Below are positions 1 to 64,000 of a stretch of DNA of 64,000 nucleotides, piece after piece (within the stretch, counting starts at the first letter, position 1; every line of letters starts with the position of its first letter). The stretch spans positions 5,518,001 through 5,582,000 of the forward strand of contig CM074762.1 of the NCBI GenBank assembly GCA_037355855.1, read 5' to 3'. The stretch comes from Pseudo-nitzschia pungens (taxonomy: Eukaryota > Bacillariophyta > Bacillariophyceae > Bacillariales > Bacillariaceae). Both the position numbers and the translations under genes were made by a program. Under the pieces are notes generated by a model. That model did not search any database. It had not been told where the DNA came from and saw only the letters and a program-made list of their open reading frames with translations.

Positions 1-217
1 TCTCCGCATATCTCACTATAATGTGTCTCCTCATGTCCTCAGAACAATAGCCATTCCCTCCATTTCTAGGGGCAGGAATGTCATCATTAGTAGCATAACT
101 AGGAGTTTTCAGAGCAGGCCGGACTGTATTGCTCTTCAGGGGATTGCCATTCACCATGGTCGTGGATTGTCGAATTGTCGAATTCCCGTCGTTGTCAACG
201 AAATCAGCAGAAGCAGT
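1..217 (-). CDS. Open frame running off the left edge, unknown
   Basis: A minus-strand frame is open for 72 codons from just after a TGA at 218-220 to the window edge. The only ATG codons are internal (near 157). The composition looks protein-like (for example DDIPAPRNGG near the edge), but I recognise no domain and see no clear splice acceptor in front. It could be the 5' part of an exon or retroelement, or chance. Overlapping plus-strand frames look no better. Confidence 0.2.
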
Positions 218-439
218 TCAAAAAATCTCTTTCCGAGGTCAATTTTCCAGCAAAAAAAGGCCCTAGACCTCAGAATGATGCAAGGGTTGCTCTGGACAAG
301 AAAAAAGGGTTCAACAAGTGTGTTGCAACAGGATTTGGGCAATCACCATGGTCCCGGTCGAAATGAGAAGGAGTGGTGTATTGGTGTCAAAAAAAAAGAA
401 GACGAGAGCAGCCTACACTAAATTACGTAGAAATTTGTA

Positions 440-534
440 CTACAGAGTTTTTTGGAGTTTACGTCGATTCCACATTAACTCCCCGAGTTAATCTGATTAA
501 AAATGGGGGGGATCAGCTGATAGGAATTTCGTAG
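440..534. mobile_element. Diverged copy of the 91-bp TA MITE family
   Basis: The sequence starts CTACAGAGTTTTTTGGAG and ends in CAGCTGATAGGAATTTCGTAG, with TA on both sides (438-439 and 535-536). The right arm matches the arms of the MITEs at 36950 and 57595; the left arm has diverged. No coding capacity. Confidence 0.5.
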
Positions 535-574
535 TACTGTACTACAAAAAAATAACTTGTAATCTCCGTTCCAT

Positions 575-675
575 GATCTCCGTTCCATGGTTCCATGATC
601 TCGGTTCCGTGATCTCGGTTCCGTGATCTCGGTTCCGTGATCTCGGTTCCGTGATCTCGGTTCCGTGATCTTGAA
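575..675. repeat. 14-bp tandem repeat (CCGTGATCTCGGTT)
   Basis: About six copies of a 14-bp unit reading CCGTGATCTCGGTT, with degenerate CCATGATCTCCGTT copies on the left. The same repeat reappears on the other side of the gypsy element at 6590-6668. Confidence 0.85.
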
Positions 676-732
676 CTACGCTGATTGTAAAATTGTGTGC
701 TATTGAGTTTTAGAACCAAAAGGACTCAATTT

Positions 733-1084
733 TGTCGTATGTCCCAAAACTACGACACACAAGAAATATACAAGAAACAAACCATTTATATTTCAAGAAA
801 CAAAACAATGTTTCTATCAACTTCAAGGTTCTCTATGACTGATGTCCCCGACTCAGGTTCTCTATGACTCTAGGTTCTTTGAAGAACTGTTCTTTATGTT
901 CTTCAAGACCATTCCGAGTTTCTCTACGTCTGTTTGAATTCTTTCAACACGGCGTTGTACGAGAAACATTCTATTTTATCTTTTATCTAATTTCATTCAT
1001 AATTCCTTAATTCAGAAATTATCAACACAACTATTTCTATCTTCTATCTTCGGTCGTTTTCTTCTGGTTTCCAGAGATACGACA
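733..1084 (+). repeat. 5' LTR of gypsy G1
   Basis: 352 bp, TG...CA ends, matched by 6057-6408 with two differences. Confidence 0.95.
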
Positions 1085-1110
1085 CTGTAATTACAGTCGA
1101 TTACTACGAC
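1085..1110 (+). other. Primer-binding region of G1, palindromic
   Basis: The bases right after the 5' LTR read CTGTAATTACAG, a perfect 12-bp palindrome. They do not begin TGG, as a PBS for a tRNA 3' end would. The second gypsy has CAGTAATTACTG at the same place (32672-32683 on the minus strand). Confidence 0.5.
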
Positions 1111-1479
1111 CACCATTGTCAATTCTTTGAATTGATTATAATTCTTAACCTATCTTCATCCGGATAATTAACCTACTCATACCATTTAACCTTACGGTAC
1201 CTCAACACGTACCATACCATACCTTCCAAGGTTAAGGTTACCAACATCATACCAACCTTCGATCATCCATACCTTCGGTCATTCATACCTTTGGTCATTT
1301 ATTTTTAAGTTTATTTTTTATACTTAAGCAAACAAGCTTAAGGTTCTCCGACAACACTTGACAACTACTTCCCTTAACTACAAGTTGTCTAAGGTATCTA
1401 CCAATACCTTCTCACTTATATATATATATATACCAACACATATATACCTACACATACCCAGCAGTACCCAGCAACAACC

Positions 1480-4400
1480 ATGTCTTCTATTACACCTCTT
1501 CCATTTAAGTTCGACTTCGAACCAGAAGAACTTGAAAAGGCTGAGTACAAACGTGTTATAACCACTGAAACTGAGACTGAAACAACTAAGATAAAGGTAT
1601 CCTTTATCACTACAACGTCCACTCTCTTACAATTGCTTCATTCCATTTATGAATTTACTGAAGCGCGTCATGCCATGGGTTGGACAACAGGCCCAAAACT
1701 CTATGCCAAGTTCCCAGACATTCTACGAAACTATTCTGATAAGACTTGGTGGAGAACCAACATCATTGGACATACTGAAACGGTGCCTCATTTTGACGAC
1801 GACGTTCGTGCCTTCATTCGGTTCAAGTTCTCTAACAACGATGACGTCTATCGAAACCACAAACGATTCCTTTCTCAGATAAAAAAGACCACTTCCATGA
1901 CTGTTTCCAGCTTTGTTTCCTTGGTCACTTACCATAACAATGTGGTGCTTCCCTTGTTACCTGGTGCTCCAACCACTGCTGCAGATGCCATCATTCCTGA
2001 GGATGATTTTAAAAGCCTCATTTATGATTCCATGCCTTCCGATTGGAAAGACACCTACGAAGATCATCATTCACCCTATGATGATACTCTTGCTGATATT
2101 ATCACAAGAATGGAACGTTATTGTACCAAGGCCAATCGTAGGAACAACAACAACAGCAACAACACCAACAATTCCAACAAGTCCTCCAACAGACAAACTG
2201 GCAAAAATCGGAACAACAACAACCGTCGTTCTGGCAACAACAACAATAACAACAACAATGCTCGACGTTCAAACAACAACAATTCCTCACAGAATTCTGC
2301 CGCCAACTCTAACAACAGAATCAAAGATACAGACCCATGTCCTATTCATCCTGGTAGCAACCATACTTGGGGTCAATGTTTCAAAAACATTGACAATCCT
2401 AATGGCAAGCGTCGTGGTCCTTCCAACAACAACAATCGGTCTTCAGCTGATGCAAATGCAGCAACAAGCTCTGCAAACGGCTCTCGCCCTTCTTCAGTTA
2501 CAACTGCTCCCAGCAATCCACCTTCTGGTGATGGTCATGTTTGCACCTTTATTTCTCCACCTGAAGACGTTTGGGTTGACCTCTTTCATGTCAACGCTGA
2601 AATTGATGACACCTATTATCATCAGGATCTCCAACGCTTTCCAATTCAACCATCCACTGCTGATGATACACCTCTTGCTGAAGTGTTCACAGCCCCTGCT
2701 GATCCACATGATCCTTCCATTGTTCTATCTCCAGCTCCACCAGATCCAAATCCTGAACCATTTGAACCACTCATTTCCAAACCTTGCACTGATTTGGCTC
2801 CCACTACATTGACTACATGCAAATCCATCCACGATATCTCCGGCAAATTTTATTTCAAAACCCTCTTTGATAGTGGCTCCACATTTGAATTAATCTCCAA
2901 AAAGCAGATCCCCTCAAACATTCCCATCCATGTCCTTGAATCTCCAATTGGATTGGATACTCCCAATGGCAAGTTTAAATGCGCTGAATATGTTTATCTT
3001 ACTGACATTATGTTTCCAGAACTCTCTTATTCCAGGCGTGTTAAGCACTTGACTTGTTTTGTGGTTGACAACATGTACTACGATTTGATCATCGGACGTG
3101 CCACTATGAAGAAGCTTGCCATCAAAATGGATTTTGAAGCCTCCCTTGTTTCTTGGTTTGATAAGGATATGCCCTTCCATCCAAGATCCTACTTCACCAA
3201 TCAAACCTTGGTTCAGAAAATCATCAGCAATGAACCCTACTCCATTGCTGAAGCCTACATCGCGCAAACCTCTCAATCCTACGTTGATAGTGCAACCAAA
3301 TATGAGAAAACTGATTTGCAAGAACTGGTTTCCAACCAAAACCATCTTTCCACTGACCAACAATCCCAGTTGCTTCAGATTCTCTCCAAACACCATCCTC
3401 TGTTTGAAGGTCTCTCTCACAGAGAACTTGGGATTTTCCCCCACAAGGAATTCCACATTGAACTCCAACCGGGTGCAAAACCATATCATATCAAGCAGCC
3501 CTACAGTATCCCTATCCACCAACAGGACGCTGTTAAAACTGAACTCCTTCGGCAGGTAAAACTTGGCATTCTTGAACGCTGCTATGCAACTGAATGGGGT
3601 ATGCCCACATTTGTTGTCCCAAAGCCGGATGGCTCCTGCAGAATCATTTCTGATTTTCGAGAGCTTAACAAAGTCACCAAAAAACTCCACTATCCATTGC
3701 CCAAGATCCAGGATATCTTTCATCGACGCCGTGGGTTCAAATATGTCACCCTTATTGATGTCAGCATGCAATTCCATACCTTCAAATTGGATGAGCCTTC
3801 CACTTGGCTCTGTGTGCTTGTCACTCCTTTTGGCAAATTCAGATTGCTCCGACTCCCAATGGGCTTCCTCAACTCTCCAAGCTGGGCGCAAGGCTGTATG
3901 GAATCCCTTTTTATCAACCTCAACAGTGTTGAAGTCTATATTGATGACATTGGTATCTTCTCCGATACCTTTCAATCTCACTGCAAAACTGTCTCCACTG
4001 TTTTGTCCATCCTGCAAGCCAACAACTTCTCTGTTAAGCCTGCCAAATGCCACTGGTTCCAACAACGCGCTCCTTGGCTTGGACATATCATCACCACCAC
4101 TGGCATTCTTCCAAAACCCAACAAGATTGCTCCCATTTTGAAACTTGCTTTCCCACAAAGCACCACTGACCTGCGTTCCTTCATTGGCATGATCAACTTC
4201 TATCGGGCTCATTGGCGCAAGCGCGCTGAGATTTTGGCTCCTCTCACTGCCCTCTCTGGCAAGGCCCGTGGACCGGTCAAGCCAACTCCTGAATTGCTTG
4301 CTGCCTTCAAAGCTGCCAAAACCATGATTGCTGAGGAAATTCTCCTCACATATCCTGATCCTACTCTCCCTTATGATGTCTACACTGATGCCTCCGATTA

Positions 4401-6012
4401 TCAACTTGGTGCTGTGATCATCCAAAATGGTAAAATTGTTGCCTGCTTCTCCCGGAAACTCACTTCCACTCAGCTTAAGTATCCCACCATTGACAAAGAA
4501 ATGCTTTGTATTGTGGAAGTCTTCAAAGAATATCGGACTATTCTTTGGGGTGCAATTATTTTTGTTTACACTGACCATGAAAACCTCACTCGTCAAAACC
4601 TCCAATCCAACAGAATTATGACCTGGCGCATGCTCCTTGAAGATTTCAGTCCTGTTTTCAAGTTCATCCAAGGCAAAGACAACATCCTGGCTGATGCCCT
4701 CTCGCGCCTTCCCTTGGAGGAGGAGCAGGGTTTGCCTTCTGTTTCTCCTTCCAAAGATTCCAAAGATCCAAACACTCAGCCAATCTCCAAGGTTGACACT
4801 TCCGATCTTTCCATTGCTGATCTTTTTATCAATTACCCTGCAGATCTTCCTGCATATCCTCTGCGTTTTGATGCTCTCTCCAAGGCTCAAGCAGCAGATT
4901 CCACCATCCAGAACACCAAGCATTATTCTACCAAAGATTTCGCTGGTACTGAACTCAAGGTTTATTCTAAAAACAACCAAACCAAAATTGTCCTTCCAAA
5001 TGCGCTTGTCCAAGACACCATCAACTGGTATCATCATGTACTTGGTCATGCAGGCGCTGAACGTTTGACACGAACTATATCCATCCACATTTATTCTCCA
5101 GGCCTCAAGGATGCTGTTGCTGAATATTGCAAGACTTGTGATGCTTGTCAACGCCACAAAAATACCCACATTTCTTATGGGCATCTTGCAACTCGTGAAG
5201 AACTCTCCATCCCTTGGGAAACTATTGCAATTGACACCATTGGCCCTTGGAATGTCAATATCCCAAATATTGGTAATGTTGAATTTAATGGTTTCACCAT
5301 TATGGATATGTGCACTAACTTGCTTGAAATCAAACGTGCTCCTCAGATGAACCCTTCAGGTAAAATGTCCATCTATGCATTAAATGATGCATGGCTTTCT
5401 CGCTATCCAAAACCCAACAGATGCATTTTTGATCAAGGTTCTGAATACCTCAATGTTGATTTTCAATCTCACCTTATTAACCTTGACATCAAGCCTGTTC
5501 CAACCACAGTCAAAAATCCTCAAGCGAATGCTGTTTTGGAACGTGTACATGATACTATGAAATCCGCCATGCGCACTGAACTTCATGCTAATCCTCCTCA
5601 GGATTTGCAACAAGCTATTGACCTCATTGACAATGTTTTTGCCTCTGCTCAATTTGCTGTCAGATGCACTGTGCATAAAACATTTGGTGTTTCACCTGGA
5701 GCTATTGCCTTCCATCGTGATATGTTCCTTCCAATCCCTATCATCACTGATATCAAACTTCTCAGATCCAAACGCCAATCTGTTATTGATCAGAATGCGC
5801 TCAGAGAAAACAAGCGTCGTAAACACCATGACTACAACATTGGTGATCAGATCATGATTTTCAACTACAAAACTGATGCGCTTGGTTCCAGAGCAATTGG
5901 CCCATTTACCATCACTCAAGTCCACACCAATGGTACTGTATCTTTCCTTCGCAATGAGCATATCATTGAACGGATTAATCTCAGACGTATCAAGCCTTAT
6001 CATTCCCCATGA
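1480..6012 (+). CDS. Ty3/gypsy Gag-Pol polyprotein
   Basis: One uninterrupted 1510-aa frame encodes the retrotransposon's structural and replication proteins. The Gag part has an Asn-rich linker (about 215-330) holding an unusual knuckle, CPIHPGSNHTWGQC (about 286-300). The aspartic protease has D464-S-G. Reverse transcriptase has YIDD at 820-823. RNase H starts at YTDAS (968-972). The integrase has an HH-CC zinc region (about 1183-1224) and a D1252, D1318, E1354 triad with 35 residues between the last two. There is no chromodomain. Gag and Pol are fused with no stop, unlike the gypsy at 16062-32943. ATG 1480 is the first ATG in frame. All catalytic residues are present, so it may be active. 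Confidence 0.95.
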   Translation: MSSITPLPFKFDFEPEELEKAEYKRVITTETETETTKIKVSFITTTSTLLQLLHSIYEFTEARHAMGWTTGPKLYAKFPDILRNYSDKTWWRTNIIGHTETVPHFDDDVRAFIRFKFSNNDDVYRNHKRFLSQIKKTTSMTVSSFVSLVTYHNNVVLPLLPGAPTTAADAIIPEDDFKSLIYDSMPSDWKDTYEDHHSPYDDTLADIITRMERYCTKANRRNNNNSNNTNNSNKSSNRQTGKNRNNNNRRSGNNNNNNNNARRSNNNNSSQNSAANSNNRIKDTDPCPIHPGSNHTWGQCFKNIDNPNGKRRGPSNNNNRSSADANAATSSANGSRPSSVTTAPSNPPSGDGHVCTFISPPEDVWVDLFHVNAEIDDTYYHQDLQRFPIQPSTADDTPLAEVFTAPADPHDPSIVLSPAPPDPNPEPFEPLISKPCTDLAPTTLTTCKSIHDISGKFYFKTLFDSGSTFELISKKQIPSNIPIHVLESPIGLDTPNGKFKCAEYVYLTDIMFPELSYSRRVKHLTCFVVDNMYYDLIIGRATMKKLAIKMDFEASLVSWFDKDMPFHPRSYFTNQTLVQKIISNEPYSIAEAYIAQTSQSYVDSATKYEKTDLQELVSNQNHLSTDQQSQLLQILSKHHPLFEGLSHRELGIFPHKEFHIELQPGAKPYHIKQPYSIPIHQQDAVKTELLRQVKLGILERCYATEWGMPTFVVPKPDGSCRIISDFRELNKVTKKLHYPLPKIQDIFHRRRGFKYVTLIDVSMQFHTFKLDEPSTWLCVLVTPFGKFRLLRLPMGFLNSPSWAQGCMESLFINLNSVEVYIDDIGIFSDTFQSHCKTVSTVLSILQANNFSVKPAKCHWFQQRAPWLGHIITTTGILPKPNKIAPILKLAFPQSTTDLRSFIGMINFYRAHWRKRAEILAPLTALSGKARGPVKPTPELLAAFKAAKTMIAEEILLTYPDPTLPYDVYTDASDYQLGAVIIQNGKIVACFSRKLTSTQLKYPTIDKEMLCIVEVFKEYRTILWGAIIFVYTDHENLTRQNLQSNRIMTWRMLLEDFSPVFKFIQGKDNILADALSRLPLEEEQGLPSVSPSKDSKDPNTQPISKVDTSDLSIADLFINYPADLPAYPLRFDALSKAQAADSTIQNTKHYSTKDFAGTELKVYSKNNQTKIVLPNALVQDTINWYHHVLGHAGAERLTRTISIHIYSPGLKDAVAEYCKTCDACQRHKNTHISYGHLATREELSIPWETIAIDTIGPWNVNIPNIGNVEFNGFTIMDMCTNLLEIKRAPQMNPSGKMSIYALNDAWLSRYPKPNRCIFDQGSEYLNVDFQSHLINLDIKPVPTTVKNPQANAVLERVHDTMKSAMRTELHANPPQDLQQAIDLIDNVFASAQFAVRCTVHKTFGVSPGAIAFHRDMFLPIPIITDIKLLRSKRQSVIDQNALRENKRRKHHDYNIGDQIMIFNYKTDALGSRAIGPFTITQVHTNGTVSFLRNEHIIERINLRRIKPYHSP

Positions 6013-6056
6013 GATCTTTCCAAGTTCAACAAGATCTATCTCGAGAAGAAAGATAA

Positions 6057-6408
6057 TGTCGTATGTCCCAAAACTACGACACACAAGAAATATACAAGAA
6101 ACAAACCATTTATATTTTAAGAAACAAAACAATGTTTCTATCAACTTCAAGGTTCTCTATGACTGATGTCCCCGACTCAGGTTCTCTATGACTCTAGGTT
6201 CTTTGAAGAACTGTTCTTTATGTCCTTCAAGACCATTCCGAGTTTCTCTACGTCTGTTTGAATTCTTTCAACACGGCGTTGTACGAGAAACATTCTATTT
6301 TATCTTTTATCTAATTTCATTCATAATTCCTTAATTCAGAAATTATCAACACAACTATTTCTATCTTCTATCTTCGGTCGTTTTCTTCTGGTTTCCAGAG
6401 ATACGACA
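6057..6408 (+). repeat. 3' LTR of gypsy G1
   Basis: 352 bp, near-identical to 733-1084, followed by the AATTT duplication. Confidence 0.95.
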
Positions 6409-6589
6409 AATTTTGAGAAACTTGTAGGTTCGATGAATTTATCTATTCGTGAAAATACTTAAGAAGACCGACTTCGTCTAATTGTATCAGAACTTCAAGG
6501 AGAAGGAAGATCAATTCGTACGATTGAATAATGACTGATACTCGTGAACGAATCAGTGAGTCATGAATCGAGTGTCTGTGCGTTGTTCA

Positions 6590-6668
6590 ATCTCGGTTCC
6601 GTGATCTCGGTTCCGGTTCCGTGATCTCGGTTCCGTGATCTCGGTTCTGTGATCTCCGTTCCATGATT
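6590..6668. repeat. 14-bp tandem repeat, second block
   Basis: About five copies of the CCGTGATCTCGGTT unit seen at 575-675, in the same orientation, with one partial unit. Confidence 0.8.
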
Positions 6669-6897
6669 TAATTTTTTTCTAAGAATTTAAATTTTTCCAA
6701 CCCCCCCAAGAAACAACGCAAATCAACAGCTATTTGATTTTTTGGACTAATTTAATTAAAATATTGTAAATACTAAATACCCGGTTCCTTAGCACTTCAT
6801 GTTCCTTGAATTTTTTAAAAAAGAAATTTTCATAGCCTCCCCCTATCGCTGAATCAGGTTCCACTTTGACACTCATTCGTCTTAGACAAGTTTTTTC

Positions 6898-7018
6898 AAC
6901 TTCTCTTGTGAGTGTCAAAGTGACAGTACCCGGAGTCACTTTAACCCCCAAAAGTGTCAGCAAGTGTCAAGTGTCAAAGTGACACTGGGTGTCAGTTTGA
7001 CACTTGCAAGAGAAGTTG
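6898..7018. repeat. Imperfect inverted repeat with GTGTCAAAGTGAC motifs
   Basis: CAACTTCTCTTGTGAGTGTC at the left end pairs with the reverse complement of the right end (GACACTTGCAAGAGAAGTTG), mismatched at two bases. Several GTGTCAAAGTGACA-type palindromes lie between. It could be a small fold-back element; no duplication was identified. Confidence 0.55.
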
Positions 7019-7199
7019 GCAGTGACTTGGTGGCCATCGCTGAAAATAGTTTGGGTGGTCTGGAAAAATTCTTTTTGCACGGCGGAGCCAGTAAAATTCT
7101 AATTTCAACAGAGAAAATAGATCAACCACGTGATGAAAGTGTGGTGTGGGGAAGACTGGGAATTTTGTGAATTCATCAAAAAATAAAATCAACCATGCT

Positions 7200-8752
7200 C
7201 CAGTAAGTCAGTCTCAAAGTCAGCAGCAATCATCCCACATACAAGGGTTCCAAAAATGATATTATAATATACAAAGTAGCATTCAAAATTGACTAATCAT
7301 TACTACAGTGTCACAATTTGATAACAATATTACTGTAACTCCTCATATTCCATTTTTCTTGCTACTACTAGTACTACTAGGAGACCCATAATATGCTTGC
7401 AGACTTCTAGCAGGTAGTACAAGTAGTACTACTAGAACTGTAGTAGTATTAATAACAGCCACTAAGTTCAATTGCAAATATCATTCAATGTAACTTTCTT
7501 CCAAGAGATCAAATCCCAAAGGACAAGGGACAATCATGTGCATCTTTATGTATTTAAAAATGAAAAGGCAAAAGATAGAAGAAGAGAGAGGATGGGTGTT
7601 GGTCATAGTATTACAGTTTAAACTAGTGACCTCATTGTATGGGTCATTGAATTTCATGTCAAGACAGTTCCAGTATGCCACATGCAACACTGTGATGATG
7701 TTAATCTCAACACAGCGGTATCTACTAGGATGGAGACAATGTATTGATTGTCCATTTGTACTAGTACTATGGTTCAACTCTGTGCTGTCATAATACACCA
7801 AGAAGTGACTGGCCATGGCCAATCTTCCTTGCAATGCACTATTGTTGTTCTTGCAAGCCAATTGCTTTCAAATAGGTACAACAAATGTCTACACTCTTTG
7901 TTTGCCATTATGGGCTCTAGTACTACTGTACTACTAATATGACTTTTTCTTTGCTTTTTTCTTGTTACATTCTCAAATTTCTAGCAATGATGTGACTTCC
8001 ATCCTTGTTTTTTTCAGAATGAAAGAGAGATTGGATCTGGTCCCTCTTTTGTGCTCCTCTCCATTCCCAATACTAAAGAACAAGTCTTTGTTTGATCTCC
8101 TGGACTTTTCCTATCCCATTTTTTAGTTGCCTCAGAACGCTATTTCTGTAACATGCTAGCGTTATGATCCTACCCTGTACTATTAGTACTAGTACTAGGG
8201 ATCAGCACCAAGAAGAGTTCACGGGGACAAAACCGGTAGTACTAGTAGCATTTCACCAGCACTACTAACTTGCGTAACCTTACCGGTAGCAGATGTAAGA
8301 CTTACTTGATACTTTCTCATCAAAAAATAATGAAGTACAGTAAACTTACGGTAGAAAAAAGAAATACTCCCATGTGTAAAAAGTATTGGGACATAAGATC
8401 TTGCCAGTATTGAGAATAGAATGAAAAAGATGAGAAGAAAATATGCGTAACTTACCGTGAAATCTACCGATACAGTACAATTACTGGTATGAATACTGGT
8501 CCTTATTCTTCGTTTATCTGATCTCAGTTGACGCTTCTTCGTTTACAGTATTTTCTCTCGGTTGACGCTTCTCAACTCAGCTCCGTCCACTCACTTCCCA
8601 GCAATGCTACCCTACCGGTATGGTACTGTACTACAAACCTAACAGCTGTCCATTGGTTCTACGTAGTACCTACCGGTATGCGGCATAAAAATTGAGGGTA
8701 ATACCCTCGATTTTGGGCGCCTGAGTCAAAATTTTGCTCACTTTTTTTTGCT
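7200..8752. other. No gene seen
   Basis: No open frame above about 130 codons and no domain. It holds scattered ACTACTAGT microsatellite patches (7365-7450, 7915-7940, 8178-8200), TACCGGTA motifs, and a decayed MITE-like stretch around 8630-8680 (CTACAAACCTAACAGCTGTCC). Confidence 0.6.
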
Positions 8753-8755
8753 CTG

Positions 8756-9287
8756 GAACATTATGGAAAAAAAAACTTTTCTGGAAAATTTCCATTTTCA
8801 TGCGCATTGTGCGCGCGACTACTCTCAAAAAATCTGTGGGCAATAAGAACGCCTCTTATAATTAATATGCGACCATAATTTAACGGTCTTAAACGGTCAT
8901 CTTTGTCCTCAAAACGATTGTCCTCAAAAAGTGTCCTCAACGATTTTGTCCTCAACAGACTGTCCTCAACCATTATGTCCTCAACAATTATGTCCTCAAC
9001 GTTTTGTCCTCAACCTCAACGTTGAAGTCATAGAGGTTGAGGACAAAACGTTGAGGACATAATTGTTGAGGTCATAATGGTTGAGGACAGTCTGTTGAGG
9101 ACAAAATCGTTGAGGACACTTTTTGAGGACAGTTTTGAGGACAGTTTTGAGGACACTCTGCGTACTCGTACAGCCGTTAAAGTGGATATTCAACAAAAAA
9201 CAGCCGTTAAAAATTACTTCAATTTTATTGCGCGCAACGCGCATGAATATGGAAATTTTCTCAAAAAAACTTTTTTCCATAATGTTC
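8756..9287. mobile_element. Harbinger-type MITE, 532 bp
   Basis: It starts GAACATTATGG and ends CCATAATGTTC, flanked by CTG on both sides (8753-8755, 9288-9290). This is the 3-bp duplication size of PIF/Harbinger. Nearly the whole element is an inverted repeat centred near 9025, built of TGTCCTCAAC units on the left and GTTGAGGACA units on the right. Ends and internal motif match the 9.9-kb element at 37569-47491, so that element's transposase probably moves it. Confidence 0.85.
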
Positions 9288-9390
9288 CTGATCTTTTATT
9301 TGCAACAATAACAATAAAGGAACGTCCCTCTGTAACAAATACACCACTTTAAAGATAAACCACTAACAACATTAACTACAAGCGCTCGCG

Positions 9391-9780
9391 CTACTCCTCA
9401 CAAGGCCACTGTGCTCGCGCTTCCTTGAGTGTTTTGAATTTCTCAGGGGATAGATGTTCCCTTGCAATTTCCATCCTGTCGTTTATGAGAGTTATTGCTG
9501 TGTCTGCAAATTTTTCAAGATCCTCTGCCATCTTCTTTCCAACCTCTGTGTCCTTAAATGTGATATCCTCTTGCTGTAACTCCTTCAGTACAGCGTCATC
9601 CTCTTCAGTCCAGTTTACTGCACCAACTGGAGGATCATCCTTCACTGCTACTACTGCAGGTAGTATCTCCTCTTTCTTTAGACCTGTAGCGTTTTTCCTG
9701 AGCTTCCACTCGTAAATTTTTTTCATGTCGTTCACTCGGAGCTTTGCGAAGTTTCCGCTACATGCCTGAATTAGCGCTTT
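9391..9780 (-). pseudogene. pogo-like transposase, piece 4 (C-terminus)
   Basis: About 128 codons of Lys/Glu-rich, probably helical sequence (ALIQACSGNFAKLRVNDMKK onward) end at a stop by 9391. The frame is open up to the Copia LTR at 9781 and matches the frame that enters the other side of the Copia at 36829. No known domain of its own. Confidence 0.7.
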
Positions 9781-10693
9781 TGAGTTGATATCCGCTCGTC
9801 AGCGGCCTTCGGGGAACTTAATCGTAGATATGAATTATCTCGTACTGCGTACTGGAAAAATAGGCGATAGCCTTAACAATAATAATACATAAAGTCCTGG
9901 CAAATCGTGAGTCTACAGTGGACTGTTCAAGCAAGGTCTATTGCATACGCTCAAGCAATACAAGGCACTTCCCTAGAGGTACATCGGAATCGATCGATAG
10001 GAGGGCATGATAGGCGTGTTTATTTTAGAGTATAAAAGAAAGAGTGAATAAAAGGGGAGCTGAGCCAAAGCGCTCAGCTCTGTATCGTATCGTGACATCG
10101 ATTCGCTAACTCGCTAACTCGTATAATAACAGCGCTCCTGTAGCTCTGGTACTGTATCCTACGAGTAGCATACCGTATCGGAGTATCGTAGGTATCTCCG
10201 ATTAATTAGATCGAATCGTGTGCTAGCACGTTTGGTAACTGTTTGGGCCGGGTATCCGGTCATGGTATATATTATACACCAATGACCCGACCCCGGCGGT
10301 AGCATCGTACCTTAGCAATGGTATCATGGTAGGTTAGCATCTTTCAGTATCTCGTAGCATTAGCAACCCTAACCCTGTAGCATTTAGCTACACCATAACA
10401 GGTGCTTTACTCGGGGTACGTACGATTGGTACAAATCGTACGCGGCGACCCTAGTAAACTCTGCTAGCATCCATACTAAACAGGATAGTAGGATATAGGT
10501 CTGCTGCTAAGCCTGTTGCTAAGCCTGCTGCTAAGCCTGTTGCTAAGCCTGTATGCTACCAATTAGCACACAGCCTAGCACTCAGCTCAGCACCTGTTAG
10601 TCAGCTACTGCTGGAGGCTGCTGACTGTAGCCCCAGTACATTCTCCTACACTGGAGCCTTAGCACAGATGGTAGCACACTGGATATCTTCATA
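9781..10693 (-). repeat. 3' LTR of the Copia element
   Basis: 913 bp. On the minus strand it begins TATGAAGATATCC and ends GGATATCAACTCA. It matches 35892-36828 essentially throughout, apart from a 12-bp array near 10500 (GCTAAGCCTGYT units) with two fewer units. A GGGGACTA tract just inside is a plausible polypurine tract. Confidence 0.9.
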
Positions 10694-11389
10694 GTCCCCG
10701 TGATTCATGCCAGTGGTCCTGTATTGAGCAACTGAGCAACTATACCAGTCCCCGGAAACAGATACTCCCAGGGGAACACCAATACTCTTGCTTGTTGCAC
10801 CAGGACACTTGGATGGATCATAACAGAATTCAGGGTTGTATCCATATCACTTGTCAGAGGTCAAACTGCACCAAATATTGCAGTTCTTCTATCAGAGGCC
10901 CGGCTGATTCGTAGTACAAAAAAAAGGGGGGTTGGACCGGAGGACGTTTTGCCCTTGGTTCCATTCCTTGACACGTACAAGGAGATCGATCAATCAGCCT
11001 ATTATCTTTCAAGTTTATAGTCCCCGGAACCGGTGTACCGGAGACTCCCAACATATAACATATAATCGAAGGTCGGATCGAATCCGGAATCGAAGCGTTC
11101 GTACAGAGGTTGCGTCCGGATTAGATTGCGTTCGAAACAAGGTTGCATCCGGATTAGGTTGCGTTCGAAACAAGATTGCAATCGAAATAAGGTTGCGTCC
11201 GAAGAAAGCTTCGTAATCGAAATCGAAATCCACTACGAGCAAAGAACTCGTAACCGAAATCAAATGCGTTCGAACAATCCGAAATCGTAATCGATTGCTT
11301 CCGAAAATCGAAATCGATATCTGCTGCGTCCGAGCTGCTTGTCAGGGACCAAAGGTACCCCAAATAATGCAGCTAGAGCAATTTTTTCT
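10694..11389 (-). other. Copia 3' untranslated region with ~30-bp repeats
   Basis: No gene. Between about 11080 and 11345, degenerate repeats containing GTTGCGTCCGGATTAGRTTG and GCGTTCGAAACAAG alternate; they resemble the CGATGGTTTCGATTCG repeats in the 5' leader at 34900-35240. Confidence 0.6.
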
Positions 11390-14300
11390 TTACCACATGC
11401 ATCGAGCACAGTGTTCTTTCAGAGCCGGACCATTCAGCAACTTAGTGAATAAATCAGCAATATTGGTCTCGCCAGGCTCCTTTGCAATGCGAATTGTCCC
11501 AGCAGCAATAGACTCGCGCGCCTTGTGGTAGGCAACACTGTTGTGCTTCTTGTTGCATGGACTCTCCGGCCTGGTGGTATTCTTAACAACAGATTCGTTG
11601 TCACAGTACACATTGGTAGGACCTTCAATAGGAACGCCCATCATCCGGAGCTTGTACCTGAGACCCTCAATCAGTTCAATGGCAATCCGCAATGCCACTA
11701 TCTCAGAACCAAAGGTTGACGTCTCGACAGTGGTCTGGCGTTTGCTGAACCACAGTATAGGGGCTCTGTTTACAAAGATGATAATTCCGGTATGGGACCT
11801 TCTTGTTGCTTTGCATCCGGCATGATCCGCATCGACAAAACAACTCATAATAACTGCTTTTCCAAGAGGTTCAGGAGCATCCGGTGGCAATACTTCCTTG
11901 GCATCAGGATAAAACTCGCTCCAGTCGCAGTTGGGGAATCTGGACTCATCCACTTCAGGCCGGGTCTCATCAAACACCAACTTGGATCGGGCATGCGCCT
12001 TGAGATAGGCAAACATGTGCAATACTTGGTTCAAATGCCCTGTTCGCGCTTGTGCTAGATATCTAGACATAAGAGATACAGGCATGACCAAATCCAGTCT
12101 CCCAAGTTCGCACAACTACCTCAAGACACCAATCAGGCCCTGGTAGTAGTTCTGCTTACTTGGATCCAGCTCGGTGGTTACATCAACTTCTGGACGATAA
12201 TCGGATGTCAACGGGGTAGACACCTTGTTCGGAAGGTACTTGTAACCATACTGCTCGGTGCCAAGCTCCTTCTCTACTGCGTCGATGGCTTTCTTAGCAT
12301 ATTTCTCGGAGGACATCGCCCACTTGGGAATTGGGTCGTCTTCGACCACATGCGAATGGACATCAGCGCCCAGATACAGGGTTGGAACTTCTATAGTCCC
12401 GTCCTTCAGCGTGAAGCGCTGCTCGATACTTTCCAACTGCCGTCGGGGGTCCTCACTGCAACAGATGATATCGTCGACGTATGCAATCAGGTATGCCCAG
12501 TACCTAGAACCATCCTTTCGCGTCTCCACCCGCATATGAACATCAGGATCAGCTTTACAGGGTTGATATCCTAGCGTTCGTAGGTGCTTGGTCAAATAGG
12601 ATCGGAACGACGCGCCTGCAACAGGAAGTCCATACAGTGCTCGAACGATCTTACATACCTGTCCTACCAAGTGCGGGGGAAAACCGTCTTCAGCTCGTGC
12701 AACCAAATAATATTTCTTCTTGATTGGCGCTGTAAGGTAGGCATTCTGGATGTCCGCAGACAGCATGTCCAGATTGTTCAGCGCTGCCAACAGGAAGAAG
12801 ATACGGACTGAATCCCTGCTAGGTACACTGCTGAAGGTATGTTCCTTAGCTGTTGCTTGTACCTTATGGCCATCGGCGACGAGCCGTGCTTTCCGCGTCA
12901 GGGACCCCAACTTCACATCAAAGATCATGTGCGTCGTGATCTTGCTGAATCCTTCGGCCTTGAGACCTTCGACGGTGTAGCTGGGGTCAAACTCGAACGC
13001 CATCTCGTTGTTTCTCATCTCCTTCGCAATCGCCTTCTCCCAATAGTCCGTTCCCGTCTTTCGGTCGATGGCGAGGGCTTCAGGGATAGAATGTGGTAAC
13101 TCCACTCCGAACTTGTGGGTCCGATCCCAGTACTTGTTTCGCTTGGTAGCCTTGAGGATTCGCTTCTTCCTTCGTAGTACATGGTGAATCCACCATCGGA
13201 ATGCTGGCTGATCCGAGATCTTGGCAGATATGGCGTATTCTGCGGTCTGCACAGGAAAGGACTCTTTCAGATCGCTCAGCTTACACCAGGATTCGGTTCC
13301 GTCTTTCCAACTGACGAGCAATCGCCATCCCTTCGTTGTAGGCTTGGGGACTTTGCGACCATGCTTGTTGGTGATCGTCGCATCTTGCTTCCTAACGGCG
13401 GATCCGTCCTTCTCGTGATCGATAATCTCGTCCAGTAGAGAAAACATGCGTCCGTCGTCGTCGATTTCGCTGTACATGCTCTCAGCAACGATATTGGCGG
13501 TATACTGCTCGACGGAACCATCTGGAAACTGCAGATCATACATTCTGGTATCAAGGATAGGGTTATCATTCCTCTTGCCAATCGGATTGCCATTAAGATC
13601 AGCAGAACGATTCTTCACAACACATCATAATCGTTCATCGCCCTTCTGGATCATGACATTATTACCAATATACTCATCATAGTCATCCCCATCAGGTATG
13701 AGATCGTCGATATCTGGAATGGAGGCTTCCGGCTCGGCGAGCTCCCACCTTTCTTGGTGACCTTCAAATAACTCAGCAGGGGGATCAGGGTACGTAGCTT
13801 GGAACTTAGCGTCGTTATCCTCCACTTTGTCCCCGATCTTGGATTCAACTGCTTGGTCAAATGAGTCCATATACCGCTTGACGTCATGGGAACGCCATTC
13901 TTCTTCAGTAACAGCACGGACTGTGTTAGTGCTTACCGGCATGGCCGCCTCGTTCAGAATCCAGTGGCAATCTCCACCTCCGAATCGGTCACCGCACGGG
14001 CCAAGCCACCGTCCCAGCTTCTCGGTCCCATCAGAGAGATCAACCCAATAGACGAAATCATACCATTCATGGGCTTGGTACAGAGATATATCAGGCATGT
14101 ACCCATGTACAATTTCGAACGGCGTTCGACCCATCGCCGTAGGATCACTGGAGGCCGTGCGCTGTCGGATGGCAGCAACGAGCTCTCCGCAGAAAGCCCA
14201 CAGGCGCTTGGGGGATCGCTTCCGAGCCGTCTTCTTGCGGATGCTTCTGCTGATATGGCCGATGCTGAGCTCCGCGCGGTTCTGGAAGGGACATCTTGGC

Positions 14301-15949
14301 TGGATAAAGGTCTGATGGATATGGTTTTTGCTGACGACCTTATTCCATGGAGTCTTGTAGGTACCAGGGGCTCCTTGCTCTCGAGCGCCATCAGATATCA
14401 AATGCTCGGGGATACCGACGTCGTGGATGAAAATCTTCAGGCCTTCATACGCTTGCTTCTTGCCCTGTATAGGTATGAACTCGTCGTAGCCCTTACCATT
14501 ACTGAAAACTTGGGCGGCTGAATCTTGTCGCATGATGCTCGGGACCTTTGCCATCCAGGTGTCGGTGTACCATTTGCCAGCCGCGATGCGCTTGTTTCTG
14601 AAGCTCTGCGTTGGCAATCGGCGGACAAGGGGATGCATAGGGTTGCGGAACCCTTTCTGCGTCGTGACTCGAAGAGTATCCGCAGCCTTTCTTGGAGATA
14701 CATCCCAGATCTTGGACAGACGGTCGGAGTCGATCTTGCAGTATCGTTCGGTGTCAATCGTCGGACCCCACTTGGCTCGTCTGGCGGTAGTGTCGAGCTC
14801 TGGGTCAACTGGTTCGACCTCATCGTCCCATCGAAGATGCTTGTAAACGGCAGACAGGCAGACGGGGGAATCCCTGTAACGGGGATCCAATTCGAAGCGC
14901 TCGCGTCCATCGGTGTAGGCGCGCTCGTACAACGGGGTATGGAGGGCGTTGACTGTAAGACTTGGTACAGAATCCACGTCTACATCGTCCCCGCAAGTCT
15001 TCAGGGAAGCGCCCGAATGAAAAAGAGAAGATAGCCGCGCATCCAGACGCGAGTCGGATGCGATCGCACATGGGGTCAGATCACGGCGGGTACAGAGTTG
15101 CTGAAGGCTCCGCAGCTTGTACTTCTCATAGCAATCATGCTGTGGCAGGATCAGCTCGTCGCTCCGAAGAGGATCGTCGTACAAATGGGGACTGAAGTTG
15201 GACCGTGTTTCGACGGGCTCCAACTTGCGCTTGTTCGTCTTGGACCTCTTGGACTGCTTGGTGGTCGGCGCGGGCGCATGGGGCGTCCCCGCGCGAAGGA
15301 CAGACAGCGTAGGATTCAACGGATGAGATCCGTCGATGGCTTCTTCGGCTTGCTCGAACTTCTTGCTCTTCGGATCCCAAGGGAAGTCTCGGGTAGCAAC
15401 GACATGATCGCATGTAGCCATTTCATGCTTGGTTGGCTTGCGGGAAGGGAAATAGGACACGACCCCATCAAGCAGGAGCTTGATGTCGAGGGTGTGGCCC
15501 GCATGGGGATCTTCAGGATCGGTATTGTCAATATGGATGGAGTGACTGGACTGTTCATCATACTGACGGGGCGCTTCACTGACACGATTGGGATGGCAGT
15601 CCCGTATCTGATTCGGACAAATCAAGCTGTGGGACAACTTGTCGCCAAAATACAGGGCTTTGTGGAAATAAATCAACCAAACTTTCCCGTCGGTATCTGT
15701 GTAGGCCGTAACACAGGTCCCAATAGGAATGTTCTTGATAGGCTCGAGCTCAGGCGAAAAAGGATGAACATCGACGTGGCTGACGACTTGGTCTTCAAGC
15801 AAGATCATATTGGAGCCGGCGGCAGTCGTATCAGCGTGGCTGTCCAGCTCGCATTGCCCCTCAGGACTGGGTGGGGGGCGCGCGCGCGGGAGATCCATCT
15901 GGTACAACAGCCGGCCAACCTTACTTAATTTCGGGCACCGGCCGTCGTT
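11390..15949 (-). pseudogene. Copia Pol (protease, integrase, RT, RNase H) with two in-frame stops
   Basis: The frame is open from the gag stop at 15950 to 11390, except for TGA at 13625-13627 and TAG at 12116-12118; all three segments share one frame. A possible own start is ATG 15898. Order: aspartic protease CELDSHADTT (about residue 19 from that ATG); integrase with D (YTDTW near 14555), D (ISDGA near 14395) and E (NRAEL near 14265); reverse transcriptase with YVDD near 12470; RNase H with DADHAG near 11825 and a later CDNES. The TGA lies between integrase and RT, the TAG between RT and RNase H. Either these are nonsense mutations, or both lie at inter-domain boundaries because they are read through. 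I favour mutation. Confidence 0.85.
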
Positions 15950-16061
15950 TCAGTTCTTGGGGGTCTGTCCTGAGTCGTTGCCCTTCTTCTTGCCCTTTCT
16001 GCGCCCCTTGGGCCCAAAACTGTTCCCTGCGCCTTGGGTCGCATTCGCGTTCGCATTCGCG
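15950..16061 (-). CDS. Copia Gag, C-terminal fragment
   Basis: This is the other half of the split gag. After an ANA/T repeat it has a basic tail (GPKGRRKGKKKGND) and ends at TGA 15950-15952. It joins 32944-34846 in frame once one TCGCG copy is removed. The tail presumably replaces a zinc knuckle as nucleic-acid binder. The pol frame follows in the same phase. Confidence 0.8.
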
Positions 16062-16321
16062 TGTTACACTCTAAGGTAGAAAAATTGGAGTAGTATTAAA
16101 ATTGTGACTAAAGTTTCGACTCTTAAGCGAGCGTTACGATTCTCATGTGAACGTTTGAATATACAAACGCGCGCCGTGCTCACATTTGAATAACGGCACA
16201 CATGCATTGCTGGAGCGTCCGGCGTACAGTTTGAATATTTGAATATTCAAACACCGGTCAGCTCGTATGTGGGATTCGGTTAATTATTTAATCGTGGTTC
16301 ATGCTACGCTAGCATATCACA
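16062..16321 (-). repeat. 3' LTR of gypsy G2
   Basis: 260 bp, plus-strand ends TGTTACACT and TATCACA, identical by eye to 32684-32943. Confidence 0.95.
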
Positions 16322-16352
16322 TAGTGCCTCATGATTAGACGAAGCCTGCTTA

Positions 16353-19300
16353 CTAGGTTGACCAATGAATGGTCGTCGACTCCGACTCCGTCGTCGACTC
16401 CGACTCCGTCGTCGACTCCGACTCCGGCTCCCTATAAGGGGTCAGCTTCCGGATGTTCACTGTTTCGGTTACTGAAGGAGCTTTCTGCAGTTTCACTGTA
16501 CCATTGTCGTTGACTTGTACAATTGTAAAAGGTCCTATTCTTCGGGGCTGTAGCTTGTCCGGGTCTGGCTCTTGCAACCATACTTTGTCATTGCTTCTGA
16601 AGGTGTGTTCTATTCTCTTGGCGTTGTCCCGGAGCAGGGCTTTGTTGATTCCTTGCTGCCTAAGCTGTTTCAGTGCCAATAGATTGGAGGTTAATGGCAG
16701 ATCGATCATCATGTCCCTGTTGAAGACCAGGGATCCTGGAGAGGCTTGTAAGGAGGTGCTGACTGCACATCGAGAGGCATGCATGCATGTGGCTAGGGCA
16801 TTGTCCATGAGTTGAGTGGCTCTGGTGTTTGCTTGTGGAGGATTAACATGTACCAGGACTCGTAGGATATCAGCCACTGTGTGATGTACTCGCTCACAGA
16901 TGGCGTTCGCTTGTGGGTTCTTGACTGTTGTAGGGACTGATTGGACTCCATACTGCTGTAGGGTGAGTTGGAATTCAGCCCCTAGGAACTCACCACCATT
17001 GTCATGGATGCATCTGTTTGGTCTAGGATATCTGGAGAGCCAGCAGTTCTTGAATTGATCAGAGACATGCTGAGAAGACTTGTCTCTGATCCGAATGATT
17101 TCAAGTAGGTTGGTAACTGGATCAATGCAGGTGAGGGCCTTGAAGTTGTAGATCTTGTTTTGAGCTGTGATTTTCCAAGGGCCTATAAGATCAACGTGGA
17201 CTTCATCGAAGGGAGATACGGGGGCTTCTTTAGGAGGAAGCTTTCCATATTTGGCTTGCCTGCTCTTGTATTGGATGCAATTATCAGGGCAAATGTAGGA
17301 CTTGCATAAGTTGGACAGGTTGTCTGCGTAGAAGCGAGCTGATATAGTTTTATATAATCTGGTGGATCCACAATGACCCAACAGGAGATGATACCATTTG
17401 ATGGTATCATTCGTAAGAGAGCTTGGTATGTAAATTCTCCAATTATCTGGATTGGATTGGTTGGCATAGCAAAGGATGTTGTTGCCTTGTAATTCTTGGT
17501 AGAAGAATGCTTTGGATTGGATCTTGAACTTGACAGTCGGGTCCTTCTGCTGATGGAGGTATATCTTGTTATAGTTAACCGGGCATTCCAAGTCTTGGTT
17601 GTTTGGTAGGTTGACTAGACACTCATTGTTCAGCAGACAAGAGTATAACTCCTGGTCTGCGTCATTGCATAAGTGCTGGAATAGGTTGGGGAATTCTGTT
17701 AGAAACAGTTCTTCATCTTGCTTGGGGACTTCAAGTTTCAAAAAATCGATAAGAGTGCCCTTACCAAGGGCTTCTTTCTTCCCCACAGTAGGTGGATCCA
17801 TCCTGGGGAGTCTGGAGAAGGCATCAGCAAGAACATTCTTCTTGCCTTCAATATAGGTGAGGTTGACACCAAATTCTTCTAGGAATAGTCTCCACCGGAG
17901 GACTCGATGGACTGAAAGGGTCCTGAAGGTAAGGTTCTTGTGGTCGGTGTATACGTTGATAACACCACCAAGTAGCATCTTGCGGTATTCTTTGCAACAG
18001 AGTACAATTGCGAGGAGTTCTTTTTCCATAGTAGTATAGTTCTTCTGGGCATCAGATAGTTTCTTGGACCAATATGCAATAGGCTTGCCATCTTGTATTA
18101 TGGCAGCGCCGAGTTGCAGGTCTGAGGCATCAGTGTACAGTTCAAAGGGCTTGTTAAGGTCTGGATAGGTGTTCAGCGCGTCTGCTGCCACCATTGCTTT
18201 CATCTCTTGGAAGGCTTTATCTTGAGCAGGTCCCCAAGTGAAAGCTGAAGGAGCTTTGCGTTGCTTGCCTTTGATGGCAGCTGCTTGAGGAGTTTTCGGG
18301 GTTCCAGTGATATCAAAGAGAGGAGATAGGACATGGGATCTTCGGGGCCACATGTCTCTGTAGTATCCAACTGCTCCTAGAAAGGACTTGACTTGGGTCA
18401 CAGTTCTTGGGCGGTCCATGTGTAGGATTGCTTCAATCTTCTTCCTCCATGGCTTGACTGCAGTAGGAGTCATCCAATATCCGAGGAAATCTGTTTCTTG
18501 TACAGCCCAATCACACTTGAGTGGGTTGCACTTGAGTCCATTCTGGTTGAGTCTGTCGAGGATCTTGTCAATGGTCTTCATGTGGAGGTCAAAGGATCCA
18601 TTAGTCCAGACGCCAATATCGTCAATATAAACAGTGCAGTCAGTGTCTTGTAGGATATCTTCCATGAGCTGCTGCGCCACATCCGGGGAGACTTTAACTC
18701 CCATTGGTAGTCTTTGATATTCATAGCAACCATATGGCGTCACTATGGTACAGAGTTTCTTGCTTGCATCATCCAGTTCAAAGCAATAGTATTGCATAGA
18801 CAAGTCAATCTTGGTGAAGTGAGTGTACTTGCCTCTTTTGTTCATGATGTCTTGTATCCGGGGGATTGGATAAGGACGTCTCTCAAGGAGTTCATTCAGT
18901 TCTCTGAAGTCCGATACCCATCTAACTCTGTTGTCCTTCTTTGGAACAATAAAGGTAGGGAATGCCCATTCAGCCGGTCCAGTGCATCTTTTGAGTACTC
19001 CATCATTGCAAAGATTCTGGAGCTCCCTTTTGAATAGGTCTTCTCTCTTGTATGCAACTGGGTAAGGCTTCTTGTGTATAGGCTTGGATCCGGGCTTCAG
19101 TCTTAGAGAGATTTTCTTGTGTGGATATTTCCCTAATTCGCCGTTGAAGACATTCGGATATTTGTTTAGTATTGATTGGAACTGTTGTTGCTCTGCTTTG
19201 GACATGTGGGACTGTTGCTGTGCGACTGTAGATGGATCTGTTTCTTGGTAGGCTCTATCGAGGATGACCTTGGACTTGTATGGATTGGCAAAAGATAGTT

Positions 19301-19522
19301 CATCAGTAAAGAGTTCAGCATCTTCCAGTTCTTCCATGAGCATGGTGTGGTTGTCATGGTATAGGGACGTGTCCTTCATAGGAATGGTTCGATCCATCCA
19401 CTGAACTGCTCCTTCTTTGAATAGGAGGTTGATCTGTGCTAGGTGGAGAAAGTCTCTGCCTAGTATAAGATCATATCTGCAGTCAGGAGAATGGAAGAGC
19501 CTTGCCTCTTGTAGGTCGATGG
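16353..19522 (-). CDS. Gypsy G2 Pol, part 2 (protease end, RT, RNase H, integrase)
   Basis: The open frame continues pol beyond the LINE. It begins in the protease C-terminal region (YDLILGRDF). Then come reverse transcriptase with YIDD near 18625, RNase H with YTDAS near 18130, and integrase with an atypical zinc region (CPDNC) and catalytic D (HVDLIG near 17195), D (IHDNGGE near 17000) and E (CERVHH near 16895). The tail repeats TESES. No stop occurs, so only the LINE disrupts it. The first ATG in this piece (19397) is not a real start; the true start lies in the part at 30731-31504. Confidence 0.9.
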
Positions 19523-19544
19523 TGTAGTTGCCAAACTCTTGTAA
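19523..19544. repeat. LINE target-site duplication, left copy
   Basis: 22 bp, identical to 30709-30730, beginning TGTAGTTGCC. It is coding sequence of gypsy G2 pol. Confidence 0.95.
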
Positions 19545-19840
19545 TAATAATATACGTATTTAAATAACTTTAATCACCAGAGGTGAAACTAAATTACTCA
19601 GTCTGTAACCAGACTTTAACGTCGCCTCCATCATAGAGTCAGGACCCCAAGTGGCAGAACGACAAATTTTCAAACAAACCTTGAACATCAAGCAGGGAAA
19701 AGGACAAACAAGTCCCACAAAAAAGGGACTTGAGAGAAAGTGAAATGGGAATGAAGATATTGGGATAAGATCCAGTATCAAAAGGGATGGGACAGGATAA
19801 GAAGCAGGAACAGAAGACAAAACCAAGGTACAAAGTGTAA
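19545..19840 (-). other. LINE 3' UTR
   Basis: About 100 bp near the end (plus 19580-19670) match 44170-44290 in reverse complement, including GGAGGCGACGTTAAAGTCTG-like sequence and TGGTTACAGACTGAGTA. This is probably the part recognised by the LINE reverse transcriptase. Confidence 0.75.
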
Positions 19841-22800
19841 TCAACCCTGATGTCCAGTAAGCCAGGCTCTGAGAAGAGCAGCCTCTTGTTGGTATGGCTG
19901 CACTGGTGGGACAGGCGCTGCATATTGCTTCCTTGCAAGGTGGATGGTTGCAAGCCACTGCCGCTTGGCAGTCAGGGTGTAACCTTGTAGGACGTGGAAA
20001 GGGGTTTGTAACAGGGAGTGTGACTGGGGAAGTGCACCAGCTGCACCAATTGCCAATTCTGAAGTGATGGAAGCATCAAGAGATTGGTGTTGTTCAGCAT
20101 CAAGGGTACCCCCAGGACCATGGAGTCGTTCATTCCTATAAGTCCAAAGATCCCAGGAGGTAAGAAAGAACTGATGGATGATAGCTGTAGCCCAACGTTT
20201 GGGAGAGCGCTTGCTTCCAATGTGGGAGTAGTAGTCAGCCTGAATTTGGTACCAGCGAGGAGACCACCTACCAAGAAGCCAGTTGTGCCAGCCAATAGTC
20301 CTCTGTGCCCTGACAGCAGACGCAATTGCAAGTGAGTAGGATGATGGATAAATGGTCAGGCCCTTCCGAACTCTGGTGAGAAGATCCACAATGGCAACAA
20401 CCAATGATGGATCAGTTTGTTCAACTTCAAGCCTCGTCTGCAGTGGTCCCTTGAAAGCTGACACGCTATGCGTGACAGCCCCAGTGTCCTTGCAGGAGAG
20501 CACATGAGAAACCTTCTCGTTGTCTGCATCACACAATGGGCACCTGGAGTGATCCTGATACTGGTAGTGAAGTAGTTGGTTGCCAACACCAATGCATCCA
20601 GAAGCAAACTTGACAAACCACCTTTGCATGCCAGGAGGTAGACGCTTGAAGGCAGACAGATGGGCACCCCAATGGATGGAACTCAGAACAGGTTGTGGAA
20701 TGGGGATGTCATGGTGGGTCTGCCAATATTTAAGAAGAGGAGGACCAGAAATGGCAACATGCAGAGCATTCTGATCAAACCTTGAACACTTGCATCCATT
20801 GAGAGAAAATGCCCAAGGCTCAAACACAAGTCTGGGATAGTGATGGGCAGAAGCTCTATGGACAGAGAGAAAGGCCTTGGCCATGCCATCAACCTGATGA
20901 TTGCGAAGGGCCCACCAATCAAGAAAAATTCCAGCTTGATGGCCCTGAACCCATTGAAAGTTCACAGAAATTGGCAGGGCAGAAATCATGTTTCTGATGA
21001 CATAAACATAATCAAAAGACTTTTGGGAAATAACCAATGGCCAAGATCCCTGAGCCTGTTTGAGAGCTGTGTCACCATCCAGAGCAATGTTGATAGAGCC
21101 AGAAGCAATATTAAAAAGATTCACCAGAGCAGTGCAACAGGTGAGAACTCCAATGATACCCGCCAGTTCACTCCTGTAGGATGACTGATCCTCAGGGGAT
21201 CCACTGACAAAATTACAGCCAGTGAGGAACAAAGAAGCAGACTTGGTGGAGGTATTGGGTGACAAAATGAAAGCAGAAGTTCCTCTGAGAAGGTCCGGAT
21301 CAAATGAACCATCACATACAGCACTGGCAGTACCACTCGCAATAGCATCAACAAGGTGCTGACAGCCAGCCTGTGGTAGGGAATATTGGTGGAGAAGTAC
21401 TCTTGGAGACGCACAGAGTGCATCAAAGGCATCTACTGGGGAGTCTGGAAGAGAATCAAATGGATTGTACTCCAGAGGATCCATGTCAGGAGGTTCAGAA
21501 TCAAAAGCAGAGGACCCAACAACGCGTACAACTTGTCCACAAATAACAGGGCAGACAAGCACATCAGCACAGGCTGGTTTGGCAGAAATGAGTTCAGAAG
21601 TGACCCTGTATCTACCCCTGCCCTGGGAGGTGCTCACAATCCAGCCAGTAGAAGTTTTGAAGAATATTCTGTTGGTAGATGGAGACAAAAACCAAGGCCA
21701 GAGAGAAGCCGTCTGGGGAGAGAGCCAATGCCCAAGATGGAAAGAAGGAGCCAGTGCCCTGGCTGCAGGGGGTGGACAGGAGGGAAGAAAACATGTCTGA
21801 AGAGCCTTAGTCCATAAGCGCTTTGCTGCTGGAGGCCAAGATGGAGGACATCTCGGCCAGTCAAGATGATCCCTCAAGTGATTGGAGGATGTCAGCTGGA
21901 AGGCCATGGGAGAGAGTCTTTTTCCATCTGGAGTACAAATGTCAGCAAGGGAGATAGCCTTGAGGGACATGCGCATGTGATTCAATAGGGACAAGTCAGC
22001 ACCTCGGAAGCCAGCGTTGACAAAGGCTTGCATGAGATAACAGTCATTGGAACGTAACAGAGGAAGATCTGGGAAGTCTTCAAACAAGCTCACAGGGTGA
22101 ACAGAGAAAAACTTCCACACATGTTTGTACCAGCAAGGAGTGACGTAGGAAGCAAAAGGATGATATGGGGTGAAACCAAGATGGAGAGGAATGCCAAGTT
22201 CGAGCCGTAGAGACTCAGCAGTTAGCCTGAGAATCCTACCAGTTTGGGAGGACCTGACAGATTCCTGAAAGAGGGTGGCAATATGACTGAACTCTTGGAG
22301 GAGGTATGGATGGATGAATCCAAAGCCTTGATAGAGGGAAGGACCATAGAACACATGTCTGGGAAATGTCCGTGACATCCCTGCTTTATTCAGCACTGGA
22401 ACAAGAGCTGGGTGAATTATCTTGGTCCAAGTGGCCTCATCAAGTTGCGTGACAGGCATGGGGTATTCAACAGACTTCATGAAAGAATACTTGAAGGTGT
22501 AGAGGGATGCGCGCTTTTCACACTTGGAAGCCTTGAGCTGAGAGCCAAAAGACTGAGACTGTGACTTCAAGTGAGCAATCTGTGCTTCCTCATTGCCATC
22601 CATGGAGATAAAAACCCCAAGAGTCTTGTCAGCATGGTCAACTTCAAAACGATCCAGGGTAGCGCGATTGCCATTCTTGTCAGCAACTGAGAAGTCACCA
22701 GGCATGTCAGCAATGGAGCGATAATCCCAACCGGATCCATTCCATTTGAAATCAATCAAATAACAGAAGGATTTGGCAGGTTCAATAGCACCACCAGTGG

Positions 22801-25753
22801 CAATAATCCCACCAGCCCACCGGTCAAGAGCTGCCTGAAAGTCAACAGCTAATTCCTCACCAGATGTGGAGGAATCAGAGCCAGCACAAAACAAATCTGT
22901 GTCATCCACAAAGGCAAAACCCACAAGAGAAACAAGTTGCAGTGACAATGAAGTGATAAGATGGACACCATGCCCAGCCTGTTGCATCATTCGGAAGACA
23001 ATTGTTGACACCAAAGCCCAAAGAGTTGGACCAATACCATTGCCTTGGCCACAACCACTGAGAGGAACAGGTTCATCACCATACACAGGACCTGACCGAC
23101 CAAAACCAGTTTTGATGTGGTGCTTGGCAAGTTGCAAAGTAGACAAAAGAACCTCACACACATGTGCAGGAACACCAAAGCTTTGGAGAGTGAGACCTGC
23201 AATGGGATGAGAGATCCTATCATAGCAGCCCTTAGCATCATTCATAGCAACAGCACCAGATCTGCGCTTCTGCCTCAACACATCACAGATGAGCTTCTTG
23301 TTCAGGCAGGTGTTGATGGCCTTGTGGTGTTTCCTGCTTCCATGTTGGTCAACAGCCACGGCATTGGCACGTTCAGCATGGGCAAGAATGCGTCTGCCAA
23401 TCATCTTGTTGTTGATTTGGAACTCAGGAGACATCAGCTGAATAAGCCTCATCTTATCCACTCTATATTCACCAGGTTTCTTGAATATCTCAACATCAGT
23501 GATGACCTGCCAAGCAGAAGGAGAGAAGCCAACAATCAATGGGACGGATCTCAGGAGAGTGTCAAACTTGTTCAACTGGGGATCCAGGGCAAATGCCTTG
23601 TGGTGGGCAAAACTCAAACAAGAAGGTTCACTGGCTGTGCGTTCCCTCTGACGTTTCCAGGCAGCAGCATTGTCAGCTGGACACACTGAATAGTCAAAAG
23701 GGGGCAAACTCAGAATAGAGGCAGGGACTTTGAGACAGGCAAGAAATTCAGAAAGGTATTTGTCAGTGGCAGGAGGAGGGATGTATGTGCCATCAAGGAC
23801 TTGGGAAGCAGCATGGGCAGTGCCTAGGTAGCCAAAGTCTTGAATGAAGGAGGGAGTCATGGAAGGAGTGCCAAGACACTGCTGTTGACGCCGGACATTG
23901 GATTCAGCCATAGCTGGAACCATAGTAGACTGGGACTCCAAGACCTGTTCAACACCATCCTGGCCAACTGCAATAGCTCTCAAGACTGCTGACTTGTTGA
24001 CACGTCCCCGAATAGACCGAGCAGCGAGACCAAGCTCTCTTTGAAGACGTTCCCTACGCATCCTGGCACGAATCTGAGAAGCATCCTGGTTGTGAGGTTT
24101 GCCTTCAGCAAGAAGTGCATCCACCAGGCCTTGATTGAAGGAGTCTCTCCATGAGGGGGCCAATTTCTTCACTGCCCGGTATTGCTTGTAAGCTTGTTTC
24201 AGATGGAGGAGAGCACTGGAAAGGTCACTGTGTTCTCCTTTGTAGAGAGAAAGCTTGCAGGCCAACCTTTTCAAAACAGTATGACTGGTGGACACACCCT
24301 GTCTCAACTTAACAACACGCCGCCAAAAGTCAATGGTATCACGATAGACTTGCAGCTTAGGTGACCATGGAACCAAACCAGCTCTAGTGTGGCAGAGGGT
24401 TTGTTCAACAGAGAGCCTGAGAGAGGTAGAGGTTTCATGGAGTACTTCATATGTGGTGATGAGATCAGTTCGCACAGAAATATCCCCAGACTGAAACTGA
24501 GCCAGTAGGTGCTCCAGCTTAGCCTGGAGAGAAAACACTCCAGCCTTAAGAAAGCTGTGCCGCACTCGCTTGAAATACCGTTGGCGCAAATGAGGGTGGG
24601 AGGACTGGAGTTTGGAATGAGAGAATCTCACAGTAGGTGGAAGATGTTTGCCCATAAGGCTGCAATTACAAACCTCAATCCAAAGCAGTCTATGGTCAGA
24701 TTCCATACCATGGGCACCACCAAAGGGACAATACCCAGCCCTGAGAACATCAACATTCTCAGAGACCCAAATGGCATCAATTGGTGTTCTGGTAGTGTTT
24801 CGGTTGTGAGTGGCAGGAGGAGAAGACGTACTATGAAGGGTAAGAATGGCATCTCTGAAACCAAGAGCCTTGAGCTCAAAAGACAAGCCATCAGTCCTGA
24901 CATCAGCATTCTGGTCAATCCCAACAATGACTTGATCACCTGCACCCAGGCAGACCTGAAGGGCAGCAGTCAAATCCCTGTGAAAGAGAATGCATGGATT
25001 GGGACTGAAAAGATTTTCAGCTGCTTGAAAGTATCGGTACTGTTGATTCCAGACTGAACCAAGATCCCTATCATTTTCAACTGGGCAGTAGGCAGAAAAC
25101 ATGGTGACATTGTAGCCATCCCTGCCCTGAAACTTGACAAAGGACCATCTACCAAGACCAGATGGATCAGCTCCATGTGCAACCTTGTGTGAGCTGAACA
25201 GCTGGTCAATGGAAAAACCTGTACCGCCAGGCTGAAGCCAAGAGCAGGCAGAAGCTTCATGCTTGTTGTTAGCAAGATAAGAAAAACTTGAGGGACTGAC
25301 ATGCTTCATGCGCCGATTGAAAAGGTCACAGGGCAGGAGTTTGGATTCATTCAAACAATGTTCAGCAAAAAGAGCCACACTGGCATTGCTCTTGACAAAT
25401 TGACGGGCGTTGTGCTTGGACATGGACATAAAGGCAGCTCTGCGCTGTGGTCCAATGTTTTGGAATGTGATGATGGTGGAGTTAGAGGATGGAGCTTGAG
25501 GAAAGGAATGACCAAAAGTGTCAGAATCCTTAGCAGCAAGAGATTCTCCATGAAGAGTTAATTGGACAAAATGAGAAACAGGGGAAGAGTCGGAGGGGGA
25601 AAAAGGAGAAACAGGAGAAGCATTGATGGGATTTGGATTGAAAGGCATCCCATCACACCTCATATCAGAAGAGCTAACCATGATCAGAAGGAAACCGAGT
25701 CTGTCGCACGGAAGAAAGAGTTGCCGGAGCTGATTTGGTGGAGACATTGGCAT
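19841..25753 (-). CDS. LINE ORF2: endonuclease, reverse transcriptase, RNase H
   Basis: 1970 aa, starting ATG 25753. The N-terminal apurinic-type endonuclease shows VGIDQNAD, TPIDAIWVS and SDHRLLW (about residue 350). The reverse transcriptase has FVDD near residue 949, in place of YADD. An RNase H domain has CDGSFD (about 1478), YRSELAGI, ALDGDTAL and the late NHQVD. Near 1736 lies a CPLCDADNEKVSHVLSC knuckle (C-x2-C-x8-H-x4-C). The order resembles the I/R1-like superclades. It overlaps ORF1 by 80 nt in another frame, so translation needs reinitiation or frameshifting. Confidence 0.92.
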   Translation of the reverse strand: MPMSPPNQLRQLFLPCDRLGFLLIMVSSSDMRCDGMPFNPNPINASPVSPFSPSDSSPVSHFVQLTLHGESLAAKDSDTFGHSFPQAPSSNSTIITFQNIGPQRRAAFMSMSKHNARQFVKSNASVALFAEHCLNESKLLPCDLFNRRMKHVSPSSFSYLANNKHEASACSWLQPGGTGFSIDQLFSSHKVAHGADPSGLGRWSFVKFQGRDGYNVTMFSAYCPVENDRDLGSVWNQQYRYFQAAENLFSPNPCILFHRDLTAALQVCLGAGDQVIVGIDQNADVRTDGLSFELKALGFRDAILTLHSTSSPPATHNRNTTRTPIDAIWVSENVDVLRAGYCPFGGAHGMESDHRLLWIEVCNCSLMGKHLPPTVRFSHSKLQSSHPHLRQRYFKRVRHSFLKAGVFSLQAKLEHLLAQFQSGDISVRTDLITTYEVLHETSTSLRLSVEQTLCHTRAGLVPWSPKLQVYRDTIDFWRRVVKLRQGVSTSHTVLKRLACKLSLYKGEHSDLSSALLHLKQAYKQYRAVKKLAPSWRDSFNQGLVDALLAEGKPHNQDASQIRARMRRERLQRELGLAARSIRGRVNKSAVLRAIAVGQDGVEQVLESQSTMVPAMAESNVRRQQQCLGTPSMTPSFIQDFGYLGTAHAASQVLDGTYIPPPATDKYLSEFLACLKVPASILSLPPFDYSVCPADNAAAWKRQRERTASEPSCLSFAHHKAFALDPQLNKFDTLLRSVPLIVGFSPSAWQVITDVEIFKKPGEYRVDKMRLIQLMSPEFQINNKMIGRRILAHAERANAVAVDQHGSRKHHKAINTCLNKKLICDVLRQKRRSGAVAMNDAKGCYDRISHPIAGLTLQSFGVPAHVCEVLLSTLQLAKHHIKTGFGRSGPVYGDEPVPLSGCGQGNGIGPTLWALVSTIVFRMMQQAGHGVHLITSLSLQLVSLVGFAFVDDTDLFCAGSDSSTSGEELAVDFQAALDRWAGGIIATGGAIEPAKSFCYLIDFKWNGSGWDYRSIADMPGDFSVADKNGNRATLDRFEVDHADKTLGVFISMDGNEEAQIAHLKSQSQSFGSQLKASKCEKRASLYTFKYSFMKSVEYPMPVTQLDEATWTKIIHPALVPVLNKAGMSRTFPRHVFYGPSLYQGFGFIHPYLLQEFSHIATLFQESVRSSQTGRILRLTAESLRLELGIPLHLGFTPYHPFASYVTPCWYKHVWKFFSVHPVSLFEDFPDLPLLRSNDCYLMQAFVNAGFRGADLSLLNHMRMSLKAISLADICTPDGKRLSPMAFQLTSSNHLRDHLDWPRCPPSWPPAAKRLWTKALQTCFLPSCPPPAARALAPSFHLGHWLSPQTASLWPWFLSPSTNRIFFKTSTGWIVSTSQGRGRYRVTSELISAKPACADVLVCPVICGQVVRVVGSSAFDSEPPDMDPLEYNPFDSLPDSPVDAFDALCASPRVLLHQYSLPQAGCQHLVDAIASGTASAVCDGSFDPDLLRGTSAFILSPNTSTKSASLFLTGCNFVSGSPEDQSSYRSELAGIIGVLTCCTALVNLFNIASGSINIALDGDTALKQAQGSWPLVISQKSFDYVYVIRNMISALPISVNFQWVQGHQAGIFLDWWALRNHQVDGMAKAFLSVHRASAHHYPRLVFEPWAFSLNGCKCSRFDQNALHVAISGPPLLKYWQTHHDIPIPQPVLSSIHWGAHLSAFKRLPPGMQRWFVKFASGCIGVGNQLLHYQYQDHSRCPLCDADNEKVSHVLSCKDTGAVTHSVSAFKGPLQTRLEVEQTDPSLVVAIVDLLTRVRKGLTIYPSSYSLAIASAVRAQRTIGWHNWLLGRWSPRWYQIQADYYSHIGSKRSPKRWATAIIHQFFLTSWDLWTYRNERLHGPGGTLDAEQHQSLDASITSELAIGAAGALPQSHSLLQTPFHVLQGYTLTAKRQWLATIHLARKQYAAPVPPVQPYQQEAALLRAWLTGHQG

Positions 25754-28631
25754 GGCTCAAATCACTGACACTAGCATCATGACCGGAAGAGAATGCAATT
25801 GCAGCAACTCCAAGCCTCAATGCAGAGGCTGCATCTTCCCCACCACCGGCAGCAGGAACTGCAGTTGAGGACTCAGGAGAGGCCACAGGGAGGTCACCTG
25901 CCATGGCATCATGGGGAGGTTCAGGAACTTCAGGGGGAACAACAGGAGAGATACCAGGGGAGGCATCAGGCTTGGCCACATGGGTAGGATCACCGCCAGG
26001 AGGAACAGCACCTGCAGGCGCGGAGGCCTGGACATCAGTGAGATTGGAAGTGCCGGTCGCTAAAGTATCCATGGATTGAGAATCATCAAAACCTCCACCA
26101 CCACTGTCAGCACGGGCTTGGAGGTTAAAGTGCAGATCTAGATCAAAAGTGAGGTCGGGGGCAAGGTCAACTGACAAGTCATCATCAACAAGTTCCCAAT
26201 CTCTTGCATCCCCATCACCAAAAAAGGGAAGAGAGTCATCCTGCAGTGGATCTGCAGCAGGTGCAGTTTCCACAACACAATTGACAGCAGCATCCCAATG
26301 GTAAGCTTCCATTTCAGTCAAGCACTCAGAAGAGAACCATTGGCGAACACAAGAACCATAATGAGCTTCCAGTATAATAGGCAGGAAAGACAACATGGCC
26401 ATAGCTTCAGCCTTGGTGGTGATATTGTACAAAGCAAGGATCTCGCCTCGGTATGAACTGGTATCAACAGAAAGAAAAAGAGGCCATGACCAATTGTCAC
26501 GGGTTCGGATGCCCAGAAGCACACTGCGCAGTGTCTTCAAACCCAGCCCTTGGCCCAAGTCAACTGGAAGATCAAGATCAACTACCCCCAGAACAGGAGC
26601 AGTTTCATGGCTCTCAATAAATTTGGCTTGGCGGTGCTTAGCCTGGCGAACAGTCTTGAGCTTGGAGGGGGGAAGAGGTCTGTCAGAAGGATTGGTAGCT
26701 GTCTCAATAAACTTGTAGAATTTACCATCAGGTAAAGAGGCAATGTCTGAAGGTTTGCAACGGTTGAACTGGGCTTTGAGGAGCTTAACAGTTTGGGCGC
26801 GCTTTGTTGCATCACATAAAACATGAGCAGCCAGAACCGGATTGGGATCAGGAGTTCTGGAGTTGTCAAGGCTGATATTCTTCCTGATAACAGCAATAGG
26901 ACACGCCTGAAACCTGGGATGAGTTTGAAGCAATTCGTTGTAGTGGTCAAGATCAAAACTCTGCATGTAAGATCCAAGGAGAAAGCCACATGTGACAATA
27001 ACTGGGGCCTGTATGTGGTCATATTTCAGGTCCATGTCACGGTCTCTGAGCCTCTGGAGCAATTGTGCTGAAAAGAGTTTCTCCAGGGAAGCACTGTGGC
27101 CCACAAAGAAGCGTAGATGAGGAGCAGTTCTACTGCGAAGCCAGAGCTGAGCAACATACAATTCCAAGGTCTTCCTGTCAGGAAGTGTCGTCCAAAACTT
27201 GGTAACAGGCTTGGCCTTGGGGTTGAGCCTGGCTCTGGAGGGAAAAACATACAACACCAGGCGCTTGTCAACAGTCCATAGAAGATCCAAAGCTTCCTTG
27301 AGAGACTTGAGCAGCTCATCATATAGTTCCCCAGGGCGTTGTGACATCAACCTTGGAAGGGACAGAGTGACATAAGAACTATGAGAACACTTGGTGCCAG
27401 CAGTGACATCCACTGGAGCTCTAGAATCACTGGAGCAAACCCCCCGGCGTTGGAGGAAATGCCCAGCAGAGGAGGACAAGACAGTAGCATCACCACCACC
27501 AGGAAGAAAGGACACTGATTTGGAAGTGGAAGCATCATCAACTGCAGCTGGCGCAGGTGTAGGAGGTCGCTTCTTGAAATGCCAGTGGGAGCCAAGCACC
27601 TGATTGGCTGCCAACCAAACTCTTCCTTCAGTGCTGGGCAAAAGGTTACCTTCACAATATAGGTCATCAAAACACTCAGGAGACATCTTGGCCAAACCAA
27701 TAAGACATCTCTTCAGAGCATGGCCTGAAGGGTGCTTGGTCCAGTCTGCAGAGGCTTGAAAGCAGAGAGAAGCAAGGGAAACCAGGGATTCCACAGAAGC
27801 AGTTCTCCACTCAGGGTTGTCAGGAAAAGCTTGAGCATATGCTGGAGGGATGGCAGACTGACAGACATCATGGATGGATTTCTTGTCATTCCCATCTTTC
27901 TTACTGAAGAAGTGAGTAGGACTAGGACACCCAGTCCATAGCCGGTTTCCTGCTGGAGTTTTACGAAGAGTGTGGATAGGGGTGGGAATGGAAGCACGAC
28001 CAGTAAAAGGCCCCTTACCGTAGAAGCACCAGAGGAAGGAATCTGAGTGAGCTTTGTTGGCATCAGCCAGGGCTTTCTTGCGCAGGGCATGTCGCTCTGC
28101 AGACGGTGTGTCAGAAAGAAATGCAAGAGTAGCTTGTTTCAGACTAGACTTGGAAGGAGAGACCTTGGAAGGAGGGGGCTTAGAGTCTGAGTGCTCAGAG
28201 CCTGGCTGGCCATCCCTAGACGTCGCACTGTTGGACTTTCCACTGTTGGGCTTCCCACTGTTGGACGTCCCACTGTTGGAATTTCCACTGTTGGGCTTCC
28301 CACTGTTGGACTTCCCACTGTCAGACGTCCCACTGTCGGACTGCCCAATGCCTGAATGCCCTGTGTCTGAATGCCCAGTGCCTGACTGCTCAGTGCTCAT
28401 ATCAACATCATCTAGTGCACCAGTAGACACAGCAGAAGTGAAGGACATATCATCATCAGAAGGGAGTGAATCCCTAGCTGTACGGGGAGAGGGAGGGGGA
28501 GAGGGAGTAGCCTGAAGAACGGAACCAGCAGGTAGTCGGCGGGAAGGGGTCCCCGTAAAGGCGCGTTTGTTTGAAGGAGTGTTAGCCAAGGTAGACCTTT
28601 TTCGCCTGGAAGCTGGCGGGGGGGGAGGCAT
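25674..28631 (-). CDS. LINE ORF1 protein
   Basis: 985 aa from ATG 28631. The frame is open further up to 28829 but without an ATG. The N-terminus is Pro/Ser/basic. About 75-150 is a low-complexity stretch of SNSGKP-like hexapeptides. The middle is a folded-looking region with no zinc knuckle or RRM that I can see; the C-terminal third is acidic, then Ala/Pro-rich. As ORF1 of a two-ORF LINE it should be the RNA-binding, particle-forming protein, but that is by position only. Confidence 0.75.
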   Translation of the reverse strand: MPPPPPASRRKRSTLANTPSNKRAFTGTPSRRLPAGSVLQATPSPPPSPRTARDSLPSDDDMSFTSAVSTGALDDVDMSTEQSGTGHSDTGHSGIGQSDSGTSDSGKSNSGKPNSGNSNSGTSNSGKPNSGKSNSATSRDGQPGSEHSDSKPPPSKVSPSKSSLKQATLAFLSDTPSAERHALRKKALADANKAHSDSFLWCFYGKGPFTGRASIPTPIHTLRKTPAGNRLWTGCPSPTHFFSKKDGNDKKSIHDVCQSAIPPAYAQAFPDNPEWRTASVESLVSLASLCFQASADWTKHPSGHALKRCLIGLAKMSPECFDDLYCEGNLLPSTEGRVWLAANQVLGSHWHFKKRPPTPAPAAVDDASTSKSVSFLPGGGDATVLSSSAGHFLQRRGVCSSDSRAPVDVTAGTKCSHSSYVTLSLPRLMSQRPGELYDELLKSLKEALDLLWTVDKRLVLYVFPSRARLNPKAKPVTKFWTTLPDRKTLELYVAQLWLRSRTAPHLRFFVGHSASLEKLFSAQLLQRLRDRDMDLKYDHIQAPVIVTCGFLLGSYMQSFDLDHYNELLQTHPRFQACPIAVIRKNISLDNSRTPDPNPVLAAHVLCDATKRAQTVKLLKAQFNRCKPSDIASLPDGKFYKFIETATNPSDRPLPPSKLKTVRQAKHRQAKFIESHETAPVLGVVDLDLPVDLGQGLGLKTLRSVLLGIRTRDNWSWPLFLSVDTSSYRGEILALYNITTKAEAMAMLSFLPIILEAHYGSCVRQWFSSECLTEMEAYHWDAAVNCVVETAPAADPLQDDSLPFFGDGDARDWELVDDDLSVDLAPDLTFDLDLHFNLQARADSGGGGFDDSQSMDTLATGTSNLTDVQASAPAGAVPPGGDPTHVAKPDASPGISPVVPPEVPEPPHDAMAGDLPVASPESSTAVPAAGGGEDAASALRLGVAAIAFSSGHDASVSDLSHANVSTKSAPATLSSVRQTRFPSDHG

Positions 28632-28899
28632 GGTGGGGCTAGGATCGTCTGAATAGGCGTGTTGGCTCGGGCGCTGGTAGGCTGTCAGTGTTAACCTGTA
28701 TGTATATATACAGATGGGTGTAGCCTGGAAACAGGGGACAGCAGCAACAACAAGGGTAACCTTGGTCTGGACAAGGGAAAGGTCCCTGGGGATCCAAAAA
28801 ATATACTGGAGCACACCCACAAAAGTCACTGGGGAACTCAGAAATTTTTGCTAAAAAACGAGCAAAATTTGTCTCACACTTGGAGCACAAAAACTCTGC

Positions 28900-30300
28900 G
28901 CGCGGAAGAGCTCTGCAAATCGTGTAGCTTGTAGGCTTGTACTCGGCAAATCGTGTAGGCTTGTACTCGTACTGTACTCCTAGCTTGAAAATTGTGCAAA
29001 TTTGAACAATTTTGCAGCTACTGCAAATCGTGTAGGCTTGTAGGCTTGCAAATTCGAATCGGATACGGTTCGAATTGAAATACAGCAGCCCACCGGGAAG
29101 CTAGTGGCTTGAAAACAGGGGCTTTAGTAGGAACACTTAGGGACCGGGGGATATCAATGGCAGGGCACACTTAAAAGGCTCAGGAGGGAACTTGAAGTTC
29201 AAACTCGCGAGTACTTATAAGTGGAAACAGTATCCAGGGGCAATTGGCTTGAAAACAGGGATCTTAAGCGGAGCAGAGCTGCTGTAGAATTCTACAGGGA
29301 AAATTCTGGTAGTTCTGTCTGGAGTTGCGGGCAAATGGATAGAAGTACCACTTTTGGCCCTGTAGAATTTACGTAGAGGGGGGAAATGGATCCAGGGGCA
29401 ATTGGCTTGAAAACAGGAACCTTGAGCGAGACACTTAAGGATCAGGAAAGCTGCTTGCTTGAAAACAGGGGCTGTAGTAGGAAGACCTAGGGACCAGGGG
29501 GAGGCTTGTGTCTTGAAAACAGTGTCAAACTTGAAGTTCAACCTGGGGTTGCTTAATAGCAAAAACACTTAGGGAGCAGGGAACTCGCGAACACTTAGGG
29601 ACCAGGGAAGCTGCTTGCTTGAAAACAGGGGCTGTAGTAGAAACACCTAGGGACCAGGGGGAGGCTTGTGTCCGGAAAACAGTGTCGAACTTGAAGTTCA
29701 ACCTGGGGTTGCTTAATAGCAAAAACACTTAGGGAGCAGGGAACTCGCGAACACTTAGGGACCAGGGAAGCTGCTTGCTTGAAAACAGGGGCTGTAGTAG
29801 GAAGACCTAGGGACCAGGGGGAGGCTTGTGTCTTGAAAACAGTGTCGAACTTGAAGTTCAAGTTGGGGTTGCTTAATAGCGAAAACACTTAGGGATCAGG
29901 GAACTCGCGAACACTTAAGGACCAGGGGAAGTGTAGTCTTGAAAACAAGGGGCTGTAGTAGCTGTAGTCTTGGAAACAAGAGTGCAATAAGTAGGAGGTA
30001 CTTAGGGATCGGTTGGTCTTGGCTTGAAAACAGGTGTAGTAGGGGGAGCCTTAAGCGAAAACACTTAGGGACTGGGGGGCTTGGCTAGGAAACAGGGTAG
30101 CTCTTAAGTGATTGACACTAGTAAGAGCAGGGGGCAATTGGCTTGAAAATAAAGGGGAACTGGAAGATATGCTTGCGCGAACTTGCAGATACTTAGGGAT
30201 CAGCGAGTAGGAACCTTCTAGAAGGGGGGTGTATATGTGTTCGATCTTGAAGAATGTAGAACGTTAAGTAGGTTCGACCTTGAAGAATGTAGAACGTTAA
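28900..30300 (-). repeat. LINE 5' UTR tandem repeats, ~160 bp
   Basis: Three clear 160-bp units start at 29461, 29621 and 29781 (GAAAACAGGGGCTGTAGTAG), with shorter degenerate copies to either side. Each contains CTTAGGGACCAGG and CTTGAAAACAG motifs. The short derivative at 42195-44297 has the corresponding ~150-bp repeats. Repeated 5' UTR units suggest promoter monomers, as in mouse L1. Confidence 0.85.
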
Positions 30301-30708
30301 GTGGGTATCACTTATGGGGCTTGGAAGACTGTATAGCGTTAAATAATAAGGTAGCTTGAAAACAGATCGAGAAACCGAGCTCGGAGACAGAGCGGAACTG
30401 AAGCAGAGCTGCTGTAGAATTAGTACTGCAATTGCTGTAGAAAATTATGTGTTGTTTTGCTTGTTGCTGTTGTTGCCGATCGACCGACCGACAGGAAACA
30501 AGGAACCAAAGCAACCAAAGGAAGCAAGGAGCAGCCTAACAAACAGTAGAATCAGATAGGGGAGGTCTCTGTTAATAGGTGTAGTGCTTGGTTTTGTTGT
30601 AGGAGCTTTAGAAGTGAGTGAGATATCAAAGGGGAAAGTTGTGTAGAAATCTACGTGTTTTAAGTACTGGAACATCGGAACGTCGGACAAAATGCGCGAT
30701 GCGAAAAT

Positions 30709-30730
30709 TGTAGTTGCCAAACTCTTGTAA
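30709..30730. repeat. LINE target-site duplication, right copy
   Basis: 22 bp, identical to 19523-19544. Confidence 0.95.
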
Positions 30731-31504
30731 CTTGATGTTCTTCATGATGACATATTCTGTAGTGTCGAAGCTTCCATTGGCTGTGGTAGTTATGACTTGG
30801 TGCTTGCTTCGTAGTGGCATTGCGCCAAATGGTAGTGCTCTCTTGTTGATTAGAGTTCCGGAGGATCCACTATCTAGTAGGGCTAGTAGTGGTCTTGATT
30901 TTGTAGGGATGCCTTGTATGAACTGTATGTTGGTTAGTAGAATAGGAGCCACGTTGCTCGTATTCGGAATAGGAGCCACGTTGCTCTTATTCGGGGATGC
31001 CTGTTCTGCTGGATTTCCAGCAGTCGACAGTAGCTTTAAATAATTTTGCTCCAGCGCACCTCCTTTGGTGTAGTCTCTGGGTTTTCCGGGATTGCAATAG
31101 AGGTTTTTTGCTGTACCGGTAGACCAATTTCTTGCCAGGGACAAGGTTGGTCCATTTGTTGCTGCTGCTGTCTTATCCGGATCGATAGTGATCGATGATG
31201 CGTCTGTTGTACCCTTGGATCGATTCGGTTGGTTTCGATTCGGATCCACGTTCGATATATCCTGTAGGATGTTACGAACAATTGCTTTTGCTGCTGCTGT
31301 GGCAGGCTTTGTTGCTGAGCGCTCAACAGGAATACTCCATCCTGTAGGTTCCTTCCCCTCTTTCTCCGGGAGATCTCCTCCATGCGTCATCCCAGACAGC
31401 AGGGCTGTACTGGCATCCAGTTCCAGGGGAGCTGGAGGCAAGGTGATTGCTGGTTTTAGTGAAGCCGGGGGCTTCTGTTTTGGAGGCCTGGAGCCTCCGG
31501 AGAC
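30731..31504 (-). CDS. Gypsy G2 Pol, part 1 (protease)
   Basis: The frame opens directly after the Gag stop (TGA 31505-31507) in the same phase, with no ATG at its start. It carries a Pro/Thr-rich linker and the aspartic protease motif LLALLDSGSSGTLI (near 30880). The LINE cuts it just after KNIKLQEFGNY, and the frame resumes at 19522 with QEFGNYTIDL. Expression presumably depends on readthrough of the TGA, since there is neither frameshift nor independent start. Confidence 0.85.
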
Positions 31505-32563
31505 TCAGGGGAGCCACACAAGTTCCCCATCGATGCTCCTTTCAGTTCTGCCGCCATGGTTGGCGTGGTACGCCTCGCGTGCTGCGTTCATGTGGGCTTG
31601 GAAGGTCTCGTTGCTTCCTGGTATCATAAGAGCTGTCGAATGGGCGTGGAAGGTCTCCGGTTGAGTATTGGTGGAGCCTGAGCCTTTATTGTAGTTCTTG
31701 GAGAATCGATTCTTTGGACACTCGGACCAATCGTGATTATGGCCTGGGATCCTGCAGGGATTTGACTTCTTCTTGTTGTTATTCCCTTTGTGGTTGTTCG
31801 AGTTGCGCTTGCGCGAGTTGTTGTTATTGCTGTTGGACGAATTGTTCGAATTGTTCGAGCGTTTCTGTTGCTTGCTGTTGTTTCTATTGCTCTTCTTGTT
31901 GGCTTGGCGCTCGTGACAGCTCATATAGTCCACAATGTGTCGGACTGTCGTGTCTTCTTGGATTCCACTGTGCATCATGCCATAGCTTTCGATCCATGTA
32001 GATGGGAAGGAATGGAGAAGGATGGTGAGTTTCTCCACTCTCGAAAGAGGAGCACTGCTTCCTTCTAATTTCTGTGTATACTTCATGAGGATGAGAATGC
32101 GATCAGCATGTTCCTTGCATGTAACCGATGGCGTCTTTCGGCATTCATGGCTTCGAAGATAGGTGTGCATGATGTCCCTTGCATCTTTGGCATTGCAGTA
32201 GAGCTGAGTGAAGTCAATGAAGGCTTGCTCATATCCTCCAATTTCATCTTGGGAGTATTGGAATTCTTCCGGATTCAGTGGGTCCTTGATCATGTCATTC
32301 CATTTGCTCTGGGCGTCTGTGGTGAGGCAACGTCCGAAATGGGTTAGGTAGATTTCGACCGGCAGTCGCAGGTAGATGGCAGCATTTCTGAAAGACTCTT
32401 CGACAAAGAGCAATTCTTCTAGTCCTCCGGTCTCCGTGAAGAGGGGGACCTTCATGCTGTCAGTTCGGTCCTCGTCGACGTTGTACAGAGTAAACAGTTT
32501 GGGCTTAGTGCGATCGAAGGAGCTCTTGTAGGTGATGGGGGGGTCTCTGTAGATGCCGGACAT
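31505..32563 (-). CDS. Gypsy G2 Gag
   Basis: 352 aa from ATG 32563. The capsid-like first two thirds are followed by an Asn/Ser/Lys-rich linker and a CRIPGHNHDWSEC knuckle (about 270-283). The knuckle shares the C-x-I-(H)PG-x-NH-x-W-x-x-C pattern with the Gag of G1. It ends at TGA 31505-31507 (CCC TGA GTC), after which the same frame continues as pol. Confidence 0.85.
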   Translation of the reverse strand: MSGIYRDPPITYKSSFDRTKPKLFTLYNVDEDRTDSMKVPLFTETGGLEELLFVEESFRNAAIYLRLPVEIYLTHFGRCLTTDAQSKWNDMIKDPLNPEEFQYSQDEIGGYEQAFIDFTQLYCNAKDARDIMHTYLRSHECRKTPSVTCKEHADRILILMKYTQKLEGSSAPLSRVEKLTILLHSFPSTWIESYGMMHSGIQEDTTVRHIVDYMSCHERQANKKSNRNNSKQQKRSNNSNNSSNSNNNNSRKRNSNNHKGNNNKKKSNPCRIPGHNHDWSECPKNRFSKNYNKGSGSTNTQPETFHAHSTALMIPGSNETFQAHMNAAREAYHANHGGRTERSIDGELVWLP

Positions 32564-32683
32564 GTTGCTTGTTGGAGATACAACGTGCCTCTGTTGTTGA
32601 GGATAAGGTATGTTTATTCGATTGTTTTGGTTCAGTACTGAGTTCTACTGTTTTCCTACGTTGAAGATAAACAGTAATTACTG

Positions 32684-32943
32684 TGTTACACTCTAAGGTA
32701 GAAAAATTGGAGTAGTATTAAAATTGTGACTAAAGTTTCGACTCTTAAGCGAGCGTTACGATTCTCATGTGAACGTTTGAATATACAAACGCGCGCCGTG
32801 CTCACATTTGAATAACGGCACACATGCATTGCTGGAGCGTCCGGCGTACAGTTTGAATATTTGAATATTCAAACACCGGTCAGCTCGTATGTGGGATTCG
32901 GTTAATTATTTAATCGTGGTTCATGCTACGCTAGCATATCACA
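32684..32943 (-). repeat. 5' LTR of gypsy G2
   Basis: 260 bp, identical by eye to 16062-16321. On the minus strand it is followed directly by the palindrome CAGTAATTACTG. Confidence 0.95.
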
Positions 32944-34846
32944 TCGCGTTCGCGGAGGCAGCAGACGTGGTAGAACTAGTAGACTGAATAGTTCGAGCTT
33001 TCTTCTGCTGGCGGAGGTCATACAACTGCTTTCGTTGTGCCTTGGAGAAGGTCTTGTAGATTTCATAGGGATAAGGCTTGTCCTCAATCTTGCCACCGTA
33101 CGATCCGCCCTTGTTGCTTCCTTGGTTGCCACCACCACCTTGGTGTACAGAGGAGATACTTTGCGCGCGCTTGGTTGAAACCGCACCCATTTTTCGTATG
33201 CCAAGGCACCTCTTGAAGTACGAGACGCACTCGTTGAAGTCCTTGGTGTACTTATCGGTTTCAAAGATCTGGATCTTGGGGTTCTCAAACCGATCGTCTT
33301 GGATACTGTGGATGAAACGCATGGTGAAGTCTTCTTCGTCGTGCAACTTGTTGTGGTTGGAGAGCGTAGTCTGGAAATTCAACCAAGTTCTGCAGTGCTT
33401 CTCAAAGTCGTATGTTCGAGAGTCTCCTGTGTAGCGGGAGGTGTACATGCCGGTACGGACCTTGTCAAGAATAGCCGCGACGTTGGTTGCGGAGAAGGCA
33501 TTCTCGTAGAGATGTAGGAAAGCCGCTCGGGCGTCCCCAGTCGGATTCTTCGCGTCTTTGTACCTTCGAGTGTAGGCCCAGGCAGGGCCATCACGAACTG
33601 CGTTGCAGAGCAACACCCAAACGTCGTGGTTGTCAGTGACAAATTGCGGGCCTTCAAGCGTGGCGCATCGAACATTATAATCCATCCAGTTGGAAAAAAT
33701 CCCGTCCTTCCCAACAGTGGCGGATCTCTCTGCTGCAGTCACCGTCTCTTGCTCCTTCGGACGGATGACGTATGATAGGGGGAACCCTTGTTCATTATAC
33801 TGAAAGCGGAGGAACTGGCGAAAGCTTTCTTCCCACTGACGGAAGTTGTCAAGGTTGACGAGCTTCGGCGGAGTAATGGACGCTGAGACGGCCTCCTTGT
33901 CGGCGGTCTGCATTTCATGTAGGCGTTGGCGAGTTCGGCCGGCTGCGAGGGGATCACTAAGCCAAGTATGGGCTGTAGGCTTGATACCAATGAGAGGTTG
34001 GTAGCGGATCCACTCCGAAAGAAGCTGAAAGGATTGTCTGAAGGATAGTCCGATGAATACTCGTTCATGGTAGGGGCACATCGGATGACGACCCCCATTG
34101 AAGTCACGGAGGTACTTGGGGAGTTCCTTGGCAGAGAGCTGTTGGATCGCCTCGATGCTGTTGAGGCCATTCCGGAATAGTTCGTCCGCCGTATCACTAT
34201 TGCTGAAACCAGAGAGGATCTCGTGGAGGTCTGACTCCCTTGAGCTGAGCTTTGCTCCATTCTTGTATCCAGAGATTCCACCATTAGCTTGAGCTGTGGC
34301 ATGGGCTTGGAGGACTTCAGGACTAGCTCCTGTAGGGGCGGCGACAGGAGCAGGAGCAGGAGCAGGGGCAGCTGCAGGAGCTGGAGCTGGAGCACGAGCG
34401 GCGGCGGCAGCAGCAGCAGCAGCTTCAGCAGCCATCCGGGCTGCGTTCTCAGCAGCCACACGGGTTGCATGCTCAGCAGCCACTCGGGCCGCATTCTCAT
34501 TGCGCATTGCTCTGAGTTCTTGAACAGCAGCAAGTAGGATCATCTCAGATCGGGGTTGGATGTCAAGGTTTGGTTCTTGTTGGACTCTGGAGGCTCCAGC
34601 AGGAGCAGCAGGAGGGACTCCAGGCGCTCCGACAGGGGGCAGCGCTCCAACAGGGGGAACGCCGGCTCCAGGCGCTCCGACAGGGGGAACACCGGCTCCA
34701 GCGGCGACTCCGTTGCCTCCAGGAACAGCGCCTCCACCGTCCCCAGGGACAGCGCCACCTCCGGCTCCACCATCTCCAGGGGCATCTCCAGCAGCACCGG
34801 CTCCGGCGGCGGCTGCAGCGATTTGTCTTCTGGTTTGCTTGGCCAT
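32944..34846 (-). CDS. Copia Gag, N-terminal part, split by gypsy G2
   Basis: From ATG 34846 the frame has an Ala/Gly/Pro-rich N-terminus (about 1-190, GAPGVPP- and APAPAP-like repeats). A capsid-like region of the UBN2/Copia-gag kind follows (NLDNFRQWEESFRQF, ARAAFLHLYENAF), then a Gly/Ser-rich basic tail. The gypsy LTR truncates it at SANA; the remaining codons are at 15950-16061. No zinc knuckle is visible. Confidence 0.85.
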
Positions 34847-35891
34847 GGTTGTCTTGCTTTGATTACCTAATTTGCTTCAGTTTCTAAACCAAATTCTTTT
34901 GTGGTGGGGACTGTTTCCATCCAAGTTGTCGATCGAAGGTCTGTATCGATGACGGCCAAAAGAAAAGGTATCGTGTCGACGTTTCCGTGTCGACAGTATC
35001 GATTGTCCCGTGTCGACAATTCCGAAAGGAACATCCGAATCGATGGTCGGTGTCGATCGGATGTCACGTGTCGGCAATACCAATGCCGTTTCGATAGTTT
35101 CGAAAGAAGAAAAGGTATCACGTCAGCGTTTCCATGTCAACTGTTTCGTGCCGACGTCTAAAAAAGGTATCCACATCGATGGTTTCGATTCGATGGTTGG
35201 CTAAAAAGGTATCCACATCGATGGTTCCGATTCGATGGTTGGTTACGACCAAAAAGAGAAGAATTCTATTCGGTCTTTCTGCTCTGCTCTGGACCAATCG
35301 ATTTGATTCTGAGATATGACAGATCTCAGGGTTCTTGGCTTGTCTGATTCCAAATTCCCTTGGCTAAAATCAAAAATCGATGGTATAGCAGGTTCGAGGT
35401 TGTCTGCGCCTCGTTGTTTCGGATGGGACTGACGTCATGTCCATTGTTCTGTTGGATATAACTGTTCTCACTGGAAAGTCCGTGGTGGTCTGTCTCCACA
35501 AAAATTCTTCTTCCAGTGTTGTCCCATCCCCAGCAAACGTCCCCTTGAATCCTGTAAAGAAATAACAGGGAATCATGGACATTGCTTTCTCCACGTCCGT
35601 CTTGCTCCTTCCCCACCGGACTGAGCCTCCATGGAGCCACCATGATACTCATCTACTGTATAAACAGGCCCCAGAGGTGGATGTGTGGGCTCCGGTCGTT
35701 TCGCGGGTCTAGGAAAGGGCTCCCCATTAACATCAGGGATCTCGCGATGTCAGCTGCTGGTCCAGTTTTCAGCTGAGGTTTTACATCCAAGTGTAGGCAT
35801 GGATGCCAGTGGTGATCAGCCAGCTGGGTTTCTTCACACGCTCTAGCCGGCGTCCCGGTTCGTAGTGGGTCGAGCGGTGGGTCTGATAAAC
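34847..35891 (-). other. Copia 5' leader, repeats, no gene
   Basis: The stretch between 5' LTR and gag contains two ~40-bp direct repeats (about 35165-35240, AAAAAGGTATCCACATCGAT) and many TCGAT/TTTCG motifs. The bases next to the LTR read, on the minus strand, GTTTATCAGACCCACC, not a canonical tRNA 3'-end PBS. Confidence 0.55.
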
Positions 35892-36828
35892 TGAGTTGAT
35901 ATCCGCTCGTCAGCGGCCTTCGGGGAACTTAATCGTAGATATGAATTATCTCGTACTGCGTACTGGAAAAATAGGCGATAGCCTTAACAATAATAATACA
36001 TAAAGTCCTGGCAAATCGTGAGTCTACAGTGGACTGTTCAAGCAAGGTCTATTGCATACGCTCAAGCAATACAAGGCACTTCCCTAGAGGTACATCGGAA
36101 TCGATCGATAGGAGGGCATGATAGGCGTGTTTATTTTAGAGTATAAAAGAAAGAGTGAATAAAAGGGGAGCTGAGCCAAAGCGCTCAGCTCTGTATCGTA
36201 TCGTGACATCGATTCGCTAACTCGCTAACTCGTATAATAACAGCGCTCCTGTAGCTCTGGTACTGTATCCTACGAGTAGCATACCGTATCGGAGTATCGT
36301 AGGTATCTCCGATTAATTAGATCGAATCGTGTGCTAGCACGTTTGGTAACTGTTTGGGCCGGGTATCCGGTCATGGTATATATTATACACCAATGACCCG
36401 ACCCCGGCGGTAGCATCGTACCTTAGCAATGGTATCATGGTAGGTTAGCATCTTTCAGTATCTCGTAGCATTAGCAACCCTAACCCTGTAGCATTTAGCT
36501 ACACCATAACAGGTGCTTTACTCGGGGTACGTACGATTGGTACAAATCGTACGCGGCGACCCTAGTAAACTCTGCTAGCATCCATACTAAACAGGATAGT
36601 AGGATATAGGTCTGCTGCTAAGCCTGTTGCTAAGCCTGCTGCTAAGCCTGTTGCTAAGCCTGCTGCTAAGCCTGCTGCTAAGCCTGTATGCTACCAATTA
36701 GCACACAGCCTAGCACTCAGCTCAGCACCTGTTAGTCAGCTACTGCTGGAGGCTGCTGACTGTAGCCCCAGTACATTCTCCTACACTGGAGCCTTAGCAC
36801 AGATGGTAGCACACTGGATATCTTCATA
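35892..36828 (-). repeat. 5' LTR of the Copia element
   Basis: 937 bp. It is 24 bp longer than the other LTR because of two extra 12-bp GCTAAGCCTGCT units near 36660. Confidence 0.9.
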
Positions 36829-36949
36829 CTTTACACTCCGTTTCCTTCCTTGCATATACTTCCGCACGAGCCTTTGCGGACTTCATTGCTTTGATCTCTT
36901 TTTCGCAACGGTCTCTTTTGTCCACAATGCGCTGATCGTGAAAGTTGTA
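36829..36949 (-). pseudogene. pogo-like transposase, piece 3
   Basis: About 40 codons (HDQRIVDKRDRCEKEIKAMK onward) lie between the TA MITE and the Copia LTR and are in frame with the pieces on both sides. The sequence looks coiled-coil-like. Confidence 0.7.
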
Positions 36950-37040
36950 CTACAAAATTCCTATCAGCTGTCCCCCGGTTCTACATCCCCAACTACTCAT
37001 TTTTACGGAAGCCGGGGGACAGCTGATAGGAATTCTGTAG
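36950..37040. mobile_element. 91-bp TA MITE, inside the pogo gene
   Basis: The left arm starts CTACAAAATTCCTATCAGCT and is almost perfectly complementary to the right arm, ending AGGAATTCTGTAG. TA precedes it; TG (a mutated TA) follows. Removing it restores the transposase frame (GGRLH-NFHDQ). It is nearly the same as 57595-57685. Confidence 0.85.
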
Positions 37041-37568
37041 TGCAGTCTTCCGCCTAGAATGATATATTTCTTCCCTGCAGTATTTGCCTTTGCAATCGCA
37101 TCTTGGATCTGACGCGCTGCGATCTCGTAACTCGCTGGTGGGATTTCCGCGGTGCTTCCTTCCGAAACACGTCCCCGTCGAAACCAAAATCGATCAGCGT
37201 TTCAACCGCTACGGTGTTTCGTCGTTTGAGTTCCAAAAGCTCCACCGTTGCTGGATCCTTTGCTTCATTGATATCTCCTTTTGGCAAAATCATGAGCTCG
37301 TGAACTATGTTACGATCTCCAAGACAGTTTCGTGTGAAGGGACTAATTCCAACCTTCTCCCAAAAAGATCTCGATCTTACTGGAGAAAATGCTGCATCGA
37401 ACGCAGAGTCTAATTCCGTGGTCTCTTGTAATCCAAACACCATCACCGGATAGTCGCTCGCCTGTAAGGATCTCCTGTCTAAGTAGCACGCTGCATGTAG
37501 TTTCTTCCTATTCTTGCGGTAGGCCGTCTTGAAGGAGGGACTATAGCTCCAGTCAGCTGGCACTCCTG
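37041..37568 (-). pseudogene. pogo-like transposase, piece 2
   Basis: Codes for the third catalytic aspartate region (PADWSYSPSFKTAYRKN) and the C-terminal part of the DDE_1 domain (FWEKVGISPF). A frameshift near 37160 moves the frame from DVFRKE to STAEIPPASYEIAARQIQDA, which continues to the MITE. The apparent start at 37563 is GTG and is not a real start. Confidence 0.8.
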
Positions 37569-38115
37569 GAACATTATGGAAAAAAAAAAAAAAACGTTAA
37601 TTTCCATTTCCGCGCGCGCCAAATCGTTCGTAATGCGCACATTCTGTAGATCATAAAGGGGACAAAATTTGCCGCGCCCCCCCCTTTTGGATTTCCATGG
37701 TGGACACTTAGCGTGGCGGGCCCCATCATTGTGAGATCTTCGTATATATATATGTATATAGAGTGAGTTTTATAATTGCCCCCATCTATTTTGGATAGAC
37801 AACGTGGACACTTAGCGTGGCGGGCACCTTCATCCAACGGTTCCATGTGCGACCATAATGCTTTATTTTCAACGAATTTCGCCTTCAACGCATGAGCTTG
37901 AACACTTGGAAGAAACGGACACGTTTTATTTTCATGGTTTTATTGTCCTCAACAAAACTGTCCTCAAAAATGTTGTCCTCAACCTTTTGTCCTCAACAAA
38001 ACTGTCCTCAACCTTTTGTCCTCAACAAAACTGTCCTCAACCTTTTGTCCTCAACGAATGTCCTCAACGAGTTTTGTCCTCAACCCGCCACGCTACGGGT
38101 CGCTCGTAGCCCACT
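37569..38115 (+). repeat. Left terminal inverted repeat of the 9.9-kb element
   Basis: Matches the reverse complement of 46925-47491 with few differences. It contains a poly-A run after GAACATTATGG, two CACTTAGCGTGGCGGGC motifs, an ATATATATATGTATATAG stretch, and an array of TGTCCTCAAC units near the inner end (37945-38085). Confidence 0.9.
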
Positions 38116-38241
38116 ACGGGTAGCCCGCTACGGTGGAATACGACAGTGGCGATTTTGCGGGGAGGACGCCACGCTGCGGGAAGAGGCAAGACAAAAATAA
38201 TCACCACTACCTCTACTTTGAGAAGAGCTCATCGAACCGAC

Positions 38242-39297
38242 ATGGACTCTTTCGAAGCTTCTTTTGCGGCTCTGTCTCTTCAAGATGCAGAGCCTACAAG
38301 ATCGAGGAACAGGAGAAGAAATGCTAGACAACGAGAGCAGAGTCAGGAGCAAAAAGAAAGGATCAAGCATCATGAGCAGCAGCGGCGGTGGCAGCAGCAG
38401 CAAGAGCTTCAGTATTCAGTCGATGAATTGCGGCTTAAGGGACTTCTTTTTTGTGGATTCACAGAGGAGAGACAACGCAAAGTTAAGTCCGATAGGAATG
38501 AGAGGCGCTTTCGTGGGTGCTATGGAGTCTCCTCCCTTGCTATCTCAAAAGTTGTGAAGGACTTGATACAAGAAATTTCTGCAAAGAAGTTTGATCTAAA
38601 ATATTTCTTTCTCACACTCTATTGGTTAAAGGCGTATCCGAGATATGTCCAGATGGAAGGTCCATGGAATTTCAGCCCAGAGACAATCGGACCGAAGGTG
38701 AAGGAGTACACTGCTGCTTTTCAACGTTTGAAAAAGAAGAAGATCAAGTGGTTTTCAGATGAGGAGATCAAAGATGATGTCTTCATTGTCTCCGTAGATG
38801 GAGTACACTGCAGGATTCAAGAAGCTCGCAGGGATCCAGGAAGCAAATGGTACAGCCACAAGTCACACGGAGCTGCTCTGGCATATGAGCTGGGAATCTC
38901 TCTGAGATCCGATCGGCTTGTTTGGATAAATGGTCCATTTCCTGCAAGTCGACACGATTTAAGTATTTTTAGATATGGTGCCGGAACAAAGGACAACCCT
39001 GGCAGAAATTTGAAGTCAATGATTCCAGCTGGGAAACGAGCTATCGCTGATAGTGCATACAGAGGAGAAGACAACAATACAGTTTCTGTTACTCGAGAAG
39101 GTGACTCTACAGAAGTGAAAGAATTGAAAGCTCGGGCCAAGTCAAGACACAAAACATTCAACTCGCGTATCAAGTCATTTGCTATATTATCAACCGAATT
39201 CCGTCATCCTCATTCGGTTCATCAAGCAGTGATGGAATCGGTTTGTACTTTGGTACAATACGATATTGAAAGTGGTCATGGATTGTTTGAGCTCTAG
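38242..39297 (+). CDS. PIF/Harbinger-like DDE transposase
   Basis: 351 aa from ATG 38242; the frame is open upstream to 38146 without ATG. The N-terminal ~70 residues are Arg/Glu/Gln-rich and helical, probably DNA binding. The DDE_4-type core shows VSVDGVH (D186), a SRHDLSIFR motif and AIADSAYRG (D270). Where the family has R-H/Q-E-x-x-N-x-R-x-K, this protein reads RHKTFNSRIKSFAIL, with K304 at the expected catalytic Glu (codon AAA for GAA). It is therefore probably inactive as it stands, unless the Glu lies elsewhere. The frame is otherwise intact, and it is the only transposase between the repeats. Confidence 0.85.
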   Translation: MDSFEASFAALSLQDAEPTRSRNRRRNARQREQSQEQKERIKHHEQQRRWQQQQELQYSVDELRLKGLLFCGFTEERQRKVKSDRNERRFRGCYGVSSLAISKVVKDLIQEISAKKFDLKYFFLTLYWLKAYPRYVQMEGPWNFSPETIGPKVKEYTAAFQRLKKKKIKWFSDEEIKDDVFIVSVDGVHCRIQEARRDPGSKWYSHKSHGAALAYELGISLRSDRLVWINGPFPASRHDLSIFRYGAGTKDNPGRNLKSMIPAGKRAIADSAYRGEDNNTVSVTREGDSTEVKELKARAKSRHKTFNSRIKSFAILSTEFRHPHSVHQAVMESVCTLVQYDIESGHGLFEL

Positions 39298-39644
39298 TAG
39301 TTGTACCTTTAAAAAATTTTAATCAAAGCTATTTTGAAGATTAGTGATCCCCATTTAGTGAGGAGTTGCCAGCGCATTGAAATGGTCGGCAGCCGCCACT
39401 CTGCGTTGCGAGGTACTTAGAGTGCAACGAATCGTGCCGATGTGCGATACAAACATGTCGAGGGGGTTCCACGCTGGGTTTATAGTGCAACGAATCGTGC
39501 CGATTGGGGGGGGGTCTCCACGCTGGGCGTAGATGTCGACGCAGGGTGTACTGTAAAAGTCCACGCTGTTTGCACTTACTAGTATGTAGTCCATCATAGC
39601 TACCGGTACGCTGTATTGAATAGACTATTTTCATTATTTTGAAG
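39298..39644. other. Intergenic, short direct repeat, no gene
   Basis: AGTGCAACGAATCGTGCCGA occurs twice (39420 and 39482), each near TCCACGCTGGG. Probably the regulatory region of the next gene. Confidence 0.6.
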
Positions 39645-41540
39645 ATGTTCTTTCTTAAAACACTTTTTTCTGCTGGTCACAAGACCACTTCTGCCTCCGA
39701 GGAAAGTGATAAAGGAGTCACCATGAAAGTGTCTGCTGCTGAGGGAGCCTCTGCTTCTGATGAGGGAAAGGAACAGTCCTCTTCTGATGAGGACCCGACG
39801 GAGTCTTCTGATGAGGACAGGAAGGACACGGAAGAGTCTGCTGATGAGGGCACGAAAGAGTCTGCTGCCGAGGAAGAATCGAATGAGAGCTCATCCCGCA
39901 AACTTACTGATGAAAAACGAAACAACGTAAATCAGAAAGCTTCAATTGTGCGAACTGGAATCGCAGCCATCTACGACCCTAATGATCCAAAAAGCACGGA
40001 TGCCCTTCTTCAACCATTGCAGCTCCGTGTCCGAAAGAAAGTGACCTATGCACAGTCAACGAGACGCAAGCCTAGCAAGAACAACCGAAAGGCACCACCG
40101 CCTTCAGCCCCAATCCACCGCCTGCTCAAATCCCCACCGGTTCAACCTTCAAAAGACTCCCCACCTCCACCTCCTGCTGAACATCCTCCGACTCCACCTC
40201 CATCTCCACCTCCTGCTGAAAATCCCCCACCTCCACCTCCTGCTGAACATCCTCCGACTCCACCTCCACCTCCTGCTGAAAATCCCCCACCTCCACCTCC
40301 TGCTGAACATCCTCCGACTAAACCTCCACCTCCACCTCCTGCTGAAAATCCCCCACCTCCACCTCCTGCTGAACATCCTCCGACTCCACCTCCACCTCCT
40401 GCTGAAAATCCCCCACCTCCACCTCCTGCTGAACATCCTCCGACTAAACCTCCACCTCCACCTCCTGCTGAAAATCCCCCACCTCCACCTCCTGCTGAAC
40501 ATCCTCCGACTCCACCTCCACCTCCACCTCCTGCTGAAAATCCCCCACCTCCACCTCCTGCCGAACATCCTCCGACTAAACCCCCACCTCCACCTCCTGC
40601 TGAAAATCCCCCACCTCCATCTCCACCTCGTGCTGAAAATCCCCCGATTCCACCAATTGATCCTCAAGCGCCACCACTACCTGCTCGACCTGCTGAAAAA
40701 CAAGTACTACCACCACCGACTGCTCCTCTACAACACTCCATGCCCCCACCCCCACCAGTTGCTGATGTTCCGATTCGAGATCTCTCTGTTCCCATCGTTC
40801 CCCCATTCGGAAGCCCAATGGCAGCTTTTTTGAGCGCACTCCGTAATAGGAAGGAACCACCATTGGCTAATGTGAATGACGTTGGTGGTAAAGATGGCGG
40901 CCCCTCACCTGCATTCTGCGGGGCGACCGACCAACTCGAATTTGCTAATGTCGATGATTTTGATGGTGAGGATGGCAACACCCCAAAGTCACTCTGCGTG
41001 GCGCCCAGCAGCATCCACGATGACGATACAGTGTCTGAAGCTTCAAACTTCGGCGTAGTGTACCCAGTCTCCCAGAACAAGAACAAGAACAAGAACAAGA
41101 ACAAGAAGAGTAGCAATGGAAAGCGGCTGACAAATGAACCCCCAAGGAACGATTTCAGCGTCAAGGACAGAACTTCCCGTAGGATTTTTGATGTCACTAC
41201 AAAGAATATGAAAAACTTGCAGCACAGCACGACATGGGAAGACAAGATAGATCGTGACGAAAAACCTTACTCTGTCCACTTCATGGGTACCTACGATGAG
41301 GCTGTTCCAAACCTTTTTCTTTCTGAAAACAACCGGAAGAAAAGAGAAAAGCCTGCCGTAATGTTCCTCGTTGGGAAACATTTCCAGGAGTATAAGAAAC
41401 CTTTTGCTTCCCAGTTGAAGAGGATTGCTACTGAGATGGAGAACGACACGGACGCTGGGCGTTACCACACCGAAGATCCGGAAGAGTACGCAAAGAAAGT
41501 GTTTGGAAAGGCCCATCCACCTTCAAAGAAAAAAAAATAA
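39645..41540 (+). CDS. Acidic/proline-rich protein, transposon cargo
   Basis: 631 aa from ATG 39645. About 10-90 is Ser/Glu/Asp-rich (SSDEDPTESSDEDRKD). About 165-350 is a proline tract of repeated PPPPPAENPPPPPPAEHPPT blocks, encoded by ~60-bp DNA repeats. The C-terminal 250 residues are ordered-looking, with an Asn-Lys run (about 480-490), KPYSVHFMGTYDEA, FLVGKHFQEYKKPF and a KKKK end. I recognise no family. The layout (acidic, proline rod, basic C-terminal domain) would suit a nuclear or structural scaffold, but this is a guess. It has the transposase's orientation, 347 bp downstream. Confidence 0.7.
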   Translation: MFFLKTLFSAGHKTTSASEESDKGVTMKVSAAEGASASDEGKEQSSSDEDPTESSDEDRKDTEESADEGTKESAAEEESNESSSRKLTDEKRNNVNQKASIVRTGIAAIYDPNDPKSTDALLQPLQLRVRKKVTYAQSTRRKPSKNNRKAPPPSAPIHRLLKSPPVQPSKDSPPPPPAEHPPTPPPSPPPAENPPPPPPAEHPPTPPPPPAENPPPPPPAEHPPTKPPPPPPAENPPPPPPAEHPPTPPPPPAENPPPPPPAEHPPTKPPPPPPAENPPPPPPAEHPPTPPPPPPPAENPPPPPPAEHPPTKPPPPPPAENPPPPSPPRAENPPIPPIDPQAPPLPARPAEKQVLPPPTAPLQHSMPPPPPVADVPIRDLSVPIVPPFGSPMAAFLSALRNRKEPPLANVNDVGGKDGGPSPAFCGATDQLEFANVDDFDGEDGNTPKSLCVAPSSIHDDDTVSEASNFGVVYPVSQNKNKNKNKNKKSSNGKRLTNEPPRNDFSVKDRTSRRIFDVTTKNMKNLQHSTTWEDKIDRDEKPYSVHFMGTYDEAVPNLFLSENNRKKREKPAVMFLVGKHFQEYKKPFASQLKRIATEMENDTDAGRYHTEDPEEYAKKVFGKAHPPSKKKK

Positions 41541-42085
41541 TTAATTAAGAGGTGGAAAATGCGGGTATCGTACTTGAGAGTTGCGGTACTAGTAACATGT
41601 AGAAGCGACTTGGGTGTGCAAGCATGGAGGCCTTAGTAAAAATAAGAAATAAAAGCCGTTGAAAGGCGGGTCGGAGCGTGGCGGTACCGGTAAAATATAT
41701 AAGCTACTTGGCTGCCGGAGCATGGCGGCCTTGGTTATTAAGCCAGACCCGGAACAAGCAACAATTGCTCTATTTTGATGTAACTTCACTCTTACTGTAC
41801 AATTCAGAGTTTTGAAATACAGTTCTAATTAAACTTACATAATACGAAGTAAACAAAAGTTACTACCAAAAATCAGGGGAACCAGTCCGACGTATTGTAC
41901 GGTAAGGTTTAACTACTAACTACAACATCAGACCACGATCAACCAAGAACGCGATGTGGCCTCTTGCAAGTTGCTTCTTCTTTCTCTCTAGAGCACCGAT
42001 GAAAGGTTGATAAGACAAGAAGCAGTGGTACTGCGTGAAGATGACACCAACATGTTTTCAACCAATCCTGTCATAATTCCAGTTG
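41541..42085. other. Intergenic, no gene seen
   Basis: Contains two similar ~75-bp units (41630 and 41695) around GAGCGTGGCGGTACCGG and GAGCATGGCGGCCTTGG, followed by the leader of the interrupted 151-aa gene. Confidence 0.55.
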
Positions 42086-42173
42086 ATGCCGAAAGCAACG
42101 GAGCTTTCCGCTTTCGCCGTTCAGTTAGTGCACAATTTTTGTCAGAACCCTGATAAATTTGAATCATTCAGAG

Positions 42174-42194
42174 TCTTTTGCGATTACCATTCCA
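42174..42194. repeat. 21-bp target-site duplication, left copy
   Basis: Starts TCTTTTGCGA; identical to 44298-44318. Confidence 0.95.
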
Positions 42195-44297
42195 CAATTT
42201 GCGCATCGCGCATTTTGTCCGACGTTCCGATGTTCCAGTACTAAAAATACGTAGATTTCTACACAACTTTACCATGCGATATCTCGCTCCCTTTTACACC
42301 ACCAATCACAACCCCAGGACCTACATGTATTAACCAAGACCTGCGCTCTTTGTTTCTGCTATTGGTTCAGTTGCTGGCTGCTTCTTTTGGTTGATTTGGT
42401 TGCCAATTCACCACTCGGCCGATCGATCGAGCAGCAGCAACAACCAAAACAAAACCGACACATAATTTTCTACAGCACTTCCAGTACAGATTCTACCGTA
42501 CAGCAAAACCGACAACAACGTTGTATTTCTGCTTCGATCTGTTTCCCAGCTCCATTCCAAGGCCCTTAAGTATATCTTATACTTAATGCTCTACACTGTT
42601 TCCAAGCTGCTTAAGTGATTCTCACTTAATGTTCTTCCACTGTAGGAATATTTCTACACGAAATTCCAGATGTCATCTGTTTTCAAGTCTACTGCCCTGC
42701 TGGACCCTATGTGTTTTCGCTTATGGTCCTACTGTTTTATGACCCAAGCCCCAAAGCCGCTAAGTACAGTTTGCTTAAGGCTCCACCACCTACATATACC
42801 TCTCAGGTGTACAGTATAAATGTCATCTGTTTTCAAGTCTACTGCCCTGCTGGACCATATGTGTTTTCGCTTATGGTCCTACTGTTTTATGACCCAAGCC
42901 CCAAAGCCGCTAAGTACAGTTTGCTTAAGGCTCCACCACCTACATAACCCTCTCAGGTGTACAGAATAATTGTCATCTGTTTTCAAAACTACTGCCCTGC
43001 TGGATCATAAGTGTTTTCGCTTATGGTCCTACTGTTTCCTGACCCAAGCCCCAAAGCCGCTAAGTACAGTTCGCTTAAGGCTCTCCTACCTACATAACCC
43101 TCTCAGGTGCACACTTCAACTGTCATCTGTTATCAAGTCTACTGCCCTGCTGGACCATAAGTGTTTTTGCTTAAGGTCCTATTGTTTTTTGACCCAAGCC
43201 CCAAAGCCGCTAAGTACAGTTTGCTTAAGGCTCTCATACCTACATATACCTCTCAGATGCATTCTTCAACTGTCATCTGTTTTCAAGTCTACTGCCCTGC
43301 TGGACCATAAGTGTTTTCGCTTAAGGTCCTACTGTTTTTCTGACCCAAGCCCCAAAGCCGCTAAGTACAGTAAAGTACAGTTCGCTTAAGGCTCCACCAT
43401 CTACATATACCTCTCAGATGCACACTTCAACTGTCATCTGTTTTCAAGTCTACTGCCCTGCCGGACCATAAGTGATATTTCCTTATGTCCACCTGTTTTT
43501 TGACCCAAGCCCCAAAGTCGCTAAGTATTCTTTACTTAATGCACCACCACCATTATATACCCCTCCAGTTCACAGTACAGCTGAGACCTGTTTTCAAGCC
43601 TACAGCCCTGATGGTCCATAAGTGTTATCACTTAGAGCCCTTGTTTCCAAGCTACTACGGGAGAGCAAGTTCAAGTTCTAACAGAAGGCCAGCTGTTACG
43701 AATTTGAATTTGGTAGTAGGCTCCACTGCCTCTACGTGGCTACTACTAAGTTCGAACAGGAGGACAGCTGTTCCGAATTTGGTAGTAGGCTCTGCACTTT
43801 ATGTACCATACAGTGGTAAGGAATGTGTTCGGGGCTGACTACTCGCATTACTGATGCTGCAGTCCAGCATTTAGAGAGGAGTTTTGCTTTTGTACGCTGA
43901 CCACTTGCATTACTGATACTATGTATCTGAGGAAGGGTTTTGCTTGTGTCGGCTGACAACTAGCATTACTGATGCTTTACAGCAGCATTCCAGGGACAGT
44001 TTTGCTTGTGTCTTTCCCTTTCACGTTCTTGTTACCCCGTCTCCTGTACGCTTTGCAACAGCAGTGTCTGTTGTGCTCTGGACTGGTTTGTTTTTTTCCT
44101 GTTTCTTACCAAGGTTCGTTTGCAAAATAGCCGTATTTACAACCTGGGGCCTATTCCCCATGGTTGAGGCGGCGCGTCGTTCTACGACTTGGGGTCCTGA
44201 CTCTTCGATTGAGGCGACGATAAAGTCTGGTTACAGACTGAGTAGCTTTTAACCACCTTCGGTGGATTTTCCTACTTAAATAAGTATATTATTATTA
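42195..44297 (+). mobile_element. Non-autonomous LINE derivative (5' and 3' ends only)
   Basis: 2.1 kb with no ORF of size. Its first ~60 bp (GCGCATCGCGCATTTTGTCC) match the 5' end of the big LINE (30640-30708 reversed), and its last ~130 bp match that LINE's 3' UTR and ATTATTATTA tail. The body is ~150-bp tandem repeats. A perfect 21-bp duplication shows it was inserted by target-primed reverse transcription, presumably by proteins of the full LINE. Confidence 0.9.
42668..43600 (+). repeat. ~150-bp tandem repeats of the LINE derivative
   Basis: Units start at about 42670, 42822, 42971, 43121, 43271, 43433 and 43585 with TGTCATCTGTTTTCAAGTCT. Each holds the hairpin-forming CCATAAGTGTTTTCGCTTATGG-type sequence (7-9 bp stem) and GACCCAAGCCCCAAAGCCGC. 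Confidence 0.9.
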
Positions 44298-44318
44298 TCT
44301 TTTGCGATTACCATTCCA
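44298..44318. repeat. 21-bp target-site duplication, right copy
   Basis: Identical to 42174-42194. Confidence 0.95.
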
Positions 44319-44773
44319 ACACTTTTCCAAAAGGATCAAGAGAAAGAAGATTGGCTCAAAAATACAGAGCTAACTTTTTGTTGCGAAGCCCTGAATTGAA
44401 AACAACCCCCATCGTCACGCATACTAACCCTACCCGCCACACACAGTGTCTCCCCGTAACTCCACCACAAAGAGTCAAGAAGCCCCGCTTGGAGAGTCCA
44501 CCACAAAGAGTCAAGAAGCCCCGCTTGGAGAGTCCACCACAAACAGTCAAGAAGCCCCGCTTAGAGAGTCCACCACCATTTATTCCACAAACAAAGATCG
44601 TACATTCACCTCTTCTTTCAAGAAACCTGCACCCAGAAATGTCGAGTAAGTTCCAAAATCATTGACTGTTACGTAACGCAGCGTGGCGGTGGTAGCAATT
44701 TTCTGGTCTCACATTGTCTCACATTGTCCCACCACATCGTTTCGCCTAAGGAGGATTCAACAACAGCGTGGAA

Positions 44774-45445
44774 ATGTGGTCTGCAGATTGGGCTGAAGAG
44801 AACGAAAACATTCATTGCTTTGATCTTGATATTGATAGATCGTGGAACAATCTTTTTGTCCAACCAATTGTTGTCCCCAACATTATCTCCAATGGTGAAC
44901 GCGTGGATATGTTGTCCATTGAGATGCGCGTTGTTGATATTGGTGATGTCCTCGACGTGAAGTACAAGGCAAGGCTTGAGGTTGACGGGAAGGGCATCTT
45001 TATTACGATGCCTCGTGTCCCGAAATTGTTCTTCAACCAGATTGATAATTTGTACTCCGGCACTATGGAAGATGATCCACAATATGCAGCCCATTCAATC
45101 CAAGCAGTGGAAATCATGCGTAGTGAACTCAAGCAGCAACGCATTATCTACTTCCAGTTCCCAGATGAAATCACTTGCGATAACTCTCACTTCAATGACA
45201 AGATCACTCGAAGTCCTACCGAGCTTCAGTTGAAGCTGGCTAAACCTGTCCTCCGTTCTCTCCCAGCGCCAATGTTTGATGGTCAGGGCGAAGACCATCC
45301 AAAGTTTCAGTACATCCCAGGAGTCAAGTGGGAATGCGCCATTGCAACTTCTGTGAAAGAGGTTACAAACAAGCAGAAAGACGAAGACGACATGCTTTCT
45401 ATGCTCTTGGCTACTGGCGTTGCCAGAATGGATCTAGGCAAGTGA
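44774..45445 (+). CDS. 223-aa cargo protein, unknown
   Basis: Starts ATG 44774 (MWSADWAEENENIHCFDLDI). The sequence is soluble and looks like mixed alpha/beta, with beta-type stretches (LFVQPIVVPNII, ARLEVDGKGIFITMP), a long C-terminal helix region and no signal peptide or membrane segment. I recognise no domain. It lies between the 151-aa gene and the Pro/Gly-rich frame, all on the plus strand, as expected for transposon cargo. The reading frame is clean. Confidence 0.65.
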   Translation: MWSADWAEENENIHCFDLDIDRSWNNLFVQPIVVPNIISNGERVDMLSIEMRVVDIGDVLDVKYKARLEVDGKGIFITMPRVPKLFFNQIDNLYSGTMEDDPQYAAHSIQAVEIMRSELKQQRIIYFQFPDEITCDNSHFNDKITRSPTELQLKLAKPVLRSLPAPMFDGQGEDHPKFQYIPGVKWECAIATSVKEVTNKQKDEDDMLSMLLATGVARMDLGK

Positions 45446-45530
45446 TTGTTCCCACCACCAATCTGTGTTTTTATGATAACCAAGTAATCATCCATTACTA
45501 ACATTTTACATCAAACAATATCACAATTTA
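45446..45530 (+). other. Possible intron or leader with TACTAAC branch-like site
   Basis: A TACTAAC at about 45497-45503 lies 27 nt before TTTAG (45528-45532). The next coding frame has no ATG, which fits splicing. No donor was found that joins the upstream gene in phase, so this stays uncertain. Confidence 0.3.
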
Positions 45531-46010
45531 GCTCCTGATCCTCCTGCTTCGGATATATATACTCGAGGTCGTCCAAAAGGTCCTCCAAAAGATCCGCCGC
45601 CGAGAGGTCCACCAGGCGGCGGTGGCGGTGGCGGTGGTCGCCCAGAACAGCCCCTACTCCCCTTACCACCTGTTCCGGACACCCCATTGCTACCACCTGT
45701 TCCGGACACCCCTCTGTTACCACCTGTTCCCACCAGCAAACTGACGAACAAAAAGGCACTTTTAGAGAGACCTGAGAGAACCAATCCAAAAGTAAGGACC
45801 AATGAACAGATACGCAACGAGGCCTCAAACCGAGCAGTAAGCCAAACGGAACAGGTTCGACAAAAACGGAAAGCTGAAAATTTGGCACAGCGTCGTCACG
45901 CAGCGTCACCGGTAGATAAAGCTGTATACTATCGCGAGCAGCAAAAGGCAGCGAAAGAAGGCAAGGAGTACTATGCCGAATGGATGGAAAACAATCCTCC
46001 GCCTGAATGA
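45480..46010 (+). CDS. Pro/Gly-rich to basic cargo protein, start unresolved
   Basis: The frame is open from 45480 with no ATG at its start. It reads a Pro/Gly-rich first half (GRPKGPPKDPPPRGPP, an eight-Gly run, two LLPPVPDTP repeats). A Lys/Arg/Gln/Glu-rich helical second half follows (QVRQKRKAENLAQRRHAA, YYREQQKAAKEGKEYYAEW). It ends at TGA 46008-46010, but the same frame stays open for 42 more protein-like codons. Start may be on another exon. Function unknown; the basic helix could bind nucleic acid. Confidence 0.6.
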   Translation, partial: PSNHPLLTFYIKQYHNLAPDPPASDIYTRGRPKGPPKDPPPRGPPGGGGGGGGRPEQPLLPLPPVPDTPLLPPVPDTPLLPPVPTSKLTNKKALLERPERTNPKVRTNEQIRNEASNRAVSQTEQVRQKRKAENLAQRRHAASPVDKAVYYREQQKAAKEGKEYYAEWMENNPPPE

Positions 46011-46139
46011 CTCCTGCGCTCACCTGATTCAATAGATGAATCTATTAATTCCTCTGATCTTGACCCTATTGCAAGGTATCACGAAGCAGGTGCAGTACTT
46101 GACGAACTCCGAGATTTTTTACATAAATTGAATGACTAA
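46011..46139 (+). CDS. In-frame continuation after TGA of the preceding gene
   Basis: After TGA 46008-46010 the frame runs 42 codons to TAA 46137-46139. It encodes an acidic helix-like tail (SIDESINSSDLDPIARYHEA, AGAVLDELRDFLHKLND). The composition and the lack of stops suggest it was the real C-terminus. Confidence 0.5.
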   Translation, partial: LLRSPDSIDESINSSDLDPIARYHEAGAVLDELRDFLHKLND

Positions 46140-46140
46140 A

Positions 46141-46758
46141 CTAAAACTTAGAGGCCTCCTCTGTATTAAGACTCTCTAGACCATGATCAACTGTCTTCTT
46201 TCTCATCTTTTTGTTCCGTTTGTCAACCCAGAACGGCCTTTCAATTTGCTTACGACGTTCTCGAAAAACACGGTCCCTGAATATCTTCTCTGGAAACGCT
46301 TCGTATTCAGGTCTCTTCTTTTGAAGCTCCAGTGGTTTCGCTTTCTCATACAATCCACCAGCTTTCAAGTCGTTTTCCAATAGTTTCTTTGCTTGGTTCT
46401 CTGGATGATTCCATCGATGATACCCTGCCTTGAGTAGAGTTTCCTTCGGATACTTTTCCAATTCCTCCGTGAGCGCTGCTTGATCAAATGAAACGGCGGC
46501 GGCATTCTCGTCAATCGCCTTCTTGAGGCTCCGGAAGTTGGATCGAAAGTTTTGCTTCTTGTATGGTTGGAAGAGAACATGGGTGTCATGAATTTGGTCG
46601 ATTGTTTTAGATGAAATACCAGGGTCTTTTGCTATAATCTGCTTGATCCCATTGTCCTCATCACTCTCAAGTTGCAACTTAAGATAAGCTTTGGCTCTGC
46701 TGGATTTTTGTCCGCAACTCCAAGGCTCCACAGCGTTGTTCCCAGTGTCTTGTGACAT
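46141..46758 (-). CDS. 205-aa basic cargo protein
   Basis: Starts ATG 46758 (MSQDTGNNAVEPWSCGQ) and faces the other cargo genes, its stop two bases from theirs. It is Lys/Arg/Glu-rich, with GYHRWNHPENQAKKLLENDL, KPLELQKKRPEYEAFPEKIF and a basic end (KRNKKMRKK). A pattern of this kind (a W-H-x-S/E...LL-x-x-D stretch followed by an R-x-E-Y-x-x-F stretch) recurs, as I remember, in uncharacterised proteins of algal genomes. No Myb motif is evident, although it occupies the place of the second gene of classical Harbingers. Confidence 0.65.
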   Translation of the reverse strand: MSQDTGNNAVEPWSCGQKSSRAKAYLKLQLESDEDNGIKQIIAKDPGISSKTIDQIHDTHVLFQPYKKQNFRSNFRSLKKAIDENAAAVSFDQAALTEELEKYPKETLLKAGYHRWNHPENQAKKLLENDLKAGGLYEKAKPLELQKKRPEYEAFPEKIFRDRVFRERRKQIERPFWVDKRNKKMRKKTVDHGLESLNTEEASKF

Positions 46759-46924
46759 GATTCTTCTCAATTATTGTCTTGTCCCGCTATTGTCCAAGGT
46801 GTGTTGTTGTTTGTATTGTTCTCAAGTATCCCTGAGTGATGAGAGGGTGGTGCCGCAGCGGGGCGTGGGCATCCCCGTAGCCAAGCGTGGGACATCATCG
46901 TAGTGGGCTACGCTCCGTAGCGGG

Positions 46925-47491
46925 CTACAAGCGACCCGCAGCGTGGCGGGTTGAGGACAAAACTCGTTGAGGACAAAACTCGTTGAGGACAAAACTCGTT
47001 GAGGACAGTTTTGTTGAGGACAAAAGGTTGAGGACAGTTTTGTTGAGGACAAAAGGTTGAGGACAGTTTTGTTGAGGACAAAAGGTTGAGGACAACATTT
47101 TTGAGGACAGTTTTGTTGAGGACAATAAAACCATGAAAATAAAACGTGTCCGTTTCTTCCAAGTGTTGAGCGTGCGTTGAAGGCGAAATTCGTTGAAAAT
47201 AAAGCAATTATGGTTGCACATGGAACTGTTGGATGAAGGTGCCCGCCACGCTAAGTGTCGTTCTTCAAAAATAGATGGGGGCAATTATAAAACTCACTCT
47301 ATATACATATATATATATACGAAGATCTCACAATGATGGGGCCCGCCACGCTAAGTGTCCACCATGGAAATCCAAAAGGGGGGGGCGCGGCAAATTTTGT
47401 CCCCTTTATTATCTATAGAATATGTGCGCATTACGAACGATTTCGCGCGCGCGGGAATGGAAATTAAGGTTTTTTTTTTTCCATAATGTTC
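46925..47491 (-). repeat. Right terminal inverted repeat of the 9.9-kb element
   Basis: Reverse complement of 37569-38115. The inner end (46950-47125) carries about a dozen GTTGAGGACA units. One CACTTAGCGTGGCGGGC motif has lost its GGACA part relative to the left repeat. Confidence 0.9.
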
Positions 47492-49180
47492 CTGGTAGTA
47501 GTAGCACACCCTTTTGGCAAGTTCCTGCAGCAGCTCTTTGTCGAGACGCCCAGGACCCGAATCCACGATTAACAAGACCCATTTACTCTTTGCTGGCTGT
47601 ACATCTGGGTACAACGGAACAAGACTTGTTAGAACGTACTTAAGAAACTCTGCGCTGTCCATACCAGCGTTGGCGTTGCAGTTTGTGGAGTGAGGCCGTT
47701 TAGTGATTTGTCCGAAGCTCCATCATATTCCTTTGCAGGTGCCTGCGCGATTCAGTTCACTAGTGAAACTGCAGGAGATCCGTCTACTCTCTTCCGTTGT
47801 TGCATTGCTCTTGAGTTGAAAGTGTACTTGAATGGGATCTCCAGCAGCGGTGCTCCCCCCTATCATCGTACACCACGAGCTGCTTTTGAAAGCTTTCAAT
47901 GCTCCCTTTGGCAGAGTCGCGCTGCGTGGACTATATTCGCTTACTGGATGCCCTCCAGCGCGAGTGCATGTCCCATCCAGCGTTAATCCAGTCTCATCAA
48001 CGTTCAGAATATGATGCAACTGACCGGGAGTAAATACAAGCTCCCCAACGTGACCATTGAACTTCTCCGTCTCCGAGGGCAACCGAGCGAAGCCCTTTTC
48101 AATTAACAGCGATTTCAAGTTGGTAAACCACTCATTAATTAGATTGTAAGTGGTCCACAGAGCTCTCCTCTCCTCCAGCTGTGAGTTACTCTTAATTACT
48201 TCCAAGCTTTCAACAAACCTCGGCTGCAAGCGCCGGTACAGATGATCAAAACATTTCAGAGAACAAGGCCCCTTGGATAAACAAGCTTCCAAGTCCTCCA
48301 CAGCCTTCTTCTGATTAGGCTTCTCTTTCATTCCAGCAGAACTAAGAAGAAAAGAAGTCTCCATTGCTGTAACCAGCGCCTCTTCCACTTCCACAGGAAT
48401 AGTAGATGGTCTCCCCTTACGTCCAACTGAAAAACCCTTGTTGCCCTGGGTCAAGTGCCATCTCAAAGTGTTCATCTTACTAATATCAGTTCCATTCATT
48501 TTGTTCACTGTAGCACAGGCTTGTTGCAAGGAGATACGCTTTGATCCAGGCTGCTCTTTGTACATTTTCTCTGCTGCAAGGTAAGACTCATGATCTTTGT
48601 CCTTCTTCCTTTGTTTGATTGTCATGTCATATATCATTTGGGAGTGATTTCTTCTGGGTTTCTTGAGTGCTTGCTCTTCTCCTGTGTTGCTGGCTTTGGC
48701 GTTGGCGTCGATGTTGGCGTCGGCGTTGTTTGCCCTCTTGTTGCCACTATTGCTGCTGGGCGTCGTGGTGGTTGAAGTATTGTTTTGGCTTTTGCAGTTT
48801 TGGCAGCAATTACAGACAGCACTGTTTCCACCCTCTCCCCTTGCCACAACTAATACAGATTCAGCAGACGCCATAGGAGAAACCGACGCAGCTTTAATGG
48901 GTAGTGAGATTGACCTTGGAATCGGAGTCTCCTTGATGTACTTGGTTCTTAGTCTAAGCACTGCTCTTCTTTGCAGTGACTTGCTGTTGCACTCTTGTTC
49001 TGTAAATCCAAACATTAGCATAGATTTGGCTGCAGTAATCCGATACTTCTGATTAAACTTGTAAACAGTAGCCAGGTGTCTTGCCGCTGCGTTGGTTCTC
49101 TCGCATATGGCTAGGGCATGTCCATTCTTGAAAGATCCAACAGGCACTGTTGCTGGAGTTTTTTTAGAATTTTCTTCCAT
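47492..49180 (-). pseudogene. pogo-like transposase, piece 1 (N-terminus)
   Basis: ATG 49180. The first ~220 residues hold a basic region and a low-complexity Asn/Ala stretch; an HTH-type region follows (ISLQQACATVNKMNGTDISK, RWHLTQGNKGF). The DDE core starts with HILNVDETG. A TGA at 47723-47725 interrupts; the same frame resumes with the GMDSAEF and LLIVDSGPG segments. A 2-nt GTGTG slip near 47505 shifts the frame just before the Harbinger insertion. Confidence 0.85.
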
Positions 49181-49191
49181 TTTTTTGCTTG

Positions 49192-49500
49192 CTCAGTATA
49201 CAGTTCGATTCTCAAAAACAATGCGTCAAATCAATCCGGAAATTGGAGGGCTTGTCCTTCTTATTGTAATAGAGCGTCACAAAGTGGTCCGGTCGGAATT
49301 CATCAAGGGGGGGAGGAGTTATTAATTTTTGCCGTAGTTTGACCGGTTTTTGCTCGTACTTCTTTAGGGGGGGGTTGCTCAGTGTACAGTTCGATTCTCG
49401 AAAACAATACGTCCAATTGATCCGCAAATTGGAGGGCTTGTCCTTCTTATTGTAATAGAGCGTCACAAAGTGGTCCGGTCCAATTAGATGCAACGGGGAC
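49192..49500. repeat. ~185-bp tandem duplication upstream of the pogo gene
   Basis: About 110 bp starting GCTCAGTATACAGTTCGATT at 49192 recur at 49377 with a few differences (GCTCAGTGTACAGTTCGATT). A third weaker copy begins near 49580. They could be promoter or terminal sequence of the pogo element; the CAGTATA start resembles the classical pogo terminus. Confidence 0.75.
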
Positions 49501-49619
49501 AGAGATATTAATTTTTGCTGTAGTTTGGACGGGGGAAGTTTTCTGACCGAAAAAAAGAAGCAATTTTGCTGCTGCTTTGCCAGTTCAATCCTCCGTTCCA
49601 AGTGCTCCAATCAATTCAA

Positions 49620-50264
49620 AACTTGCAGGTCTTCTTCCTCTGATAGTGTAGATGCTTCAGCTATAATGGTATAATTGAGACAAGGTTGGTTCAGGAGATA
49701 GTAGGGGGGGGCGACAGGTCCTCCCTATTGCTGTGGTTGTTGTAATGGAGGTTTTTGGAATATTTTACCGTATTTTGCTGTGACCCAATGTAAGAAAAGG
49801 CCGGGCGCACAAATAACAAGCTTATTGGGTATCATTGGAAAGCTCGTGACATTGCCATTTCTGTCATTGGGTATAAATTAGTACTAGTGTCGAAGGTGTT
49901 GTCTTAGAGTGATTACAGTTCGAAGAAACAGTGGACCTTTTGCTGTTGCTCTAGCTCATAACCTGTCGCTGGAAACCAGACGATTTTAGCGGCTAAACCC
50001 TTACCTTACTGTAAGATTACTCATAGTAATCTTACCTAGAAGTAAGACCTTAGTAGTAGTTTTAGTTTCCACCATTTTTCACCCCACACCCTGAGGTCAT
50101 ACTACGGTATAGTACGGTAGGACGGTGACAACATAATAGCACCCATCCGTGGACACAGGTACTGGTACAAGGTAAGATCTTAAGGTTACTACGAAGTAGT
50201 AACCTTACCCGTATTTACAGAAGAGCCACGATCTACGATCTACGATCTACGACCCGGCGCCTGG
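49620..50264. other. No gene seen
   Basis: Intergenic DNA with GTAAGATTAC/GTAATCTTAC palindromes around 50000-50050 and 50165-50210, and four ACGATCTACGATCTACG-type repeats just before the fold-back element. Confidence 0.6.
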
Positions 50265-50474
50265 AACGCAGATACGACAAATGAAGTCGAAGGGAACGCA
50301 GATAGGGTACTTTTGGTTGGAATTCTTTGGTCGGTACGCTAATAGGGTAATAAACCAAAATGGGGATAAATTTGGTACGCAGATCTGGTAATGAAACAGA
50401 TGATATTTTGCACTATATGCTTGACAGTTTTTAACAGTACTAGGGCAATATTGCGTGCATCGGGAGAAAAACAC

Positions 50475-50575
50475 GCACGGTGCATGGTAACATGCACGAT
50501 AACATGCACAGTAACATGCACGATAACATGCACGGTAACATGCAAGGTAACATGCACGGTAACATGCAAAATGGG
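50475..50575. repeat. 12-bp array GTAACATGCACG, left
   Basis: About eight units with GATAACATGCAC variants; the complement of the array at 52430-52595. Confidence 0.85.
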
Positions 50576-51325
50576 TACAAACGGGTTCAAACGGGTTCAA
50601 ACGGGTACAGCAACCGGTTTCAAACGGGTTCAAACGGTAAGATTTTTGAATCTACGTGTTAAATTTTTAACGATTAATCCGGTCGACCCGGTACTTAACT
50701 ATTGACCGGGTAAACTTTCAATACTAATTAGAATATTTAAGACGGAGATTCAAATTAATACGTAGAAAACATTTTAATTATCGTATTGACGGTGGGAAAT
50801 TGTTACTTAAGGTATTTTTTGTTAGTACCGTGCATGTTAATGTGCATGTTATCGTGCATGTTATCGTGCATCTTACCGTGTACCTTAAGTAACCATTCGA
50901 GCTTCAATTTTACACGGGGAAGAGTTAAAAATTTAACACGTAGATTCAAAAATCTTCTGTACCGGGCGGACGAGGTACAAACGGGTAGTACAGACCGGTT
51001 GACCCGGTCATAGTCGCTACAACCCGGTGGCAGTACCCATTTGTACCGGTTTGTACCGGTTTGTACCGGTTTGTACCGGTTTGTACCCGTTTGTACCTGT
51101 TTGTACCGGTTAGTACCCATTTGTACCGGGTTGTACTACCAGGTTGACCGGTTTGTACCGGGTTGACCGGTCGGCCCGGTACAGAAGATTTTTGAATCTA
51201 CGTGTTAAATTTTGAACTATTAACCCGGTCATTCGTGTTAAATTGAATCTCCATGTTAAATGTTCTAATGTGTATTGAAAATTTAATACGGTGGCGGCCC
51301 GACCGGGTATTAAGCCGGTACAAAT

Positions 51326-51690
51326 GGGTAGATTTTTTGCAGTAGAAACCAGTACTGCAAAAAAACCCGGTTCAAACGGGTACAAACGGGTAGATTTTTT
51401 GCAGTAGAAACCAGTACTGCAAAAAAACCCGGTTCAAACGGGTACAAACGGGTAGATTTTTTGCAGTAGAAACCAGTACTGCAAAAAAACCCGGTTCAAA
51501 CGGGTACAAACGGGTAGATTTTTTGCAGTAGAAACCAGTACTGCAAAAAAACCCGGTTCAAACGGGTACAAACGGGTAGATTTTTTGCAGTAGAAACCAG
51601 TACTGCAAAAAAAAACCGGTTCAAACGGGTACAAACGGGTAGAGTTTTTGCAGTAGAAACCAGTACTGCAAAAAAAACCGGTATTGCAAC
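51326..51690. repeat. 62-bp tandem repeat, six copies
   Basis: Units begin at 51326, 51388, 51450, 51512, 51574 and 51638 (GGGTAGATTTTTTGCAGTAG). Each can form a small hairpin from GCAGTAGAAACCAGTACTGC. Confidence 0.9.
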
Positions 51691-52429
51691 CGGGTTTCAA
51701 AGGGGTAGCAACCGGTACTACAACCGGGTTTGCAACCATATGCATGGTAACATGCACAGTAACATGAATGGTAACAAAAAATACCTTAAGTACCAAGTCA
51801 CCGGGAAATATCAATCAACGTATTAAATTTTCAATACAGCACATTAGAACATTTAAGATGGAGATTCAATTGAACACGGTCCACCCGAGTTAATAGTTAA
51901 AAATTTAACACGTATATTCAAAAAGGTACTTACAATTTAACACGCAGATTCAAAAATCTTCTACAAACGATTACCCAGTTGACCCCGTCAACCCGGTAAA
52001 ACCTGGCCGGTCGGTCGGTCGGTCAGTCGGTCAACCCGGTACAACCCGGCCGGTCGGTCGGTCGGTCAGTCGGTCAACCCGGTACAACCCGGCCGGTCAG
52101 TCGGTCGGTCAACCTGCAACTGGGCAGTCCACCGGGTACCCGGTTGCAGTATCGGTTTGAAACCGGTTGTAGTACCCGTTTGAACCCGTTTGAACCCGTT
52201 TGAACCCGTTTGAACCCGTTTGAACCCGTTTGAACCCATTTGTACCCATCTGTACCCATTTTGCATGTTACCGTGCATGTTATCGTGCATGGGTCGGCCG
52301 CCCAGTACAGAAGATTTTTGAATTTACGTGTTAAATTTTTAACTATTAATACGGTGATTGATATTTATCGTTGATAGTCTGAAATCGTTACTTAAGGTAT
52401 TTTTTGTACTTAAGGTATTTTTTTTTCCC

Positions 52430-52595
52430 GTGCATGTTCCCGTGCATGTTCGGATGCATGTTCCCATGCATGTTACCGTGCATGTTACTGTGCATGTTAC
52501 CGTGCATGTTACCGTGCATGTTACCGTGCATGTTACCGTGCATGTTACCGTGCATGTTACCGTGCATGTTACCGTGCATGTTACCGTGCATCTCC
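52430..52595. repeat. 12-bp array CGTGCATGTTAC, right
   Basis: About thirteen units, mostly exact; reverse complement of 50475-50575. Confidence 0.9.
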
Positions 52596-52818
52596 CGGTG
52601 CACGCAATATTGCCCTGGTTCTGTTAAATACTGTTGAGGATGATTAAAATACTGCATTACTGTATATGTTCATATAGTGACTGTTTTCAATACCAGATCT
52701 GCGTACCGAATTTATCCCCATTTTGGTTTATTACCCTATTAGCGTACCGACCAAAGAATTCCAACCAAAAGTACCCTATCTGCGTTCCCTTCGACTTCAT
52801 TTGTCGTATCTGCGTTCC

Positions 52819-53909
52819 GAGCGCCTCTACGACCCATCAGTTACGGGCTGCGAGTAATCACGAGCAACCTTACTGTGGATACTAGGTTCGGTACGTAAGG
52901 TTTGCTCTTTGACATACTATTACTACTATTACTATGTTGTACTTTGACGTACGTAAATACTAGTTCCTGGTACGGTAACGTTTAGGTACCCGTTCGTTAA
53001 CACACTTATTTTAGGTCTAATCCACACTTTTTACCCACACTTTTAAACTACCCTACCAGTAACCTTACATACATTACCCATGTTCTTCTTCTTCTCCAGC
53101 AATCGAATCACCGAAACACTTGCACCTCGACCGCACCACTCTTAACACTGTTGGGGTTGGGATTGTTGGGTTGTTGGGGTTGTTGTTGGTTTCCGTGGGT
53201 AGGAGTGTAAGTATTAGTAGCAAAGTTAAAAAAGTGTATATTCGCACTTTTCAAAAGTGTGGTTTCGACCCATGTCCTAAGGTTTACGGTAAGGTTAACC
53301 TTAGGTATGGTTGGTGGCTTTCGGTTCGAAGATTACGTAAGGTTTACCGGTATCCTTACCGTACAGTAAGTAACTTACCTTACGTAATTACCGTCCGGTA
53401 AGATTACTTACGCAACGTGTTTGGACCATCCTCTCTGGATTACGATACCGTGATGGTTACGGCAGGTGGATTCTTGTTGCTTTTGAGATAGATTATTTTT
53501 CTAAAAAATACTTCGTATTGATTTTGATGAGATGATTGATTGATTGGGATTGATTCCATTCTTCACTGATTGGACATTGAACATGTGATGTTTTTTTCAC
53601 GTGAAACAAAAGCTACCAGTAACCTTACGAGTGCTAGTACGTAGAGTGGTTGATGCCATACAATACTACTTCTAGCGAATACGGTACCATGTACGCTTAC
53701 GTACTCGAATGTGCTTCGTACCGAAGTACGAAGCACCGCGGTAAGTTACCGGTAATGTTTTTGGAAATGGTCAATGGTCGACAATGCAAACACTTGCAAC
53801 GGTACTCGTACTCGTACCCCTACACGTACCTTTGCACTTCATCAGCTAGCAACGCAGCGCAACGGCAAGAACGAAGGAACGAAGGAAGGAACGAAATAGT
53901 AGGCGAATC
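52819..53909. other. Intergenic region upstream of the dioxygenase gene
   Basis: No supported gene; an open frame at 53120-53401 lacks protein character. It is rich in ACCTTAC/GTAAGGTTA motifs (52870, 53065, 53275-53400, 53620) and TACGGTA. The promoter of the next gene should lie here. Confidence 0.6.
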
Positions 53910-55697
53910 ATGTTTCCGGGTAGGCGTTTCTCCCGCGGCGGTGTGCTGCTGACAACAACACTGTTGCTCGGAATCCTTTCGGTGGAGCTGTCGGTCCCGG
54001 GAGGAGCGTTCGAGTGCCAGGCATTTTGTCCCTCTCGATCGCTGCAAGCACCGCAGGGGTCGATTTTGGTATCGATGCCTTTGCCTTTGCCGATTCCTAT
54101 GCCGATTCCTAAGCCGATCCTTGTTCCCATGCCCATGGCGCAATCGACGTTGGCATCACTTCCAACCGGTTTTGGATCGCCCTCGCTTTCCACCGATCGT
54201 GATTTTCCCCTGCGGCGTCGTCCCGTACTGGCAATGGTCTCTTCCTCCACACCTTCCTCCGTGGTTTCCACGGTGGACGACGACGGCAACAACGGCTCCC
54301 ACCGTCGTTTCATGTACATGACGGAGGAAGAGGATCGCTTGCTCAAGGAAAAGGGCGACCTCGAAGAACGTCTCATGCAGCGCCCGACTCCGCTCAAGGC
54401 GCTCAAGCTGACCGGCTTGGCCAGGCCTGCCGGTGTTGGGGCGGGAAAGGGGATGGGAGGAGGTTTCGGTGGCGGTTTTGGAGGAGCGGGAGGTAAAGCG
54501 GGCAAGAAAAAGGGCGGCAAGGCAAGGCAAGCCTCCAAGAAACAGCAGCCCGCGGCACGAACCAAAACTGCGACCACGGCCACGGCCACGGCCACTGCCT
54601 CCCCCGCCGTCCGCGCGCTGACCCGGGCCATCCGGGAGGACGGTCTGGTCCGCATCGACAACGTCTTGAGTCCTCGAACAGCCGACGACCTCCGGGAGTA
54701 CCTGATCGATTTGCGCAAGCGCGCCCGGGAGGGCGTCGAGTCCGGAACCATCGAGAACAGCCAGGAACGATTTGCCGACGTCCTCCTCAACCAGAACCGG
54801 TGCGATCTCAAGATCCCGCTGGGTCCCCAGCCCGTCCACGAGGCGCTGCTGGATCTGTTGAACGACGAATCAGAAAACGCGAGCACCAGCACCAGCACCA
54901 CTGCCAACCCGTCTTTGGTGAGGAGCGTCATCGAGGGCGTCTTTGACCACTACAACGACAACAAGGGCGGCTACGGCTACAAGGGCTCGGACGCTTCTCT
55001 GTGGGAGCTCAATTGCTTCATGAGCAATTCCGGTGCCCGTCGGCAGCTAGTCCACGCCGATTGCGTCTGCCTCGAGGCCGTTCCGGGACTCTCTCACACC
55101 GACACCAACACTCCCGGGGAGGACGCCGGGGAACCCATCCTGCTGACGTGTTTCGTGGCCCTCCAGGATATCGACGCGTCCATGGGACCGACGGTGTTCA
55201 TGCCCGGTACGCACAACATTCGGTCCCACAACGTCTTTTTCGAAACCGGCCGGGACGCCGACTCGACGCGCTCCGGGGACGCTGACGCTGATATCGGCGT
55301 CGAACGATCCGCCGAAACCACCGTCGTTTCGTCGTCATCGTCGTCGTCGTCGCCCAAGAACGATCTGATGGCCTCCAGCAGGTCGGTCGTCGGAGCCCCC
55401 CTCCCCAAGGGATCCTGCATACTCTTCGATCCGCGGGTCCTGCACTGCGCGGGGGCGAACGCCTGTTCGGATCCCCACCACACCCGGGCCCTCTTTTACG
55501 TCACCTTCAAGAACCCAAAGGTGGACAGCCCCGGGTGTCCGTCGACGAGCGGGTACGGCATCGCGACGGCCGAGCTGACCATGAACGAGCTCGTCTCGGA
55601 CCTGCTGGTGATGGAGCGGGGGGCTGGTGACGAAGGCGGTGGCGATGACAATGATCCTGCTGCGCGGCGGGTGCCGCTGCTGGCATCGTTTCCGTGA
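53910..55697 (+). CDS. PhyH-like 2-oxoglutarate/Fe(II) dioxygenase
   Basis: 595 aa from ATG 53910, GC-rich codon use unlike the transposons. The likely reaction is 2-oxoglutarate-dependent hydroxylation; the substrate is unknown. The fold of the phytanoyl-CoA dioxygenase family is seen in VRIDNVLSPRTADDLREYL (about 248-266). Iron ligands are H382-x-D384 (VHADCVC) and H512 (VLHCAGAN); R526 (TRALFYVTF) fits the 2-oxoglutarate-binding Arg. The N-terminus has a hydrophobic signal (LLTTTLLLGILSVEL) then GAFECQAF-CPS, which resembles the ASAFAP site of diatom plastid preproteins. A Gly/Lys-rich linker (about 175-215) and a Ser run (about 473-484) are low-complexity. No intron seen. Confidence 0.85.
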   Translation: MFPGRRFSRGGVLLTTTLLLGILSVELSVPGGAFECQAFCPSRSLQAPQGSILVSMPLPLPIPMPIPKPILVPMPMAQSTLASLPTGFGSPSLSTDRDFPLRRRPVLAMVSSSTPSSVVSTVDDDGNNGSHRRFMYMTEEEDRLLKEKGDLEERLMQRPTPLKALKLTGLARPAGVGAGKGMGGGFGGGFGGAGGKAGKKKGGKARQASKKQQPAARTKTATTATATATASPAVRALTRAIREDGLVRIDNVLSPRTADDLREYLIDLRKRAREGVESGTIENSQERFADVLLNQNRCDLKIPLGPQPVHEALLDLLNDESENASTSTSTTANPSLVRSVIEGVFDHYNDNKGGYGYKGSDASLWELNCFMSNSGARRQLVHADCVCLEAVPGLSHTDTNTPGEDAGEPILLTCFVALQDIDASMGPTVFMPGTHNIRSHNVFFETGRDADSTRSGDADADIGVERSAETTVVSSSSSSSSPKNDLMASSRSVVGAPLPKGSCILFDPRVLHCAGANACSDPHHTRALFYVTFKNPKVDSPGCPSTSGYGIATAELTMNELVSDLLVMERGAGDEGGGDDNDPAARRVPLLASFP

Positions 55698-56045
55698 GAA
55701 AGAAGGGCAGGGATGTACGGCAACAACACAAAACAACACAACACAACAGAACACAACACAATGCAATGTCATAAAACGCAACGCAACGGAATCACGGAAT
55801 AAAACCCATTTCTCACGACAATAGACAAGAAAACGAATTACCTCCACGGAGAGACAGCTATAGCAAAAGCATTATTTTACCATGTGGTTTCCAGCAATTC
55901 ATGGCTAGTGCACGTAGTAACTACTGTACAACAGATTGAGATTGATTTGCAGTCGACCGTTCTCGTGGTTTGGACTCGACGTCGACGTCGACGTCGACTC
56001 GACTCGATCCGACGTCGATCGTCGACGTCGACTCCACTCACGCGC
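55698..56045. other. Convergent intergenic region
   Basis: 348 bp between two convergent genes, with an AACACAACACAACA run (55720-55765) and a CGACGTCGACGTCGAC microsatellite (55975-56035). Confidence 0.6.
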
Positions 56046-57359
56046 TCATCGTGCCGTCGTCGATTTGCACGATCGGCCGGCTTCGATCATGGTTTTTCGC
56101 TGGTCCCATCCCGGCAGCGGTGCGTTCTCGGTGGGCCGTCTCAATCCGAGCTTTTTGGCGTACGTTTCGCGCTCACCGTCACCGTCGTTGTCACCGTCGT
56201 TGTCACCGTTGCCGCTTGTTGTTGGTGCGCTTCCCCAAAACAGGCTCGGGTAACACTTTGCAATTTCCACGTCGTCCGCCATGTGCTGCCGGCTGGTGGT
56301 CCCCACCAGGCAGGTCTGCGATCCCATCGACATGACGAATCCCAGCAGGAGCTGGGCCGGCGTCACCCCCTTGGCCTCGGCCATGTCCTTGTTGTTGCGT
56401 CCGAAACCGCTGCTCCCGTTGAGCAACCAAAAGCGCTGGACCTGGACGTTGTGCTTCGCAAACACCTCTTCCATGTTGATGTCGTATCCGCGGTTGGAGT
56501 GGAAGCGGTTCTGGACGATTCTCGGCGGGATCTTGACCGATCCCACAAAGGTCTCGAACCAATCCGCGTCGTGGATGCTGGTGAGACCCAGGTGCTTGAT
56601 GGTCCCCTCCCCGACGAGCTCCTCCATGACGGTCCAGGCCCTTGCCATCTCGGCGTCGTCCCACCGACTGGCGCGAAAATTGTGAAAGACGAGCGCATCC
56701 AGGTAGTCCGTTTGCAGGTTTTGGAGACTGATTTTCACCGACAATCGGACCTGCTCCTCGATGGTCTCGGGCTCTGTGTCGGGATCGAGGGGATCCCTCA
56801 AAAAATCGGTCTTGCTTCGAAAGGGCACGAAGCAGGTCTGCAAAAAGATCTCGCTCCGGTCCAGTCCCGAGGCCCTCCAGCCGTGTCCGACCCCCGATTC
56901 GTTGTGGGAAGAGTGGTGTCCGCCCGTCACGACGTGTCGGAATCCCTCGCGGAGGGCCTGCTCGACGAGTTCGGAGGTCCTCTCCTTGAGGCCCTTGGTG
57001 CCGTAGGCGAGCGGGGTCTTGTAGGAGACCTCGGATTTGTCTCGGACCTCGGAGGTTGGTTTGGCGGTTGGCGATGGAGTTGGCGATGGAGTTGTTTTTT
57101 CGGGTGGCGACGGTGGCGATGGTTTTGCAGCCGTTGCTGTTGCTGTTGCTGTTGCTTTTTCTGCTTCTGCTTCCGCTTCCGCTGTCGTTTCGATTTCCGG
57201 TTGGATGAGATTGTCGTATTTGTAACCGCGGGGCAGAGTGGTGGACCAGATGAATGTCACAAAGCACGCGGCAATCGCGAGATACCGCAGCGTTTGTCGG
57301 CGGTGGAATGCTGTTTCGTTTGCATTCTTGTTTCGTTTTCGTCGTGCAATTGTCACCAT
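56046..57359 (-). CDS. Membrane-anchored aldo/keto-reductase-like protein, catalytic residues lost
   Basis: 437 aa from ATG 57359; the frame is open a little upstream without ATG. The N-terminus has a basic stretch and one membrane segment (about 24-40, YLAIAACFVTFIW), suggesting a signal-anchor protein. A Glu/Ala/Pro-rich stalk (about 55-105) precedes the AKR domain. The fold shows in LVEQALREGFRHV, TDYLDALVFHNF, KHLGLTSIHDADWFE and GVTPAQLLLGFVMSMG. At the tetrad, V144 stands for Asp and H149 for Tyr (RHVVTGGHHSSHNE), and C176 for Lys (FLQTCF); only H226 remains. It is probably not a normal reductase. It converges with the dioxygenase gene. Confidence 0.8.
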   Translation of the reverse strand: MVTIARRKRNKNANETAFHRRQTLRYLAIAACFVTFIWSTTLPRGYKYDNLIQPEIETTAEAEAEAEKATATATATAAKPSPPSPPEKTTPSPTPSPTAKPTSEVRDKSEVSYKTPLAYGTKGLKERTSELVEQALREGFRHVVTGGHHSSHNESGVGHGWRASGLDRSEIFLQTCFVPFRSKTDFLRDPLDPDTEPETIEEQVRLSVKISLQNLQTDYLDALVFHNFRASRWDDAEMARAWTVMEELVGEGTIKHLGLTSIHDADWFETFVGSVKIPPRIVQNRFHSNRGYDINMEEVFAKHNVQVQRFWLLNGSSGFGRNNKDMAEAKGVTPAQLLLGFVMSMGSQTCLVGTTSRQHMADDVEIAKCYPSLFWGSAPTTSGNGDNDGDNDGDGERETYAKKLGLRRPTENAPLPGWDQRKTMIEAGRSCKSTTAR

Positions 57360-57594
57360 GCTTGTTCGTTTTCTTTGTTCGATCAAACAGGGATGACGAG
57401 ATGATTAAACTGACCGACTGGATTGATGGACTGATTGATGGACTGATTCATTGATTGAAAAAGGATTCTCTCCTCCTCGAAACGATTGTGTGACGAGGAA
57501 TGGGGAAACATGATTATTTTTTTCGATCGAACAACTCTACTGTAACTTAGGTACAAGCGTATTACTGGTATTAAAAAATGTCTTCAAAGTATTA
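57360..57594. other. Upstream region of the AKR-like gene
   Basis: Contains GATTGATGGACTGATTGATG repeats at 57418-57455; promoter not recognisable. Confidence 0.4.
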
Positions 57595-57685
57595 CTACAA
57601 AATTCCTATCAGCTGTCCCCCGGTTCTACATCGTCAACTACTAATTTCTACGGAAACTGGGGGACAGCTGATAGGAATTCCGTAG
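57595..57685. mobile_element. 91-bp TA MITE
   Basis: Starts CTACAAAATTCCTATCAGCT, ends GGAATTCCGTAG, with TA on both sides (57593-57594, 57686-57687). Arms of about 35 bp are almost perfectly complementary. Same family as 36950-37040. Confidence 0.9.
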
Positions 57686-57952
57686 TATTCTTATCTTTTG
57701 TCGTAAGGTTACTAGCAATTGTAGGTAACCTTATTCAATGAAGGAAGCGGTAAGTTTAACCTTACGATACGATGGGTCATAATTTGTCGCGCTGCGGGGG
57801 CTACGGTAACTTTACGTAATTTACGGCACGATTGTCGATAAACGGATGTAAAAGAGTGAGGGTTTAGTCACTATTCACTAGGGATTCAACCTTACACGAA
57901 AAACAAACAGAAATACTCGTACTTTCATTTTTTTAAAATATTCTTTCCCTTA

Positions 57953-58589
57953 CTACGGTTCGCCTAACAATTGAGCTATGTCGTATCTCTGGAAACCAGA
58001 AGAAAACGACCGAAGATAGAAGATAGAAATAGATGTGTTGATAATTTCTGAATTAAAGAATTATGAATGAAATTAGATAAAAGATAAAATAGAATGTTTC
58101 TCGCGTCGTGTTGATAGAATTCAAATAGACGTAGAGAAACTTTTGAATGGTTTTGAAGAACATAAAGAACATAAAGAACAGTTCTTCAAAGAACCTAAAA
58201 AGTCATAGAGAACCTGAGTCGGGGACATCAGTCATAGAGAACCTTGAAGTTGATAGAAACAGTGTTTGTTTCTTAATTCATAAATAGATTGTTTCTTGTG
58301 TGTCGTAGTCTTGAGACATACGACAAGCTAAAAGTTTTTTTACCGGACACGTACCAAAAAAAAGAACCGTAACCCCCTGCTTAGAAAAAATTGAATCATA
58401 GTAAAGAGATCACTGAAAACCCTCAGACCGTCATCATTGACATGTATTGACAGACTCAGAGGGGGGTCTGAGGGTTTTCAGTGATCTCTTTACTGTGAGT
58501 CAATTTTTTCCAAGCAGGGGGTTACGGTTCTTTTTTTTGGTACGTGTCCGGTAAAAAAACTTTTAGCTCAATTGTTAGGCGATCCGTAG
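57953..58589. mobile_element. Palindromic MITE containing a solo LTR
   Basis: Terminal repeats CTACGGTTCGCCTAACAATT and the complement of AATTGTTAGGCGATCCGTAG are flanked by TA (57951-57952, 58590-58591). Without the solo LTR the element is about 290 bp with ~135-bp arms (AACTTTTAGCTCAATTGTTAGG and so on) and a short loop near 58435. The TA duplication fits a Tc1/mariner-type MITE. Confidence 0.85.
57979..58325 (-). repeat. Solo LTR of gypsy family G1
   Basis: 347 bp, reverse complement of the LTR at 733-1084 with moderate divergence. The 5-bp duplication AGCTA is at 57974-57978 and 58326-58330. LTR-LTR recombination has removed the interior. Confidence 0.92.
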
Positions 58590-58591
58590 TA

Positions 58592-58932
58592 CCGTAAGGT
58601 TACCGGTACAGGTAAGTTATGTCATCTGGGGGGAAGATTGTGTTACCAGTACTGTACTTATGCCACTCATTAATTTTGAGGACAGGTGAAGTAAGGTTTA
58701 AGCTTATCGTTCGTGGTAACTTTTGTTGTTGGGGATGTGCTACGGTATTTTTTTTGTGCCTCTCTGCTACACACACGGATTATTCTACGTAGTACGGCTC
58801 TACTTCGTACGGTAAACCTTACGTTTTCTTCAAAATGCCACTAAAATTGTCATTATTGCAAATGCAAGCCCAAGTGCGAAACGCTCACAAAACAGAAACA
58901 AGAAAAGAGTACGAGTAACGCCTAGGAAGAAC
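58592..58932. other. Upstream region of the LRR gene
   Basis: Contains GTAAGGTTACCGGTA (58592), GTAAGGTTTAAG (58690) and GGTAAACCTTACG (58810) motifs. No gene. Confidence 0.5.
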
Positions 58933-58968
58933 ATGCATCCGGAAAAACAAGCGGTTGTCCAAGGGAAA

Positions 58969-58999
<31 letters not shown>

Positions 59000-60998
59000 A
59001 ATCATCCACCCCGAAAGACAATGCAACCAGACCGCTAACGCAAGAGTCCGTTGTGGCAACGCCAGCGGTGCCCGACCAAAATTCCGAACAGGAAAAAGCC
59101 ACACCGGAATCTCTGCCGCCATCCGCAACTTTTTCCAAAAACGACACTTCTTTCTCCGCGAGAGACACGAGTAATCAAACCCTCAACATGAGCGCCAGAA
59201 CTTCGACACCGGGTGCCTTTTTCGTTCCCAATCCGCTCGGCGCGTCCACCGCTGCAGCTCCAGCTCCAGCTCCAGCCACAGCTCGAGCTTACAACACCTA
59301 CGAGGACGGCGATGAAACCTCCTTTGACGTGGAGCCTCCGGTCCTCGTCCGAGCGGAACGCATCGCGGTGGCCGAGGTGGCGTATCCCGAGCAATTGAAT
59401 CCAAGCCGTGAGACGGGGAGCGCACAGGATGCCGACAAGAGAACCTCTCGGTGGATCCAGTGGATCCTCGCAGCCGCGTCGGCGGTGATTGTGCTGGTGA
59501 TCCTTTTGTGGATGGTGGGGAGGGAAGATCCGGTGCCGTCCACGCCCCAGCAACCCCAACAAATGGAGCGAAGGGCGTCGATAATCGACGTCCTCTCTCC
59601 GTTTGTCGTGGGCAACCCGGACGTCTTTGATCCCGACTCGCCCGGGGCATCGAGCGATCGGATCAAAGCGCTGGAGTGGCTCGTGGCTACCGATCCGATG
59701 CAGATCGAACCCTCCTCGGACGAAAACATCCACAAGCTTCGCCAGCGCTTTGTGCTCGCCCTTGTGTACTATTCCACAAAGGGCGACAACTGGGACGAGA
59801 AATACTGGTATTTGTCGCGTTTCGACGAGTGCTCGTGGAACTCGGTGCGCTCGACCGCCAAAGTGAACGATGCGATCTGGTTGCCGAGCGAAGGCTTCGA
59901 GGCGAAGGGAAACCTGTGCAACGAGGACGGATGGCTCACGGATTTGAACATATGTGAGTCGCGTCATTTTTGCGAGCACACGTGCCTACCAACGCAGCAT
60001 CTGTACCGGTATGCGCTACAACGTTTTGGTGGAGAATACCTCGAAATTGGCTGTCGGTCTCGTGCGAGCTTTGCACTCGTCTTATGTTTGTTTGTGTTTG
60101 TTTGCTTGTTTGCTTGCTTGTTTGTTTGTTTGTCGGTTTTATTATTGCTTTCCATTGCTTTCCATTCCATTCCCTCTGTCGGGCATTCTCATTCCGTCTG
60201 TGACTGTTCTCACCTTGGATCTACCATATGGTTATTCCTCGCACCAAACCACGCACGAAAACGAATTGACGAAACGATGCGCTCTGAAACGTAACGTAAC
60301 GTAACGATACAAAACGGCAAACAGATTGGAACAACATGGCCGGAACCCTGCCACCCGAGATAGGCTACTTTAAGAAATCCTTGAAAACATTGGTTATGGC
60401 TGGTGGAGCCTTACAAGGGACCATTCCGGAGTCCTATGGCGAGTTCGAGACTTTGGAAAATTTGTCCCTCTTCGACAATTGCCTAACGGGGATGATTCCG
60501 GATGGACTCACCGAGAGTCCCACCCTGGAAATATTCAACCTGTACAGCAACCAAGGCCTGTACGGTTCCCTCAACGGCCTTTGCAACCATTCGGTCTACA
60601 GAGACGGAATTGTTGTGGCCGCGGCCGATAACTGCAACACCAACGAAACCGATTACGGAGTCGACTGCGACTGCTGCAGCTGCTGCGACCCCGACAACTA
60701 TTGGTGCGTCAACCCGATCTGGGGTAGCTTTCACGTCCATTACACGGGCATGACCGAGGATGGATACATGAAAAACTTTCAAAAGCCTTGCATGTCGGAA
60801 GAGCAGAAAGCATGGGTCGACGAGAATTGTCCCTGCCTGATTGTGATGCCAGGCGTTGGCAACAACCAGTGCACTACCAATTGCAGTGCCGTGGATGCCA
60901 TTCCTATCAAAACGTATTGGAGTGAGGACAGCAACAATGACGAACGACATCTTTTGTTGAGACAAAGTGGCCAAACGAAGAACGGACAGACAAAATAA
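58933..60998 (+). CDS. Single-pass transmembrane LRR protein, two exons
   Basis: Exons 58933-59953 and 60325-60998 give 564 aa; ATG 58933. The N-terminal ~175 residues are acidic/Pro/Ala-rich (a DADADADADA run). A membrane helix follows at about 175-197 (WIQWILAAASAVIVLVILLW). The outer part starts with SDRIKALEWLVATDP and LRQRFVLALVYYSTKGDNWD, a cap typical of diatom LRR proteins. LRRs run across the splice site (LNIYWNNMAGTLPPEIG, GALQGTIPESYG, NCLTGMIPDGL), then a Cys-rich end (DCDCCSCCD). The topology suggests a surface or endomembrane receptor-like protein. There is no kinase domain. Retaining the intron would insert a low-complexity Phe/Cys/Leu stretch. Confidence 0.88.
59954..60324 (+). 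other. Intron of the LRR gene
   Basis: 371 bp, GTGAGT donor and ACAG acceptor. Removing it keeps phase (1021 + 674 nt = 565 codons) and completes an LRR (DLNI-YWNNM). It includes a TTTGTTTGCTTGT-rich pyrimidine/purine stretch at 60085-60135. Confidence 0.88.
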
Positions 60999-61769
60999 TG
61001 AAGGAAACACAGTTCAAAGGAGAAGAAACACAGTTCGGAGGAGAAGACAAACAAGACATTGAAACAGATGGCGAGAGGTGCAAACTATCAAATATTTCAA
61101 GCTCACAAAGTCAATACTGAAAAGACAAATATGGTGAATCTGCGAAGAAGACAAGACAGTTGGACATATATTTTATATCTCCAACTGAAGGTACTTAGAA
61201 CAGTGATAAAAGGGATATTGGCGAGCTTACGACAGGAAGAGGTTTAGGAATGATTTACAACGATTGTTGGGATTATTGGAGGAGAATACCTGGCTCATAT
61301 TTTGTAAAAGATTTAATCCAATAAAGTAACACTTCTATTAACCCGTATATTACAACCATCTCAACAATTTTTAGCTGCTCTTTTCCTCTTGTCTGGATGC
61401 GATTTTTGCGGACGATAGTATGATGGTTCACACTACACTACACTACACACATTCCGGGACCGGTACGAGTACAGTCGAACATAAAAGCGGGAATGCATTC
61501 CTACGAACCGGGATTTGAGATATTGCTACGAGAGACCAACACAAACACAAACACAAACACAAACAACTACACCTACACCTACTACTACACAAACAACAAG
61601 TCACCAACGTCGAGACTCTCCTCCTGGCCTGCTCTGTGGCGCAGAACGGCCGGCACGCACCGGAACTTGTTGCGACCCCGACGACACGCTGCCACCACGA
61701 CGGAAAAAGTCCTCCGTCCTCCGGATCGCCTTCTGGCAAATGAGGATCCCATCGCCGGCGTCAACCTAC

Positions 61770-61865
61770 TCGTACTACTACTAGTAGCAGTAGTAGCAGT
61801 AGTAGCAGTAGTACTAGTAGTAGTAGTACTGCTACTAGTACTACTAGCTACTACTGCTACTAGTA
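61770..61865. repeat. (ACT/AGT)n microsatellite
   Basis: Triplets of CTA, TAG and CAG in both orientations, able to fold back; a similar block lies at 62026-62100. Confidence 0.8.
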
Positions 61866-63497
61866 TTCTTGTACCTGCTGCTGCTGTTCGGCGATGGGAT
61901 TGTGTTCGCCTGGTAGACATCGACTCCCGATCCAAACCACCACCATCGAAAGAGGCGCAGTGTGAGTGGTGGGTGCGTCGTTGAGTATCACAACCACAAC
62001 CACCACAGCAACCACATTACAAATGGATGAGTACTAGTAGCAGCACTAGTACTAGTACTACTACTACTACTACTAGTACTACTACTACTAGTACTCACCA
62101 CCAGCAGTGGAGTGGCTGGTGGTAGCCAGCAGTAAGGTTTAGTACTAGGATAGTAGGTAGAGCAGCCAGCACTACCAGTACTGGGACTAAGGTTACTGGT
62201 GGTACTTCCAGCAACAACAAGAAGAGTCAGTCCGCAGTCACCAGCAGCAGCCAGCAGCAGCAGTCAGTCACTAGTACTATCCTCCTCATTCACGAGAATC
62301 ATGATCCTGTGGACCATGGTCGGACCACTAGTAACCTTACGTACCGGTACTACCAACATGCTTGAAGCAGATTGGATTCACTCATTCCTATCAAAACCTC
62401 TCAAAATCAACAATCCATCAACAATCAGTGAATCGATCTCAAGAACAACAAGAGCTTCTTTTTTCTATTACTTCTAATAATTATTCTTACTTTGTACCGG
62501 GTAAGGTTAACCTTACTTGGTTCTCTCAATCGAAACAAAATGACTCCCATCCATAGTAAATAAATTATCAATCCTATAATTCCTTCCATGCCACTGTCAC
62601 TGCTGGTCATCGTTTTATTCGTGCCAACATTTTTCCACAAATGATATTTCATTTATTTATGTTAGAAAACGTTTTCGATCCCGTTAAATGAAAGTTATAT
62701 TCAATCCCATCTCCTATTCTATTAACTAAAACGAAATACTGATACTGATACTTTAACTATCCAAGTGTCTTTACAAACAATACGTCTATGGAGTGGTAAG
62801 GTTTACCGGAAGTCAACGCAAGCAAGGCCTTCCGAATTTTCTTGAATCAATCATCGTCAACTACGCTATTTTACGTATACCGCTACGAATGGAATGAATC
62901 TCGCAGAGAAAATGAATGAAATGAGACAAAGGAATATCATTGTTTCTACTACGGTACCTTACTGTACTGACACTCTCAAAAGGAAAGTCCCCTTCGAAAT
63001 AGGGCTATACCGTAGTTTGTGTTGTCATGTCATTGGCCCTCCCCACGCATGGTTGCGGTTACTTAGCGGAACACACGTCCGTTGGCTTTGCGTGATTTAG
63101 GTGACGGGTGCGCAATCGAATGCTCGCAACGGTTAATCGCCGGAAGGAAAAACGAGCCCGCAGTGTTCGTTTTGCTTACAAATAACCCGCATCTGCTTCG
63201 ACAACGGAAACCCACCCCGACCAAAAAGTTCCTTCCGAACACCGAACCACACACAAACTCGTAAGGTTACCGTGATCGGTAGGATTACAGCGCAATCGCC
63301 CGTAATTACCGTACTTCGCAGTTCGAATAAGTTAATTACCTTCCACTGACTCCGTGCTTGTACCGTTGTCTCGCAATCATTCTCGTACGGTACGGTACGG
63401 TACTCGTATTACCCATACGCCGTCCAGCTGCTCCATTCTTGCCGGCAAGGTGGAGTCACAACGACGAGACACTCCCGACACGAACCGGCAACGGATC

Positions 63498-63545
63498 GCG
63501 AGAGATACAGAGAGAGATACAGAGAGAGATACAGAGAGAGACATT
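63498..63545. repeat. 14-bp tandem repeat AGAGATACAGAGAG
   Basis: Three exact units and a partial one upstream of the last gene. Confidence 0.8.
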
Positions 63546-63698
63546 GGAAGGGATCGATCGAGTGATTGAGATTGATAGATACGTACATACACGTTACGGT
63601 ACAAGAAGAAAGAGAGATAGAGATATATACACATCGACGGACTAGTCTTATTCGTTCCAAACCAAACCGAATCAAAATCAGCGCACAGCGATAGAAGA

Positions 63699-64000
63699 AT
63701 GGAAACAGTCTACGAGGAGACAGTGATCCGGCAGTTGCCACCGGACACGACGATACGAAATCATCATCATCAACAACAACACCATCAACAACACCATCAA
63801 CACCAACATCAACCCCAACACCCGCAAATGCAGAACCATCGGAGGCGGAAGAGATCGGCCTCCGTGAAATTTGTCCTGCGCAGTTTTCTGTTTAGTGTCG
63901 TCGTGTGCATTGCTACTTCGTATTTCCTTCATTCCCAGCGAAAAGAATTCCGGAATCGCAACCACCACAACCCTTACCGCAACATCGACGGCAACAGCAA
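63699..64000 (+). CDS. N-terminal part of a His/Gln-rich membrane protein, cut by the window edge
   Basis: ATG 63699 opens a frame that reaches the edge without a stop (100 codons). Residues about 24-45 are almost only His and Gln. A basic stretch (NHRRRKRSASVKF) precedes a hydrophobic helix (about 61-78, LRSFLFSVVVCIATSYFL), and then a polar region begins. This is the layout of a type II signal-anchored protein, as in Golgi glycosyltransferases, but the catalytic part is outside the window, so the function is unknown. Confidence 0.6.
   Translation, partial: METVYEETVIRQLPPDTTIRNHHHQQQHHQQHHQHQHQPQHPQMQNHRRRKRSASVKFVLRSFLFSVVVCIATSYFLHSQRKEFRNRNHHNPYRNIDGNS

Follow-up and report, generated by a model that had tools for sequence, protein, structure and literature searches.

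The window analysed here, a 64-kb stretch of the Pseudo-nitzschia pungens genome, contains between positions 37569 and 47491 (plus strand) a unit of 9923 bp with matching ends, and raises the question of whether a Harbinger-type transposon may carry a set of genes of its own beside the transposase. The whole explanation favored below, that this copy (A1) belongs to a lineage of PIF/Harbinger (PHIS) cut-and-paste DNA transposons whose members often encode four proteins, seems probable.

Boundaries and nested repeat

The element at 37569-47491 is real. Its termini, GAACATTATGG/CCATAATGTTC at 37569 and 47491, are flanked on both sides by CTG (37566-37568 and 47492-47494), so that the target site duplications claimed in a previous sequence-only reading are confirmed. 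The terminal inverted repeats occupy positions 37569-38179 (plus strand) and 46853-47491 (minus strand), and 568 of their 592 aligned bases are identical (alignment score of 887, against a best score of 26 in 50 shuffles). They had previously been estimated at about 550 bp; the repeats themselves stand, but their length is about 610-640 bp.

The unit had been read as a single 9.9-kb element. The span holds, but it includes an insertion that had been missed: positions 42195-44297 (plus strand), within ORF3, correspond to a 2.1-kb sequence that contains 150-bp tandem units and a TTA-rich end, and this sequence is flanked by two copies of a 21-bp direct repeat (42174-42194 and 44298-44318; repeat family D17). 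Since it is missing in the sister copies A2, A3 and A4 and matches many places in the genome (at least 72, with 40 of 1295 candidates scored), including near-full copies, it is a separate dispersed repeat. Retroelement frames are also present in the window.

Transposase and accessory genes

The transposase (38242-39297, plus strand, 351 aa) had been described as DDE_4-like, and it does match DDE_Tnp_4 (PF13359; 37.4 bits for a cut-off of 24.8, E = 2.5e-9). In the alignment of the catalytic columns, the third position is occupied by K in A1 and A2, and by E in A3 and the other families aligned; the D, D, E triad is intact in A3 and in seven sequences from other families (two from B, one each from C, Cp and D, and two of E-type). 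The window copy looks dead, because its ORF3 is interrupted and its transposase has a K at the third catalytic position.

Five further protein frames had been proposed. Those of 631, 223 and 205 aa are confirmed as frames, but not as parts of five genes: two predicted introns link the KKPR-repeat, 223-aa and Pro/Gly-to-basic frames in phase, and the C-family relatives (L042, L043 and L044) have a single open frame that runs from an N-terminal domain over a stretch of basic repeats to the equivalent of the 223-aa domain, which makes the three frames likely exons of one gene, ORF3. Its first exon starts at 42086 with the same ATG as in the uninterrupted A2 and A3, encodes the N-terminal domain up to 42194, where it is truncated by the nested repeat, and, according to the A2 and A3 frames, resumes at 44319-44645 with the KKPR repeats. 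Predicted intron 1 (44646-44750; GT-AG, phase 1) is followed by exon 2 (44751-45437), which contains the 223-aa frame, then by predicted intron 2 (45438-45531; GC-AG, phase 1) and by exon 3 (45532-46010), which encodes a Pro/Gly stretch and a basic tail ending in NPPPE, an ending also found in the B family; all these parts are on the plus strand. The protein is 533 and 542 aa long in two sister copies, and its domain order is common to its relatives. On these predicted models the gene count of A1 is four: transposase, ORF2, ORF3 and ORF4. ORF2 (39645-41540, plus strand, 631 aa) has an acidic start, a proline-rich middle and a conserved C-terminal domain at about 41058-41537, and ORF4 (46141-46758, minus strand, 205 aa) is predicted to be all-helical.

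No DNA-binding family exceeds the curated Pfam cut-off in ORF2, ORF3 or ORF4. The element proteins have no Pfam match to Myb/SANT at E values of 1 or 10, a search that a diverged domain could escape, and none to YqaJ, TET/JBP or SET. A weak ARID match to the ORF3 N-terminal domain (13.4 bits for a cut-off of 24.1, E = 0.11) came from two near-identical C-family sequences; none was found in the single A, D and Cp sequences tested, and no ARID chain was among the PDB matches. The Hsp20/alpha-crystallin family (PF00011) does not match the ORF3 beta domain at an E value of 1, and an hhalign comparison with 12 Hsp20 sequences gave a probability of 0.2%, which does not surpass the values from 40 column-shuffled controls. 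Sequence searches of the PDB produced no match for ORF4 and no convincing match for the ORF2 C-terminal domain (best E = 0.058), ORF3 (best E = 0.54) or its N-terminal domain (best E = 1.2). The structure predictions that the sequence-only reading had called for give an all-helical ORF4 and, for exon 2 of ORF3 (the beta domain), a beta-rich model of a relative, but these models are poor (pTM = 0.40 each).

Linkage of the genes and arrays at the ends

Three or four of the element genes are carried by five sequence families in the same genome, and the transposases of the other families share approximately 32-61% identity with the family A enzyme. The sister copy A3 (7641 bp) lies at a different site and has all four genes, the same ends and its own CAG duplication. 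Family D has five long elements, of 8183, 8275, 8294, 8484 and 19285 bp, at four independent sites; every one of them matches the four genes between matching ends and is flanked by CTG or CAG duplications. Several D copies have broken genes, with a stop in one transposase, a stop in one ORF4 and one ORF3 in two pieces. Among the B ends, three of five show CAG and two are not CWG, the opposite B end not having been located; the scattered copy A4 shows GCG and CTG at its ends.

Within a distance of 20 kb, all 14 ORF3 loci have an ORF4 and 11 of them a transposase of the lineage, 19 of the 25 ORF4 loci have such a transposase, and 20 of the 28 transposase loci have an ORF4. These counts are based on 28 of 29 transposase matches (C2:3887866 is the second piece of a listed locus), on 14 ORF3 matches (all seven of a first search and seven of the nine of a second one, the other two being pieces of listed loci) and on 25 ORF4 matches (all 22 of a first search and three of the 29 of a second one; the 26 omitted comprise 22 at places already listed and four small pieces beside listed ones); for ORF2, all 77 matches were used. 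The ORF3 counts are low because the B-family ORF3 was missed by the searches and found by reading frames. All three A transposase loci have the four genes, with ORF3 interrupted in A1, so copies holding the transposase only, which had been named as evidence against a larger lineage, were not seen in family A; nevertheless, six E-type loci combine a transposase and an ORF2-type domain with no ORF3 match at the sensitivity used, and the ORF4 match found 16.7 kb from one of them belongs to a B element. No ORF2 was found to belong to family B or C, so that either the complete set of four is not required or the genes diverge beyond detection. Cargo genes lying mainly as unlinked host genes were not seen in this genome, and the linkage of ORF3, ORF4 and transposase, together with the D elements that hold all four genes, supports the larger multi-gene Harbinger lineage proposed earlier. 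Since the three extra genes recur with the transposase across the genome, the lineage seems often to encode four proteins, a larger toolkit than that of its known relatives.

The ends of these elements have arrays of short motifs. In A1, the 9-mer TGTCCTCAA occurs 10 times in the left 700 bp (array of TGTCCTCAA(C) at 37943-38084, plus strand), and 12 times, inverted, in the right 700 bp (array at 46950-47125, minus strand), with no copies in the middle of the element. The motif of family D, AACCCACG, has 13 copies on the left, 10 inverted copies on the right and six in the middle. The arrays thus differ by family (TGTCCTCAAC in A versus AACCCACG in D), and that of B, read by eye at a single end, differs as well. 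Families A and D also have MITE-like short relatives with matching ends: three MITEs read at both ends are each flanked by CTG or CAG and carry five or six copies of the A 10-mer per direction. Genome-wide, GAACATTATGG occurs at 208 sites and the reversed pattern at 24, and the 100 sites listed form 35 inward pairs, against a mean of 9.4 and a maximum of 19 when strands are shuffled.

Possible roles and relationship to known systems

DNA binding by the accessory proteins is plausible; nuclear import and packaging, the other roles suggested in the sequence-only reading, are speculative. We infer that the accessory proteins bind the arrays, either for transposition or to resist silencing. In the first case, the transposase would cut at the element ends, and one or more accessory proteins, for which the helical ORF4 and ORF3 (whose N-terminal domain is helical and which has basic stretches) are candidates, would bind the subterminal arrays and bring it to the correct ends, thereby taking over the job of the single Myb/SANT or MADF partner of known elements. 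A detailed version of this scenario can be put forward tentatively, as a real possibility: a deep Harbinger-type lineage moved by a machine of four proteins, in which diverging accessory proteins recognize family-specific arrays, and in which the ORF2 C-terminal domain, also found beside a Plavaka-like transposase (locus L094), would have been exchanged with another superfamily as part of a shared toolkit.

Alternatively, the accessory proteins could be anti-silencing factors, one of which would bind the arrays and remove host silencing, as VANC does for VANDAL. The differences between A, B and D in the motifs near their ends resemble the rapidly diverging tandem repeats that VANC targets (PMC10398659), but MITEs carry the A array too, which a role in transposition explains directly; we regard this analogy as rather unlikely to be the right one. 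It is more doubtful that the extra genes are captured passengers without a role in movement. The capture of genes by transposable elements is known in general, and 60 of the 77 ORF2-type matches have no transposase of this lineage within 20 kb. Yet the genes recur across families whose transposases have diverged widely, ORF3 has retained its shared domain order, and between the D and Cp ORF4 genes silent change is saturated (139.6 of 160.2 sites) while replacement change is far less (dN = 0.23). Within family A, by contrast, there are few differences, mostly replacement changes (five versus one silent between the ORF4 of A1 and A3, 10 versus one between the ORF3 of A2 and A3). That unrelated repeats nested by chance mimic one element is highly improbable: the nested repeat and the retroelement frames would be compatible with it, but A3 has the same genes and ends with its own duplication at another place and the D elements repeat the gene set. 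Equally remote is a virus-derived or Maverick/Polinton-like element, compatible at first sight with the long inverted repeats, the several genes and a size of about 8-10 kb, but contradicted by the 3-bp duplication and the DDE_Tnp_4 transposase; furthermore, IMG/VR scans with ORF4, the transposase and the ORF2 C-terminal domain (the latter two detecting close relatives only) gave no confirmed relative, the 223-aa frame gave a 22-residue match there, and a viral fold search with ORF3 gave no match at E = 0.001.

If the four-protein transposition scenario is true, a lineage with three partners lets one ask what further proteins may be required by a simple DDE transposase, and the differing arrays and short relatives let one follow the joint change of protein and array sequence. 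With its ORF2 domain beside a Plavaka-like transposase, locus L094 would be a further example of superfamilies sharing accessory genes, as described for TET/JBP (PMC12730594).

The DDE_Tnp_4 domain, and the D, D, E triad of A3 and the other families, agree with the PHIS superfamily, which comprises PIF/Harbinger, ISL2EU, Spy, Pangu and Nuwa. ISL2EU (AT duplication, YqaJ partner) and PHISTA (TA duplication, TET/JBP gene) both disagree with the CTG/CAG duplications and with the lack of a Pfam match to YqaJ and TET/JBP, respectively. Elements of PIF/Harbinger proper share with the present ones a related DDE transposase, a 3-bp duplication, MITEs with the same ends and at least one element-encoded partner. 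They require two proteins according to PMC2836001, and the partner of PIF is of MADF type in PMC9710019, which describes every PIF element known from plants or animals as having two genes; three linked genes are found here instead of one partner, and CTG/CAG duplications instead of TWA (PMC4482050). Their terminal inverted repeats are reported to range from 5 to 1042 bp, about 93% being under 60 bp, so that long ones are rare (PMC4482050). PHISTA, or TET+ Harbinger, of rust fungi and HarbingerS are likewise PHIS elements with further proteins, and their accessory genes are described as common to different transposon superfamilies; they differ by TA duplications and a TET/JBP dioxygenase, or by a SET protein, without counterpart among the Pfam matches here (PMC12730594). 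Non-coding tandem repeats that diverge between elements recall VANDAL/VANC (PMC10398659), but VANDALs are MuDR-type elements (PMC12730594). NuwaI, reported from animals only in Han et al. 2015, is a PHIS group that has CWG 3-bp target duplications and a DDE transposase of the PIF/Harbinger superfamily, as here; it is described as having mostly two ORFs (a transposase and a Myb/SANT protein), inverted repeats of 12-61 bp and an average length of about 4462 bp, whereas the present elements have four genes, no Pfam match to Myb/SANT, inverted repeats of about 610-640 bp in family A and lengths from 7.6 kb in A3 to 8.2-8.5 kb in four of the D copies (PMC4482050). The repeat length and the gene number do not fit the NuwaI group; the duplications do.

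The window copy and its genes

The copy of the element in the window, A1 (37569-47491), is delimited by the ends GAACATTATGG and CCATAATGTTC, with CTG flanking both sides as read from the sequence. Its inverted repeats (37569-38179 and 46853-47491) are identical at 568 of 592 aligned bases, and their alignment scores 887 vs 26 for the best of 50 shuffles. The transposase frame (38242-39297) matches DDE_Tnp_4 (E = 2.5e-9). In its chemistry this is an ordinary mobile element; its accessory gene set is unusual and has been inherited repeatedly. The sequence-only reading of a single 9.9-kb unit stands for the matching ends and the CTG, but about 2.1 kb of it (42195-44297) is a separate dispersed repeat that is missing in the sister copies A2, A3 and A4. 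This nested repeat has a 21-bp direct repeat at its sides, 150-bp tandem units and a TTA-rich end, and at least 72 genome matches (40 of 1295 candidates scored), some copies covering its positions 627-2103 only. The long duplication and the TTA-rich end suggest that it is probably a retroposon.

The five protein frames proposed besides the transposase have to be reduced: the KKPR, 223-aa and Pro/Gly-to-basic frames form one gene, ORF3, joined by two predicted introns (one GT-AG, one GC-AG) across which they stay in phase. In A3 and A2, where the nested repeat is absent, the predicted ORF3 proteins have 542 and 533 aa, each read from one ATG. In the C-family relatives, a single open frame (444 aa in L042, a stretch of the same genome) encodes an N-terminal domain, a basic repeat stretch and a domain corresponding to that of the 223-aa frame, and the NPPPE tail also ends the B-family ORF3. 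A further 230-aa frame with a repeated EPVQTPKEV tail adjoins the B-family ORF3 (L078 622-1311, + strand); parts of it may, by eye, resemble the ORF3 beta domain, and a Pfam search found no family above cut-off.

Within family A, the transposase is present at three loci (A1, A2 and A3). The flanks of A1 and A2 are alike (~99%) over ~700-770 bp per side, to the limit of the loci read, so this pair appears to be one segment that was duplicated rather than two insertions; A3 is found at a different place with its own CAG duplication. A4, without a transposase match, is scattered over ~14 kb, and since its ends read GCG and CTG it has no common duplication. The third catalytic position is K in A1 and A2 and E in A3 and in seven aligned rows of other families (the B copy L017, which has stops, was left out); this position is the single codon difference between the A1 and A3 transposases. 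With this K, and with ORF3 split by the nested insertion, A1 appears to be inactive. An A-type inverted repeat of full length (90% identical) was also seen at G000:C7:2204483-2205039, where the matches listed include neither a partner nearby nor a family A gene within 15 kb.

The element appears to lie within a gene, of which the frames at 47351-49180 (-) and 37054-37443 (-) are seemingly parts; a relative of this gene is a single open frame (L096 1222-3000, - strand). The L096 frame contains the patterns DETALTLDG and VDSGPG, which we take for signs of a pogo-type transposase; for the 485-aa frame in the window, Pfam gave no match at E 0.001. Reverse transcriptase frames at 1480-6009, 12119-13543, 16356-19397 and 19844-25753, two with integrase domains, indicate several retroelements in the window.

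Gene linkage across families

The structure of the element and the linkage of its genes are well shown. Each protein was searched against the same genome and neighbours were counted within 20 kb, using 28 of 29 transposase rows (C2:3887866, the second piece of a listed locus, was omitted), 77 of 77 ORF2 rows, 14 ORF3 rows and 25 ORF4 rows, without pieces of listed loci or repeated places. The ORF3 counts are low, as the searches missed the B-family ORF3, which was found on reading frames. ORF4 lies near all 14 ORF3 loci and a transposase near 11 of them; 19 of the 25 ORF4 loci have a transposase and 20 of the 28 transposase loci an ORF4. Among the six ORF4 rows without transposase, three have ORF3 matches 8-12 kb off, one (on C8) adjoins a D-type ORF3 tail by eye, and the remaining two are pieces that are short or full of stops.

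Family D comprises five long elements (8183, 8275, 8294, 8484 and 19285 bp) between GGGCCCTCCGGAACT patterns, the first G of which is part of the duplication. The D copies compared have breakpoints in common, and all five long elements show matching duplications at both ends (two CTG, three CAG). Those at C1:4756322 and C1:5076863 share their flanks and therefore represent one duplicated insertion, leaving four independent sites. All five match transposase, ORF2, ORF3 and ORF4, with a stop in one transposase, a stop in one ORF4 and one ORF3 in two pieces. The four genes also lie inside ~8 kb in family Cp (C2:6582610-6590554). In family C, two places hold transposase, ORF3 and ORF4 inside 12-15 kb and a third holds ORF3 with ORF4; at none of them did the genome search detect an ORF2 within 20 kb. 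In family B, the transposase accompanies ORF4 at 6/6 places, and ORF3 was read in one copy, four others aligning across the stretch of its first frame; the genome search did not find ORF2 as part of this family.

Ends, MITEs and subterminal arrays

The end GAACATTATGG occurs 208 times in the genome vs 24 for the reversed control. Among the 100 sites listed, 35 pairs face inward (33 of them with a length of 492-595 bp), vs a mean of 9.4 and a maximum of 19 when the strands of these sites are shuffled. For the three MITEs whose two ends were read, the duplications are CTG, CAG and CTG. The window itself also contains a MITE of this family, at 8749-9290, 95% identical to the L001 MITE stretch over 550 columns. 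The D end occurs 42 times vs 0 for its control, and 11 of its pairs are short (896-1228 bp); CAG was read at three of five B ends, the other two being without it. At C1:4495366-4495404 (L021 2799 onward) a D-family end directly abuts an A-family GAACATTATGG end, so a D element was probably inserted into an A-type MITE.

The A array TGTCCTCAA has 10 copies in the left 700 bp, 12 inverted copies in the right 700 bp and none between; three MITEs counted hold 5 or 6 copies of the A 10-mer per direction. The D array AACCCACG has 13 copies at the left and 10 inverted copies at the right; 6 lie in the middle, and each end also holds 2 in the opposite direction. In B a CTGGTGTCG array was seen by eye inside the single located end. 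We infer the role of the accessory proteins: proteins encoded by the element may bind the subterminal arrays, those of each family its own, in which case arrays differing by family would be expected.

Relation to other transposons

The ORF2 domain has 77 genome matches, 60 of them more than 20 kb from transposases of the A1 lineage. Its neighbours were examined at two of these outside places. At L094 (1595-4800) an ORF2-type domain protein lies beside a Plavaka-like transposase frame (26.0 bits, just below the curated cut-off of 26.3; E = 6.6e-6), and at L095 no neighbour was seen within the 4 kb read. The adjoining Plavaka-like frame, at one of two places and just below cut-off, suggests sharing of the ORF2 module with a second transposon superfamily.

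Among the matches listed from the open-licence literature, a scope outside which Repbase Reports fall, none described a Harbinger lineage with four genes. PMC2806351 reports Harbinger elements in T. pseudonana. Excerpts of PMC12730594 mention Harbinger4_TP, a family with 3-bp duplications that, judging by its name, would come from T. pseudonana, as well as TET+ PHISTA and HarbingerS, Harbinger relatives with further proteins. No Myb/SANT domain, a feature of the second ORF of NuwaI, was found in the element proteins by Pfam search at E 1 or 10. The NuwaI elements of animals, as described by Han et al. (2015; PMC4482050), have CWG duplications, TIRs of 12-61 bp and in most cases two ORFs: our element shares the CWG duplications but differs from NuwaI so described in the length of its TIRs and the number of its genes.
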